Positions 1 to 64,000 of a DNA stretch of 64,000 nucleotides are shown here, piece by piece. Within the stretch, counting starts at the first letter, position 1; every line of letters begins with the position of its first letter. Source of the DNA: Protonemura montana (lineage: Eukaryota; Arthropoda; Insecta; Plecoptera; Nemouridae); assembly GCA_947568835.1 (NCBI GenBank), contig OX387602.1, positions 31,110,133 through 31,174,132 of the forward strand, written 5' to 3'. A model generated the notes under the pieces. It saw nothing but the letters and a program-made list of their open reading frames with translations. It was not told the DNA's origin and ran no database searches. The position numbers and the translations under genes were made by a program.

Positions 1-290
1 TGTTTTTTCCATACACATAATTGGTTGGTTAGTAGAAAATACCAATTTGTTCGGGATTTTATTTCAGAAAACACAAAATACGTTAGTTTTTGAGTTATTG
101 ATTCTGATTATTTTATTTAGATGCTTTAAGAAGCTTGAACTAGGTAATTGTTATGTTTTTGTGTGGTTCTTTTGTTATTTTAAAATTGTCAGGACTGCTC
201 TAACCCTTGATAAAGTAACAGGTACAAGTTACGAAACGTTGGGAAATTTAGTCGTTCTTCACTTAGCTTTCACAACCCAGTTGAAATAGC
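1..290 (+). mobile_element. MITE family 1 copy with flanking block, MED13 upstream intron
   Basis: Positions 129-290 match the MITE-1 core (GTGGTTCTTTTGTTAT...GGAAATTTAGT...CCCAGTTGAAATAG). Positions 7-87 (ACACATAATTGG...TTTATTTCAGAAAA) recur at 12130-12210, beside another MITE-1 end. Both are in MED13 introns, so this block is probably part of the same element. Confidence 0.6.
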
Positions 291-342
291 AACTGGCCTC
301 TGCATTTTGCGCAGCCGTTTCTAAGCTCTGTCCCCACCGCAG

Positions 343-550
343 ATGCCTGCTCGCTCGGGAGTTTGTCCGCGTGGGTCGCTGGTTTGTGCAGCCCCACGAC
401 GGCATGGAAGCGCTGCCTGGCAAGAGCGTCTACTTCTCGTTCTCGTTCGCGTTCTTCGTGCACGGCGAGAGCACGGTCTGCGCGAGCATCGACGTACGGA
501 CCCACCCGCTCGTACGGAACCTAAGCAGGCAACATCTGCTGCACGCCCAG
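343..550 (+). CDS. MED13: MED13 exon 1 of those visible (N-terminal domain)
   Basis: Acceptor CCCCACCGCAG, donor CAG|GTGAGC. The first base completes an upstream codon. Visible residues 1-69 belong to the Med13_N domain and include [17 protein letters not shown] and [15 protein letters not shown], which align with the conserved WFV...FFLHG segment of the family. Confidence 0.95.
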
Positions 551-3500
551 GTGAGCAAACCTAGCCTCACATACGATTTACCCTACATGTTATCCAACCT
601 AAACTAACATAACCTGCAAGTCAATATAGATATTTTATTATTATGAACACTATCTTCATCTCAAAAATAGATGCCCAACCAGTCTCTTGATTCTACCCCT
701 TGAAGATCCATCATTCTCATCAAATACACTAAAATCGTCTCAAAAAGCCAGTGTCCAAGTAGCTCAATGGTTCAGAAAAACACCTGCGACAGGTGGAGAT
801 CAGGGTTTCTTGTCCCCGTTTGGGCATCAACTTTTGAGACGGTTATAGTGTTCATAATAATAAAATACACCGCGCATTGCAAGGGTTTGCAATTTAAATA
901 AGATTTCAAGTTAATATTGATATATTTGTGTTGTTCAGGATAGCAGATTTCATTGGAGTGAAATTGTTTGTATTTGTATTTTATTAGCTGTTCAGTACAT
1001 TTGTTAATGTGTATGCATTGTCATCTGTAGCGGTCTAACATAACATATATGTCCAACCTAATAATCTCTTTCATGAAATTCATCTAAATTATAAAACTCT
1101 TCTCGGAGGAGGAAGATCTTGAGGTTTGTCTTGAATGCATCTCAGTTGTTGTGGAAGGTTATTCATGATTTTCACTCCAACGTTGAGCAGGTCATCGTCC
1201 ATGTTAAATTATCGAACCAACTCTAACCTTGCCTTGCCAAACCTTCTCTATTTTCATTTTGTTGCATTGACTTGTTTATATGTTTTACTGATTATGTTTA
1301 TATCATCTATGTACGATCAACTCAAACAATAAACAATATTTCAGTCTTCACCGTGTGGAGTCCCGGTGCTGCTCGCTCCCTTCGGGTTGAGCGGCGTACT
1401 GACCGGTGGCAAGGCGGCGGCGCCGGGTGCAGACCAACGTGGCCACCGCACACTCGAGGAGTGGCGCCAGTTCTTCCCGCTCCGCGCCGGCAACGACGAC
1501 GGCGTTCCGCCGCTGGTAGAGGTGGCGGTGGGCGGCGTACGGATGCGATATCCCGCCGCGTATGTCCTCGTCACCGACATGGACGGCTTCGAGCCGAATC
1601 CCCCGGCATCGCAGCAACATCGGGTAAACACGCCGGGTCTACTGGATTCAGTTCAACAACACATATCCATTTCTTAAGAAAAACTATTTGAACTGGGTTT
1701 TGAAAATGGGTTTTTATGTGGTTCTTTTGTTATTGGAAAATTGTTAGGACTGCTCAAACCTCTGAAGAAGTAACTAGTACGTGTTACGAAACGTTGGGAA
1801 ATTTAGTAGCCCTTAACTTAGCATTCAAAACCCAGTTCAAATAGTTTTTCTTAAAACTAGTGCTAAGGATAAATCAAGTAGACTTGAGTCTAAAAACCAC
1901 CATTCCATATCTTGTTTGTAGCTGGAATTATATTCATATTTGAAACGTTCTAGTTAATCATTTAGAAAGTATGGGCACTTAACCTGTCATACTTTAATTT
2001 ATTTCTTAAAAATGCCGCTTCTACTTGAAGTCCAATGCAAGCAACCAATGCAAGGGTAAATGATTTCATGCATTGAGAGTGAAATCATGATTTGTGGGAA
2101 TCAACATTTGCAAGGTCGCTAACTGATTTTTCACGCAATGTCACAATGTCAATACTCAATCATAGCCTGTCATAGGTTAATAAAAGTCGATGAAAGCCGT
2201 GGCTTTTTGACGAATGCTCTTTTGCAAAGTGTTTTTTGCCCACACTGTTCGCTCAATTCCTCTTCGGATGAGTTTGTTGAGCTTGTGTACACTAATTGCT
2301 TCAACAACGGTGGCTGGACCCGTCATATAAGTGAATCCACGTGGACTGGAAACCACAACAATAATCAACCAAGGACTCTCAAAACCTCAGAAATCAATTC
2401 TAACAAGCTTTATATCAAATTTGTCATTTACTATTATATTATTATATTATATTATTTATATCAAATACACTAAAATCGTCTCAAAAAGCCGGTGTCCAGA
2501 TAGCTCAATGGTTCAGAGCAACACCCGCGACAGGTGGAGATCGAGGTTCGAGTCCGCGTTTGGGCATCAATTTTTGAGACTGTAATAGTGTTGTTAATAA
2601 TAAAATACCCCGCGCATTGCAAGCGTTTCCAATTTAAATAAGATTTCATCCTAATAGCTTTCATAAGCGTTTACAATTAGATAGGGTCACATACTTCCGT
2701 TCCATTTTCCCGTCTTGTCCTGGTTGCTGACCGATTGCTCTGCGCACAGGAAAAGTGCGCTTCTCCGCCGACCCCCGCGGCTCTGCGTGACCCTGCGCCG
2801 CCGCCGTCGCCCCTGGCAACGGGTTTCCACGCAGGCTCGCTGCAGTTGGCGCTGCCCAAGGCGGCTAATTTGCCCGAACACGTCTGGCACGATTCGGTGC
2901 TCAACCCAGCCGGCCAATCGGAAGCCGCCGCCGCTGCGCCTGGGGAAGCGGACGTTCCACCTCCCGGGGGGCACTGGGACTTCGTGGATCCGACTCGGAA
3001 AGCAGCCTGCTCTTGCGCAAAGTGAGTAGCCGAGGAGCTCTCGTTTCAGAGACAGGCAAAGTTGCCACTTGGTCGACCAGATGAAAACTGTGTTTGTAAA
3101 CTTGTTTCAAAATGCGTTTTTGAATGCTGCATAAAGATTGTAAACTGGTATTCATTCTGGCCATTATTTCCGTACCGTTCTTTTGTGGAAAAAGCCTGCT
3201 TGCCTATCATCCTTGCAAACGTAACGGGTACGTGTTATCAAACGATATAGTGTGTTACGCTCTAAGCCCTAAAAAATAAAAAATGTCCCTTTGTGGCAAT
3301 AAATAAATAAATATGACTAAGCATTCAAAAGCTCATCTTAAAATCAGCTTTTTTTTCAAAACTAGTGCTGCAATCAGATGATGTAAACATCAGAAGGTAG
3401 TTTGTGTTTTGTTAGGAAACTCAATTGGTGTTTTGTAATGGGTGGCCCACGCTCATATGGTGACCACTAGGAATGCTGATTGGCAAGAGGATCTTTTGTT

Positions 3501-6500
3501 TGATCATGTAATTCCTCTCAAAAAAACATTTCAGTCCAGTATATGTAGAAAATAGATTGTGTGCAACTTATCGTTGCATATCACTTTCATATCGATTAAA
3601 ATTTCGTGGGTAATTTTCTTAAAAAGTTCAATTTGATACGTGTTAATATGTGTTATTTATGGAAATGTTACTTTACAGGCCTGGTTTTTACGTACGGACA
3701 TCTCCAGTAACTATTGACACAAAGTCCACCCCTCATGCAGGTCACCAATAAAACTATTAGCTCGTCTAGTTCAGCCTAAACGCTAATCGTAACTAATTAT
3801 ATTCCTACCAGTTGTTTCAATGTGACATTTCTTTCAGCTACATTTCATTTCACCAGATTCAAGGCCTGTCGAGAGATGTTCTGTAGTTAGTCTGTGTCAG
3901 GGTTTCGTGAGTATCGGGTTTTTAGTCTCCTGGTTAGCATCTAGCAACAAGTAGAGCTGCTGTCTTGTCTTCCCGTATTCCCTATCGGTAGTCTCCGGGG
4001 GACTTAGTGCACGCGTTGATACGCTTGCTGGCAACTAATCGAACGTCGGTTGTTACTGAAGAATTTCGCCTGCCATATTCCAGCCCCGCAACTTTGTTCT
4101 CTCTGCGCTAGGAAGCTTACGCGGGCGTTTCTAGCTGAAATCGACGGGGAAATGTGTCAACGTTAAAATGCCACAATGCTCGGCCGTGCCTGAACGGTTC
4201 GATTTAACGATAATGCGATGGGATGGGTGACCATCATACACATGACCAGTTCTGTTCGGGAGAGAGGTTGGAGGAATGAAAGTAAAGCAACACTGCGCTG
4301 GGTCAGGTATTGGATGGGTGACCATCATACACATGACCAGTTCTGTTCGGGAGAGAGGTCGGAGAGATGAAAGTTAAGCAACACTGCGCTGGGTCAGGTA
4401 TTGGATGGGTGACCATCATACACATGACCAGTTCTGTTCGGGAGAGAGGTTGGAGGGATGGCTGTCAATGACTCGGGATATTCCGAGTATAAATGAATTG
4501 AACTCAATCATAAAACTGTCAGAGCCTCATGACCTAGACCAGGTAGACAAACAGCACGATAGCACGACTCATAAACAGCCTTAGGTCAACGAACTCCACC
4601 ATCATGAGACGTGGATTCAAAAACGTAACCACCCCCGGCGTCCGCAGGTGCAAACGGTCGACGGCCGGCCAATCGAGTAGCGGTGTTTCCAGCAAGGGCC
4701 CGCGATTGGCCGAGAAGGGCCGCGTCCCGGCACGAGCCACGCCCTTCCACCGGCGCTCGCCGAACTCGACGCGCGATTCTCCGCCTCCCGCGACGAGGTT
4801 CGTGCTCCGCTCGGCTTGCGATCCCGGTGTTGCTTGCCGAACCCTCTTTCCAAGGCTTTCTGGTGACGGTCGGGGGCAGGGTGTGGTGGTGCCGGTCGAT
4901 AACAGTTGCATAACAATGCATTTAGGAAGCTTGAATTAGGTAATTGTTATAATTTTATGTGGTTCTTTTGTTATTGGGAAATTGTCAGGACTGCTCAAAT
5001 CTCTGAAGAAGTAACTAGTATATGTTGCGAAGCGTCGGGAAATTTAGTAGCCCTTTACTTAGCATTCAAAACTCAGTTGAAATAGTTTTTCTTAGTGTCA
5101 AGATGTGTTTTCGTCTCTGGTTTGAGTTTGAAACCCGATTTAGACTAACCTTCCCAGTGTGCTCTGTGGAACGAATCGACTGCTTACAGACGTTGGACTA
5201 ACTGCTGGCTGGTGCATCTCGGTGGCAGCTCTAAATCACGCTAAACAATGTCCCAATTCACCTGTTTTGTTCTAAAAACCAATCGCTAACGTTTACGTGC
5301 ATTCGTTGCTCTGGCGACGTGAGGTTTTGCATTTTTTCTATCAGCAATCTGTCGTCTTGGATTGGGTTTTGCCTCTGCAATTGTTTGGTTGAATGTTGGT
5401 CTTGCAGTCAAGGTTGGTGGTTGACTCACCGACTTAATGTCTATAATATTATCCATGTTTTTGCCACCCTCTAAAATATCTTTTGGACAGGGTGGCAACT
5501 TGCTTACAATGATGAAATGTCTTGTCCATGTCAAATAATTACAATGTGAATCAAAATTAACACAAATTTCTGTGCAATTCTTGTCCGCTAGAGTTGTACC
5601 CCTTTCAGACGAACCAAACCTTACCATCTCAAACTGAACATACATTTTTTCGTGCCCAATTTTTTTTTTAGGGAATTTACATCGATGTACATATATTTCA
5701 ACGCATAATCATCAATGCCCATCAACGTACATTAGTGCTTCTAGCAATAATGCTTACTAGAGCTTCAAGCAGACTTCCATTTGTCTCATTTTCTTTTATT
5801 TAATGCATTATTCACCATTCAGAATGTTATTTAAGGCATTGCTGATGAAAATAAATTTCAATTTTCAGTAACTCTGAACTAAATCCCCACAAAAAATCAC
5901 AAAGGGCGTACAAATATCCAACAACCCACGTTTTTCGGGTCAAAACCAATTAATTTGCATTTTTTTTTTTGTGTTCCGAATTTGAGATTTAGAAGTTTGA
6001 GCCAAGGTTTGAGTTTGGTTCGCACGACCGATCTGTCAACCAGTGCCTCACATCCTAACGATATCCTCTCGCCAGCAGGCTTGCAGGGTCGGTGACCCCA
6101 TCGGGCGGACCTCCCTCGTACCTGCGAGGGCAGTCGATGACGCCCACGCCGGCGGCGGGCAGCGGGGTACAGAACGTGGGCAGCGTGGCGGGCATCGCGT
6201 CTGTGGGATCACCAGCCTCGGCCGCCCCATCGCCGCTGCCCGCCTTGCATTCGGCTCCTGCCAGCGTTCCACCAGCTGATGCTGCGATGCCCACCCTCTC
6301 CCCACACCCTCCCGCCTCTGCCCCGCAACCAGCAACTCCTGCCGACGCTACGTTGGCCACGCCTGCAGCCACGCCCACTGATGGGGGCGGGCCCAAGTCC
6401 GTTTCATCCGTATCCAACCAGGTCAGTGGCCAAAAAGATTGATAATAATAATAATAATAATGGTTTTATGAGCAACTTACGATTATAGACAATAAGTGAA

Positions 6501-9500
6501 TTGCACTGTCTGGTGGTTACTATACAGTTGTGCAATGTTATCATGCGTATGGTATAGCCTGGAACTGCGACGCTCCAGAGCCTGTTTTTGCTACGTCTAC
6601 AAGGACTTGTTTATTTTCACTCCGTTATATATATCGTCCAGTCGTAGATCGTTTATAAATAATCGTAAATGTGTACAAATAATCGACAAAGCCTCTACGA
6701 TAAAAAAAATCCTGTACTCAATTTTAATTCTTTTAGGAATGAGACTCTAGGAGTGGTTCGTTAAATATGAAATCACGATTGTCCTATGTTGACGACTGAT
6801 TAGAGTTAGTTTGAGGATCAGATGTTTAGCAATGCTAATAATTGTTGAGCTCATTTCTGGTTCTTGAATCTCATTTCTTATCTGCTCATTTTCAATTGTC
6901 GGTCTTACATCTGGCGAAATTTTGTTTCAACTCTGCTAAAAGATCAAAATCATTTTTATTGATTTCCTGATATGTTGGGTGAAAAGAAGGTAATTACACG
7001 AAAGGAAATTAATATTAAAATGTGGGATTTATTCAAGAAGGCACTATATTTTAATCAATGAAGGTTTAAATTTTAAACCGCTCTTCCCGTTGAAAGAAAT
7101 TAGTGCCAGACAAAACCATGTCATATTTTATATCGCTCGAGATTCCACTTTGATTTACACCCCGTGTCCAAAACTTTTTTTTTTTTGACAAGCGTTACTA
7201 AATTTACTCACTTGATATCTGCATTGCATTGAATTTGAGAATACCAAATCTTGAATACCAAATACCAATAGCCTATCTTTGTTGAAATAACTGCAACAAC
7301 CTGGCTCACACAGGTATACCATCCGTAAAGCACTGAAATATTTGTAAGCAAATCTACAGTAGGTGACAGATGGTGATGTTTCCAATATTTTAATAACAAA
7401 CGTGTTAATGGAACAGGATTGACATGAAATTGTGGCAGCTAAATTTCAAGTTTTAACCAATTTAAGAGTCATCTAAATTCTGGCCCAGTGAATATATTGA
7501 ACGTTAATTTTCACAATACTCGAAACTTATTCTGAACTAGATTTGTGGCAGCAGCTAATCGGAGCGTTGTGAGTGATCTGAGCGTTGTGAGTGGATTTCA
7601 GTGATTTTGGTCACGTGGAGAAAGAAAACAAATTGAGATCTCCTATGCAGTTAAATTTTGAACCACTTAACCCAGACCGCATTCTTGTTTCCAGAATTAT
7701 ATTCCTCGTTCAATTTCGCCTTAGAATGAGCCATGAGAAAAATGACAATAATCGTTGGTAGAACATCCAATTCCCAAAACGCCTTAAAATGTAAAAAAAA
7801 AAAATATTTTTCACAAATTTACATGACAATGACAGGGTCACCAGCTTCTTGGGTATTGACAAATTTTTCAAGGTAATTTGGCGCTGCCATTAAGACATTT
7901 GATTGATGATATGTACATTTACATTTGTAAAGCTGACTAACTTATTAGCTACAACTAAACACTGTCAGTTAACAGTTAAGCAATTGCTTGCAGGTGTTTT
8001 CCCCTTACCCAGCCGCGCTGAGCGTTGAGCCGTCGTGCAAGGCGGGCATGGATGTGTTGCCGGTGCCGCAGCCCGCTGACCCTGCGCCTGCCGACCCTGC
8101 GCCTGCCGCCGTGGCTCCCACGATCGCCACGCTCAAACGACCCGTGCTGGCGTCGCGAGAATACGAAACAGTTCGCGATGAGGAGCAACACTCGGCACTG
8201 CTCTACGACTACTCCACCCTCGACGCTTGGTGAGTTCGCAGTGCTGGGCATTTTATCTTTACAATCGCTGTTTAAAGGTCTGTCTGTACACAATTGACAT
8301 ACCAACAAGCACAAGCATAGCACACAAGGATCTTAAAACTTGGTTATCATATGGGACTGCATACAATTGACATAGCAATAAGCACAAGCATAGCACACAA
8401 GGATCTCAAAACTTGGTTATCATATGGGACTGCACACAATCGACATAGCAATAAGCACAAGCATAGCACACAAGGATCTTAAAACTTGGTTATCATATGG
8501 GACTGCCCTGAGTCCAAACTCTAACGTTTTTCCAATGTCCTCAGGCTGAACCACCCGGTGAAACGCTTCAAGCCGTCTCCAGAATGCCCGCCCGCCACCG
8601 TAGACGCTATGAAACCGCCGCTGCTCCGTCGACCGAGCGCCGGCGAACTGCCCGCCGCGCCCGCGGAGGAGGTGCCCGCCGCTGCGTTGCCCGCCGCCGC
8701 CGCCATGCCCGCTTTCATCAAGACCGAGATCAAACAGGAGCCAGGCACCGTACCGGTAGGTTAGGTTAGGTTAGGTTAGGTGGCCGACAGACCCAAAACC
8801 CCCCGTGCCTTGCATGTAACCTGCCGTATACCCTGAAGTGATTTAAAAACATGAAGCACTGACAGTCGATAACACATATACAAAAATAGATGATCCGTGT
8901 CGAATTCGAGACGATCGAAACGTTTGCTGGCCATGTGTTTGTGATGCAGGACTTGTGTGTGTGCGTGTGTTTTCCAAAATGCCCGGCGTTTGTGACCCGG
9001 GGCACGTGTTGCCTTCCCCGCGAAGGCGGAGCCGCGCTGCGAGGGTGCGTTGCGATTGTGCGCTTCTGTCGCGGTCTTGCACTGTCTCTCTCTTTCCCCT
9101 TGTCAGTGAAACGTGCCGGCGGAACCAGTTAAGTGCGAATCTTGTTTGCTCTGAATGTCTCGTGGCCGTTATGTTTTCCTTCCCTTGTGTTCGGTGTAAC
9201 AAATCTGTACACACTCGACGCTACCATTTTGCCGGCCCGACTTGTTTTCCCTCTTGTGAACGGGAGCTGGCCAAATGCCCAACGTTTTTGTAGTTTTTTT
9301 TTTAATTTATTTGTGACCATGAGGGTTTTTTTTTGTCATCCAAGTGTGAACCCCACACGGCGAAGATTGGACGTGCCGAGGAAAGTGGCACGTTCCGTCT
9401 TTGCGCAATTATCTTGTGTTGTATATGTGTTATCTGTTGCCGGCACTTTGGTTTCACCGAGCCCTCCTTTGCGCGGCAAACTTTGCTTGAAGAGTCGAGG

Positions 9501-12500
9501 CATGCCTTGGTCCTTGCGTTGCCAGAAACGCTGTTACAACCACAACATCAAAATAGCAGAAAGCTTACACAGATATTCCATCCTTATGGGGCAAAGACTA
9601 TCACAGATAAAGCTTGCACAGATATTCCATCCTTATGAGGCAAAAACTACCACAGATAAAGCTTGCACAGATATTCCATCCTTATGAGGCAAAGACTACC
9701 ACAGATAAAGCTTGCACAGATATTCCATCCTTATGAGGCAAAAACTACCACAGATAAAGCTTGCACAGATATTCCATCCTTATGAGGCAAAGACTACCAC
9801 AGATAAAGCTTGCACAGATATTCCATCCTTGTGGGGCAAAGACTAGCACAGATAAAGCTTGCACAGATATTCCATCCTTGTGGGGCAAAGACTACCACAG
9901 GTAAAGCTTGCACAGATACTCCATCCTTATGAGGCAAAGACTACCAAAGATAAAGCTTGCACAGATATTCCATCCTTATGAGGCAAAGACTACCACAGAT
10001 AAAGCTTGCACAGATATTCCATCCTTATGAGGCAAAGACTATCACAGATAAAGCTTGCACAGATATTTCATCCTTATGAGGCAAATACTACCACAAATAA
10101 AGCTTGCACAGATATTCTATCCTTATGAGACAAAGACTACCACAGATAAAGCTTGCACAGATACTCCATCCTTATGAGGCAAAGGCTACCACAGATAAAG
10201 CTTGCACAGATATTCCATCCTTATGAGGCAAAGACTACCACGGGTAAAACTTGAACAGGAATGATACCCTGCGCTAAAATGACTTCCCAGAAACTGGGAC
10301 AGGAAAACCCCGCAAAGTATCGTGGCATTCCATTTGCTTAAAAGCTAAAATATTTGTGATCTCTTCTAACAGATGAATTTATCTGCAGTTTAGACTTGTT
10401 TTACATGAACCATCTCTCTCTTTTATGACAGCGTTTTAAATTGCACCTGTGATGCATTTCCTAACTATTATACAAATCGCTCAGCCGTCACCATAAGAAT
10501 CATACGTCTGTGTAAGCTTTGTTTGTGATAAAAGACTGATTGACTTTGATGTTTTAGTTCTTTTGTTTTCACATTTATTTGACACCTATGTTCACGAAGA
10601 CGCCAGTTAGTGCTACCCTAACGTTGGAAAACAAAAATTGACACAAAATGAGCGCAATTTTTCCGGTTGTCCAGTGGTTTTTCATTCACGAGTTTGCCCC
10701 CGCCCCTAGCCAAGCCATCGTAAAGCCCGCTCGCGAGTAAAGTCTGCCGCCCGCATATCCACGTCACGTGGACGGTTGTTTGCCCCTGTCGTGGAGAGTA
10801 AGAGTTTTTGTTTCACTTACACCGTTTCCAGATGGAAATTGATGGGGCTTTGGTCAGGGTGCGAAAGCCCAACCGCTCTGGTTCGGATCCCTATGAATTT
10901 GACGACGACCCGATTGCTCCCGCCGTAAGCATGGAGGGATTTAAAAGAACAAACTCGCTCAAGGTACGCTCCACCAGAGAAAAAAAAACACAGAACCACC
11001 GTCACTAAGCTTAGCTGACTTTCTCAGAAAAAAAACTCTGCTCTCAAAAAGTCACACCACTTTCGGTTTTGCTGATTTTTCATTTTTGACCCACTTTTTT
11101 TGCTGCTTTTTTCCTTTTTTCGCCGCCGCTATCGGCTCGATTTGCAATAATGCTGAGTGCCAATTGTTACGCTCCAGGAGGAAGATAAGAAGCCGACGAC
11201 GGAGGAGGAAGAAGCGGCCGCCGCTGCCAAGACGCCCGGCAATTTATTTACAAATGAAGGTCTGCAGGCGTCATACCGCGACCTCGAGCAGATCTTTGAC
11301 AATTCCGACGACGCGTCAAGCGATCTGGAAGCGGTAAGAAAGTCTCCCGGCCGGCGGCCCGGGAGATCGCGACCAGCCCGGGTTCAAAATGTGTTATCTG
11401 TCAGCCAGCGCTCATGTGTTAAACACGTCACGGTAGATCGCCGCTTGTTTTCCTTCCGTCCGCATCCCGATCCCCGTCACCAAGCGTGCAGCTCCCATTT
11501 GATAATGAAACTGAGGCCAAGCCTCTGAAATAAACCTAGTTTCATTACCGGCATAATAAAGAAAGGAATGCTGCCATCTCTAAGATATGGCTGCTTGCAA
11601 GCTTTCAGATCTCAAAGTCGCCAATTGATATTAACGTCAATTTATTGTTTGCTCTCAAATCATTAACAATTTTCATTTGAACGCATCGACAGAAAGTAAT
11701 CGCAGCTTTTTCCTCGAGATGGCAGCAAAACTTCGACGTTATCCGGGCATCAAGCCATTTCCACTCGCCCCGACGTGCTCTGAAAACGTGACTTAGGTGC
11801 CCGGATGTTTTAGACCGCGATGCCGACGCCGCCCGGCTCGAAGACGGGAGGGGGAGACGAAGGAGCGGCGCCCACGCTCACCGCGAAGCCCCCGCGAGGA
11901 TCCACGATCGGTCCCGGCAACAGCTCGTTGAACAGCTGTGGCGGCTCGGGCATCCTGCGGCCGGAGGAGCTGTCGAAGATGTTCCCAACTCCGCCTTCGC
12001 TCGACAACAACCCGGTCTCGTCGCCGTGCGGTGGTCACGTGGTCGACACGATGTACGCGGAGATGGCAGATTCTGTGCGCTTCAAGCAGGAGATCTACCC
12101 GAACATGGGCAGTCCACAGGTAAAAAAATAATTTTACATACACATAATTAGTTAGTTAAAAAAACGCCAATGTGTTCGAGATCTTATTTCAGAAAATACA
12201 TAATACATTAAGAAAAACTATTTGAGCTGGGTTTTGAATGCTAAGTAAAGGGACATAATTATAGGGACATTAGGCTTAGCAATACTTCAGTCCCTTTGTA
12301 TCAAACTACATCGGAAAACTGTCCCATGCCAGCATTTTCCAAACCGCACGAGTCATTTCAAGTTGCCATTCAAACCCACTCGATCGTAAATCTCATCTGT
12401 GGTAGAAATTTCGTACATGATTTTTCTTACCTCAAAGCTGGGCAGGATAACAATCTCTTGAAGGCTGTCCTGTTCACAGCTCCAAGCTAGTTTGTTTAAT

Positions 12501-15500
12501 TTCACATCATCATGATCTCGATAAATTCCAGGGTGTTATTGAACGAGATGACGATGACGATCTTTAACGAAAATGTTACATGATCGCTTCCCTGTTTTTC
12601 GGTGCTGAAACTATTCTGTCTCTCTTCTAACGCAACCCCCCGTTGCCTCCCTGTTCCAGGAGGAGCCGATCGAGGACTGGTCCTTTGTGTACCGACCACC
12701 GGAGCAATGTCAATACGTTGGCTCGTCCAAGTATGCCCCGCTGACGAACCTCCCGAGCGCCGGGATGCCGGCGGTCACGCTGCCTCCCTCGTGCGTGTAC
12801 AAGCCGTCCTGGCAGTGCCCGCCCCCGCCTCCCGCCCCACCAGCCGCCCCGAGATCAACGTCCGGCGGGCATCGAGCAGGACTGAGCCCGGTGTCACCAG
12901 CCACGTTCCCGCCGCAGAGTCCCATGGGCTGGCCGAGGGGCGGGGCTCGAACACCTCTGCCGCCTCCGCCCCCCTACGAGCTCCCCTCCCCTGCCACGTC
13001 GACCGCGTCCTCGTACATGAACAAGAACGTCAACTCGGTCGAGCCGGCGGCGGCGGCGCTGGGCCGCGCACCGGAAGCGAGCGCACTCGTCGTTAACCTG
13101 TTGCTGGGAGATACATCGATGAACATCTTCCGAGATCACAACTTTGACAGTTGTACACTCTGCGTCTGCAATGCCGGGCCCAAGGTAGGCGGAGTTATGT
13201 GCCAACTAGCTGCCATGCTTGATTACAGTCCATACCCCCAGTCAGAGGTCCTATGCTTTCCATGAAGCAAGTCTATGCTTTCCTAGAGGGACTTATTTGT
13301 TCATGTCCATTTTGTCCAGTGTCAACATTTCATCCAAAAGATACTTAGATAATGTTAAATCTGATTTAAATTTCATATGCTTGCAATGCGCAAAGTATTT
13401 CATTATTAGGAGCTCTACACCCACGAAAGGTGAGATCGTGATTCGACCCCGTGTTTGGGCATCAATTGGAGGGTAGTGATGTTCCTAAAAATAAAATACT
13501 GAGATTACTTTCGGCAAAAAATGTGCCATTCGTAAATTTACTAAACGGGGTAGGCTTAAACATCGGGTACTTTGACCAAAGTCTAATTTGCCAACTTCGT
13601 TTTCGTGTCTTTAGGTCTAAATTAAAACCTTCGTTCAGACACCAAGACGATTTTGAAATGCACGTTTTAAAATTCACATGGTAAATTGCTGTGTAGCCAA
13701 CTCACCTAGCTACACCCATTCATTCCTATTAGAGAAACGCTAGAAACAGAACTGCAATGCATGCCGTCGGTAGGAGAGACATTGCACAACGCAGCCAAAT
13801 GTTTCTGTTACTTAACATTGAGTCCAAGAAATGAGTAGACTCTTTGTTTTGGACTCTTTGACAAAGAGTTAAAACACTCTGCACCCCTCACTAGTGACTA
13901 GGCCATACACCTGTCGATTTGCTTGGTTTATAACATCATTACGTTCTGGTGGCAGCACAATATCTCTGTCCTTAAGAAAAACTATTTGAACTGGGTTTTT
14001 CTTAAAACTAGTGCTAAGAATAAATCAAGTAGACATGAGTCTAAAAACCATCTCTAACCATCTTTTAAACTTAAACGTTCCGTCTTCCTTGCAGGTGGTC
14101 GGCAACATCCGCGGGGCAGACGCTGGCTACTACCTCCCGGTGCCGCCCCTACCCCCTGCCCCTCACTTTCCCCCCTCCGCTTCTCCCTTCGGGGGCATGG
14201 GAGGCGGTCCACCTCCGCCCTACGGCCTGCTCGAGGGCGGTACTCCGCCAGGCGAGGACGATCCAATCCGATGCTCGTGTGGCTTCAGTGCGGTGGTGAA
14301 TCGGCGGCTGTCCCATCGCGCTGGACTCTTCTATGAGGATGAGATGGAGATCACGGGGATCGCTGAGGACCCGGCGATCAGGCGCAAAGCCTCGCTGCTG
14401 TCTTATCTCGCGCCTTCCAGGTTCGTTATGTTTAGTGTGGTACACGGATTGAATGATGCAGAATGCCGCGTTGTTAATCCGATCATAAAATCTGTTCGCT
14501 AGGGTGTTCTGAAGCTTGGAAATTAAGTTGTTAAGTGCAGAACGAAGGTGATCTCTATTAGCTGTCAGTTGACAGGAGGATCGGTGTAATCGAACACGCT
14601 TTTGAGACTTTTCATGCTTAAAAAATCTCCATCAATGTTTACCTCGACGATTGATATACACGTAATGATATTAAAAAGCGAGTTAACCTACGAGAAATAT
14701 AAAAATTAAATTTCATACGACAGTGGCTCCACTTAACGTGACGTTCCGGTACTTTGCATTTTTGTCGGTAAGGTAGTCATTTGGCGGCCATCTTTCACGC
14801 AGAGACTGTAACATTGACGTTGAAACTCTACCTATAACCTACACTCAACGACGAAACCTATGATGTCCCATCTGCAGTTTTCCTGCTCCTCTTGTTTCTA
14901 ACATCATGTCTAACGTGAATTGATTTTATCCGCACCAGGGCCACGTCAGCTGAGAGTGACTCCGTGGATTGTGCCCCCGCGCCGGTGCTAGAGCTGCTAC
15001 GCGAGCAGTGCGCGATGGTTGGCGTTCAGACGACGAGCAACTCCTTGTGTCGCGCAACGCGTTCCTTTGTCTCCGCCCACGATCGGCCGGCCGCTCTCGG
15101 CACGGCACTCAACGTACTTGAGTTTGCTGACAGCAACGATGTGGCTGCCCACGCCTTGGACCAGGGTCGGCTTGCCGTGCTGGAGGCCAACACAGTTTCC
15201 ATGTGCAAGGTAAGCGTTGGGACATGCCTCGATTTCCTAGAACACGAGAGACATTCGTTGGCGAGAGTGGACGACAATGATACAGGAAAACATTCTCGTT
15301 TTATGATTGTTTTAGACTCTGAATGTCTACTTGATATAAGCTTAGCACTAGTTTTAACAAAAACTTTTTGTACTTGGTTTTAAATGCTAAGTGAAGGACA
15401 ACTAAATTTCCCAACGTTTCGTAACTTGTACCTGTTACTTCTTCAAGGGCAAGAGCTGTCCTGACAATTTTCCGATTTTGCCAATTTTGTGTGGTTCTTT

Positions 15501-18500
15501 TGCTATTGGAAAATTGTCAGGACTGCTCGTACCCTTGATAAAGTAACAGGTACAAGTTACGAAACGTTGGGAAATTTAGTTGTTCTTCACTTAGCATTAA
15601 AAACCCAGTTGAAATAGTTTTTGTTATTTCCGTATTATGTTTGATCTAACAACGCATCCTATGGTTATGTTTGGCAGGTGGAGGAAATGGCCGCCCGGCA
15701 ACAACAGCACGCCCTGCCCCGAGCTGGATCCACTCCGTGCGTTCACCGCTGGGCTCACGTTCGTGCCCGCGGCCCTCACTGCAGTCAAGACATCGTACGC
15801 GTCATGAAGACCCTACAACCGATGTTGCAAGACGCCATCCAGAAGAAATGTCAAACTCGGCTGTGGGAGGCGCCGTACACCGTCTCGGGTCCGCTGACGT
15901 GGCGGCAGTTCCATCGGCTCGCTGGACGCGGTAAGCTCTTGTGACCATCTCTTCTTCCCTGAACTCTTCTTCTTCCTCGCATGAAGGTCCATTGGCTGGA
16001 TGTGGGCTACGTCAGGGTACCATCGCTAGCATTTAAATCTGGGTTTCGGACTGGCAAACTCAACTACAAATGCAAACTGTAATCAAACTTAACTTTGCAA
16101 ATCCAGCCATCAAGTTTATTTTATTTATTTATTGATTTCTAACCTAGGTACAAGTATACCGGTGGTTAGTGCTAGTAGGCAATCTGGCCTATGCTAGTTC
16201 CTAGGTCAGAAGTGTATTTTTATTTATTTATTTATTGATTTCTAACTTAGGTACAAGTATACCGGTGGTTAGTGCTAGTAGGCAATCTGGCCTATGCCGG
16301 TTCCTAGGTCTGAGGTGTATTTTTATTTATTTATTTATTGACTTCTAACTTAGGTACAAGTATACCGGTGATTAGTGCTAGTAGGCAATCTGGCCTATGC
16401 TGGTTCCTAGGTCTGAGGTGTATTTTTATTTATTTATTTATTGATTTCTAACTTAGGTACAAGTATACCGGTGGTTTGTGCTAGTAGGCAATCTGGCCTA
16501 TGCTGGTTCCTAGGTCTGAGGTGTATTTTTATTTATTTATTTATTGATTTCTAACCTAGGTACAAGTATACCAGTGGTTAGTGCTAGTAGGCAATCTGGC
16601 CTATGCTAGTTCCTAGGTCTGAGGTGTATTTTTATTTATTTATTTATTGATTTCTAACTTAGGTGCAAGTATACCGGTGGTTAGTGCTAGTTGGCAATCT
16701 GGCCTATGCTGGTTCCTAGGTCTGAGGTGTATTTTTATTTATTTATTTATTGATTTCTAACTTAGGTACAAGTATACCGGTGGTTTGTGCTAGTAGGCAA
16801 TCTGGCCTATGCTGGTTCCTAGGTCTGAGGTGTATTTTTATTTATTTATTTATTGATTTCTAACTTAGGTACAAGTATACCGGTGGTTAGTGCTAGTAGG
16901 CAATCTGGCCTATGCTAGTTCCTAGGTCTAAGATGTATTTATTTTTTTTATTTATTTATTGATTTCTAACTTAAGTACAAGTATATCGGTGGTTAGTGCT
17001 AGTAGGCAATCTGGCCTATGCTAGTTCTTAGGTCTGAGATGTATTTTTGGCACCACATATGATAACATAATAAAGTAACATAATATAAAATAAGTGTAAC
17101 ATAATGAATAATAATGAATGTTGAGTAATATATCCGTATTACTTAAAAGTTTGGTTTTAAGTTCGTACCGTGCTGTTAGTGTTAGTGCTACCTATTTGAT
17201 ATGTGCTACCTATTTGCTATGTGCTACCTATTTGCTATGTGCTACCTATTTGCTATGTGCTAATGCTATGGTCTGCTCAAATGATACTTTTTGGGGCAGG
17301 TTGTCCATGCTTTTAGCTGGTAGTTCGTTCCAAAGCCTGGTGTTTCTACCAAAGAAAGACTGGAGGCCGATGTTAGTTTGGTATCTCTTCAGGAAAGAGG
17401 CTTCCAATATTGGGTGGGACTGTTAAAATTTGACAGGAAAGAAATTTTAATATTTCATTTGACAGGTTATTGATAAATCTTTTCTTCATTTTAATGTTTT
17501 CATTGATTTTATGCCACCTCTCAGGCACGGAAGATCGGTGTGAGCCGCAGCCCGTGCCCTCGCTTGTGGTCGGCTACGACAAGGATTGGCTGTCACTTTC
17601 GCCGTACGCAATCCACTATTGGGAAAAACTGCTGCTCGAGCCGTACTCGTACACCCGTGACGTTGCCTACGTGGTGGTCGCCCCAGACAACGACTACGTA
17701 CTGCAGAGGGTTCGCACATACTTCAAGGAGCTCAGCTCCACTTACGAGGTGAGAAATCAGTGCATCGACATGGCAGGTTTAAAGAGGGACTTTCCTGTAC
17801 AACATTAAAAGCCATTTGCACTGCGGTGAATGAAAGCGATACGTAAAATTGGTGTTTATTTATTTATTTGTTTGTTTATTAATAGCTTTGGTATTACAAT
17901 AATTACCTGAGGCTAAAAGAATTACAATAGTGTTTGCAGAATTCACAATATAATTACACAGAATATTGTGGTTAGTTTATAAATTTACAGTGACATTTCA
18001 CATTTTTTGGAGATGTAGTCATTATATCGTGGGGCAGCGCATTCCACAGTCTAATTGATCGGGCCAAGAAGGCTTGATGGCCCATGTCACTATTGTACCT
18101 AGGGAGATACAAGAAGGCTTGATGGCCCATGTTGCTATTGTACCTAGGGAGGTACAAGAAGGCTTGATGGCCCATGTCGCTATTGTACCTAGGGAGGTAC
18201 AAGAAGGCTTGATGGCCCATGTCGCTATTGTTCCTAGGGAGGTACAAGAAGACTTGATGGCCCATGTCGCTATTGTACCTAGGGAGGTACAAGAAGGCTT
18301 GATGGCCCATGTCGCTATTGTACCCAGGGAGGTACAAGAAGGCTTGATGTCCCATGTCGCTATTGTACCTAGGGAGGTACAAGAAGGCTTGATGGCCCAT
18401 GTTGCTATTGTACCTAGGGAGGTACAAGAAGGCTTGATGGCCCATGTCGCTATTGTACCTAGGGAGGTACAAGAAGGCTTGATGGCCCATGTCGCTATTG

Positions 18501-21500
18501 TACCTAGGGAGATACAAGAAGGCTTGATGGCCCATGTCACTATTGTACCTAGGGAGGTACAAGAAGGCTTGATGGCCCATGTCGCTATTGTACCTAGGGA
18601 GATACAAGAAGGCTTGATGGCCCATGTCGCTATTGTACCTAGGGAGGTACAAGAAGGCTTGATGGTCCATGTCGCTATTGTACCTAGGGAGATACAAGAA
18701 GGCTTGATGGCCCATGTTGCTATTGTACCTAGGGAGGTACAAGAAGGCTTGCTGGCCCATGTCGCTATTGTACCTAGGGAGGTACAAGAAGGCTTGATGG
18801 CCCATGTCGCTATTGAACCCAGGGAGGTACAAGAAGGCTTGATGGCCCATGTCGCTATTGTACCTAGGGAGGTACAAGAAGGCTTGATGGCCCATGTCGC
18901 TATTGTACCCAGGGAGGTACAAGAAGGCTTGATGGCCCATGTCGCTATTGTACCTAGGGAGGTACAAGAAGGCTTGATGGCCCATGTCGCTATTGTACCC
19001 AGGGAGGTACAAGAAGGCTTGCTGGCCCATGTCGCTATTGTACCTAGGGAGGTACAAGAAGGCTTGATGGCCCATGTCGCTATTGTACCCAGGGAGATAC
19101 AAGAAGGCTTGATGGCCCATGTCGCTATCGTACCTAGGGAGGTATATTTTCAGAGGGTGGTAATTTTTACCAATAAATGCAGGCTTGGAGATAATTTGGG
19201 CCACATATACTGCCACAACTGTTGCTGGAATTAAAGTCGTTCGAGCTTTTACCCTTTGAAAATGTCACTGTGTGGAACAGAAAACAATTGGACGTCACAC
19301 AAAACTGCTTTCTTAAAACTAGTGCTTTTAAAAACTAGACATGCAGCAGACATAACCTAGAAACTAAATGTATTCCGTGGCTCTGGAGGATTCGGCGGGG
19401 ACGTTGGCTTCCGAGTTATCGATATCGTGCATCGCTGACGTATGTGTTTCCCGCAGGTGTGCCGGCTGGGCCGTCACTGTCCCATCACCAAAGTGCTCCG
19501 CGATGGAATCCTCCGCGTGGGCAAGAGTTCTGCTGTGAAGCTCGCCAAGGAGCCGATCGACGAATGGTTCTTGCTGCTCGGAGAGAACCCGACCACCAAC
19601 ATGCTCAAGCTCTACGCACAGGCAAGTCCAATTCTAAGAATATCATCTTGAAGGATAGGATGGTCGGACGTTTTAACTAAACACAACACAGGCTTAGCGA
19701 GGAAGTATCATTCATTTTCTCCTGTAATCATAAAGAGCTCGATTCTTAGATGAAATCTTATTTAAATTGCAATGCGCGGGGTCTTTTATTATTAACAACA
19801 CTATAACCGTCTCAAAAATCGATGCCCTAACGGGGACTTAAACCCCGATCTCCACCTGTCGCGGGTGTTGCTCTGAACCATTGAGCTATCTGGACACTGG
19901 CTTTTTGAGACGATTCTAGTGTATTTGGGCATCAATTTTTGAGATGGTTATAGTGTTCATAATAATAAAGATTCAAGGCTTCATCAGGACTTCTACGACA
20001 AAGAACCCGAGTATTAGAATTTTTGGTGCTAAACGGCTGAAATATGTAATAACTAATAATAATAACTTACCACAAACCGGTCGTGATGATGAGATTTCGG
20101 CCGTCTCGCCTTGTTCACGAAAAGAAGGAATACCAACCTTTCAAAACATGGAAACTTTGTAAAACATTACGGTTTGCCAGCTAAAAAAAGATGGATCGTG
20201 AAAAAGGAAAACCGTCGCTGACTTGGTCGCCGTGCATTGCAGGTGTGCCGTCATCACCTGGCGCCGTACCTATCGCAGATCCCGATGGATCGCACGTTGT
20301 TGGATCCATCGGACGGAACTTCACGTTCGATCGATCGACCTCTGCCGTCTCCGATGCCGCCGCCCTCCACGCCAGAGACTCCGGCGGCGGTCCCCGAGAA
20401 GCCCGCCGCCACCGCACCCAAGCCCGCAGAGCACAGTGAGTTGGGTTAAAATCACTTTGACGTTCACCGCGACTACGGGGATTTCTTCGGCTCAGGAATT
20501 TCCGTGCTCGTGGTGTTCAAATATTAAGTTAAGTTCAAATATTGAAGGTCAAAGTAAGAAGTCCTATTGATATTATTTTTTTTTATTTGCAAGTCGCCAA
20601 ATATTTCATTTCGAAGCAAACACATTGTTAAAAACTATTTTTTTCTTTTTCTTAGTTATATAATAACAATTATAATAGTTTTATGTGGTTCTTTTGTTAT
20701 CGGAAAATTGTCAGGACTGCTCAAACCTCTGAAGAAGTAACTAGTATATGTTGCGAAACGTCGGGAAATTTAGTAGCCCTTTACTTAGCATTCAAAACCC
20801 AGTTTAAATAGTTTTTGTTAAAACTTGTGCTAAGGATAAATCAAGTAGACATGAGTCTTAAAACCATCAATGTGCCATGTGTTTGCAGCGGAGGGTCTCG
20901 GCAGAGATCCCTTGCTGACTGGAGGACCTCTAAGCGGTGGGGACGCTGGTCACGAGGAGGATCCCACGGAACCCCCGGCGCTCGTCGTCTACCTCGTAGA
21001 CCCGTTCACCCTCGGCAGCGACAGCACCGACCTTCAGCGTCTGGCGTGCCTCGGCCTTCTGCGATGCTTCGCGGCCGTTCAAGCCGCGCTGCCCGACAAC
21101 ATCCGAGCAAACATCTCCGTGCAGCTCATCTCGCTGGAGAGCGTCGTGGATCTAGGTACGTCGGTAGAATGCAGGGGCTACGTCGTTGAGTGTGTAGGTT
21201 CTAGGTAGAGTTTCAACGGCAATGTTACAGTCTCTGCGTTAAAGATGGCCGCCAAATGACTGCCTTACCGACAAAAATGCAGAGTACCGGAACATCACGT
21301 TAAGTGGAGCCACTGTCGTATGAATTTTAATTTCGATATTTATCGTAGGTTACTCGCTTTTGAATATCGTTACGTGTTCATCAATCGTTGAGGTAAACAT
21401 TGATGGAGATTTTTTGAGCATGAAAAGTCTCAAAAGCGAGTAAACCTACGAGAAATATCGAAATAAAATTTCATACGACAGTGGCTCCACTTAACATGAT

Positions 21501-24500
21501 GTTCCGGCACTCAAACAGTGCGTAGTACCAAGCACCAGCAACATTACTCTACAGTCTCCCTGAAAGAAACGCCGGGTTGCACAAATCTATTTCCGAAAAC
21601 TTTCATTCGATATCGGTTAGAATCTGCTTTCAAAATCATTCACACCAATAAATTTACAAAAATCTTAAAATCACGAGTGTTTTATTCTTATCAGGTGATG
21701 CAATTTTGACATTGTGAAGTTGTTGTACAATTGGTAGATTCAAATAATTTCAATTTGCCATCTCCTATGGTAAGCGTCATCAACATTAACATCATGGGAG
21801 TGACCACAACGAAGACTCCTAATTTTGTACAATTGGTTACCAGTGCTTGGTGCGTGCCTCAAATTTTTGTCGGTAAGGTAGTCAAACAGTGCGTCGTTAA
21901 ACACCACAAATAAAATAAATAATTCTCCGCCCAGGAGATTTGTCCCGAGTGGTTAATAACCTTGCGTGTGTGCCTCTACGCAGGTAACACTCGAGATCGG
22001 GCGAGACATGCTGATCACATGCGAGCGCAAGCCTTCTCCGTGTACTCGCAGTGCCGCAAGATGCTGAGCCACGCGTCCAACGTGAAGGCTCTCACCGGCT
22101 TCGGTACAGCGGCCATGTCGGACCTCTTCCTCAAGAACAAGGACGTAAGTCTCACTACCAAGTCGCCAACTAAAGTCAAATAATGCTAGGAACATCCAAC
22201 TTCTGTAACGTAATAGTTTGAATTCAAGTGTTGGGAAGTTTGGGACACATTCTGTTTCTGTCCTCAAAGCTGCGTTTGCTTCAAGTCTAGAAAACCATTG
22301 CCATTTAAAAACGGGATTTATCAAATAATAATAATGGTTTTATTAGCAACTTACGATTATACATAATAAGTAAATCGCACTATGATGGTTTTAGACTCAC
22401 TCATGTCTACTTGATTTATCCTTAGCACTGGTTTTAAGAAAATTTTAAATAGTTTTTCTTAGTGAATTGCACTGTCCGGTGGTTACTATACAGTTTTACA
22501 ATTTTTACAATTTTGGCAAGTTCATTGAATGACTGGCTGATCATAGCCTGGTTCCTCTGCCAAGCAGTGAGTGGCGTCCTATGTTTGTCAAGTTGATTGA
22601 ATGACAGGCTGATCATAGCCTGGTTCCTCTGCCAAGCAGTGAGTGGTGTCCTATGTTTGTCAAGTTGATTGAATGACAGGCTGATCATAGCCTGGTTCCT
22701 CTGCCAAGCAGTGAGTGGTGTCCTATGTTTGTCAAGTTGATTGAATGACAGGCTGATCATAGCCTGGTTCCTCTGCCAAGCCGTGAGTGGCGTCCTATGT
22801 TTGTCAAGTTGATTGAATGACAGGCTGATCATAGCCTGGTTCCTCTGCCAAGCAGTGAGTGGCGTCCTATGTTTGTCAAGTTGATTGAATGACAGGCTGA
22901 TCATAGCCTGGTTCCTCTGCCAAGGAGTGAGTGGCGTCCTATGTTTGTACGGTAGAACTTCAAAAATAGTTTTTGTCCATTATCTGCCCAAACCACCGCC
23001 TTGTTTTGGTTAGTTTCTACATATTTGGCCAGGTCTTGCCAGGCGTAGAGTCCACACACCGCCTTGTAAATGTATCGTAGACTGACTCTAGAGCTGCGCA
23101 CTTCCGCGAGTTGTCTTTGCCATTGTTATTGAGATCACGCGGATCAAGAACCCCAGCGCTGGTACACGATTTCAGTTTAAAGTTCACTTTGTAATCCTCG
23201 CAATGCACCGAGACGTGAGACGTCACCATCCTGACTTGTGCTTTCTCGACGCAGGAGAAGAACCGAGCGGCGTACCGCCTGTACTCGCCCCCGTTCATCC
23301 TCGGTCCACCCAAGGAGCGCACAGAGTCGGGCGAGATGTTCGGTCAGCAGGGCATCGAGCAGTGCTCCGTCCTCTACGCAAGCTACTGCCTCTCTGACGA
23401 CCAGCGCTGGCTGCTTGCCGTCGCCACCGACGAACACGGACAGATCTTCGAGACGGCAACCATCAACATCGACATCCCCAACCGTGCGCGGCGCAAGAAG
23501 GCGTCTGCGCGGCGCGTTGGCCTGCACAAGCTGATGGACTTCATCCTCGGCGTCATGTCGCAGTCGGTCCAACCTTGGAGGCTCGTGGTGGGACGTGTGG
23601 GACGTATCGGGCACGGGGAGCTCAAAGGTAGGTCCACGATATCACGTTGGAGCCATCGATAGCAACACTTGATGAATATTGAGTTCTTTGTCCATGCCTA
23701 GTACTTGTCGGGGATGTTGGATAGTGGTCAAGTGCTAAATATCCAATTACAATGGTACGAAATAGGTACCGCGGGTATATGAGCTTGCACGGGCATTATT
23801 TTGAGCTCAGCTTCTGTGACTCTTCTGGTCTGTGTTCCTTTGAACAGCACTTTTGTTGACTGCTGCTGTTAGTAACGCAGTAAGTCATGTCTGCAAGTTT
23901 GTCTGTCAAAGTTAGGTTAGGATTGCATGAATATGTATGGTTTAGTAGTTGAGCTCTGTTGTGAGGTGGTTTGTAGCCCAATAAACGGCCTTAAAACCCA
24001 ACGTTTCGGCAGGTCGCTGTCTGCCATCGTCAGAAGTACTATGGTGGCACTGTTAGTCTGATTGAACGGAGTTGTCTGCCTTCAGGTTGGAGCTGGCTGC
24101 TAAGCCGCAAATCTCTGCTGAAGGCGTCCAAGCAGCTGAAGGAGATCTGCGGACAGTGTAGCCTGCTGTATCCCAACGACGTGCCGTGCGTGCTCAGCGC
24201 TTGTCTGGTCTCGCTAGAGCCAGACTCGGCACTGCGACTCATGCCAGATCAGCTGACACCCGACGAGCGATTCAGTGCCGCTAGCGTCAGCTGCCAGCTT
24301 TCGACCCCCCACGACGTCTCGTGCACGCACATTCTTGTCTTCCCAACGTCTGCAACTACGCAGTCCTCGCAGACCGCGTTCCAGGTAAGCAATCGAGACT
24401 CGTTCATACCTTGGCACACATGTCCCTGGCTCCCATTGAAGATGCCAACCCAGCTGTACACATCCATGCTTGCACCATGCCCTATACCTTGGCACACATG

Positions 24501-26502
24501 TCCCTGGCTCCCGTTGAAGTTGCCAACCCAGCTGTACACATCCATGCTTGCACCATGCCCTATACCTTGGCACACATGTCCCTGGCTCCCATTGAAGTTG
24601 CCAACCCAGCTGTACACATCCATGCTTGCACCATGCCCTTTACCTTGACACACATGTCCCTGGCTCCCATTGAAGATGTCAACCTAGCTGTACACATCCA
24701 TGCTTGCACCATGCCCTATACCTTGGCACACATGTCCCTGGCTCCCATTGAAGATGCCAACCCAGCTGTACACATCCATGCTTGCACCATGCCCTATACC
24801 TTGACACACATGTCCCTGGCTCCCATTGAAGATGTCAACCTAGCTGTACACATCCATGCTTGTATCCTGGCCCTTCATAAGCATTTTTTCTCACTTTGCA
24901 GGAACAGCATATCAATGGCCCTGAGCTCGGTGACGACGAGCTGTTCTCTGCTCTAAACGACGACATGCCTGAAGGCATCGAGGGCATGCAGGACTTCAGC
25001 GACATCTTCACGTGCTGGCCGGAGCCTGGCCCTGGTGGACCTCAGAGCCCGACAGGCAGTCCACGGCGCGGAGACTCTCCGTCCGCGGCGGGCAGTCCCA
25101 GTGGGATGGGAGCTGACGGCGGGCACAGCAGTCCGTTCCCGTGCAACGCCATGGGCAGGAACGGAGCTATTCTCGCAGCCGACGCCCAGGTCAGAACCGA
25201 ATGCCGATATTGGATGCAGCTGCAATCTCTTGGCCATTTGATATGAATGAGAGAGAGAATACATAGTATGGGGGGGAAGAAGAAAGGAGCCGTCAAGTCT
25301 AACAATCTGGCTATTCAACATCAGGTGGAACTAATCGAGAAACTTTGCGACAAGAGTTAAAATATTTTGACAGCATCTACTTGTGGTTAATGTATACCTA
25401 AGGGTGAAGTTGGTAGAAAACAGCAGAGACCCAAGATCACTATAAATATAAACATTGCGCCCAATGCCGAACCTAACACTGGCCGTGTTTTCAGGAGGAA
25501 GTCGGCACTCTACACCAGCAGCCGTTGGCCCTCGGCTACTTTGTGTCGACGGCGCCTACCGGCCGCATGCCGGGCTGGTTCTGGGCTCCGTGCCCGCACC
25601 TCGAGAACGTCTGCCCGTCGTTCCTCAAGAACGCCTTGCACCTGCATAGTCCGGCAATCCAGCAGAACTCGGACGACCTGTTGCAGCAGCAGTCCAACGT
25701 TACCGTGCATCCCCTCGACTCCCAGTATACTACAGACGTGCTACGGTAAGTCACAAGGATCTTAAAACTTGGTTATCACATCATGGGATTTCACACAATC
25801 AACACAACGTGCATAGGGCTCACACATACATAGTGCCCTTAACTCTTTGCTCTGTGTCAAATTATTTTAACAAACATGGCGTACGATCTTGGCTGACTGA
25901 CGAAGTGGGACGTTGTTGAGTTCTCTGTTTTTAGATTATGTTTCCGAAAGACGGTCAAAAACCTTTGCTACCTCACTGCTACATTATGGAATAGGTCAAG
26001 GAGTAAAATTAAACATAGCAGTGGGACAGTGCAAAGACTATGACTATGTCGGATTGTAATGTGAACAGGAGGAATCTTGTGTTGACAGGAGTTGATTGAA
26101 GAACCCTTTAGACCAAGACCCAGACCCCAGGAGAAGATTACAATCACAATCGTGCAAGCCTCACAAACTCTTGCAGATCTTTCAAACTCTTACAGACCTT
26201 TCAAACTCTTGCAGACCTTTAAAACTCCATGCAATGCACGTGGTGAGGAAGTATATGTCAGCAAGGACGACAAGGAAAATGTTCAATCCTAAGATGTGGT
26301 CGTGAAATGTGAAAACATGACTGCATTTTTTCCGTGAGTTTGCTCTGAAAGTGAACTTTCTGTCTGCAGCTACGTCCTGGAAGGCTACAACGCACTCTCC
26401 TGGCTGGCGCTTGACTCGAACACGCACGACCGTCTCTCCTGTCTACCCGTGCACGTGCAAGCGCTAATGCAACTCTACCACATGACCGCCGCCCTCGTGT
26501 GA
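343..26502 (+). CDS. MED13: Mediator complex subunit 13, 24 exons, 5' partial
   Basis: MED13 (Drosophila skuld) is the large scaffold of the CDK8 kinase module, with CDK8, cyclin C and MED12; it ties the module to core Mediator in the nucleus and controls Pol II engagement. The exons joined here are 343-550, 1345-1623, 2750-3021, 4648-4797, 6079-6421, 7994-8229, 8545-8755, 10832-10963, 11178-11333, 11814-12119, 12660-13184, 14095-14420, 14939-15209, 15678-15930, 17525-17748, 19457-19621, 20243-20435, 20889-21155, 21984-22144, 23255-23627, 24086-24384, 24902-25189, 25495-25745 and 26370-26502. They sum to 6022 bases; after one base completing an upstream codon they give 2006 residues and a TGA, with every junction in phase. 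Family hallmarks include [31 protein letters not shown], the CGFSAVVNR segment, KYAPL-type motifs, [13 protein letters not shown] and GRIGHGELK. Vertebrate MED13 is about 2170 residues, so roughly 170 N-terminal residues lie outside the window. A MED13L-type paralogue cannot be excluded, but arthropods usually have one gene. Confidence 0.97.
633..907. mobile_element. tRNA-like SINE: minus fragment then plus copy (intron 1)
   Basis: 633-690 is the 3' end of a minus copy. 719-907 is a plus copy with box A-like TAGCTCAATGG, a degraded box B, flanking inverted repeats (CGTCTCAAAAA / TTTTTGAGACG-like) and the tail GCGCATTGCAAGGGTTTGC. The rest of intron 1 (to 1344) shows nothing recognisable. Confidence 0.75.
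1345..1623 (+). CDS. MED13: MED13 exon 2 (N-terminal domain)
   Basis: Acceptor AATATTTCAG, donor CGG|GTAAAC. Residues 70-162 carry the Med13_N signature [14 protein letters not shown], then EEWRQFFPL and [17 protein letters not shown]. Confidence 0.95.
1673..1903. mobile_element. MITE family 1, full copy (intron 2)
   Basis: About 180 bp bounded by inverted repeats CTTAAGAAAAACTATTTGAA and the reverse complement near 1854, with TIR-internal CTGGGTTTTGAA. A 48-bp extension (ACTAGTGCTAAGGATAAATC...) follows and is shared by other copies. Confidence 0.8.
2459..2655 (+). mobile_element. tRNA-like SINE (intron 2)
   Basis: Full plus copy: left inverted repeat, TAGCTCAATGG (A box), GGTTCGAGTCC (B box), right inverted repeat TTTTTGAGAC, then AATAATAAAATACCCCGCGC and the GCAAGCGTTT tail. 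Confidence 0.85.
2750..3021 (+). CDS. MED13: MED13 exon 3
   Basis: Acceptor TGCGCACAG, donor AA|GTGAGT, leaving two bases of a Lys codon. Residues 163-252 start with a Pro-rich stretch ([17 protein letters not shown]), at the place where vertebrate MED13 has its FBW7 phosphodegron, and end with [15 protein letters not shown], matching the conserved WDFVE...CSC block. Confidence 0.93.
3022..4182. other. MED13 intron 3, left part, without recognisable content
   Basis: AT-rich intron. 3130-3260 has weak resemblance to the interior of MITE family 1 (TTCTTTTGTGG, GTAACGGGTACGTGTTA); the rest shows nothing I can support. Confidence 0.4.
4221..4463 (+). mobile_element. 5S-derived SINE head, tandem units (intron 3)
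   Basis: About 2.6 tandem units of 91 bp, each with GTGACCATCATACACATGAC, CAGTTCTGTTCGGGAGAGAG and AAGCAACACTGCGCTGGGTC then GGTATTGGATGGGTGACC. The last two are the box A and box C of a 5S rRNA promoter. The SINE body is missing. Confidence 0.8.
4648..4797 (+). CDS. MED13: MED13 exon 4 (linker with TPFHRR)
   Basis: Acceptor CGTCCGCAG, donor AG|GTTCGT, chosen because it is the only nearby GT that keeps phase with the flanking exons. The translation begins CKRSTAGQ and contains [11 protein letters not shown], matching the short TPFHHR motif of the family. The rest is low-complexity linker. The right edge is less certain than other exons: a longer frame is open to about 4916. Confidence 0.8.
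4921..5093. mobile_element. MITE family 1 copy (intron 4)
   Basis: Contains ATGTGGTTCTTTTGTTATTG, AGGACTGCTCAAATCTCTGA and the right end AACTCAGTTGAAATAGTTTT. The left terminal repeat is degraded. Nothing else is recognisable in intron 4. Confidence 0.75.
6079..6421 (+). CDS. MED13: MED13 exon 5 (Ser/Pro/Ala-rich linker)
   Basis: Two acceptor AGs lie 8 bases apart (GCCAGCAG and TTGCAG); only the first keeps the frame. Donor CAG|GTCAGT. Residues 304-417 are a disordered Pro/Ala/Ser linker with [10 protein letters not shown] and [13 protein letters not shown], a stretch I associate with insect MED13. Confidence 0.88.
6422..7993. other. MED13 intron 5, featureless
   Basis: AT-rich. Apart from an (ATA)n run near 6441-6461 I see no repeat, gene or element. 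Confidence 0.5.
7994..8229 (+). CDS. MED13: MED13 exon 6
   Basis: Acceptor GCTTGCAG, donor TG|GTGAGT. Residues 418-495 end in [12 protein letters not shown], which continues across the intron into [25 protein letters not shown] repeat sits in the middle. Confidence 0.92.
8282..8510 (+). repeat. ~74-bp tandem repeat, three units (intron 6)
   Basis: Units contain CACAAGCATAGCACACAAGG and AAAACTTGGTTATCATATGG. A decayed copy lies at 25752-25830 in intron 23. Confidence 0.85.
8545..8755 (+). CDS. MED13: MED13 exon 7
   Basis: Acceptor TGTCCTCAG. The donor CCG|GTAGGT is the first unit of a TTAGG run. Residues 496-566 are [13 protein letters not shown] followed by an Ala/Pro-rich linker and [11 protein letters not shown], whose IKQEP resembles a SUMOylation consensus (IKQE). 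Confidence 0.92.
8756..8780 (+). repeat. Telomere-type (TTAGG)n run at a splice donor
   Basis: GGTAGG is followed by four TTAGG units. The GT of the first unit is the donor of MED13 intron 7. Confidence 0.9.
9545..10250 (+). repeat. 49-bp minisatellite, about 14 units (intron 7)
   Basis: Unit contains AGCTTGCACAGATATTCCAT, CCTTATGAGGCAAAGACTAC and CACAGATAA. The same minisatellite recurs at 46968-47241 and 48327-48480. The rest of intron 7 (8781-9544 and 10251-10831) shows nothing recognisable. Confidence 0.95.
10832..10963 (+). CDS. MED13: MED13 exon 8
   Basis: Acceptor CCGTTTCCAG, donor AAG|GTACGC. Residues 567-610 include [12 protein letters not shown], the equivalent of the acidic DPYAF segment of other MED13 proteins. 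Confidence 0.92.
11178..11333 (+). CDS. MED13: MED13 exon 9
   Basis: Acceptor GCTCCAG, donor GCG|GTAAGA. Residues 611-662: an acidic run ([10 protein letters not shown]), then [19 protein letters not shown], matching the conserved YTDLDNLFNSDEDE motif. Confidence 0.94.
11814..12119 (+). CDS. MED13: MED13 exon 10
   Basis: Acceptor GGATGTTTTAG, donor CAG|GTAAAA. Residues 663-764 include [20 protein letters not shown], one of the best-conserved MED13 motifs, and [13 protein letters not shown]. Confidence 0.95.
12128..12262. mobile_element. MITE family 1 end with flanking block (intron 10)
   Basis: ACACATAATTAGTTAG...TTTATTTCAGAAAA matches 7-87, followed by TTAAGAAAAACTATTTGAGC, the MITE-1 terminal repeat. 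Confidence 0.65.
12660..13184 (+). CDS. MED13: MED13 exon 11
   Basis: Acceptor CCCTGTTCCAG, donor AAG|GTAGGC. Residues 765-939, the largest exon. [13 protein letters not shown] and [12 protein letters not shown] begin it, a long Pro-rich loop follows, and it closes with NSVEPAA...[19 protein letters not shown] and [10 protein letters not shown]. Confidence 0.97.
13408..13500 (+). mobile_element. Decayed tRNA-like SINE fragment (intron 11)
   Basis: Remnant GGTGAGATCGTGATTCGACC then GTTTGGGCATCAATTG and AAATAAAATACTGAG, matching the 3' half of the tRNA-like SINE. Confidence 0.6.
13971..14050. mobile_element. Internally deleted MITE family 1 (intron 11)
   Basis: CTTAAGAAAAACTATTTGAA and CTGGGTTTTTCTTAAAACTA fuse the two ends of the element; the shared extension AAGTAGACATGAGTCTAAAA follows. 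Confidence 0.7.
14095..14420 (+). CDS. MED13: MED13 exon 12
   Basis: Acceptor TTCCTTGCAG, donor AG|GTTCGT. Residues 940-1047: [12 protein letters not shown], a Pro/Gly-rich insert longer than in vertebrates, then [18 protein letters not shown] and [12 protein letters not shown]. Confidence 0.96.
14597..14850. mobile_element. MITE family 2 half copy (intron 12)
   Basis: Matches the right half of the full copy at 51859-52281: GCTTTTGAGACTTTTCATGC, GTGGCTCCACTTAACGTGAC, TTTGGCGGCCATCTTTCACG and the end ACCTACACTCAACG. Confidence 0.85.
14939..15209 (+). CDS. MED13: MED13 exon 13
   Basis: Acceptor ATCCGCACCAG, donor AAG|GTAAGC. Residues 1048-1138 include [12 protein letters not shown], equivalent to the LLLQDQC helix, and a helical segment to NTVSMCK. 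Confidence 0.92.
15308..15628. mobile_element. MITE family 1, palindromic copy (intron 13)
   Basis: Two arms in opposite orientation, each with AACGTTTCGTAACTTGTACC or its reverse complement, between CTTAGCACTAGTTTTAACAA and CCCAGTTGAAATAGTTTTTG. Confidence 0.75.
15678..15930 (+). CDS. MED13: MED13 exon 14
   Basis: Acceptor TTTGGCAG, donor G|GTAAGC. Residues 1139-1222 include [24 protein letters not shown] and [15 protein letters not shown], all strongly conserved in MED13. Confidence 0.96.
16117..17050 (+). repeat. 103-bp minisatellite, about 9 units (intron 14)
   Basis: Unit contains TTTATTTATTTATTGATTTC, TACAAGTATACCGGTGGTTA, GTGCTAGTAGGCAATCTGGC and CTGGTTCCTAGGTCTGAGGT. It lies 3' of a minus-strand LINE fragment and is probably an amplified LINE 3' UTR/tail. 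Confidence 0.93.
17189..17262 (+). repeat. 18-bp tandem repeat (intron 14)
   Basis: Four units of GTGCTACCTATTTGCTAT, between the LINE fragment and the 103-bp array. Confidence 0.9.
17262..17420 (-). pseudogene. LINE reverse transcriptase C-terminal fragment (intron 14)
   Basis: The minus strand reads [20 protein letters not shown] then [13 protein letters not shown], the C-terminal signature (RxxRLWNxLP) of CR1/L2/jockey-type non-LTR reverse transcriptases. Only this 5'-truncated end is present. Confidence 0.75.
17525..17748 (+). CDS. MED13: MED13 exon 15 (MID-like domain)
   Basis: Acceptor CACCTCTCAG, donor GAG|GTGAGA. Residues 1223-1297 open the MID_MedPIWI domain: [39 protein letters not shown] and [10 protein letters not shown]. 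Confidence 0.97.
17850..18066 (-). pseudogene. LINE 3' end with reverse transcriptase C-terminus (intron 15)
   Basis: The minus strand reads [30 protein letters not shown] then stop, again the RxxRLWNxLP ending. A T-rich stretch (TTTATTTATTTATTTG) at 17854-17880 is the presumed A-rich tail of the minus-strand element. Confidence 0.75.
18066..19145. repeat. 45-bp minisatellite, 24 units (intron 15)
   Basis: Unit contains GGCTTGATGGCCCATGTCGC and TATTGTACCTAGGGAGGTAC. Because 45 is a multiple of 3 and the unit has no stops, both strands stay open for about 400 codons. On the minus strand the repeat reads [15 protein letters not shown] in frame with the LINE fragment at 17850-18066. Not a gene of its own. 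Confidence 0.95.
19457..19621 (+). CDS. MED13: MED13 exon 16 (MID-like domain); GC donor
   Basis: Acceptor TTCCCGCAG. The donor is CAG|GCAAGT, a GC-AG intron with an otherwise perfect donor consensus. Residues 1298-1352: [26 protein letters not shown] and LKLYAQ, which joins directly to [10 protein letters not shown] in the next exon. Confidence 0.95.
19740..19972. mobile_element. tRNA-like SINE inverted pair (intron 16)
   Basis: A minus copy (19745-19922) with GGACTTAAACCCCGATCTCC and ATTGAGCTATCTGGACACTG is followed at once by the 3' end of a plus copy (GGGCATCAATTTTTGAGATG, TTATAGTGTTCATAATAATA). Confidence 0.8.
20243..20435 (+). CDS. MED13: MED13 exon 17
   Basis: Acceptor TGCATTGCAG, donor A|GTGAGT. 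Residues 1353-1416: [20 protein letters not shown], then a Ser/Pro-rich linker. Confidence 0.94.
20650..20866. mobile_element. MITE family 1 copy (intron 17)
   Basis: ATGTGGTTCTTTTGTTATCG, AGGACTGCTCAAACCTCTGA, CATTCAAAACCCAGTTTAAA and the extension GCTAAGGATAAATCAAGTAG. Confidence 0.75.
20889..21155 (+). CDS. MED13: MED13 exon 18 (start of PIWI-like domain)
   Basis: Acceptor TGTTTGCAG, donor G|GTACGT. Residues 1417-1505: [40 protein letters not shown] and SVQLISLE, the first strands of the Med13_C PIWI-like fold. Confidence 0.96.
21184..21511. mobile_element. MITE family 2 copy, right end truncated (intron 18)
   Basis: Starts CGTTGAGTGTGTAGGTTCTA and contains AAAGATGGCCGCCAAATGAC and both inner arms. 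It ends near TGTTCCGGCACT, so the distal right arm is missing. Confidence 0.85.
21879..21920 (+). mobile_element. 5S-SINE tail fragment (intron 18)
   Basis: CAAACAGTGCGTCGTTAAAC and CACCACAAATAAAATAAAT match the 3' tail of the 5S-derived SINE. Confidence 0.6.
21984..22144 (+). CDS. MED13: MED13 exon 19 (PIWI-like)
   Basis: Acceptor CTCTACGCAG, donor GAC|GTAAGT. Residues 1506-1559: [35 protein letters not shown]. Confidence 0.94.
22386..22460. mobile_element. MITE family 1 fragment (intron 19)
   Basis: GGTTTTAGACTCACTCATGT...CCTTAGCACTGGTTTTAAGA then AAATAGTTTTTCTT: both termini with the interior deleted. Confidence 0.65.
22508..22950. repeat. 72-bp minisatellite, about 6 units (intron 19)
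   Basis: Unit contains GTCAAGTTGATTGAATGACA, GGCTGATCATAGCCTGGTTC and CTCTGCCAAGCAGTGAGTGG. On the minus strand part of the unit reads [14 protein letters not shown], a LINE reverse transcriptase end. Confidence 0.95.
22905..23101 (-). pseudogene. LINE reverse transcriptase C-terminal fragment (intron 19)
   Basis: The minus strand reads [20 protein letters not shown] and, further on, [20 protein letters not shown] then L. The layout (YIYK...G...YRTNIG...S...R..RL) matches the C-terminal part of non-LTR reverse transcriptases. The 72-bp array grows from its end. Confidence 0.6.
23255..23627 (+). CDS. MED13: MED13 exon 20 (PIWI-like core)
   Basis: Acceptor CTCGACGCAG, donor G|GTAGGT. Residues 1560-1683: [63 protein letters not shown]. 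This is the most conserved stretch of the gene here. Confidence 0.97.
24086..24384 (+). CDS. MED13: MED13 exon 21 (PIWI-like)
   Basis: Acceptor CTGCCTTCAG, donor CAG|GTAAGC. Residues 1684-1783: [40 protein letters not shown] and [20 protein letters not shown]. Confidence 0.96.
24408..24868 (+). repeat. 78-bp minisatellite, about 6 units (intron 21)
   Basis: Unit contains CCTTGGCACACATGTCCCTG, GCTCCCATTGAAGATGCCAA, CCCAGCTGTACACATCCATG and CTTGCACCATGCCCTATA. It begins about 25 bases after the exon 21 donor and fills most of the intron. Confidence 0.95.
24902..25189 (+). CDS. MED13: MED13 exon 22
   Basis: Acceptor CACTTTGCAG, donor CAG|GTCAGA. Residues 1784-1879: acidic [15 protein letters not shown] and [11 protein letters not shown], then [20 protein letters not shown], equivalent to the PASPTGSP loop. 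Confidence 0.95.
25495..25745 (+). CDS. MED13: MED13 exon 23
   Basis: Acceptor GTGTTTTCAG, donor CG|GTAAGT. Residues 1880-1962: [53 protein letters not shown]. Confidence 0.97.
25746..26369. other. MED13 intron 23
   Basis: 25752-25830 is a decayed copy of the intron-6 74-bp repeat (AAGGATCTTAAAACTTGGTT). 26166-26228 holds three imperfect ~21-bp units (CAAACTCTTGCAGACCTTT). Nothing else is seen. Confidence 0.6.
26370..26502 (+). CDS. MED13: MED13 last exon
   Basis: Acceptor CTGTCTGCAG. Residues 1963-2006: [39 protein letters not shown], then TGA at 26500-26502. This is the canonical C-terminus of the family. Confidence 0.97.
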
Positions 26503-26890
26503 CCACTCCCATTCTGGCCACGCCCCCAGCGTTAACGTGCAGTCCCAGAAGCAGCCAAAGAGACGATTCCTCGAGGGTTGTTTTTTTTACTTTTTTTAAA
26601 AGATATTTTTAAAGGGTGTTTGATTTGCTGGCCTGTCGGCTGCCCCCCGAACGCAATGAGTAGCTGTGAATACTAGGTACCAAAGGAAACGCATTCTCTC
26701 CGCAAGGAACTACGCTTGCGCCGGCGCCGTCGGATTTTCTTCTTTGGCGCACCGAAATTTCCGGTGGACGAAGTGGACTGAAGTTTGTATTTTTGTATGT
26801 CGGAACAAAGCGAGGCATTCCGTTGGCGTCCCCCCGAAAGTGCGGAAACTCTTGCAATAAACCGAGCCGGTGCTCAGGTCACGTGTTACT
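26503..26890 (+). other. MED13 3' UTR with AATAAA
   Basis: Non-coding sequence after the MED13 stop. AATAAA at 26856-26861 is the first poly(A) signal; the end is placed about 30 bases beyond it by convention, not from transcript data. Confidence 0.55.
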
Positions 26891-29800
26891 TCATTTTATT
26901 GCTGCGTATTTATTTCAAGCCACGTTCTTAATTAATTCGTAACGGTCCGTGCTTTATCATCAGTCTATCGTTTTCCTGTTAGCTCGGTTTCTGACAAAAT
27001 TTTTCGTCTGTTCACCGCGATTGTTGGTAGCAATGGTTCAAGGTTTTGTCTTAAAATAATTAACGGCAAAGGCCAGAGTCGGTCTTTGAATCGGACCAGA
27101 AAGTTGAATTTGCAGTACAATTTCAATGCTTGAGGAGCCATTTAAGAATTGGCAAATCTTCCTTTTAAAGCATATGTTTGGTTGTTTTGTTCCCCAAGTG
27201 GGACCTGGTCGCGGCCCAATTATCCCGGTGCACCAAACACAGAGCACGGAAAGCCAGGACTTCAAATCCCGGTCAATTTTTATTACAACACTTTAGGGAA
27301 ATGGGAAATCATGTATTATAACAATGATATAATAATAATGATTATTATTAAGTAAACATATATTATATGAAATATTCTAACTTTATATATTATTAAATTA
27401 ATTGTGTACATAGCATATAAATATGAGATAGTACAAAACTGTTGTTTGTGAGAGTTGCTAGTTGCTGAAACGAGGTCGTTGTGTAAATAGCGTAGGTTTT
27501 CTCATATCTCTAAACGTATTCTGTACATTTTGCACACACACGTCTTCTAGCTCTCATTAAATAAATGATTAGGTAGTAAAATACCGTTTAACTCGTCTGG
27601 GGCATTTCGCGAGCGTTTGCTCGCTGGGGCGGCTTGTAGATTTTGTGTGAATATGTTGAATTACGCAGGCTAAGACAGTCAATACCCTCGATGGATAGGC
27701 AACGATATATCTCTAGCGATTCTGTTAATTTATTTTGTAAATATGTGCACGAGAAAGTATTAGGGATTGGTGGAATTGACGAGGCAATAGAAGGCGCAGA
27801 AAGCAGACTTCCTTGCCGCTGGTTCTTGCCGAGAGGCGGAACTAGGCGTTTGAAGCGGCCCCCCCGCCGCACTTTCCGGCCAGGGGTGTGTACATATGAC
27901 AAACTTCCCGGCGGTTGTGTATTTTCGGCCTTCACCGGCTTGTACAGTAGTGCAATCGTAGCGAGTTAACCACTGCAGGGATTTCACAGGAATTGGTACT
28001 TTCACCTTTCGTAAACTTAGGCAAACACTTTTATTACAAAACAAGCCTCAACGCCGGCCTAGTCGGCCACTTGCTGTCGGACGAGACCCATATTTTAGTA
28101 ACGTAATTACGAGAAGGGTGGAAACAAGCGTCTACGTAGGAATTAGTGATTCGAGCGGCCGAAAGTCAAAATTAACGCTGTCTAACTAGATCAGTTTGAA
28201 ATTCTAAAATAGTATAACAATAATGATGACATATTAAATGCTGGGACATTCACACTTTTATACCTACATAGTTACATTACATCGATAAATGGTGACCGTC
28301 GATCGCAGATGACGACGCGCTAAAAATGTTTGTTGATGGTTTTTAGAGCGGATAATAGATTAAATTTTAATAACCCTGGACCAATTCTGCTGAAGTTTTG
28401 TCACATAGAAATGTCAATGTTTTTAACTTGAGTTATATTCAACTCTTCAATACATGAAATAAATAATAAATTATATGTTGGAGACGGCTTGACCAGCTGA
28501 TGCCAGCAAGTTGGCCGCTTGATCGAGCAAAATGAACGAACGAACCAACGAATGATTGTTCCGTGTGACTTGACTTCAGCCTCCATGAGCATCTCCCCAC
28601 CCGCTACCGAGACAATGTCTTGCAAAGCAACCGGCACGGTGAGGCTGTCACTCACCGTGCCGGTAACTAGGAATAATTATTACAATTATAAATACATGAA
28701 AGTACCTAATGGACTTGTGAGCAAACGCAAGAATAAGATCGTAGTATTTATTACTTGGGTAGTAAAATTGGGATGCATTATCAATGCTGATTATTAATTA
28801 TTATTAATAACATCATTAATATTATTACGAAATACTGCAATTTTATGTGTAAATAAAAGTAAAACATTGAATTGTTTGGAATTTGAATTATTGTCATTTT
28901 TTCACCCAACAGAATGTGTTTCGATTCACTTTACTGTCACCTTATCACAGTTTTTCAAGTCCAGTTTCCAAGAAAGAGCGCTTGCCATTATTCACTGGTA
29001 TCCAACTATCCAACTGTCACAGTACAGAATTTTTTCCCAGCTTTAAAAGAAAGTTAACACTGACAAAAAAAAACCTTGATTTATTTGTGTGAAAATGAAG
29101 TGGGGGGAGGGGAACCTTCTTCAATTTTTCACAAAATTCAAACGATTCCCGTGAGCTTACAATGGCTGGCTATATCGTTGTAGAGAGAATACTTTCAGCT
29201 AATGCCAGCTAATTTTTTTAATACAATAATCCCAGCTCATTACTTGTACATATAGTTTACGATGGGGCGCTCCTTTTCCTATTCCTAACTGTCGACTTAA
29301 CTTGATGGCAGGTTGAATAGGTAACATCTTCTTGAGCAACATTCAACCGTACCGAGTTCAAATCCCAATCGGTTCATATTTTTTTCGTCATAAATCGGCA
29401 ACTTGACTTAATTATTATTTATTATCGATAATTTTCATCACGTGTTTAGTAATAAATCCACAGATACGCACTGGTCCACGAAGATCTGTTTTATGGTCGT
29501 CGTCTATGTCGCCAGTGGGCCGCAGTTCGACTCCCGGCTGCTGCAACTCAAAACCACTCAAAACTCTTCTTCTGGAACATACTTCTGTTGAAGGGATGGC
29601 TATAAAAAGGTCAGAGGAATTCTTTTACAAATGTATTTACTAAGATATATTTTATAGAATATATATGTAAGATCTTTACCTCCTTACTTGAATATTGGCT
29701 GTTTGGCTTCGAAACTTTCCTTTTTTTAGTAAGGGGCAAGGAGTGAGGGGTTTCCTGATATTTCGAGTAAAACAATGGCGGGGGTCTGTGTCAGGATGGC

Positions 29801-30253
29801 AGTGCTCGGATTAAACTGAGCCAGTGCGATGACGATCATCTGGCGGCGCCGGCTGCGGTTGTTTTCAACTACACGTGGTCATGTTGGTACAGACCGAGAC
29901 TCTTATGAGTCGACCAATCTCGGGACATCAGCATCGAAACCTGGCGCCACCACTGGACGGCAGTGGTGAGGCCGGGTTTCAAAACTGGATACGGGTTGTT
30001 CTGCTAGATGAAAAAACTGGGAGCTTTGAGTAATCAAAAATATGACAATCGAAAAATATCTTCAAAGCTGCTGATTCAGATTCTGCGCCCACAGTAGGTA
30101 ATTCGAGCGATGAGGACGTCCTGGTCGATGTGATGAAGAATTCACGATCGAATTCCGGCCGATGAATGATAGTATTATATATTTCTTAACATCAGGCGTA
30201 TCAATATCCGGGTAACCGACCGAAGTCCAGCATTGACTGATCGAGTACATTTG
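26890..30253. other. Intergenic DNA, no gene recognised
   Basis: AT-rich, with many short unconvincing open frames. Two weak tRNA-like stretches lie at its right end: 29306-29392, with GAGTTCAAATCCC and a following T7, and 29470-29550, with CAGTTCGACTCCC. A perfect hairpin is listed separately. Confidence 0.5.
28630..28664. other. Perfect 14-bp inverted repeat with 7-base loop
   Basis: ACCGGCACGGTGAG, loop GCTGTCA, then CTCACCGTGCCGGT. It stands alone in AT-rich intergenic DNA and belongs to no repeat family seen here. Confidence 0.85.
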
Positions 30254-31943
30254 AAATCCAACAGATTGCGCTGGGGATCACTGTGCAGCTTAACACGACT
30301 GCGTGTTCGGTGAAACTTAACAATTAAGAGAAAATGGGGGCACTGTCACCTTACCTCGGGGTGAGACTGGCGTTTCACTGGTCCCAAATAAAGCTTGCGT
30401 TCTCCGTCAGCTTGTTGCAATTGGTGGTTGCCCATATATTTGAGTTGTCGAGTGCGTCTGCCTTGCTAAGTGAAGCGACCTAGTACCTCTACACTGCTAA
30501 GTATGGTGGCCGGGTCTAGCTCTTGCTTGTGAAGATCAATATTTACTGTCCGTGATATTTAAATAGTTTTCAATGATAAATTAAAAACGACTAACGGGAT
30601 TTCGCTTCTAAATCGTACTAAACAGAAATTACAATCGATGGCATGTACCTACCCGGTAGACCGGGTTTTCAAACATGAAATTCAAATAGGGTAATCTTTC
30701 TCTTCAATGTACGGCCGTCTACGTGGTGCAATGGTTTAGGAGCTGCTTTAGAAATGCCAAAAGCAGCCACTGCCTGGATCAAATCCACTCGACTGAGAAA
30801 CCTTTTTACCGTCGGACAACGACAACAACATCCAACATCCACCAGTAGTGACTGAAGTCAGGTGACTTATATATCTAAAAAATGCATGGAAATAAATAAG
30901 GCTGCTTGGTCGTGCGGTTAAAGGCATTGAATCCGTTGATTACATGATAATAGAATGGACAAAGCACCAGGTTCGAATCACGTTAGCGCCACGACGCACA
31001 TTCACACTTTTGCCATTTTTTAAGCGCATGTTAAAGACACTAGCAAAATTGCCGGGCGCTCCTGGCGCTTCGCGCCAGTCGCGCCCGCCAATTTTGCGGG
31101 TCGTTCCCACGTCCCCAAGCCCCACCTATACCCCGTGTGCGGCTCCTAAGTCTAGCATCAAGTATATAGGAACATGGGAACTAGTGTTAAGTACAAAACT
31201 AGCATCAGAGCCACCTGTCGGCAGAAATTGGTACTACACTCTGGACTTAGAATATTTCTTCATATTTGCTCAATTGTTATCTAACTCGATGGTAATAAAC
31301 AAAAAGGCTCTTGCGCCGGGAACCGAACGCACAACCTTCTCGATACGAAGAACAGCGCATACCTCAGAGCTACGCTCTACGTTTCAATCCGAGCGGGAAA
31401 TAAACCTACTAGACTGCTAACGATATTATTCTTCCCTAATTACCAACATGCTTCCAATCTCACAGTTTGGCAATTTATATTAACATCGAAACTCCGCCGC
31501 TGTTCATCTGCTCTCGTGGTCGAGCGGCTAGAGTGTTCTATTACAATGTTGGGAGGCCCATGTTCAAATCCCGCCCTCTACCGTTATTTTTTTCTTTCTA
31601 ATAAGTAATATCGTCAAAGATCTAAACGCCATCAGGCAATAAGCAAAGTTCAGAAACAGCGCCGAGAGAAATGAACTTGCCCCGGCATAGTTGCAAACGT
31701 TGGCCCCCTTGCCTCATCCCACCGCCCGGCACAGCGGCGCTTACCAACTCCATTAAGATGGACGTTCACCATATAGCAAGATCTATTGCGATAATGCAAG
31801 CGTTACAGCCAGATCGGAGAATCGTCAGTTGAAAACCGATGTCTGATCACAGGGCCTATAGGTTCTTTCATTAGTACATGAATCACCGAACAAGCATTCG
31901 TGATAAGTCGCATCGTGACCCCCAGCGCTATCTGTTGGATATT
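30254..31943 (+). repeat. 1.76-kb tRNA-like array, unit 1 (divergent edge copy)
   Basis: Left terminal repeat from 30254 (CAACAGATTGCGCTGGGGAT...), right terminal repeat 31880-31943. Modules: tRNA-like A at about 30722-30800 (box B GGATCAAATCC), tRNA-like B at 30905-30985 (box B GGTTCGAATC, T6 downstream), hairpin 31043-31097 with perfect outer stem GGGCGC/GCGCCC, tRNA-like C on the minus strand about 31310-31383, and tRNA-like D at 31512-31583 followed by a T-rich tract. Confidence 0.9.
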
Positions 31944-32062
31944 ATTTTTGAAGTTGGATATCATGATATTAATGGATTTTATTTTGGATGTAAGTATTTG
32001 ATATTAAATATTTTATTTAATTAAACAAAAATATAAATCTCAGAAAATATCATAGTACATTT

Positions 32063-33703
32063 AATATCCGCCAGATTTCGCTGGGGGTCACGTTGCGACT
32101 TAACACTACTGCGTGTTCGGTGAAACTTAACAAATAAGAATAAATGGAATACCCGTTCTCGATCAACGGGCATCAAGTGGCGTTGTGCCAGTCGGGCTCC
32201 AATGCTCGCACATTTGAGACCGATCGTGGCAAATGGTGACACCCATTAATGTAGTTGCCGAGGGCTTCCGCATTGCTATTTGCGCCGGCAGGGTATAGCC
32301 CATGTTTGCGATGACGAATAACAATTGTTCATGTTATTTAAATAATTTTTAATGATAAATTCCCGGACAGCAAACGGAAATGCGCTTCAAACCAAACTAA
32401 ATAGAACGTACGGTCGATGTCCTTTCAAAAAGGCGGCGTTTGAAAAAATGAAATTAAAATAGATTCTTTTTTCCGCTAACTGTATGGCAGTCTGCATGGC
32501 ACAATGGAATAGTCGCTGCTTCGGTTACGTCGAAATCATCCGCCACCTGGATCGAATCCACTCGACGGAGGAACATTTTACCGTTTGGAGAACGACATCC
32601 AACAAAAACCAGTGGTAGCTCGAGTCAGAAGACTTCTATATCTAAAAAATGCTGAGATAAATATGAGTCCACTTGGTCGAGTGGTTAAAGGCATTGAATT
32701 GGTCTCTGTTATGAATGCCGAGAAGTCTGGGTTCGAATCACGCGAGAAAGTTTATAATTTTTTTTTTTTTTTTTTAAGCGCATGTTTAAGACACTAGCAA
32801 AATTGCCGGGCGCTCCTGGCGCTTCGCGCCAGTCGCCCCCGCCAATTTTGCGGGACGTTCCCACGACCCCAAACCCCACCTATACCCCGTGTGCGGCTCC
32901 TAAGTCTAGCACCAAGTATATAGGAACATGGGAACTAGTGTTAAGTACAAAACTAGCATCAGAGCCACCTGTCGGCAGAAATTGGTACTACACTCTGGAC
33001 TTGGAATAATTTTTCATATTTGCTCAATTGTTATCTAACTCGATAATAATAAACAAAAAGGCTCCTGCGCCGGGAACCGAACGCACAACCCTCTCGATAC
33101 GAAGAACAGCGCATACCTCGGAGCTACGCTCTACGTTTCAATCCGAGCGGGAAATAAACCTACTAGACTGCTAACGATATTATTCTTCCCTAATTACCAA
33201 CATGCTTCCAATCTCACAGTTTGGCAATATATATATTAACATCGAAACTCCACCGCTGTTCATCTGCTCTCGTGGTCGAGCGGCTAGAGTGTTCTATTAC
33301 AATGCGGGAAGGCCCATGTTCAATTCCCGCCGTCTGCCGTTTTTTTTTTCTTTCCAATAAGCAATATAGTCAAAGATCTGAGCGCCATCAGGCAGTTAGA
33401 AAAGTACAGAAACAGCGCTGAAAGAAATGAGCTAGCCCCGGCATAGTTGCAAACGTTGGCCCCCTCGCCTACACCCACCACCCGGCACAGCGGCGCTCAC
33501 CAACTCCATGAAGATGGGCGCTCACCACATGGCGAGATCTGTCGCGACAATGCAACGGTTACAGCCCGACCGACCGGAGGAACGCCAGTCAAACTCCGAT
33601 GTCAGATCACAGGGCCAATAGCTTCTTTCATCTGTAAATGAATCACCGAACAAGCATTAGTGTTAAGTCGCATCGTGACCCCCAGCGCTATCTGTTGGAT
33701 ATT
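32063..33703 (+). repeat. 1.76-kb tRNA-like array, unit 2 (reference copy)
   Basis: The inverted termini 32063-32127 and 33640-33703 share CCGAACA/TGTTCGG, GTTAAGTCGCA and GTGACCCCCAGCG. Modules: A (box A TGGCACAATGG 32497-32507, box B GGATCGAATCC 32549-32559); B (TGGTCGAGTGG 32674-32684, GGTTCGAATC 32730-32739, long T tract to 32775); hairpin 32797-32851; C on the minus strand 33060-33133 followed by T5; D (TGGTCGAGCGG 33273-33283, GTTCAATTC 33318-33326, T10 at 33340-33349). A 119-bp AT-rich spacer follows. Confidence 0.95.
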
Positions 33704-33822
33704 ATTTTTGAAGTTGGATATTATGATATTAATGGATTTTATTTTGGATACAAGTATTTGATATTAAATATTTAATTTAATTAAACAAAAATATAAATCT
33801 CAGAAAATATCATAGTACATTT

Positions 33823-35464
33823 AATATCCGCCAGATTTCGCTGGGGGTCACGTTGCGACTTAACACTACTGCGTGTTCGGTGAAACTTAACAAATAAGAA
33901 TAAATGGAATACCCGTTCTCGATCAACGGGCATCAAGTGGCGTTGTGCCAGTCGGGCTCCAATGCTCGCACATTTGAGACTGATCGTGGCAAATGGTGAC
34001 ACCCATTAATGAAGTTGCCGAGGGCTTCCGCATTGCTATTTGCGCCGGCAGGGTATAGCCCATGTCTGCGATGACGAATAACAATTGTTCATGTTATTTA
34101 AATAATTTTTAATGATAAATTCCCGGACAGCAAACGGAAATGCGCTTCTAAACCAAACTAAATAGAACGTACGGTCGATGTCCTTTCAAAAAGGCGGCGT
34201 TTGAAAAAATGAAATTAAAATAGATTCTTTTTTCCGCTAACTGTATGGCAGTCTGCATGGCACAATGGAATAGTCGCTGCTTCGGTTACGTCGAAATCAT
34301 CCGCCACCTGGATCGAATCCACTCGACGGAGGAACATTTTACCGTTTGGAGAACGACATCCAACAAAAACCAGTGGTAGCTCGAGTCAGAAGACTTCTAT
34401 ATCTAAAAAAATGCTGAGATAAACATGAGTCCACTTGGTCGAGTGGTTAAAGGCATTGAATTGGTCTCTCTCATGAATGCCGAGAAGTCTGGGTTCGAAT
34501 CACGCGAGACAGTTTTATATATTTTTTTTTTTTTTTTAAGCGCATGTTTAAGACACTAGCAAAATTACCGGGCGCTCCTGGCGCTTCGCGCCAGTCGCCC
34601 CCGCCAATTTTGCGGGACGTTCCAACGACCCCAAACCCCACCTATACCCCGTGTGCGGCTCCTAAGTCTAGCACCAAGTATATAGGAACATGGGAACTAG
34701 TGTTAAGTACAAAACTAGCATCAGAGCCACCTGTCGGCAGAAATTGGTACTACACTCTGGACTTAGAATAATTTTTCATATTTGCTCAATTGTTATCTAA
34801 CTCGATTGTAATAAACAAAAAGGCTCCTGCGCCGGGAACCGAACGCACAACCCTCTCGATTCGAAGAACAGCGCATACCTCGGAGCTACGCTCTACGTTT
34901 CAATCCAAGCGGGAAATAAACCTACTAGACTGCTAACGATATTATTCTTCCCTAATTACCAACATGCTTCCAATCTCACAGTTTGGCAATATATATATTA
35001 ACATCGAAACTCCACCGCTGTTCATCTGCTCTCGTGGTCGAGCGGCTAGAGTGTTCTATTACAATGCGGGAAGGCCCATGTTCAAATCCCGCCGTCTGCC
35101 GTTTTTTTTTCTTTCCAATAAGCAATATAGTCAAAGATCTGAGCGCCATCAGGCAGTTAGAAAAGTACAGAAACAGCGCCGAAAGAAATGAGCTAGCCCC
35201 GGCATAGTTGCAAACGTTGGCCCCCTCGCCTACACCCACCACCCGGCACAGCGGCGCTCACCAACTCCATGAAGATGGACGCTCACCACATGGCGAGATC
35301 TGTTGCGACAATGCAACGGTTACAGCCCGACCGACCGGAGGAACGCCAGTCAAACTTTGATGTCAGATCACAGGGCCAATAGCTTCTTTCATTAGTACAT
35401 GAATCACCGAACAAGCATTCGTGTTAAGTCGCATCGTGACGCCCAGCGCTATCTGTTGGATATT
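33823..35464 (+). repeat. 1.76-kb tRNA-like array, unit 3
   Basis: Same order of modules as unit 2, period 1760-1762 bp. It is almost identical to unit 4, including the rare GTGACGCCCAGCG variant in the right terminal repeat. Confidence 0.95.
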
Positions 35465-35583
35465 ATTTTTGAAGTTGGATATTATGATATTAATGGATTT
35501 TATTTTGGATACAAGTATTTGATATTAAATATTTAATTTAATTAAACAAAAATATAAATCTCAGAAAATATCATAGTACATTT

Positions 35584-37225
35584 AATATCCGCCAGATTTC
35601 GCTGGGGGTCACGTTGCGACTTAACACTACTGCGTGTTCGGTGAAACTTAACAAATAAGAATAAATGGAATACCCGTTCTCGATCAACGGGCATCAAGTG
35701 GCGTTGTGCCAGTCGGGCTCCAATGCTCGCACATTTGAGACTGATCGTGGCAAATGGTGACACCCATTAATGAAGTTGCCGAGGGCTTCCGCATTGCTAT
35801 TTGCGCCGGCAGGGTATAGCCCATGTCTGCGATGACGAATAACAATTGTTCATGTTATTTAAATAATTTTTAATGATAAATTCCCGGACAGCAAACGGAA
35901 ATGCGCTTCTAAACCAAACTAAATAGAACGTACGGTCGATGTCCTTTCAAAAAGGCGGCGTTTGAAAAAATGAAATTAAAATAGATTCTTTTTTCCGCTA
36001 ACTGTATGGCAGTCTGCATGGCACAATGGAATAGTCGCTGCTTCGGTTACGTCGAAATCATCCGCCACCTGGATCGAATCCACTCGACGGAGGAACATTT
36101 TACCGTTTGGAGAACGACATCCAACAAAAACCAGTGGTAGCTCGAGTCAGAAGACTTCTATATCTAAAAAAATGCTGAGATAAACATGAGTCCACTTGGT
36201 CGAGTGGTTAAAGGCATTGAATTGGTCTCTCTCATGAATGCCGAGAAGTCTGGGTTCGAATCACGCGAGACAGTTTTATATTTTTTTTTTTTTTTTTTAA
36301 GCGCATGTTTAAGACACTAGCAAAATTACCGGGCGCTCCTGGCGCTTCGCGCCAGTCGCCCCCGCCAATTTTGCGGGACGTTCCAACGACCCCAAACCCC
36401 ACCTATACCCCGTGTGCGGCTCCTAAGTCTAGCACCAAGTATATAGGAACATGGGAACTAGTGTTAAGTACAAAACTAGCATCAGAGCCACCTGTCGGCA
36501 GAAATTGGTACTACACTCTGGACTTAGAATAATTTTTCATATTTGCTCAATTGTTATCTAACTCGATTGTAATAAACAAAAAGGCTCCTGCGCCGGGAAC
36601 CGAACGCACAACCCTCTCGATTCGAAGAACAGCGCATACCTCGGAGCTACGCTCTACGTTTCAATCCAAGCGGGAAATAAACCTACTAGACTGCTAACGA
36701 TATTATTCTTCCCTAATTACCAACATGCTTCCAATCTCACAGTTTGGCAATATATATATTAACATCGAAACTCCACCGCTGTTCATCTGCTCTCGTGGTC
36801 GAGCGGCTAGAGTGTTCTATTACAATGCGGGAAGGCCCATGTTCAAATCCCGCCGTCTGCCGTTTTTTTTTCTTTCCAATAAGCAATATAGTCAAAGATC
36901 TGAGCGCCATCAGGCAGTTAGAAAAGTACAGAAACAGCGCCGAAAGAAATGAGCTAGCCCCGGCATAGTTGCAAACGTTGGCCCCCTCGCCTACACCCAC
37001 CACCCGGCACAGCGGCGCTCACCAACTCCATGAAGATGGACGCTCACCACATGGCGAGATCTGTTGCGACAATGCAACGGTTACAGCCCGACCGACCGGA
37101 GGAACGCCAGTCAAACTTTGATGTCAGATCACAGGGCCAATAGCTTCTTTCATTAGTACATGAATCACCGAACAAGCATTCGTGTTAAGTCGCATCGTGA
37201 CGCCCAGCGCTATCTGTTGGATATT
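35584..37225 (+). repeat. 1.76-kb tRNA-like array, unit 4
   Basis: Near-identical to unit 3. tRNA-like B keeps TGGTCGAGTGG and GGTTCGAATC, followed by about 18 T; tRNA-like D keeps TGGTCGAGCGG and GTTCAAATCCC with T9. Confidence 0.95.
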
Positions 37226-37344
37226 ATTTTTGAAGTTGGATATCATGATATTAATGGATTTTATTTTGGATATAAGTATTTGATATTAAATATTTAATTT
37301 AATTAAACAAAAATATAAATCTCAGAAAATATCATAGTACATTT

Positions 37345-38985
37345 AATATCCGCCAGATTTCGCTGGGGGTCACGATGCGACTTAACACTACTGCGTGTTC
37401 GGTGAAACTTAACAAATAAGAATAAATGGAATACCCGTTCTCGATCAACGGGCATCAAGTGGCGTTGTGCCAGTCGGGCTCCAATGCTCGCAAATTTGAG
37501 ACCGATCGTGGCAAATGGTGACACCCATTAATGAAGTTGCCGAGGGCTTCCGCATTGCTATTTGCGCCGGCAGGGTATAGCCCATGTCTGCGATGACGAA
37601 TAACAATTGTTCATGTTATTTAAATAATTTTTAATGATAAATTCCCGGACAGCAAACGGAAATGCGCTTCTAAACCAAACTAAATAGAACGTACGGTCGA
37701 TGTCCTTTCAAAAAGGCGGCGTTTGAAAAAATGAAATTAAAATAGATTCTTTTTTCCGCTAACTGTATGGCAGTCTGCATGGCACAATGGAATAGTCGCT
37801 GCTTCGGTTACGTCGAAATCATCCGCCACTTGGATCGAATCCACTCGACGGAGGAACATTTTACCGTTTGGAGAACGACATCCAACAAAAACCAGTGGTA
37901 GCTCGAGTCAGAAGACTTCTATATCTAAAAAAATGCTGAGATAAACATGAGTCCACTTGGTCGAGTGGTTAAAGGCATTGAATTGGTCTCTCTCATGAAT
38001 GCCGAGAAGTCTGGGTTCGAAACACGCGAGACAGTTTAATAATTTTTTTTTTTTTTTTTAAGCGCATGTTTAAGACACTAGCAAAATTGCCGGGCGCTCC
38101 TGGCGCTTCGCGCCAGTCGCCCCCGCCAATTTTGCGGGACGTTCCCACGACCCCAAACCCCACCTATACCCCGTGTGCGGCTCCTAAGTCTAGCACCAAG
38201 TATATAGGAACATGGGAACTAGTGTTAAGTACAAAACTAGCATCAGAGCCACCTGTCGGCAGAAATTGGTACTACACTCTGGACTTAGAATAATTTTTCA
38301 TATTTGCTCAATTGTTATCTAACTCGATTGTAATAAACAAAAAGGCTCCTGCGCCGGGAACCGAACGCACAACCCTCTCGATTCGAAGAACAGCGCATAC
38401 CTCGGAGCTACGCTCTACGTTTCAATCCAAACGGGAAATAAACCTACTAGACTGCTAACGATATTATTCTTCCCTAATTACCAACATGCTTCCAATCTCA
38501 CAGTTAGGCAATATATATTAACATCGAAACTCCACCGCTGTTCATCTGCTCTCGTGGTCGAGCGGCTAGAGTGTTCTATTACAATGCGGGAAGGCCCATG
38601 TTCAAATCCCGCCGTCTGCCGTTTTTTTTTTCTTTCCAATAAGCAATATAGTCAAAGATCTGAGCGCCATCAGGCAGTTAGAAAAGTACAGAAACAGCGC
38701 CGAAAGAAATGAGCTAGCCCCGGCATCGTTGCAAACGTTGGCCCCCTCGCCTACACCCACCACCCGGCACAGCGGCGCTCACCAACTCCATGAAGATGGG
38801 CGCTCACCACATGGCGAGATCTGTCGCGACAATGCAACGGTTACAGCCCGACCGACCGGAGGAACGCCAGTCAAACTTTGATGTCAGATCACAGGGCCAA
38901 TAGCTTCTTTCATTAGTACATGAATCACCGAACAAGCATTCGTGTTAAGTCGCATCGTGACCCCCAGCGCTATCTGTTGGATATT
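37345..38985 (+). repeat. 1.76-kb tRNA-like array, unit 5
   Basis: Apparently identical to unit 6 over most of its length, sharing the CGATGCGACTTAAC, GCAAATTTGAGACC and CATCGTTGCAAACG variants. In both, tRNA-like B has GGTTCGAAACA in place of GGTTCGAATCA, which breaks the box B consensus. Confidence 0.95.
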
Positions 38986-39104
38986 ATTTTTGAAGTTGGA
39001 TATCATGATATTAATGGATTTTATTTTGGATATAAGTATTTGATATTAAATATTTAATTTAATTAAACAAAAATATAAATCTCAGAAAATATCATAGTAC
39101 ATTT

Positions 39105-40745
39105 AATATCCGCCAGATTTCGCTGGGGGTCACGATGCGACTTAACACTACTGCGTGTTCGGTGAAACTTAACAAATAAGAATAAATGGAATACCCGTTC
39201 TCGATCAACGGGCATCAAGTGGCGTTGTGCCAGTCGGGCTCCAATGCTCGCAAATTTGAGACCGATCGTGGCAAATGGTGACACCCATTAATGAAGTTGC
39301 CGAGGGCTTCCGCATTGCTATTTGCGCCGGCAGGGTATAGCCCATGTCTGCGATGACGAATAACAATTGTTCATGTTATTTAAATAATTTTTAATGATAA
39401 ATTCCCGGACAGCAAACGGAAATGCGCTTCTAAACCAAACTAAATAGAACGTACGGTCGATGTCCTTTCAAAAAGGCGGCGTTTGAAAAAATGAAATTAA
39501 AATAGATTCTTTTTTCCGCTAACTGTATGGCAGTCTGCATGGCACAATGGAATAGTCGCTGCTTCGGTTACGTCGAAATCATCCGCCACTTGGATCGAAT
39601 CCACTCGACGGAGGAACATTTTACCGTTTGGAGAACGACATCCAACAAAAACCAGTGGTAGCTCGAGTCAGAAGACTTCTATATCTAAAAAAATGCTGAG
39701 ATAAACATGAGTCCACTTGGTCGAGTGGTTAAAGGCATTGAATTGGTCTCTCTCATGAATGCCGAGAAGTCTGGGTTCGAAACACGCGAGACAGTTTAAT
39801 AATTTTTTTTTTTTTTTTTAAGCGCATGTTTAAGACACTAGCAAAATTGCCGGGCGCTCCTGGCGCTTCGCGCCAGTCGCCCCCGCCAATTTTGCGGGAC
39901 GTTCCCACGACCCCAAACCCCACCTATACCCCGTGTGCGGCTCCTAAGTCTAGCACCAAGTATATAGGAACATGGGAACTAGTGTTAAGTACAAAACTAG
40001 CATCAGAGCCACCTGTCGGCAGAAATTGGTACTACACTCTGGACTTAGAATAATTTTTCATATTTGCTCAATTGTTATCTAACTCGATTGTAATAAACAA
40101 AAAGGCTCCTGCGCCGGGAACCGAACGCACAACCCTCTCGATTCGAAGAACAGCGCATACCTCGGAGCTACGCTCTACGTTTCAATCCAAACGGGAAATA
40201 AACCTACTAGACTGCTAACGATATTATTCTTCCCTAATTACCAACATGCTTCCAATCTCACAGTTAGGCAATATATATTAACATCGAAACTCCACCGCTG
40301 TTCATCTGCTCTCGTGGTCGAGCGGCTAGAGTGTTCTATTACAATGCGGGAAGGCCCATGTTCAAATCCCGCCGTCTGCCGTTTTTTTTTTCTTTCCAAT
40401 AAGCAATATAGTCAAAGATCTGAGCGCCATCAGGCAGTTAGAAAAGTACAGAAACAGCGCCGAAAGAAATGAGCTAGCCCCGGCATCGTTGCAAACGTTG
40501 GCCCCCTCGCCTACACCCACCACCCGGCACAGCGGCGCTCACCAACTCCATGAAGATGGGCGCTCACCACATGGCGAGATCTGTCGCGACAATGCAACGG
40601 TTACAGCCCGACCGACCGGAGGAACGCCAGTCAAACTCCGATGTCAGATCACAGGGCCAATAGCTTCTTTCATCTGTAAATGAATCACCGAACAAGCATT
40701 AGTGTTAAGTCGCATCGTGACCCCCAGCGCTATCTGTTGGATATT
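39105..40745 (+). repeat. 1.76-kb tRNA-like array, unit 6
   Basis: Near-perfect duplicate of unit 5, but its right end (CATCTGTAAATGAATCACCG, CATTAGTGTTAAG) matches unit 2, suggesting exchange between units. Confidence 0.95.
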
Positions 40746-40864
40746 ATGTTGGAAGTTAGATATCATGATATTAATGGATTTTATTTTGGATATAAGTATT
40801 TGATATTAAATATTTACTTTGATTTCACAGAAATATAAATCTTGGAAAATATCGTAGTACATTT

Positions 40865-42488
40865 AATATCCACCAGATTTCGCTGGGGGTCACGGTGTGA
40901 CTTAACACGACTGCGTGTTCGGTGAAACTTAACAAATAAGAATAAATGGAATACTCGTACTCGATCAACGGGCATCAAGTGGCGTTGTGCCAGTCGGGCT
41001 CCATTGCTTGCACATTTGAGACCGATCGTGGCAAATAGTGATACCCAATAATGTAGTTGCCTAGAGCTTCCGCATTGCTGTTTGCGCCGTTAGCTCATGT
41101 TTGCGATGACGAATATCAATTGTTTATGTTATTTAAATAAGTTTCAATGATAAATTCCCGGACAGCAAACGGAAATGCGCTTCTAAACCAAACTTAATAG
41201 AACGTACGGTCGATGTCCTTTCAAAAAGGCGGCGTTTGCAGAAATGAAATTAAAATAGATTCTTTTTTCCGCTAACAGTATGGCAGTCTGCGTGGCACAA
41301 TGAAATAGTCGCTGCTTCGGTTACGTCGAAATCATCCGCCACCTGGATCGAATCCACTCGACGGAGGAACATTTTACCGTTTGGAGAACGACATCCAACA
41401 TATACCAGTGGTAGCTCGAGTCAGAAGACTTCTATAACTAAAAAATGCTTAGATAAACATGAGTCAACTTGGTCGAGTGGTTAAAGGCATTGAATTGGTC
41501 TCTCTCATGAATGCCGAGAAGTCTGGGTTCGAATCACGCGAGACAGTTTTATAATTTTTTTTTTTTTTTTAAGCGCATGTTAAAGACACTAGCAAAATTG
41601 CCGGGCGCTCCTGGCGCTACGCGCCAGTCGCGCCCGCCAATTTTGCGGGACGTTCCCACGACCCCAAACCCCACCTATACCCCGTGTGCGGCTTCTAAGT
41701 CTAGCATCAAGTATATAGGAACATGGGAACTAGTGTTAAGTACAAAACTAGCATCAGAGCCACCTGTCGGCAGAAATTAGTACTACACTCTGGACTTAGA
41801 ATATTTTTCCATATTTGCTCAATTGTTATCTAACTCGATGGTAAGAAACAAAAAGCTACTTGGACGGGAACCGAACGCAGAACCTTCACAATACGAAGAA
41901 CAGCGCTCACCACAGAGCTACGCTTCACATTTTAATTCTATGCGGGAAATAAACCTACTAGTTTAACATTATTCTCGCTTAAAGTAACGAAGATCTCTCC
42001 CAAATATTAATATGCTTTGCTTGTTTATAGTGAAGCAATTCATATTTAAGTTACAATGTAAACAACGATCACACGTTCTCGTGGTCGAGCGGTTAGAGTG
42101 TCCTGTCGTGGTGAGGCAAGACTTGCGTTCGATTCCCGTCACTTTCAGGTTTTTTTTTTCTTTGCATTATGTAGTATCAAGTGAATAGAATATTCCAGAA
42201 ACAGCGCCGAGAGAAATGAACTATCCGCAACATAGTTGCAAACATCGGCCCCCTCGCTTCATCACACCACCCGGCACAGCGGCGCTCACCAACTCATTGA
42301 AGATGGTCTTTCACCATTTAGCAAGACCTCTCGCAATGATGCAAGCGTGACAGCCCGACTGGAGTAACGCTAGTCGAACTCCGATGTCTGATCACAGGGC
42401 CTATACATTCTTTCATTTGAAAAGATTCACCGAACACGTAGTCGTGTTAAGTCTCACTGTGACCCCCAGCGCAATCTGTCGGATATTT
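40865..42488 (+). repeat. 1.76-kb tRNA-like array, unit 7 (diverging)
   Basis: All modules are present but diverged. The hairpin loop is TAC instead of TTC with intact stems. tRNA-like C is closer to a canonical tRNA (minus-strand TAGCTCTGTGG). tRNA-like D has TGGTCGAGCGGTTAGAGTG and GCGTTCGATTCCC. Confidence 0.92.
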
Positions 42489-42601
42489 TGGATGTTATAA
42501 TATTAATGGATATTATATTAGAGAATGAGTACTTTATAATAAATATTTACTATGAGTGGGTAAACCAAAATATTAAACTCGGAAAATATTGTAGTATATT
42601 T

Positions 42602-43580
42602 AAAAACCACCAGATAGCGCTGGGGGTCACGGTGCGACTTAACACGTCTGCGTGTTCGGTGAATCTTTTCAAATAAGATTGAATGCCAGCCCCTATCAAG
42701 TTAACTGTTCGTTAATGGCGTTGTCCATGTCAGGATTGAATACCTGCACAGGTCAGATCGATCGCAACAGCTGGTGAAAGCCCACACTTTGGCATTTCCG
42801 GGGGCTTCAGTACTGCTATTTGTTGCGGCCGTGTCGGGCTCTTACTTGCGAGGACGAATAATAATTGTACGCTTTTTTATATAAAGTAAATTCAGTATAT
42901 TTCGTTATAAGTAATGAAGTAAGTAATGAATTCAAGTAGGTTCATCTTTCTCGACAATGTATGGTCGTCTGCGTGGCTCAGTGGTATAGTCGCTGCTAAG
43001 GGGTCGTCAAATATACCCGCTGCATAGATCGAAACCACACGACTGAGGATGCTTTTTACCGTTGATAAACGAATTCCAATATTCGCCAGTAGCCGCTGGA
43101 GTCGGGTGACTTAGATATCTGAAAATTGCAAGAGAACACATATGTCCGCATGGTCGTGCGGTTAAAGGCATTGAAATAATTGATCACATGATGATAGAGT
43201 TGATGAAGGACCGGGTTCGAATCACGTTGGTGCCACGACGCGGTTGCATTCTATTGCCATTTTTTTTGCGTATGTTTTAAGACACTAGCAAAATTGCCGG
43301 GCGCTCCTGGCGCTTTGCGCCAGTCGCGCCCGCCAATTTTGCGGGACGTTCCCACGACCCCAAACCCCACCTATACCCCGTGTGCAGCTCCTAAGTCTAG
43401 CATCAAGCATAAAGGAACATGGGAACTAGTGTTAAGTACAAAACTAGCATCAAAGCCACCTGTTGGCAGAAATTGGTACTACACTCTGGACTTAAAATAA
43501 TTTTTCATATTTGGTGAAGTGTTATCTAATTTGATCGTAAGAAACCGAACGCATCACAATTTCGACACGAAGTACGTAAG
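42602..43580 (+). repeat. 1.76-kb tRNA-like array, unit 8 (truncated edge copy)
   Basis: Left terminal repeat with AACACGTCTGCGTGTT; tRNA-like A with near-canonical TGGCTCAGTGGTATAGTCGC; tRNA-like B with GGTTCGAATC; hairpin 43285-43339 with loop TTT. Homology fades after about 43580, so tRNA-like C, D and the right terminal repeat are missing. Confidence 0.9.
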
Positions 43581-44861
43581 TTAGGGAAATATAAAATAGT
43601 CCAATGTGTTTTAATGACAGGTATAAAAAGTTAAACAAATGCATATTTACTGATCCTACGTTAGCGAACTACAGTGCCAAGGATTGTGGTTATTGGTGTT
43701 CAGATTGCAAACAGAAAGAGAAATTTCACAGAACGACATTTGTGTCAGCTTTTATTTACAATTTGGTTAGAACTTGCATGAAATTCTAATAAATACAAGC
43801 AAAAAGTACCATAAATAATAGAGCGAATGTGGTGTATGTCATAGATGAGAAGTGTATCTGGGTCACAGCACAATGCACTCATTAAATCTACGGAACCAAG
43901 AGTATACCTGAATATCACGACCAATTACTTTATTTGCTGGGCCGTTTCTTTAGTTAAAGCACATTTCAAAAACGAAAATTATAATTCAACTGGTAACGGG
44001 GACTGTGCATTTTGCTTCTGTCAAGAAAAAGTGACACAACTTAAGTTAATACAGGAACTTGTCAACAAAATAAAGATACAAATAAATACATTATCTCTTC
44101 GAAAAAGTGTTTCACAAAATAAAACAAAACAGAAAATGGATCCGTACCCCAAAAGCATATAAAGGAAAAACAATGCGTTAAAAGTTTGAGTTGCAAGTAA
44201 CAAGCGTCATAAACCCTGACTAAATCATAACCGTAAATCTATTAGTATTTTTAAAAAGCATTTTGAAAAGCATTTTCAAAGGAAACAATTTTAGCGTATG
44301 GCCCGGCTCTATCACATGGAACAAGTTGTTATTCAAATCTTATAAAATGTCATCGAAAAGACCAGCAATTGACATAACAGCGAGGAAAGTTTGGTACCTT
44401 GACTAGTTAGCTACACAATAAGCTAGAATAAAGCAGTAAAGCGTCGTAAATAATACACCGTTAATTAGTCACAGGAAGGAAGACAGGTTGACAGAAACAA
44501 TACCAATGCCTGGCAGTCCCAATATAACGGACCCAAGCAAAAAGATTTCAAACGAAACTTCCGTAAGCCATTTTGCTGTGAGTCTAAGCCAGTTTTTGTA
44601 AAGGCAATGGCAGCAGAACTTCAATGTTAAAGATTGGTCTCTATGCTTGCCAAGTGACATGCTAAAATCATCATACACCTCGCCCCAATGCTTCGTCATA
44701 GTTCGTGATACTTTCGTAAAATGATGATTATAAGGTTACTTCACCGTTAGCGCTATGTATTGGCCTCATCGGCAGACAGCACAATTCACTCCGGCCGATT
44801 GGAATTGCAACGTACGCTGGTAAGGCACCCTTCGACTTCAGCCCGGCTAGAGGACCAGCTG
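43581..44861. other. Intergenic DNA, probable 3' flank of the coiled-coil gene
   Basis: AT-rich with no repeat or gene recognised. The part nearest 44861 would hold the 3' UTR of the minus-strand gene. A 76-codon minus frame at 44469-44699 lacks any family resemblance. Confidence 0.4.
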
Positions 44862-45101
44862 CTAGTCTTCCCCCCGTGACTTGGCTATCAGCTGCTGCTG
44901 CAGTGTTGCCATCTCCATCTTCAGCGAGTCCAGGCAGCCCTGGAGGTCTGCCAGCGGTTCGTTCCGAGGTAGGTTGAGCTCGGTGCGTTGCATCAGCGCC
45001 GCAATGGCGCCACCATCGTCGTAGCGAGCTGGCGGCGGCGGCGGCGGCAGGCGGTCCACGCTTGGAGGCTTGGATAGCGCGTCCAGGCGCAGGCGTAGAA
45101 G
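44862..45101 (-). CDS. Coiled-coil gene exon 5 (C-terminus)
   Basis: Acceptor CTGATGTTGCAG. 79 residues: LLRLRLDALSKPPSVDRLPP, a Pro run, LQGCLDSLKMEMATLQQQLI, then AKSRGED and TAG. Confidence 0.8.
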   Translation of the reverse strand, partial: LLRLRLDALSKPPSVDRLPPPPPPARYDDGGAIAALMQRTELNLPRNEPLADLQGCLDSLKMEMATLQQQLIAKSRGED

Positions 45102-48100
45102 CTGCAACATCAGGCACACGATGAGCGACATGCGCAATATAAGCAAAAAATAATAGTTCAAATAATAAACTGATTCCATATACCACACTCAAAGGCTAGG
45201 ATAGGGAAGGTTAGTTTAGGTTAGGTCAAAATGGGTTAGGATAGGTTAGGTAAAGATAGGTTAGGATAGGTTAAATTAGGTAAGGAAACCCTGATGCTTA
45301 TGAAACTTGAAACAAGTGCCTTCAATGCACGAAATTGCGCATTTCACAAATTAATTAAAAAGTTATCCAGCAACTCCAAAGAAACAAACGGCAAACAAAT
45401 TCAAAAGTTCAAAAGTGTTCTTCAGTGAGACCTGTGGAAAATTTTGCATTAAGCTCGGGGAGGAACCAACTTTGCTAGGGTTCCGAAAGGTTTGCCAACT
45501 GGAAAATGATTTGGTGTGATCGCTGTGATGAGACAAAACCTAGAGAGCATCAGTTTTACTACGGGAGTTGGTTGTAAGGTTGGCTGCTTGCCTTGTTTTG
45601 CTGCAGCGTAGACTGAGTAGCATCGCGTAGTTCCCCAACCTGGGTCTGCAGCGCCGTCTTGTCAGCAAGCAGGCTTGCCAACTCCGTCTCCCAGTCCGGG
45701 GGAGGCATGGTCTAAAACACACCAAACAAAAGTTGGTAACATTCTTTAGAGGAAAGCCTTTTCTTCACATTAGGACCATTTTGTAACTGATATATTTTGA
45801 TATTCTTCTCATTTGATTATAAGTAAGCTATTCCTTGATGACAACATATTTTGGCTGAAACTGGAATTGAAAACCCTGAACCGTTCGGACACTTTCTCTT
45901 AACCCAGCGGAAATTGGAGCTCGAGGGGAAAATCAGAAGAATTGGAACCTGAATGATTACTTATTGAAGGAATAAATGGTAAAAAAATATATTAGGTTAC
46001 ATATTCTGCCAAGAAATGAAAGGAAATACTCTTTGACTGGGCATTTAGAAACACTAGAAAATTTTGAAGATGTCCTAAAAATTCCTCCAAATTGATCTGG
46101 TTGTTTGGTCAGTAGAGCAATAACAATAACTCTTTAGCTAAACTAATCAATCACAAGATATTGCAAATCTTCAAGTTTTGCTGGGCCTGAGTATTTAAAA
46201 GTTGCTGCCACAACAAGTGAAGGAAACAGAATTAAGAGGTAAGACGCTATTCAGGATAAGCAAATTTCAATCTAAACTCAGCAAGATCTTTGCTTGTAAT
46301 GGCGGGCAGTATAACAGCATAAAGTAAACTCATTATTTATTGCCAGACGCTTATCGATTCCCACGATAGCATTCTCGGGTCTTCTAGATCAACTTAACTC
46401 CCAGCCAGTAAGCACATCGACGGCAATAGCATGAGCCATTTGCAATTGAAAACACTTTACAACTAGGCTATCGAATTCTAAGCAAATAACAACTAATGTT
46501 TCCAATGTTTAATTCTCCTATGACAAAATAACCACATACAAATACAAACAATTCCCTTGTCCAGGCACCCAAAAGTGCATCTAACTAAAAAATTAAAATC
46601 CAAAATTCAAAGAACTAACATTTTTTTCCCATATTTTTTTTATAAAATGACATTAAAAAACTCCACACAGTGTTTTAGTAAAAAAAAAAAAAAAAATGTT
46701 ACCCGTTTTTCGAGGTCTGCTCGAAGCCGCTCGAGCTCCGCCTTGCAGTTCTCGTGCGCGACCTGTTCGGTGTCAAGGTCGCGTTGCAGTCTCGCGACGG
46801 ACGTACGCAAGACTCCGCCCATCGCTTCTGAGCGACCCAACGCCACGCGCACGCCGTCCAGAGTGTCGGCGCCCTCGGAGGCTAGGCGGACCATCTCAGC
46901 CCGGAGACGTACACACTCGGTCGCATCAGAATCTAAAGGAACGTAGCAGCTATGTTGGTGACACAGAAAAAGCTGGCACAGATATTCCATCCTTATGAGG
47001 CAAAGACTAGCACAGATAAAGCTTGCACAGATATTCCATCCATATGAGGCAAAGACTAGCACAGATAAAGCTTGCACAGATATTCCATCCTTATGAGGCA
47101 AAGACTACCACAGATAAAGATTACACAGATATTCCATCCTTATGAGGCAAAGACTAGCACAGATAAAGCTTGCACAGATATTCCATCCTTATGAGGCAAA
47201 GACTAGCACAGATAAAGCTTGCACAGATATTCCATTCCATCCAGTGATGTATTCGTAAAATTTTTAGTGGGGGTACGCAAAAATGACCCATTTTTTTGTG
47301 TCGGCGGGGGGGGGGGGGGGGGGGGGGGGGGAGGAGACCCAAGGCGAATGCACCGAAAGAGTGGAAATAGGGGGCTTCGGGCGCAGCTCCAAGTGAATTT
47401 TTATTCTAAGGTTTCTTTTGGAGCCAATCTACGAGTTTACGATGAAATTGGGCTTGGAATGACATGGTCAGAACTGCATTTTTAATTACGTAATGATTTT
47501 GAGAAAATTAAATTAATGCCGCCCTCTCATGTCTACACCTTCCCACATTGTTGCAGTCTTGAAATTTGGTGGGGATTCGGGAATCTGGTAAAAGAAAGTC
47601 TAATCATTTTAATCGAATACTGGTTTAAATTTTTGTTGAAACTATCCATAGATACGCGCGTACTTTCGCGTTGAGGAGATTACATCAGTTTCCACAATGA
47701 CTCTTTTTCATTGAACTCTTCTTCATTCGACGTTGGTGGTGTCTTCAACTTCTCCCAAACCAAATTTTGGTTTTTTAGGAGGGGCAAGGCCCGAAAGGGA
47801 ATGCAAATCCACTTGCTTCCTCTTCTGTATCTTGAATTGAACTAACTCGTCCAGTGTGGCTCGTATGTGGCAATTTGGTTATTGTTTGTATTTTTGTCTT
47901 TCCTGCGAATTCTTATTATTTGAAGCGGGCTTGCTTCTGAGAGCTTGCACCGCCGTGCGACGCCGCGAAAGCGGCTACCGACTTCCCTACGTGATAACAG
48001 TAATATGGTTCTAACTAACCCCTTTGTTGCAAGTCGCGACGCCGACATAGTTCCAGCCTACCTACTCTTAGTACGTTCGCATACAGTGGCAATCTTGCTA

Positions 48101-50815
48101 GGTCTATTTTTAAGTAAGTGGATTATTAGAAATAAAACCCTTAACTGGGATATTTTCGGCTTTTAAAAAAAGAAGTGCAGGATATTCCGAATAATCATAA
48201 TTTAATACTGCTTTCCCGTGCATTCACCTGCGTTCCCTCAAAAATTCAAAGTGGGGGTACGGCCAAAAATAAAATTAATAGTGGGTGGACTGCGTACACC
48301 CGCGTGCATTGACCAATACATCACTGATTCCATCCTTATGAGGCAAAGACTACCACAGATAAAGCTTGCACAGATATTCCATCCTTATGAGGCAAAGACT
48401 ATCACCTTAGAGAAAATAATACGGGAATAATAGAAAATAATTTCTCTAAGCTATCACAGATAAAGCTTGCACAAATATTCCACCTATGTTGTAGGCAAAG
48501 AATTCAACTTCTGGCAAACAATTTTTTTTTTTTTTTACTATTCTGATCTTGGTTAAAAAGTGCCATTTTGAGGCTCATAAAAACTGTCTTTGACCCAAAC
48601 CCACCTGTTGCTTCTGTGAGGAGACTTCCGTCAGCGTCGCCCCTCGCTGCTTGATCTCGATTGGCCGGTTCTCCCGATGAAACGGCGGTCACGTTCCTGA
48701 GCAGACATTCCAAGGCCGTCTGGATGCCGGAGTTCTGCCAGCGCACCTTGATGCCGTTCAATCGGTCAACCATCAGCTGTTCACGTTCCATCATTCCAGT
48801 TTCCGGGAGGCTTAGTTCCATCATCTCGCACAACTCTCGTAGGTGAGTCTCGCTATAAGTGACCTCCGAGATCGCCCCTAGCAACGCAGTGAAACCAGCC
48901 TCCTTGGCCTGGCCTTGCATGGCCTGGTATTGTTGCTCGATCCTCGCGAAGTCGTCGCGAAGTCTATCGACGGCCGCGTCCACCTCCGTCTTTTCCGTAG
49001 CCGCCGTTGCCAGGGCGACCTCAAGCTCCGCCTTCTCTCTTGCGACGCGCGCGGCCGAGATCTCGCTGGCCTTGACCTCGTCGAGAGCAGCTTCGTGCGA
49101 AGCCGTCAACAGTCGAACGCGCTCCGCAAGGCGGTGCTCGGCGGCCGCGGCCTCGACGCGCAGTCGGGCGACTTCCGCCTGAAGCTCCGCCCCCTCGACG
49201 TCCCGCGCGGCCAGCGCCGCCCGGAGCTCGCCCAGCTGCGTCTCCGTCTCCGAGTTCCCGGAACGAGTCCGTGCGTGCACCGGCACCGGTTCCGCGCGCA
49301 GCTGTTCCAAGATGGCGGCCTCGCGCTCGAGCATCGCGGCGTGGATCGACTCGAGCCGCTGCACGAGCGCTGTCTTCTCCGCGGCCGCGCGGCTCCGCGT
49401 CTCCTCGACGACGGAACGCTGGGCGGCCGCCTCCTCCGCTAGCCGTGCCGCCGCGTGACTGGCCGACACGGCCGCTCCGCGAGCGCTCATCGTCGCCTGC
49501 TCCGAGCGGAGCGCGGCGGCGCGCGCATCGCGCAGCTGGTCGCGATACAACGCGGCCGACTTGCGCGCCGCTTCGAGGTCGTTGCGACGAATGGCGACGC
49601 GACTCTCCGCGGCTCGTTGCCGTGACGACAGCGCCGCGATGTCGGCGTGCTGCGACGCGACCTTGAGCTTCAGACCGCGGATGGCGCTGTCCTTGGACTC
49701 TGCATCGAGTTGCAGTTCTTGAAGCTTGACGCGGAGGAGTTTGTTGGAGGCCGGCAGATCTCCGTCAAAATCAAGGTCGTGGGTCATCGTTCGTCGCAGG
49801 GCCTCCACTTCGGCGTGGACCTCTTGAAGCCTCGCGCTGGCGTCCATCTTGTCTGACAAAACCCCGGCCACCTGGAAGCCGCAGGATCGATCCTCTCCGT
49901 CGACGTCGTTCAAGAGCGTAGCTTGGTAAGAGCGCGCGGTGTCGAGGAGCAGGAGCCGTCGTATTCGAAACAGTTCCTCTTCGTGGCCGCTGGCTCCCGA
50001 TAGCGTCGAGAACGAGTCGGCACGTTCCGAGCAGTTTGAGTCGAGGTCAAACACCGATGAGCACCGCGATGCGTTAGAGTCTGCGTCAGCTCGAGAGTTT
50101 TTAAACGCCACGGCCAATTGGTCCGTCGTGGTGGCATCACCGTCGAGAGATAACGTCTCCAAGGCATTGCTAAGGTTTCCGTTTGTAACGTTGGCAGACT
50201 GTTTCTTCTTGCCGATGGCCAGGACGCTGTCGACGGGCCTTGGCGAGGTTAACTTTCCGTTTGTTTTGTGCGTACCGTTTGAGATTGCCTTGTTTTTTGC
50301 GCCGTGGACTCGAGGTATTTCTTGTGACAAACCGAGAGAAGTTTTGTCTTTGTGTTGAGCACCGACTGCATTCCCTGCAAGAACCATTGTCGGAATTTCA
50401 ATCATTGTTCTGTGGTGCCCAAAAGTTGGGTCCGAATCGGATAGGGAAGACTCACCGATTGCGCTTGCCGGCATTGTTTGAGTGTGTTTCTCGTTGTTCA
50501 CGATGATATGGGTAGAATCTTTGCTGATCTGTCTGCAAAGCTTTGTCTTGGGAGTCGTTGAAAAGCCATAACTTTCCAGCGCTGAGGCCGGCGTCAAGCT
50601 TGCGGGCGTGATCTGCAACGAGAAAAAGTTGAGCGTCTCTTTTGTACTCGTGAATACAGGCTGCGCTGTAATAATATTACCTTAAACTCTGTATTGGGAT
50701 CGACTACGTCGTTTAATGCACTCTTTCCGTCACTGCACCACGAATTGGGAGCAAATGAATTTGCTTCCCTATTTTCTTGCTCGACAGAATAATAGTCGAG
50801 GTTAAGGTTGTACAT
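44862..50815 (-). CDS. Coiled-coil protein of unknown function, five exons
   Basis: Coding exons in gene order: 50815-50681, 50612-48605, 46932-46703, 45711-45592, 45101-44862. They total 2733 bases in one frame, 910 residues plus TAG. Residues 1-345 are mostly disordered (TPASLTPASALESYGFSTTP, NVTNGNLSNALETLSLDGDA). About 345-630 is a long Ala/Glu/Arg-rich heptad coiled coil, 640-715 a helical segment (CEMMELSLPETGMMEREQLM), 716-831 more coiled coil, and the tail is Pro-rich (RLPPPPPPARYDD) followed by a short helix. There is no signal peptide or membrane segment, so it is probably cytoplasmic or cytoskeletal. Long coiled coils give little family information; a spindle or centrosome protein is one guess among several. 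Its start lies 625 bp from the divergent gene at 51441. Confidence 0.75.
45196..45292 (+). repeat. Degenerate TTAGG-type repeat (intron 4 of coiled-coil gene)
   Basis: Many interrupted GGTTAGG/GGATAGG units (GTTAGTTTAGGTTAGGTC, GGATAGGTTAGG). CCTAAC-type in the sense of the host gene. Confidence 0.75.
45592..45711 (-). CDS. Coiled-coil gene exon 4; GC donor
   Basis: Acceptor GTGTTTTAG, donor AAG|GCAAGC (GC-AG). Residues 792-831: DWETELASLLADKTALQTQV then GELRDATQSTLQQNK. No GT donor that keeps both frame and heptads is evident. Confidence 0.7.
45712..46702. other. Coiled-coil gene intron 3, featureless
   Basis: AT-rich intron of 991 bp. No element, repeat or gene recognised. Confidence 0.5.
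46703..46932 (-). CDS. Coiled-coil gene exon 3
   Basis: Acceptor GTTCCTTTAG, donor CGG|GTAACA. Residues 715-791, heptad-rich: ECVRLRAEMVRLASEGADTL and ENCKAELERLRADLEKR. Confidence 0.82.
46968..47241 (+). repeat. 49-bp minisatellite, left block (coiled-coil gene intron 2)
   Basis: About 5.5 units of the same sequence as 9545-10250 (AGCTTGCACAGATATTCCAT, CCTTATGAGGCAAAGACTAG). Interrupted at 47241 by a hAT-type insertion. Confidence 0.93.
47242..48326. mobile_element. Non-autonomous hAT-type DNA transposon with 8-bp TSD
   Basis: Begins CAGTGATGTATT and ends AATACATCACTG, the CAGTG-type termini of hAT elements. It is flanked by perfect 8-bp duplications ATTCCATC at 47234-47241 and 48327-48334. 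Subterminal GGGGGTACGC / GCGTACACCC also pair. It contains a G run of about 27 (47306-47332) and no transposase frame. Confidence 0.9.
48327..48480 (+). repeat. 49-bp minisatellite, right block
   Basis: Continuation of the array split by the hAT insertion, about 2.5 units, itself split by a 45-bp insertion at 48406-48450. Confidence 0.9.
48406..48450. mobile_element. 45-bp palindromic micro-insertion with 7-bp TSD
   Basis: Starts CTTAGAGAAA and ends TTTCTCTAAG, a perfect 10-bp inverted repeat. It is flanked on both sides by CTATCAC (48399-48405 and 48451-48457). Removing it restores a normal minisatellite unit. Confidence 0.8.
48605..50612 (-). CDS. Coiled-coil gene exon 2
   Basis: Acceptor TTTCTCGTTGCAG, donor ACAG|GTGGGT. 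669 codons; contains the disordered N-terminal part and the main coiled coil. Confidence 0.85.
50681..50815 (-). CDS. Coiled-coil gene exon 1
   Basis: ATG at 50815-50813; 45 residues beginning MYNLNLDYYSVEQENREANS. Donor AAG|GTAATA and a 68-bp intron. Just upstream, an ATG gives MSDIS followed by GTAAGA, a donor that could splice in phase to exon 2, so this exon may be alternative. Confidence 0.6.
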
Positions 50816-51440
50816 CTTACGCTAATATCGCTCATTGTCTTTTCCTTAAGAATAATACTTGCTGAGAAGACTTAATTTTTTCTACGGCTATATATTGTGC
50901 ACAAGTTTGGTATGAAATACTGATCTGTAATTGCTAGAAAGTTCTAAAATTGCAGCGATGACAGCACCAGTTCGCTGCTGTCAGTGCCACTCGTGACGTG
51001 ACTGTAGTGCAATGCGCATGTCCGCTATGTTTAAATCTCTTTGGCGCATTTATTATGAAACAAAAATTTGTAAATCACAAATATCGTGATGTTTATTTTG
51101 ATATACACCATTAAATATGTTTGTTCCAGAACAACCCAATCCACAACCTAGACATGTGGGACAGACCATATTTTCCCCATATTTTAATTTATGTCTATGC
51201 TCACCAAATGAATCGAAATACATTTGGGATTTCATAGCAGCTACCTTCATTAACATCTAGGTAATTAATCATTTGTTTACCTGTAAAACCTTCACTCTCG
51301 ATCTGACAGGACACTGGTGAACAACCTCGCCTATAACCTATCAATAAAAAATCAGAATAAGCCTTCAAATACATTGTCATTGACTGCTAAAACTAAGTCT
51401 TGACAGCACATCGCCAAGCAGTGGAGTTTGTTTCGTTGCC
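50816..51440. promoter_or_regulatory. Short divergent intergenic region, possible bidirectional promoter
   Basis: 625 bp between the start codons of two head-to-head genes. It must contain both 5' UTRs and promoters unless there are upstream non-coding exons. No TATA element is placed with confidence. Confidence 0.4.
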
Positions 51441-51550
51441 ATGCCGGCCGTACAAGAAACTGAAGACCCCATGATAATTCTTGCTTGCGTGATCCTCGTG
51501 GCTGTGTTTATCGTGACGGTGGCCTCCGCAAGCCTCTGGTTCTGCAACTG
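51441..51550 (+). CDS. Membrane protein exon 1
   Basis: Start codon, membrane segment and donor AACTG|GTAAGT. Confidence 0.7.
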
Positions 51551-53371
51551 GTAAGTCAAGTCCAACATCTTACGAAACCTCTCGTGCAGGGCGAGTTCCA
51601 GATTCTTTGCCCCGGTGTAAACAAATGTTTTGAGGGTTGAATCTTTTGTCTTGGTGCCTGGTTACAAGCGGTTGCTATGGATCCTAATCGGGTCTAGTAA
51701 TCGGCTACGACTTTATGATTCTATCTCAACGCCCTTGTTTCGAATGTACTTCATTACTTTGCCGGGAGAAAGACGATTCAACGGTTGTCAGTTGCTTGCT
51801 ATTCCACCGCCTTCCCGATAAACCAGCGACTGCGGCAAAATTAATAGAAAAATTCCACCGTTGAGTGTAGGTTCTAGGTAGAGTTTCAACGTCAATGTTA
51901 CAGTCTCTGCGTGAAAGATGGCCGCCAAATGACTACCTTACCAACAAAAATGCAGAGTACCGGACAATCACGTTAAGTGGAGCCACTGTCGTATGAATTT
52001 TAATTTCGATATTTCTCGTTGGTTAACTCGCTTTTGAGACTTTTCATGCTTAAAAAATCTCCATCAATGTTTACCTCAACGATTGATAAACACGTAACGA
52101 TATTAAAAAGCGAGTAACCTACGAGAAATATCGAAATTAAATTTCATACTACAGTGGCTCCACTTAACGTGACGTTCCGGTACTCTGCATTTTTGTCGGT
52201 AAGGTGGTCATTTGGCGGCCATCTTTCACGCAGAGACTGTAACATTGACGTTGAAACTCTACCTAGAACCTACACTCAACGATTCTACGCTCTCATATTA
52301 TAAACCAAGTGTCGTCGTTCAAGGGAAATTTGAAAATATTTTTTCGTTAAACGCATGTGAAGAAACGACTTTGTTCGATTACAGAACATTAAAATTGTCA
52401 GCGTTTTTGACATCTACCTACCCCCCATCGCTTTGCAGTTGTTCGCAGAAACAAAAGACACCTCGAAACCGCATCAACCACTATTCATTGTCGATGCGCG
52501 GCGGCTGCGAGTTTGACAATCCACAAGGCTCGTACATTCGCAATGCACTCACCGCCCAGCTGAGTCCAACCATCCGAGTGACGTCAGGATCCATAGGTAA
52601 TTAGCATCCAACAGGCACTGACTATACTCAGGTTCATCACTTTTAGCTACTTTTGCTTGGGCACTGACAATTTTGAAGCAATCCATTGTTGGCAACAGGT
52701 AGGAGTCCCTGATTTTGAGCTGTCCACATGATTTCAATGCTAAATTCATGGTATTTTAATCACTTTTTCAATCAATTTTGACCATTAAAGCGTTTTTAAG
52801 CTATTTTTGAACGTTTTCATACTCGAGCGCTATCCAGGTTACTTGAAATCATGTTGTGACAGACGCCGTCTTCGAGGCCAGCATAGACTCCACCGTCGCG
52901 ACGCCTCCCAGCAAGGCGTCGACGCTGCTCGCGACGCTCGCACGACGCCTGGCGTCGCTCGGCGGCCGTCGGCAGCGTCCCCTCGTGGTCGACGCCGAGA
53001 CGAGTGTCGACCGCGAACTGGGCGCCTGCTCGATGGACGGCGAATTGCGCAAGTTCGACTCCTTGGTGCTGAGCGTACAATGGAGCGACCTGACCGAGTC
53101 GGAGGTCAACGCCGATGGAGACGACGGCGACCCGGAGGCGATCATCGAGCTGGTGCGACAGGGCAGCAAGAGCATGAAGCTGGCCTTGCAGCACGGCCAC
53201 GTGGCTGAATCTTGCCCGGCTATGCTGAGCCCAGACGCAGCCTCATTCAAGAGCTTCGGCTCCGAGCAAAGCTTCTATTCGGTCGAAGACAACGACTCGA
53301 TGAGCGTGCTGTTCAGAAGCTGCAGCTACGACGGCATCCCCCAGTCTACCCGGCGGCTGAGCTGCCTTTGA
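51441..53371 (+). CDS. Single-pass membrane protein of unknown function, three exons
   Basis: Exons 51441-51550, 52439-52596 and 52863-53371 join in phase to 258 residues and TGA. Residues 1-10 (MPAVQETEDP) precede a hydrophobic segment at about 11-35 (IILACVILVAVFIVTVASAS) with no cleavable signal. Next comes WFCNCCSQKQK, a juxtamembrane Cys cluster followed by basic residues, typical of palmitoylated, N-out/C-in proteins. The remaining ~215 residues look intracellular and Ser/Asp-rich (FGSEQSFYSVEDNDSMSVLF) and end RRLSCL. It resembles the layout of synaptotagmin N-termini, but no C2 domain follows. Donors are TG|GTAAGT and G|GTAATT. Not recognised by family. Confidence 0.65.
51859..52281. 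mobile_element. MITE family 2, full long-inverted-repeat copy
   Basis: 423 bp in the first intron of the membrane protein gene. Termini CGTTGAGTGTAGGTTCTAGG and CCTAGAACCTACACTCAACG are exact reverse complements, and complementarity continues inward (AAAGATGGCCGCCAAATGAC) for most of the length, so one strand folds into a long hairpin. Flanks ATTCCAC and ATTCTAC may be an aged duplication. Confidence 0.9.
52439..52596 (+). CDS. Membrane protein exon 2
   Basis: Acceptor CGCTTTGCAG. Encodes the Cys/basic juxtamembrane part, then GGCEFDNPQGSYIRNALTAQ. Confidence 0.7.
52863..53371 (+). CDS. Membrane protein exon 3
   Basis: Acceptor TGTTGTGACAG, chosen over CTATCCAG at 52837 because only it keeps the long GC-rich frame. 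169 residues to TGA at 53369-53371. AATAAA follows at about 53424. Confidence 0.72.
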
Positions 53372-53632
53372 GACCAGCGCGTTCTTTATAAATGTATATA
53401 TATGTACCTAATGATGAAGAGAACAATAAAACGAGGCACTGTAAGTTGGAGCGTTTCTCTAGATGCCTATCCCATACCTACAGGTCAACGATTGCATCTA
53501 ACCCGAGCCCATTACCTGGTCTCGACGGCGAGCAAGCGGTTGCATTTGTTGCCAACATGTCGCCGGGGTGGCGAGAGCTGTTCAAACGCCCCCCCTACCC
53601 CCCGTCAACCCTGCAGCCAATTTGCGTGGTGT

Positions 53633-54148
53633 ATTATTTATTTGTGGTTTTTAAAGACGCACCGTTTTGACATCTGGTCATGCGGCACTGGTCTAATGGG
53701 GTCGGTGAATGAGTGGATGATGATGAACCTGACCTAGCCTAGAAGGGAGGAGGGGAAACCCGGTGCCGGCACGTAGCCTACTCCTGTCGAAGACCAAGAG
53801 GACCACCGGCTTAACGTCCCTTCCGAAGGACGGTACAACTAGAACAGCAGGATTCCTCCACAAATCCATGCTGTCGAGAGGTTGATAAGCAAGGCGAGTG
53901 AAGTTGCTGTACTAACTTTCATCCCTCCAACCTCTCTCCCGAACAGAACTGGTCATGTGTATGATGGTCACCCATCCAATACCTGACCCAGCGCAGTGTT
54001 ACTTAACTTTCATCCCTCCAACCTCTCTCCCGAACAGAACTGGTCATGTGTATGATGGTCACCCATCCAATACCTGACCCAGCGCAGTGTTGCTTAACTT
54101 TGGTGATCTGACGAGAACCGGTGTTACCAACACGCCAAGCCGTTCGGT
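53633..54148 (-). mobile_element. 5S-derived SINE, minus copy with doubled promoter
   Basis: Read on the minus strand: 5S-like head (AACGGCTTGGCGTGTTGGTA, ACACCGGTTCTCGTCAGATC), two promoter units, body with GTCCTTCGGAAGGGACGTTA and AGCCGGTGGTCC, then the tail. The tail points at the 3' end of the membrane protein gene. Confidence 0.9.
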
Positions 54149-55710
54149 TTCGCGTGGCGCTGGCCATAAAGACTTTGGAGAACAATGTGCACCGAACGCG
54201 AGGGAAACAATACGCTTGACGTCGACCTTTGACCTTGCTATCGGCACTTGAGCGCGACACCACGCTAAACGCCTACGCAGGGTTCCAGTTGGGTTAGGAT
54301 CACCATCGCCCACGACTTTGCCTCCGCTCTGCCTCCTGTCCCATGATGTCGGGGGGAGCAACGACCGAACGGGAGCGATTCTTCCTACGCGCGATTCTTC
54401 CCACACGCAACCCCCAGCCGCGCTTGCGTCACTTTACAACGACGTCGCATCGATCGCCGAGCGGGAGCACGGAACTAGCCGAGTGTGCGGAACTAGCCGA
54501 GCCGAGTTCCTGAACGTTGAGCGACGCTCTCGACTTACGGTCCACACTCCGCCATGGCCGGGCCCAGATCGTCGACTGTCGCCCGCGCCCGAGAGTCCCG
54601 CAGGACGCCGTCGACCGGAATCAGCTTCCTGTGAAACACAGAACACTCGTCGATCCAGGTAAACAATCGCCGAACTCACGGCCGCATCGCTGAGGTTAGA
54701 GAGCGCCGAGCGCGACGGGGCAGTGGAACCGTTCTGACAAACGAAATCGCGAGTTGTGCGCGGCCAGCGAGAGCTGTCATGGAGTTTGCGTTTTGTTTTT
54801 TGAGTTAATTTAATTTCATCGTCGCTCGGTTCTCAAATTGTATTACTTCGTTGCGCGCTAAGAACGGATAGAACGTACGGTGTGCAGTGTTTTCACTGCC
54901 TTCTCTAGTTGGCAAAGTAGTCTCATAACAATCGAGTGCAACAAAATAACATGGCGGGCTATTAAACAGTTCACTTTCGATGGCCGTTGCGTCGGTACAC
55001 TCTCACTAGAGTCGGTTCAACTCGGGGCACGAACCCTCGACTTCTCGGTGCTACCCTAACATCGTCGTCAATCGACAACAAAACAATTCGGCGAGTGGAA
55101 GCCGTGATCTCTCACAGCGTCGCGAACCGAACTGGTTCCCCTATGACAAACGCTTCCAAACGCTTTGGTAGTTTTGGCGCGTTGTCCCCATTGAATAAAG
55201 CGTGGGATTCTGTGCACGCTTGGCAGTAACCCCTCGACGCACAACCCCTAGTATCGCGTGCACGGCACGGCAGGCATGTCGAGGAGAGGAGGATGCTAGC
55301 GTGACGTGCCAACACAGCCTCGTAATCGCCCTCATCGGCTGGCAGTCCTGGAAAAACGCGACAGAAAAACCCGCGAGTCGATAACACTTTCTGGAGGTCG
55401 TTGGGTCGGTGCAGGTTATCCGTCATTTTCTTGATAATAATTAGCCGGTCGATACGCGGTGGGGGGAAACGGGATGGCGAGCAGTGATGACGTGAAGGAG
55501 TCGCCGTCGCTAGGGACTCACGAGTGCATGGGTTCGACCCTGGGTTGTTGGAAAACGATCGACGCGCGTGGAAAGGTCAATTTCGGCTTCTTTGGCACGT
55601 CATTTGGGGCCACCGTCCCACGTTGCTTGCACGTATGTCCCCGTTTAGTGCCCAGAACAGAGTATATTTGTACGGGACCTGGAATCCTGGAGCAGGGCAC
55701 ACTCACGACT
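54149..55710. other. GC-rich intergenic DNA, possible 5' exon region
   Basis: No coding frame is convincing. The GC-rich stretch 54300-54660 ends in TCGATCCAG|GTAAAC, which could be a 5' UTR exon donor for the sulfotransferase gene about 8.9 kb downstream. This is only a guess. Confidence 0.25.
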
Positions 55711-56655
55711 AGTACGGTTTGGCGTGTTGGAAACACCGGTTCTTAGGAGATCACCGAAGTTGAGCAACACTGCGCTGAGTCAGGTATTGAATGGGTGACC
55801 ATCATACACATGACCAGTTCTGTTCGAGAGAGAGGTTGGAGGGATGAAAGTGTAGCAACACTGCGCTAGGTCAGGTATTGGTGACCATCATACACATGAC
55901 CAGTTCTGTTCGAGAGAGAGGTTGGAGGGATGAAAGTGTAGCAACACTGCGCTAGGTCAGGTATTGGTGACCATCATACACATGACCAGTTCTGTTTGGG
56001 AGAGAGGTTGGAGGGATGAAAGTTAAGCAACACTGCCCTGAGTCAGGTATTGGATGAGTGACCATCATACACATGACCAGTTCTGTTCGGGAGAGAGGTT
56101 GGAGGGATGAAAGTTAAGCAACACTGCGCTGGGTCAGGTATTGAATGGGTGACCATCATACACATGACCAGTTCTGTTCGGGAGAGAGGTTGGAGGGATG
56201 AAAGTTAAGCAACACTGCGCTGAGTCAGGTATTGGATGGGTGACCATCATACACATGACCAGTTCTGTTCGGGAGAGAGGTTGGAGGGATGAAAGTCAAG
56301 CAACACTGCGCTGAGTCAGGTATTGGATGGGTGACCATTATACACATGACCAGTTCTGTTCGGGAGAGAGGTTGGAGGGATGAAAGTTAGTACAGCAACT
56401 TCACTCGCCTTGCTTATCAACCTCTCGACAGCATGGATTTGTGGAGGAATCCTGTTGTTCGAGTTGTACCGTCCTTCGGAAGGGACGTTAAGCCGGTGGT
56501 CCCCTTGGTCTTCGACAGGAGTAGGCTACGTGCCGGCACAAGGTTCCCCTTCTAGGCTAGGTTAGGTTCATCATCATCCACTCATTCACCGACGCCATTA
56601 GACCAGTGCCGCATGGCCTGATGTCAAAACAGTGCGTCGTTAAACACCACAAGTC
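55711..56655 (+). mobile_element. 5S-derived SINE with seven tandem promoter units
   Basis: Head CGGTTTGGCGTGTTGGAAAC, ACCGGTTCTTAGGAGATCAC, CGAAGTTGAGCAACACTGCG resembles 5S rRNA from its start. Promoter units end at GTGACC near 55795, 55881, 55967, 56058, 56149, 56240 and 56331. The body 56395-56655 has AGCATGGATTTGTGGAGGAA, CCTTCGGAAGGGACGTTAAG, CCGGTGGTCC and the tail GTCGTTAAACACCACAA. Confidence 0.93.
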
Positions 56656-57915
56656 AACCAATCACGACTAAGTAGTATGAAACCAAGATGGCCAAGATGG
56701 CGTCTTGCTCTCCTTGGCTTGCTTCTCAACCTGGCCGTGCTTGAATGGAGCCGTGTGGTCTGAGCCGCGTAAGATGAAGGGTGGAGAGGGGGGGGGGGGG
56801 GCACGGCCTAGTGAATGAAACTTCCCAGCCTTGGCACACAACCACCTGAAACTTTGCACGGTCCACGGTCTAAGGGACGGTGACCAGCGGTTATTTTGTG
56901 CGTACGCACCTTTTCTTGCAATAGTGTACGTCGATCACTCATTCCGGGAAAAGTTTGGTCTGCTCTACATTTAAATTCAAGAAACACGCGTTATTTTCAC
57001 GTGTTGGTGAACATTTTATTTGGAAATGGCATTCAACAGAACGTAGTTATATTCACAGAATCTTATCATTCTGAAAAATAAATGGCAAATACACAAGCTC
57101 ATAATTATGACAACGCAAAGCGATAGCAAGGCTAAGCTTAGCTAAGCTCAGGCAACGCTAGCCTTTGTCAGGCAGCGCCGAAAAAGCATAGCGAGAGTAT
57201 AGAAATTGTTTCAATGTTTTTCGCCTTTTGGCACAGCTTCCTTGTTCCTTGTTCCCAAGAAAACACACGATCTAGAACAGCACCTGGATTCAATTGAGAG
57301 CGTACGCACTCTTTTAGTTAGAAATGAACAACGGGGTTGTGCCCACTCATGTTGTCTTGCAAGACGGCGTACAGCGCGTTTGATTGACCAACCAATGACA
57401 GCTCGACGCGGGGGCGACGCCGACATGTCCCTAGCGACGGTTCCTCGAATCCTCGTGCGTGTCGTCGAATGCCCGTCCGTTGAAGTAATCAAAGTTTAAT
57501 TAATATCCCCGTGGAGGGCTCCGTCGAGCAATCGATCCTCCATGGTCTGCACCCTGCACGGCCCCTTGCTCCAGAAACCAGGTGGCGGCTGGTGAAACCG
57601 AACGTGGACCCTAGTGGCCTGGAAACCCGCGCGTAGGTCGGGCACATGCTCATTACGTCACGGGAACTACATGTCTAGACTAGTTCAGGGGATCGAAATT
57701 CTGCCCATTTGCAGTTTGCGGTGCTTTCTGCGCACCAAACTGGGCATCTTGCAATGACAGTCGTATTGTTTTTGCTTATGACATATTCTTGTGATAACAG
57801 GCCCTCTTGTACTGGGCTGATAAGGCGTCAGTCGGTGTTAGAGTTGGTGACAATAATCAATACAATATCAATACTTTATATTCCGAATCGATTACCTGTC
57901 ATGGCGCTAGTTTTT
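56656..57915. other. Intergenic DNA, no gene recognised
   Basis: Contains a G run at 56790-56801 and a repeated TAAGCTTAGCTAAGCTCAGG block at 57130-57155. No convincing frame. Confidence 0.4.
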
Positions 57916-58208
57916 ATATGAAATCTTATTTAAATTGCAAACGCTTGCAATGCGCGGGGTATTTTATTATTATCAACACTATAACCGTCTCAAAAATTGA
58001 TGCCCAAACAGGGACTCGAACCCCGGTCTTCACCTGTCGCGGGTGTTGCTCTAACCCATTGAGCTATTTGGACACTGGCTTTTTGAGACGATTTTAGTGT
58101 ATTTGATGAGAATGACAGTTCTCCAAGGAGTAGAACCATGAGGCTGTGAATAATCCCCGTTTGGGCATCAATTTTTGAGACGGTTATAGTGTTCATAATA
58201 ATAAAATA
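57916..58208. mobile_element. tRNA-like SINE inverted pair
   Basis: Minus copy 57916-58148 with GGGACTCGAACCCCGGTCTT, CCCATTGAGCTATTTGGACA and an extended 5' part (AGTTCTCCAAGGAGTAGAAC), followed by the 3' half of a plus copy (CCGTTTGGGCATCAATTTTT). Confidence 0.85.
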
Positions 58209-58547
58209 ATGCTAGTTCTTCATAACAAATGATGTAGCTAAGCATTCAAACTAAATTATTCTGTTAGTAAACATAATGGTTATAAATTATACATTATAAA
58301 CCAAGCTTCACAACTGTTTTCTCCAAAAACAGATGCCCGCGGTACGAAATTGACAATTCGTTTGCAAAACACGTGGCAAAAGTCGCAAATACGTCAACTT
58401 GGAAAACATCTGCCCGAAAAGTTCACATTGATTTGACCTTGAAACTAACCACTTTAGTGCGTGCATTCGCTAACAGGGTGCGTGGCTTGTGCAGAATGTA
58501 GCGCGTTCGTGTGAACTCGAAAGAATATGGTTCGAATAATTATAATT

Positions 58548-58984
58548 ATTTATTTGTGGTGTTTAACGACGCACTGTTTTGACAACTGGCCCTGCGGCAC
58601 TGGTCTAATGGCGTCGGTGAATGAGTGGATGATGATGAGGATGATGCGGAACCTAACCTAGTCTTGAAGGGAGGAGGGGAAACCCGGTGCCGGCACGTAG
58701 CCTACTCCTGTCGAAGAGCACCAAGGGGACCACCGGCTTAACGTCACTTCCGAAGGACGGTACAACGCGAACAGCAGGATTCCTCCACAAATCCATGCTG
58801 TCGAGAGGTTGATAAGCAAGGCGAGTGAAGTTGCTGTACTAACTTTCATCTCTCCAACCTCTCTCCCAAACAGAACTGGTCATGTGTATGATGGTCACCC
58901 ATCCAATACCTGACTCAGCGCAGTGTTGCCTAACTCATGTGATCTAACGAGAACCGGAATTACCAACACGGCAAACCGTCCAGT
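58548..58984 (-). mobile_element. 5S-derived SINE, full minus copy
   Basis: Tail TTTATTTGTGGTGTTTAACG, body GGACCACCGGCTTAACGTCA, one promoter unit and the 5S-like head AACGAGAACCGGAATTACCA, ACACGGCAAACCG. Confidence 0.9.
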
Positions 58985-60029
58985 TGGATAATTAGGAATT
59001 AGGTCGCTTCCTGTCACTCGCACGCATCGAGCTTATTTCTACCAGTAAACCGTTCTAATTTAGGCGTTGTTTGATTGTGCGTTTACAAGACGTCGTCATG
59101 GTAACTAATCGACCGTGAAGGAAACAGTGACAGCTCATGCCCTGTACTTAAAACAAAACAACAAGAAGCATCTTGTCAGTACATCATTTCAATGCCTCGT
59201 ATTGCCATGGTAACCGCGCTGTTAGCTGGGTGCTTGTGTAACAAGTTCAAGAGGTTCCCATCGCATTCCTAGAAGTGCCGTTCACAGCCGGTGGGTGAAT
59301 CGGGACTCGTGGCGTTGTAGTATCGTGGCCTGGTACGGCACGGGGGGTGGGAGGGGGGGGGGGGGGGCACGGGTCGATCGTGGCTGTCCTTGACTCACTG
59401 CACACTGCGCCCTGGTGGTGGGTCGCGCAACTCACCGACCCTCGCTGACCTACACTCCGGCGTGCTCACGCACATGCGTCGGCCACCTTGGCAAAGTCGG
59501 CCGTTCAGAGCATATGGCTCGAGTGACAGAAACGCATGCCCTGGATCTGGGAACGGGACACGCTTGTACCACCTGGAGGCGACGCCGAGGTCACCGCCAT
59601 CCCTTGCACGCCGCGGACCGGTGATCAGATTCCAGCCTCTGAAACATTCGAGATCAGACTCTGAGAGGTTGGTTACTGAAGTTGTATTGGGTCGGGTTCA
59701 CACCAGTAGCGCCTTCTCTGTCCCGAGCGCCGACCTGCCTCAATAGAGACGCGCGGGGCAAGGATCTGGGTCACCGGCTGGGTCATGTTACTACCCTGTG
59801 ACCGGGCAAGACGGCCCACGCAATGCGGAGCGTGTAATTTTAACCGGCTCGGAGATAATGCCTTGCTACATCGTGCCGGTGCAATGGGTAGTCATGGAGA
59901 TAACACGTCTTGTGGTGAAGGTCTGGACATTGTTAAACTAGGGTCGGTTTAACGACATTGCCCAAGTTGCCTGCTAAGTCTGAGATGTGGATTCGTTAGA
60001 TACTTTAGCAACGGGAGTAGGTGGAAATG
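58985..60029. other. Intergenic DNA, no gene recognised
   Basis: GC-rich in its middle, with a G run near 59341-59367. No conserved frame or element seen. Confidence 0.4.
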
Positions 60030-60426
60030 TATTTATTTATTTGTGGTGTTTAACGACGCACTGTTTTGACATCTGGCCATGCGGCACTGGTCCAATGGCG
60101 TCGGTGAATGAGTGGATGACGATCCTAGAAGGAATGAGGTGAAACCCGGTGCCGGCACGTAGCCTACTCCTGTCGAAGAGCACCAAGGGGACCACCGGCT
60201 TAACGTCCCTTCCGAAGGACGGTACAACGCGAACAACAGGATTCCTCCACAAATCCATGCTGTCGAGAGGTTGATAAGCAAGGCGAGTAAAGTTGCTGTA
60301 CTAACTTACACCCCTCCAACCTCTCTTCCGAACAGAACTGGTCATGTGTATGATGGTCACCCATCCAATACCTGACCTAGCGCAGTGTCGAGAACCGGTG
60401 TTTCCAACACGCCAAACCGTTCGGTT
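60030..60426 (-). mobile_element. 5S-derived SINE, minus copy
   Basis: Tail TTTGTGGTGTTTAACGACGC to the head CGAGAACCGGTGTTTCCAAC. The 5S-like part between promoter box A and the head has a small deletion (GCGCAGTGTCGAGAACC). Confidence 0.9.
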
Positions 60427-61025
60427 CGAAGGATATATAATTGTTGGCGCCGACCGAAATAATTCTGGTGGTGACAGCGTGGTTCCCGTCGTGCCCCGCT
60501 CGGCGAGACCACGTGACTCCCCCTCACCCCCTCCCCCCCACCCAAGCGAGCACCCCGTACACACGGTGGGATTACTACACGACGTACGTCACCGCGTATC
60601 GACCTCGGCGTCGCGGCGCACTCAATGAACTAGTTTGTACGTCGGGTGTCGGCGTGGGACGTCGTGGAGACAATGCTGGCCAAGTGAAAATCATACCCCG
60701 GCACAAACATGGGTCATATCGGTCTTACCGTACCGTACTTTTCAATGAACTTGCAATGCCATGTCCTGAACTCGATCCTAGCAAGGTAGAAAACACCAGG
60801 TCTCAAAGTCTGTGACTTTCTCCTCAATAGAATTGAATATGATTAACATTTGTTTAGTTACATCGGTGAAATTTGCCAATTTCATCTCCTGTCATTGCAT
60901 TCCATTGAGCAAGAGTAAAACAATAGCGGTTGAGCGGATAAATTCCAGAGTCAATCGAAAAACACTCCGAATAACTTCAGTCATTCAGTTCCCTGGACAA
61001 ATATTAACCAGGCCGTGCTTTTGAA

Positions 61026-61145
61026 AACAACTTCGGGGTTCGAGTCCGCGTTTGGGCATTAATTTTTGAGACGGTTATAGTGTTGGTAATTGTATAATAC
61101 CCCGCGAATTGCAAGCGTTTGCATTTTAAATAAGATTTCATCCTA
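61026..61145 (+). mobile_element. tRNA-like SINE, 3' half
   Basis: GGGGTTCGAGTCCGCGTTTG, GGCATTAATTTTTGAGACGG and the GCGAATTGCAAGCGTTTGC tail. The A-box half is missing. Confidence 0.75.
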
Positions 61146-61231
61146 ATACAGCAACGAATTCAACGTCAAATTGGAGTTATTCGAGTTTGACAGGTTGTGA
61201 CGTGATTTAGCGTCACTAGAATCAGAGTGAC

Positions 61232-61425
61232 TGTGAGTATTCACAGCCTAATGGTTCTACTCCTTGGAGATCCGTCATTCTCATCAAATACACTGAAATC
61301 GTCTCAAAAAGCCAGTGTCCAAGTAGCTCAATGGTTCAGAGCAACACCCGCGACAGGTGGAGATCGGGGTTCGAGTCCGCGTTTGGTCATCAATTTTTGA
61401 GACGGTTATAGCGTTGTTAATAATT
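61232..61425 (+). mobile_element. tRNA-like SINE with extended 5' part
   Basis: TATTCACAGCCTAATGGTTC, ACTCCTTGGAGATCCGTCAT, left inverted repeat, TAGCTCAATGG, GGTTCGAGTCC and right inverted repeat. It ends without the usual tail. Confidence 0.85.
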
Positions 61426-61773
61426 AAAAAAACTTCCGACAAGTTTGTTTTGAAACAATACGTCGTGGCCAGTGGTTCCGGTTTGTCTCTGCGCCAGGTT
61501 GGTGGCGCTCGCAGTGGACTAGTTTCACGTCGCCCCAGTTCCTCGCTCCGGGACCCGGTCAATGTCACCCCCTCAATCGATGTGCGCCGTCAAGTGCCCC
61601 CCGGAGCTCGGCTCATGTTTGTTTGTTTGTTTGTTTGTTTGTCAGGTTGTTGAGGAGCATGCCAAACACAAGGACGGGCAAAACTCGCACCGATGTTGAT
61701 CGCCGTCTCGGGCTGCAGTGACCTCCACCTTGATAGATTCACAACTCTTCCGGTCACCGTTCTGTACGTACCA

Positions 61774-61832
61774 AACCCCCCCCCCCCCCCCACCCTCCCC
61801 CCCCCACCCCCCACCCTCCCCCACCACACCCC
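61774..61832 (+). repeat. C-rich low-complexity run
   Basis: Nearly pure C with scattered A and T (CCCCACCCTCCCCC type). Likely unstable and error-prone in assembly. Confidence 0.9.
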
Positions 61833-61865
61833 TTCAGGGCTTAAAGATGAACAACCTATAGCATA

Positions 61866-62215
61866 TAGGTATTTTATTATTATCAAAACTATAACCGTCT
61901 CAAAAATTGATGCCCAAACGCGGACTCGGACCCCGATCTCCACCTGTCGCGGGTGTTGCTTTAACCCATTGAGATACTTGGACACTGGCTTTTTGAGACG
62001 ATTTTAGTGTTAATATTAATAAAATACCCCGCGCATATCAAGAGTTTGCAATATATATAAGTTTTCATCTTGTTAATTGGTTAGAGCAACACCCGCGACA
62101 GGTGGAGATCGGGGTTCGAGAACCCCTTTGGACATCAATTTTTGAGACGGTTATAGTGTTCATAATAATAAAATACCCCGCGCATTGCAAGCGTTTGCAA
62201 TTTAAATCAGATTCC
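61866..62215. mobile_element. tRNA-like SINE inverted pair
   Basis: Minus copy 61866-62010 (GGACTCGGACCCCGATCTCC, TTGAGATACTTGGACACTGG), then a plus 3' tail (62011-62070) and a second plus copy 62079-62215 beginning at GTTAGAGCAACACCCGCGAC. Confidence 0.85.
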
Positions 62216-62255
62216 ATCTAAGTTTTCATCGAAACGCTAATGGTGTTTACAGATT

Positions 62256-62686
62256 TTATTTTTATTTGTTGTGTTTCACGACGCACTGTTTTCATAACGA
62301 ACCCTGCGGTATTGGTCTAATGGCGTTGGTGAATGAGAGGATGATGATGAACCTAACCTGGCCGAGAAGGGTGGAGGGGTAACCCGGTGCCGGGACGTAG
62401 CCTACTCCTGTCGAAGACCAAGGGGACCACCGGCTTAACGTCCCTTCCGAAGGACGGTACAACGCGAACAACAGGATTCCTCCACAAATCCATGCTGTCG
62501 AGAGGTTGATAAGCAAGGCGAGTGAAGTTGCTGTACTAACTTTCATCCCTCCAACCTCTCTCCCGAACAGAACTGGTCATGTGTATGATGGTCACCAATC
62601 CAATACCTGACTCAGCGCATTGTTGCTTAACTTTCATCCCTCCAGCCTCTCTCCTGAATAGAACTGGTCATGTGTATGATGGTCAT
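62256..62686 (-). mobile_element. 5S-derived SINE, minus copy lacking the 5S head
   Basis: Tail TTTGTTGTGTTTCACGACGC, body GGACCACCGGCTTAACGTCC and two promoter-unit fragments ending at ATGATGGTCATG. The proper 5' head is absent. Confidence 0.85.
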
Positions 62687-63133
62687 GTTAAAATTGATTC
62701 CAATCTTAAAAAATATCAGAGCATAAAAGAAGGGTGTCTTTGGTTGCTACTTTTTGGACTACTCTACGCTTTGAATAAAAAAATAAAAAAGTAGCAATCA
62801 TAAACATAGCTTTTCCCTATGCTCTGTTTTTGCAGATTTTTGCTAATCGATTTTGACCTCTAAAAGCTTGACCCTGTAATGTCAGGTCTGCACCCCAATG
62901 TCTGGTAGAAGCTGGGGGACTGCTGCTAAATGTCAACGTGCACGTTATCACTTGCCTAAGCCAAGCAGCAACAGATGCACGGGGATTGCGGACTTCACGA
63001 TCCCAAGAATGAAACTGTCACGGTGAACACTTTGACCTCAAATAAAACGGCCATCGACGAGGATCTCCTATCAGAATCAAATAAAATCACACCAATCAAT
63101 TTACAACACTCGTCATTTCAACGCTAAGAAGTA
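62687..63133. other. Intergenic DNA, no feature recognised
   Basis: AT-rich. No repeat family or coding frame that I can support. Confidence 0.4.
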
Positions 63134-63455
63134 CACATGACCAGTTCTGTTCGGGAGAGAGGTTGGAGGGATGAAAGTTAGTACAGCAACTTCACTAGCC
63201 TTGCTTATCAACCTCTCGACAGCATGGATTTGTGGAGGAATCCTGTTGTTCGCGTTGTACCGTCCTTCGAAAGGGACGTTAAGCCGGTGGTCCCCTTGGT
63301 CTTCGACAGGAAAAGGCTACGTGCCGGCACCGGGTTTCCCTCCTCACTTCTAGGCTAGGTTAGGTACACCATCATCCACTCCTTCACCGACGCCATTAGA
63401 CCAGTGCCGCATGGCCAGATGTCAAAACAGCGCGTCGTTAAACACCACAAATCAG
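63134..63455 (+). mobile_element. 5S-derived SINE, plus copy, 5'-truncated
   Basis: ACATGACCAGTTCTGTTCGG through CTTCGAAAGGGACGTTAAGC to CGTCGTTAAACACCACAAAT. It ends 81 bp before the sulfotransferase exon, so it lies at the edge of that intron or promoter. Confidence 0.9.
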
Positions 63456-63558
63456 GCTGACTTGATGAAGATTCCCCCAGCGTCCGCCACCTTCAGAGAC
63501 AGCCTGTGTAACGCCCTCCTTCGTCCTCTGTTACAGATGGTCGTTCCGTGTCCACGGT

Positions 63559-64000
63559 ATGCGACTCCTTGCCGGGCACCCCACGGACCGCATGCAGCTG
63601 GTGCCACCTAGCGTGTCGCGCTCCAAGCTAGCGCTGGCCGGCTTTACGCTCATCACGGCCTCCCTCTTCCTCACGTTCCACGTGATCTACGACTCAGCTC
63701 TCATCAGCCTTGCGCCAGCGCCGCTCGGCGTCGCGGCGCCCCCGTCCCCGACGCCCGATGCCGCCGGGCGCCGCGTGCACTTCGCACGAACCTCGCGACG
63801 CTTGCCGCAAGCCGTGATCGTGGGCGTCCGCAAGTGTGGCACGCGTGCGTTGCTAGAGATGCTTGCTCTGCATCCTCGTGTACAGAAAGCGGCCGGCGAG
63901 GTGCATTTCTTTGATCGTGACGACAACTACGCCAAGGGGCTCGACTGGTACCGGAGAAAGATGCCGCACTCGTTCCGTGGGCAGATCACCATTGAGAAGA
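63559..64000 (+). CDS. Hs3st: Heparan sulfate glucosamine 3-O-sulfotransferase, 3' partial
   Basis: Transfers sulfate from PAPS to the 3-OH of glucosamine in heparan sulfate, in the Golgi lumen. The exon starts at 63537 after acceptor CCTCTGTTACAG. The first in-frame ATG is 63559 (MRLLAGHPTDRMQLVPPS); 63592 is a second candidate. Residues ~23-43 form a type II membrane anchor (LALAGFTLITASLFLTFHVI), followed by a short Pro-rich stem. The catalytic domain opens with RRLPQAVIVGVRKCGTRALL (PAPS 5'-phosphate loop), EMLALHPRV, then GEVHFFDRDDNY with the catalytic Glu, and WYRRKMPHSF...ITIEK. These blocks are closest, in my recollection, to the HS3ST1/HS3ST5 type. The first Gly of the usual KGGTRAL is Cys here. 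The frame is open to the window edge, with 147 codons visible of about 310-350 expected. Confidence 0.93.
   Translation, partial: MRLLAGHPTDRMQLVPPSVSRSKLALAGFTLITASLFLTFHVIYDSALISLAPAPLGVAAPPSPTPDAAGRRVHFARTSRRLPQAVIVGVRKCGTRALLEMLALHPRVQKAAGEVHFFDRDDNYAKGLDWYRRKMPHSFRGQITIEK

What the first reader, a model, noticed from the sequence alone, without database searches (positions are those of the whole stretch)
30254..43580. Eight-unit tandem array of a 1.76-kb element carrying four tRNA-like modules, terminal inverted repeats and a conserved hairpin
The same ordered set recurs eight times: left inverted terminus, tRNA-like A (+), tRNA-like B (+), hairpin, tRNA-like C (-), tRNA-like D (+), right inverted terminus, AT-rich spacer. 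The four tRNA-like sequences differ from one another, so they are not simple duplications of one SINE head. I know of no described element combining several distinct Pol III modules with terminal inverted repeats in a satellite-like array. It could be a multi-tRNA non-autonomous transposon that became a satellite.
Basis: partly seen in the sequence, partly recalled or inferred. Interest (0 to 1): 0.85.

Follow-up and report, generated by a model that had tools for sequence, protein, structure and literature searches.

The report
Tandem array of conserved Pol III promoter modules
A non-coding repeat block in a probable arthropod genome packs four small RNA-polymerase-III-type promoters, a hairpin and inverted ends into each unit, and evolution has preserved the promoter boxes while letting the RNA between them change, which suggests that being bound, not making a particular RNA, is what matters.

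Summary
The array is real: seven complete units and a truncated eighth. It is no local artefact: related loci occur on several contigs, 24 in the capped listing. Each unit carries modules A(+), B(+), a hairpin, C(-), D(+) between inverted ends. The modules are not tRNAs (no Rfam tRNA match at E up to 10) but Pol III type-2 promoter modules. Across 8 non-redundant loci (64-79% alike) the eight A/B boxes average 0.844 identity against 0.66 background; none of 50,000 draws reached this. Box spacing is nearly fixed and a T run follows in 55 of 56 modules; pooled, the sequence between boxes drifts fastest. So promoter architecture, not RNA sequence, is conserved. Hairpin core (0.95) and inverted ends are also constrained. 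The array adjoins a dispersed left domain; a few loci have an inverted right arm. Best reading: a foldback-like, non-coding element whose unit of Pol III/TFIIIC docking sites expanded into local macrosatellites; occupancy as its function is inferred. Closest published analogue: the human 1q23.3 tRNA macrosatellite (PMC4041453). A CTCF-like motif is enriched in related loci, but no CTCF orthologue was recognised.

The parts
29002..30253 (+). Left domain next to the first unit; part of a dispersed repeat, lacking here the left end seen at other loci
   Evidence: 64 genome matches besides itself, all within 29002-30253 of the query (40 of 230 candidates scored); shared with flanks of several arrays; start of the domain missing here
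30256..32062 (+). Unit 1 (82.3-83.2% identical to U2-U6)
32063..33822 (+). Unit 2
33823..35583 (+). Unit 3, reference unit for the module coordinates below
35584..37344 (+). Unit 4
37345..39104 (+). Unit 5
39105..40864 (+). Unit 6
40865..42606 (+). Unit 7 (86.1-86.2% identical to U2-U6)
42607..43545 (+). Unit 8, truncated after the hairpin core (73.9-74.5% identical)
33823..33892 (+). Left inverted end of the unit
   Evidence: inverted match to the right end; mean identity 0.81-0.84 across loci
34258..34340 (+). Pol III module A: A box 34258-34268, B box 34310-34320, T4 run 34337-34340
   Evidence: boxes 0.82 and 0.93 against 0.66 background (8 loci); spacing 63-64 and T run at +15 to +17 in 14 of 14 loci
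34436..34537 (+). Pol III module B: A box 34436-34446, B box 34492-34502, T runs from 34513
   Evidence: boxes 0.89 and 0.95; T run at +10 to +35 in 14 of 14 loci
34552..34610 (+). GC-rich hairpin
   Evidence: 0.95 identity; near-perfect stem; weak covariation (2 pairs, 3 cells)
34611..34780 (+). Conserved stretch 3' of the hairpin; at related loci it holds a CTCF-consensus-like motif on the - strand, which in this window's copy falls outside the 2-mismatch scan
   Evidence: 0.95 then 0.84 identity; motif scan
34817..34888 (-). Pol III module C: A box 34878-34888, B box 34835-34845, T5 run 34817-34821 (all on - strand)
   Evidence: boxes 0.81 and 0.91; spacing 54 and T run at +12 to +14 in 14 of 14 loci
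35035..35110 (+). Pol III module D: A box 35035-35045, B box 35079-35089, T9 run 35102-35110
   Evidence: boxes 0.80 and 0.64; T run at +5 to +17 in 13 of 14 loci
35398..35467 (-). Right inverted end of the unit
   Evidence: 0.87-0.88
35468..35583 (.). AT-rich spacer between inverted ends of neighbouring units
   Evidence: 0.80 between loci; slower than the rest in distant pairs, not in close pairs

Best explanation
The array is a macrosatellite made by tandem amplification of one unit of a dispersed, non-coding, foldback-like element family. The unit is a package of protein landing sites: four RNA polymerase III type-2 promoters (A box, B box, terminator) on both strands, a hairpin core and inverted ends. 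SHOWN: the anatomy; recurrence at many diverged loci; conservation of boxes, terminators, box spacing, hairpin core and inverted ends; drift of the sequence between the boxes; homogeneous interior and divergent edges of this array. INFERRED: TFIIIC and Pol III bind the modules; the benefit lies in that occupancy (open, insulated chromatin for the element or its neighbourhood) and not in a specific RNA; arrays grow by unequal crossing-over; the family dispersed by transposition.
For: In 8 non-redundant loci, without the window, boxes average 0.844 against 0.66 background; best of 50,000 draws 0.817. 55 of 56 modules have a T>=4 run downstream of the B box; for A, C and D in the 8 loci 23 of 24 have it within 17 nt against 0.12 expected per site, and no module has an internal T4 where 0.30-0.36 per stretch is expected, except one locus with a duplicated module B. 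Five distant pairs: box 0.130, between boxes 0.342, rest 0.299 differences per site; four close pairs: box 0.062 against rest 0.107 (P 0.008), hairpin core 0.035 (P 1e-13), inverted ends 0.044 (P 1e-6). Modules: 25 against 0.82 expected, and 16 against 1.2 in eight loci of the sister architecture, two of which have none. Recurrent left end; inverted right arm at 4 loci.
Against: No expression or binding data: Pol III activity is inferred. Module D's B box (0.64) is not above background, and one of the four close pairs shows no slowing in boxes (7 of 88 against 74 of 1016). The stronger constraint on the hairpin core is not explained by Pol III. The AT spacer is not slowed in close pairs. No target-site duplication was seen, no transposase was sought, and mobility is best seen in copies without the unit. 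The window outside the element also has more modules (7) than its shuffles (mean 2.9, maximum 6 of 30). Selection during propagation of a selfish element would leave much the same pattern; the pairs share lineages.
Confidence: 0.47

Rival explanations
1. A purely selfish DNA element: inverted ends and hairpin core are transposase recognition sites, and the Pol III modules serve only its propagation (for example open chromatin during transposition). Present arrays are relics without a role.
For: Recurrent left end and inverted right arms; hairpin cores also in inverted pairs as in foldback elements; 653 hairpin 30-mers with up to 3 mismatches, 0 for the reversed control.
Against: Constraint is still visible in the pooled close pairs; several loci are maintained as homogeneous arrays; no duplicated target site seen.
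Confidence: 0.28
2. An RNA-producing array: short Pol III transcripts (about 85-100 nt) and the hairpin RNA are the functional product, for example regulatory or piRNA/siRNA-like RNAs.
For: Complete promoter-terminator architecture; hairpin stem near-perfect, with 3 double-change cells in 2 pairs, reached by 6 and 45 of 1000 shuffles; alignment folding of modules B, C and D about 2 to 4 standard deviations below shuffled columns.
Against: Module bodies drift at least as fast as the rest; no tRNA match; hairpin conservation is mainly of sequence.
Confidence: 0.13
3. A zinc-finger/CTCF-type boundary macrosatellite like DXZ4 or the human 1q23.3 tRNA repeat.
For: Motif CCASYAGRKGGCRSY (recalled consensus): 13 sites with at most 1 mismatch in 17 aligned units against 0.2 expected; 14 perfect sites in eight sister loci against 0.0 (copies are related, not independent). 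The human unit pairs tRNA genes with a CTCF site.
Against: The three window units scanned have no site with fewer than 2 mismatches, and one of the eight sister loci has none with at most 1. No CTCF orthologue recognised: best-scoring match 33% identity over query 2-243, highest identity printed 45% (137 of 964 candidates scored, list cut, no positive control). Most inverted-end versions lack the first G of GGC. The motif was chosen after seeing the sequence.
Confidence: 0.08
4. Degenerate tRNA-gene or SINE array, or assembly artefact, with no conserved function.
For: A/B boxes are typical of tRNA and SINE heads; tRNA-Ser-like hits occur elsewhere in the window.
Against: Selective conservation of boxes; four unlike modules on both strands at fixed places; many diverged loci.
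Confidence: 0.03

Closest known systems
Human 1q23.3 tRNA macrosatellite (tDNA VNTR; Darrow and Chadwick 2014, PMC4041453; outline, abstract and passages read)
   Same: Tandem array of large units, each with several unlike Pol III genes on both strands (five tRNA genes); units share 98% identity; human-mouse conservation confined to the tRNA genes and one CTCF site
   Different: There the modules are real tRNA genes and the unit is 7.3 kb; no inverted ends or mobile origin in the passages read. Here the modules have boxes without tRNA folds, the unit is 1.76 kb, arrays are many and dispersed, with inverted ends and a hairpin
SINE-derived satellites of squamates (PMC10702118; abstract and outline read)
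   Same: Tandem repeats derived from a Pol III-related dispersed ancestor
   Different: Derived from portions of SINEs; here four unlike modules lie inside inverted ends
Foldback and MITE-type non-autonomous DNA transposons, and satellites derived from them (recalled)
   Same: Inverted ends, non-coding, internal repeats, tandem amplification
   Different: Conserved multiple Pol III promoter modules are not a feature that I recall for them; superfamily and target-site duplication not determined here
DXZ4-type macrosatellites (recalled; mentioned in PMC4041453)
   Same: Macrosatellite whose relatives carry a repeated architectural-protein-like motif
   Different: No CTCF orthologue recognised in this genome; Pol III modules dominate

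Membership tests
tRNA gene tandem array | units encode tRNAs with a cloverleaf | tested here: not met
   no tRNA at E up to 10 in 30200-43700 or in 34200-35130 alone; ARAGORN none in the array
tRNA gene tandem array | internal A and B boxes plus a T-run terminator | tested here: met
tRNA-derived SINE | a single tRNA-derived head at the 5' end of a dispersed unit | tested here: not met
   four unlike modules in both orientations between inverted ends
tRNA-derived SINE | LINE-related or simple-repeat 3' tail, spread by retroposition | not tested
   no comparison with LINE tails was made
Non-autonomous TIR/foldback DNA transposon | terminal inverted repeats | tested here: met
   unit ends inverted; inverted left-domain sequence on the right of 4 loci, three of them with a left domain on the other side
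Non-autonomous TIR/foldback DNA transposon | defined termini in front of unrelated flanks | tested here: inconclusive
   19 of 62 rows begin at query base 1 (the query itself included); 14 of these 19 viewed, 12 share AGTRGATACTTAGC; six of the 12 share upstream sequence, six show none at E 0.01 over 86 bases, among them one copy known to carry units. Right end of unit-bearing copies not defined
Non-autonomous TIR/foldback DNA transposon | target-site duplication | tested here: inconclusive
   none seen by eye in the few ends read; no complete both-ended copy with units was obtained
Non-autonomous TIR/foldback DNA transposon | autonomous partner with a transposase | not tested
   no transposase search of the genome was run
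Macrosatellite | kilobase-scale units in head-to-tail arrays homogenised within a locus | tested here: met
   U2-U6 98.0-99.8%; the 12 other loci compared are 63-94% alike
CTCF boundary macrosatellite | CTCF binds each unit | not testable with these tools
   motif enriched at related loci; no orthologue recognised
Dfam/Repbase family | match to a catalogued repeat | not testable with these tools
   no repeat library available; a viral-contig scan with one 32-mer gave 0

The most novel reading that the evidence does not exclude
A new class of chromatin-organising repeat: a mobile, non-coding element whose selected content is a set of Pol III/TFIIIC docking sites with interchangeable RNA bodies, plus a hairpin core, spread and amplified into local arrays in a lineage that may lack CTCF, where TFIIIC-type docking could do part of CTCF's boundary work.
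Probability: 0.12. Interest if true: 0.9.

Novelty: new variant of a known kind. Interest (0 to 1): 0.62.

Why it matters
TFIIIC-occupied sites, and tRNA genes acting as boundaries, are known mostly as scattered loci (recall). A repeat family that conserves promoter boxes and terminators while the transcribed sequence drifts would separate 'being bound by Pol III' from 'making an RNA', in many natural replicates within one genome. It would also show a route from dispersed element to macrosatellite in which selection on docking sites can be measured.

Tried and rejected
tRNA or known RNA: Rfam gave sub-threshold miRNA-type matches, mainly to palindromic AT-rich stretches (best 42.9 bits against a cut-off of 144), and one 15-nt tmRNA match at E 0.44 in L061. 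Alignment folding: module A no better than shuffled columns; B, C and D about 2 to 4 standard deviations below them, but none below the lowest of 100 shuffles. Hairpin as a covarying RNA: only 2 pairs with double changes. Homology between the inverted end and the tail of the hairpin core: suspected (note), dropped because 37 and 48 of 1000 shuffles reached the score. CTCF reading: attractive motif counts, weakened. A longer inverted end at C2:3.65/4.24 Mb was judged by eye to reflect shared larger flanks. The right-end probe hit a very common 148-bp tandem family and did not delimit the element. Viral-contig scan for the hairpin core: 0. Searches for a described element of this kind: (listings only, except PMC4041453 and PMC10702118); one search was for CTCF background (PMC3491045 and PMC2749850, passages read). 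No described equivalent seen in these listings.
Full report
WHAT WAS CHECKED. The window lies at C1:31110133-31174132 of an unnamed 258-Mb genome of 34 contigs. A COX1 copy on C34 reads through without a stop under the invertebrate mitochondrial code; by recall its protein looks arthropod. I could not name the species. Array unit starts are 30256, 32063, 33823, 35584, 37345, 39105, 40865 and 42607; the eighth unit is truncated near 43545. Units 2-6 are 98.0-99.8% identical, unit 1 82.3-83.2% and unit 7 86.1-86.2% identical to them, unit 8 about 74%. Homogeneous inside and divergent at the edges is the usual picture of unequal crossing-over.

IT IS A FAMILY. A unit search gave 188 matches with only 29 of 495 candidates scored, so this is a lower bound; by my hand clustering the printed rows fall into 24 loci on five contigs. 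The window's own array and a nine-unit array at C1:30.87 Mb were not in those rows but appear. A 30-mer of the hairpin has 653 hits with at most 3 mismatches and none for the reversed control. Many of the about 100 printed hits are in inverted pairs about 500-600 bases apart, a sister architecture that also occurs in tandem with a 1.35-kb period (C2:1342000-1347200).

THE MODULES ARE PROMOTER-LIKE, NOT tRNAs. Rfam finds no tRNA in the array at E up to 10, nor in the module region alone, nor in nine related loci at E up to 2. But A box, B box and T-run combinations number 25 in 29001-43580 (24 distinct) against 0.82 expected, maximum 3 of 100 Markov-1 shuffles. The copies are not independent: the reference unit alone has 3 against 0.12, with a maximum of 3 in 500 shuffles. 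The rest of the window has 7 against 2.9, maximum 6 of 30, three of the seven being tRNA-Ser-like repeats. With a looser rule, eight loci of the sister architecture have 16 against 1.2; two of the eight have none, and some of the eight are related to one another.

CONSTRAINT. I aligned 17 units (three from the window, 14 other loci). To avoid circularity I used 12 loci, leaving out the window copies and the two nearest relatives, then the 8 of these below 85% identity to one another (pairwise 64-79%). The eight boxes average 0.844 identity (0.64 to 0.95), background 11-mers 0.66; the largest of 50,000 random draws of eight was 0.817. The exception is the B box of module D (0.64). In 14 of the 17 aligned units (window plus 13 loci) the distance from A to B box is 63-64 (A), 54 (C), 54-55 with one 59 (D) and 66-77 (B, leaving out one locus with a duplicated B module). 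A T>=4 run follows in 55 of 56 modules; the miss is module D of C1:4.21 Mb. The background chance of a T4 starting within 17 nt is 0.12 per site, and of a T4 inside a 54-66 nt stretch 0.30-0.36. No module has an internal T4 except the duplicated one. Differences per site in five distant pairs (one locus used twice): boxes 57 of 440 (0.130), between boxes 256 of 749 (0.342), rest 1388 of 4635 (0.299), hairpin core 105 of 1134 (0.093), inverted ends 93 of 646 (0.144), AT spacer 104 of 564 (0.184). In four close pairs: boxes 22 of 352 (0.062; P 0.008 against rest), between boxes 80 of 597 (0.134; P 0.06), hairpin core 32 of 916 (0.035; P 1e-13), inverted ends 23 of 524 (0.044; P 1e-6), AT spacer 50 of 468 (0.107; no difference), rest 427 of 3982 (0.107). 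One of the four close pairs (C1:29.33/29.63) shows no slowing in boxes (eight close pairs printed, four pooled so that no locus was used twice). Pairs share ancestry, so the P values are guides.

HAIRPIN CORE. Reference positions 34552-34780 are the most conserved part (0.95, then 0.84). Compensating double changes occur in only 2 pairs and 3 cells among 34 distinct hairpins, so sequence, not pairing, dominates; a DNA-binding site is as likely as an RNA.

LARGER ELEMENT. A left domain (29002-30253 in the window) adjoins the first unit here and at several other loci and recurs in the genome (64 matches besides itself). Its left end as seen elsewhere is missing in the window. In one search, 19 of 62 rows (the query included) begin at query base 1; I viewed 14 of these 19, and 12 share AGTRGATACTTAGC. 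Six of the 12 share upstream sequence as well, so there the similarity runs on; six show no upstream similarity at E 0.01 over 86 bases. Of these six only C2:8.60 Mb is known to carry units; three (L089, L090, L092) show no unit in the 0.9-1.2 kb read. At four loci (C1:22.77, C1:24.27, C3:22.28 and C13:12.18 Mb) the right side carries inverted left-domain sequence, with a left domain on the other side in all but C3:22.28; the right flanks of the window and of the other arrays in that comparison do not. So the whole resembles a foldback element with the unit inside, but its mobility is best seen in copies without the unit. I saw no target-site duplication and did not search for a transposase.

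MECHANISM. Shown: the conserved features are those that TFIIIC and Pol III read (boxes, spacing, terminator), with free bodies. Inferred: the modules are bound, and occupancy rather than a given RNA is what selection keeps, for the element or the host. The array lies between a MED13 gene (MID_MedPIWI domain match in 17434-17805) and a long open frame at 48504-50681 without a Pfam match, which fits a boundary role but does not test it. A motif like the CTCF consensus is strongly enriched in related loci, though weak in the window's own units; the best-scoring match to the human CTCF fingers is 33% identical and the highest identity printed is 45% (only the best candidates were scored, the list is cut, introns can split exons, and there was no positive control). 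I therefore rank CTCF low.

COMPARISON. The human 1q23.3 tRNA macrosatellite has several Pol III genes on both strands in every unit, and between human and mouse only the tRNA genes and a CTCF site are conserved (PMC4041453). The principle is the same; here the modules are not tRNAs, the arrays are many, and the unit has inverted ends and a dispersed context. SINE-derived satellites (PMC10702118) come from SINEs. In paper searches I saw no described element with this combination; subscription papers and repeat libraries were not searchable.

VERDICT. A real, constrained repeat, not found described in the searches named, with a testable function; new variant of a known kind.

Noticed in passing
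2493-2568, 19821-19896, 57999-58074, 61316-61391: Four dispersed copies of a SINE-like repeat with a tRNA-Ser(CGA) head that ARAGORN and Rfam recognise.
   Followed up: no
4221-4460, 53913-54148, 55709-56389: 5S-rRNA-like sequence with 91-bp tandem repeats of part of it, near copies of another dispersed repeat: possible 5S-derived SINE with internal tandem expansion.
   Followed up: no
45193-45285: Short degenerate AGGTT (TTAGG-type) array inside the chromosome; the last 600 bases of contig C1 instead are a GGTTT repeat.
   Followed up: partly
17434-17805: Match to the MID_MedPIWI domain: a MED13 gene lies upstream of the array.
   Followed up: partly
G000 C1:19.77-19.84 Mb, C13, C15:3.26-3.41 Mb: Dense C2H2 zinc-finger gene clusters; no recognisable CTCF among the printed matches to human CTCF fingers, a possible loss of CTCF in this lineage.
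   Followed up: partly
G000 C12, C14, C15 and others; L091:132-421: A 148-bp tandem repeat family ending in a shared terminus; 213 matches, lower bound.
   Followed up: no
L063:1-5201 (C2:1342000-1347200): Tandem array with 1353-bp period made of inverted pairs of the same hairpin core: the sister architecture of the finding.
   Followed up: partly
G000 C4:5.76-5.78 Mb: Mitochondrial-type COX1 copies in a 25.9-Mb contig, one scoring like the copy on C34.
   Followed up: no
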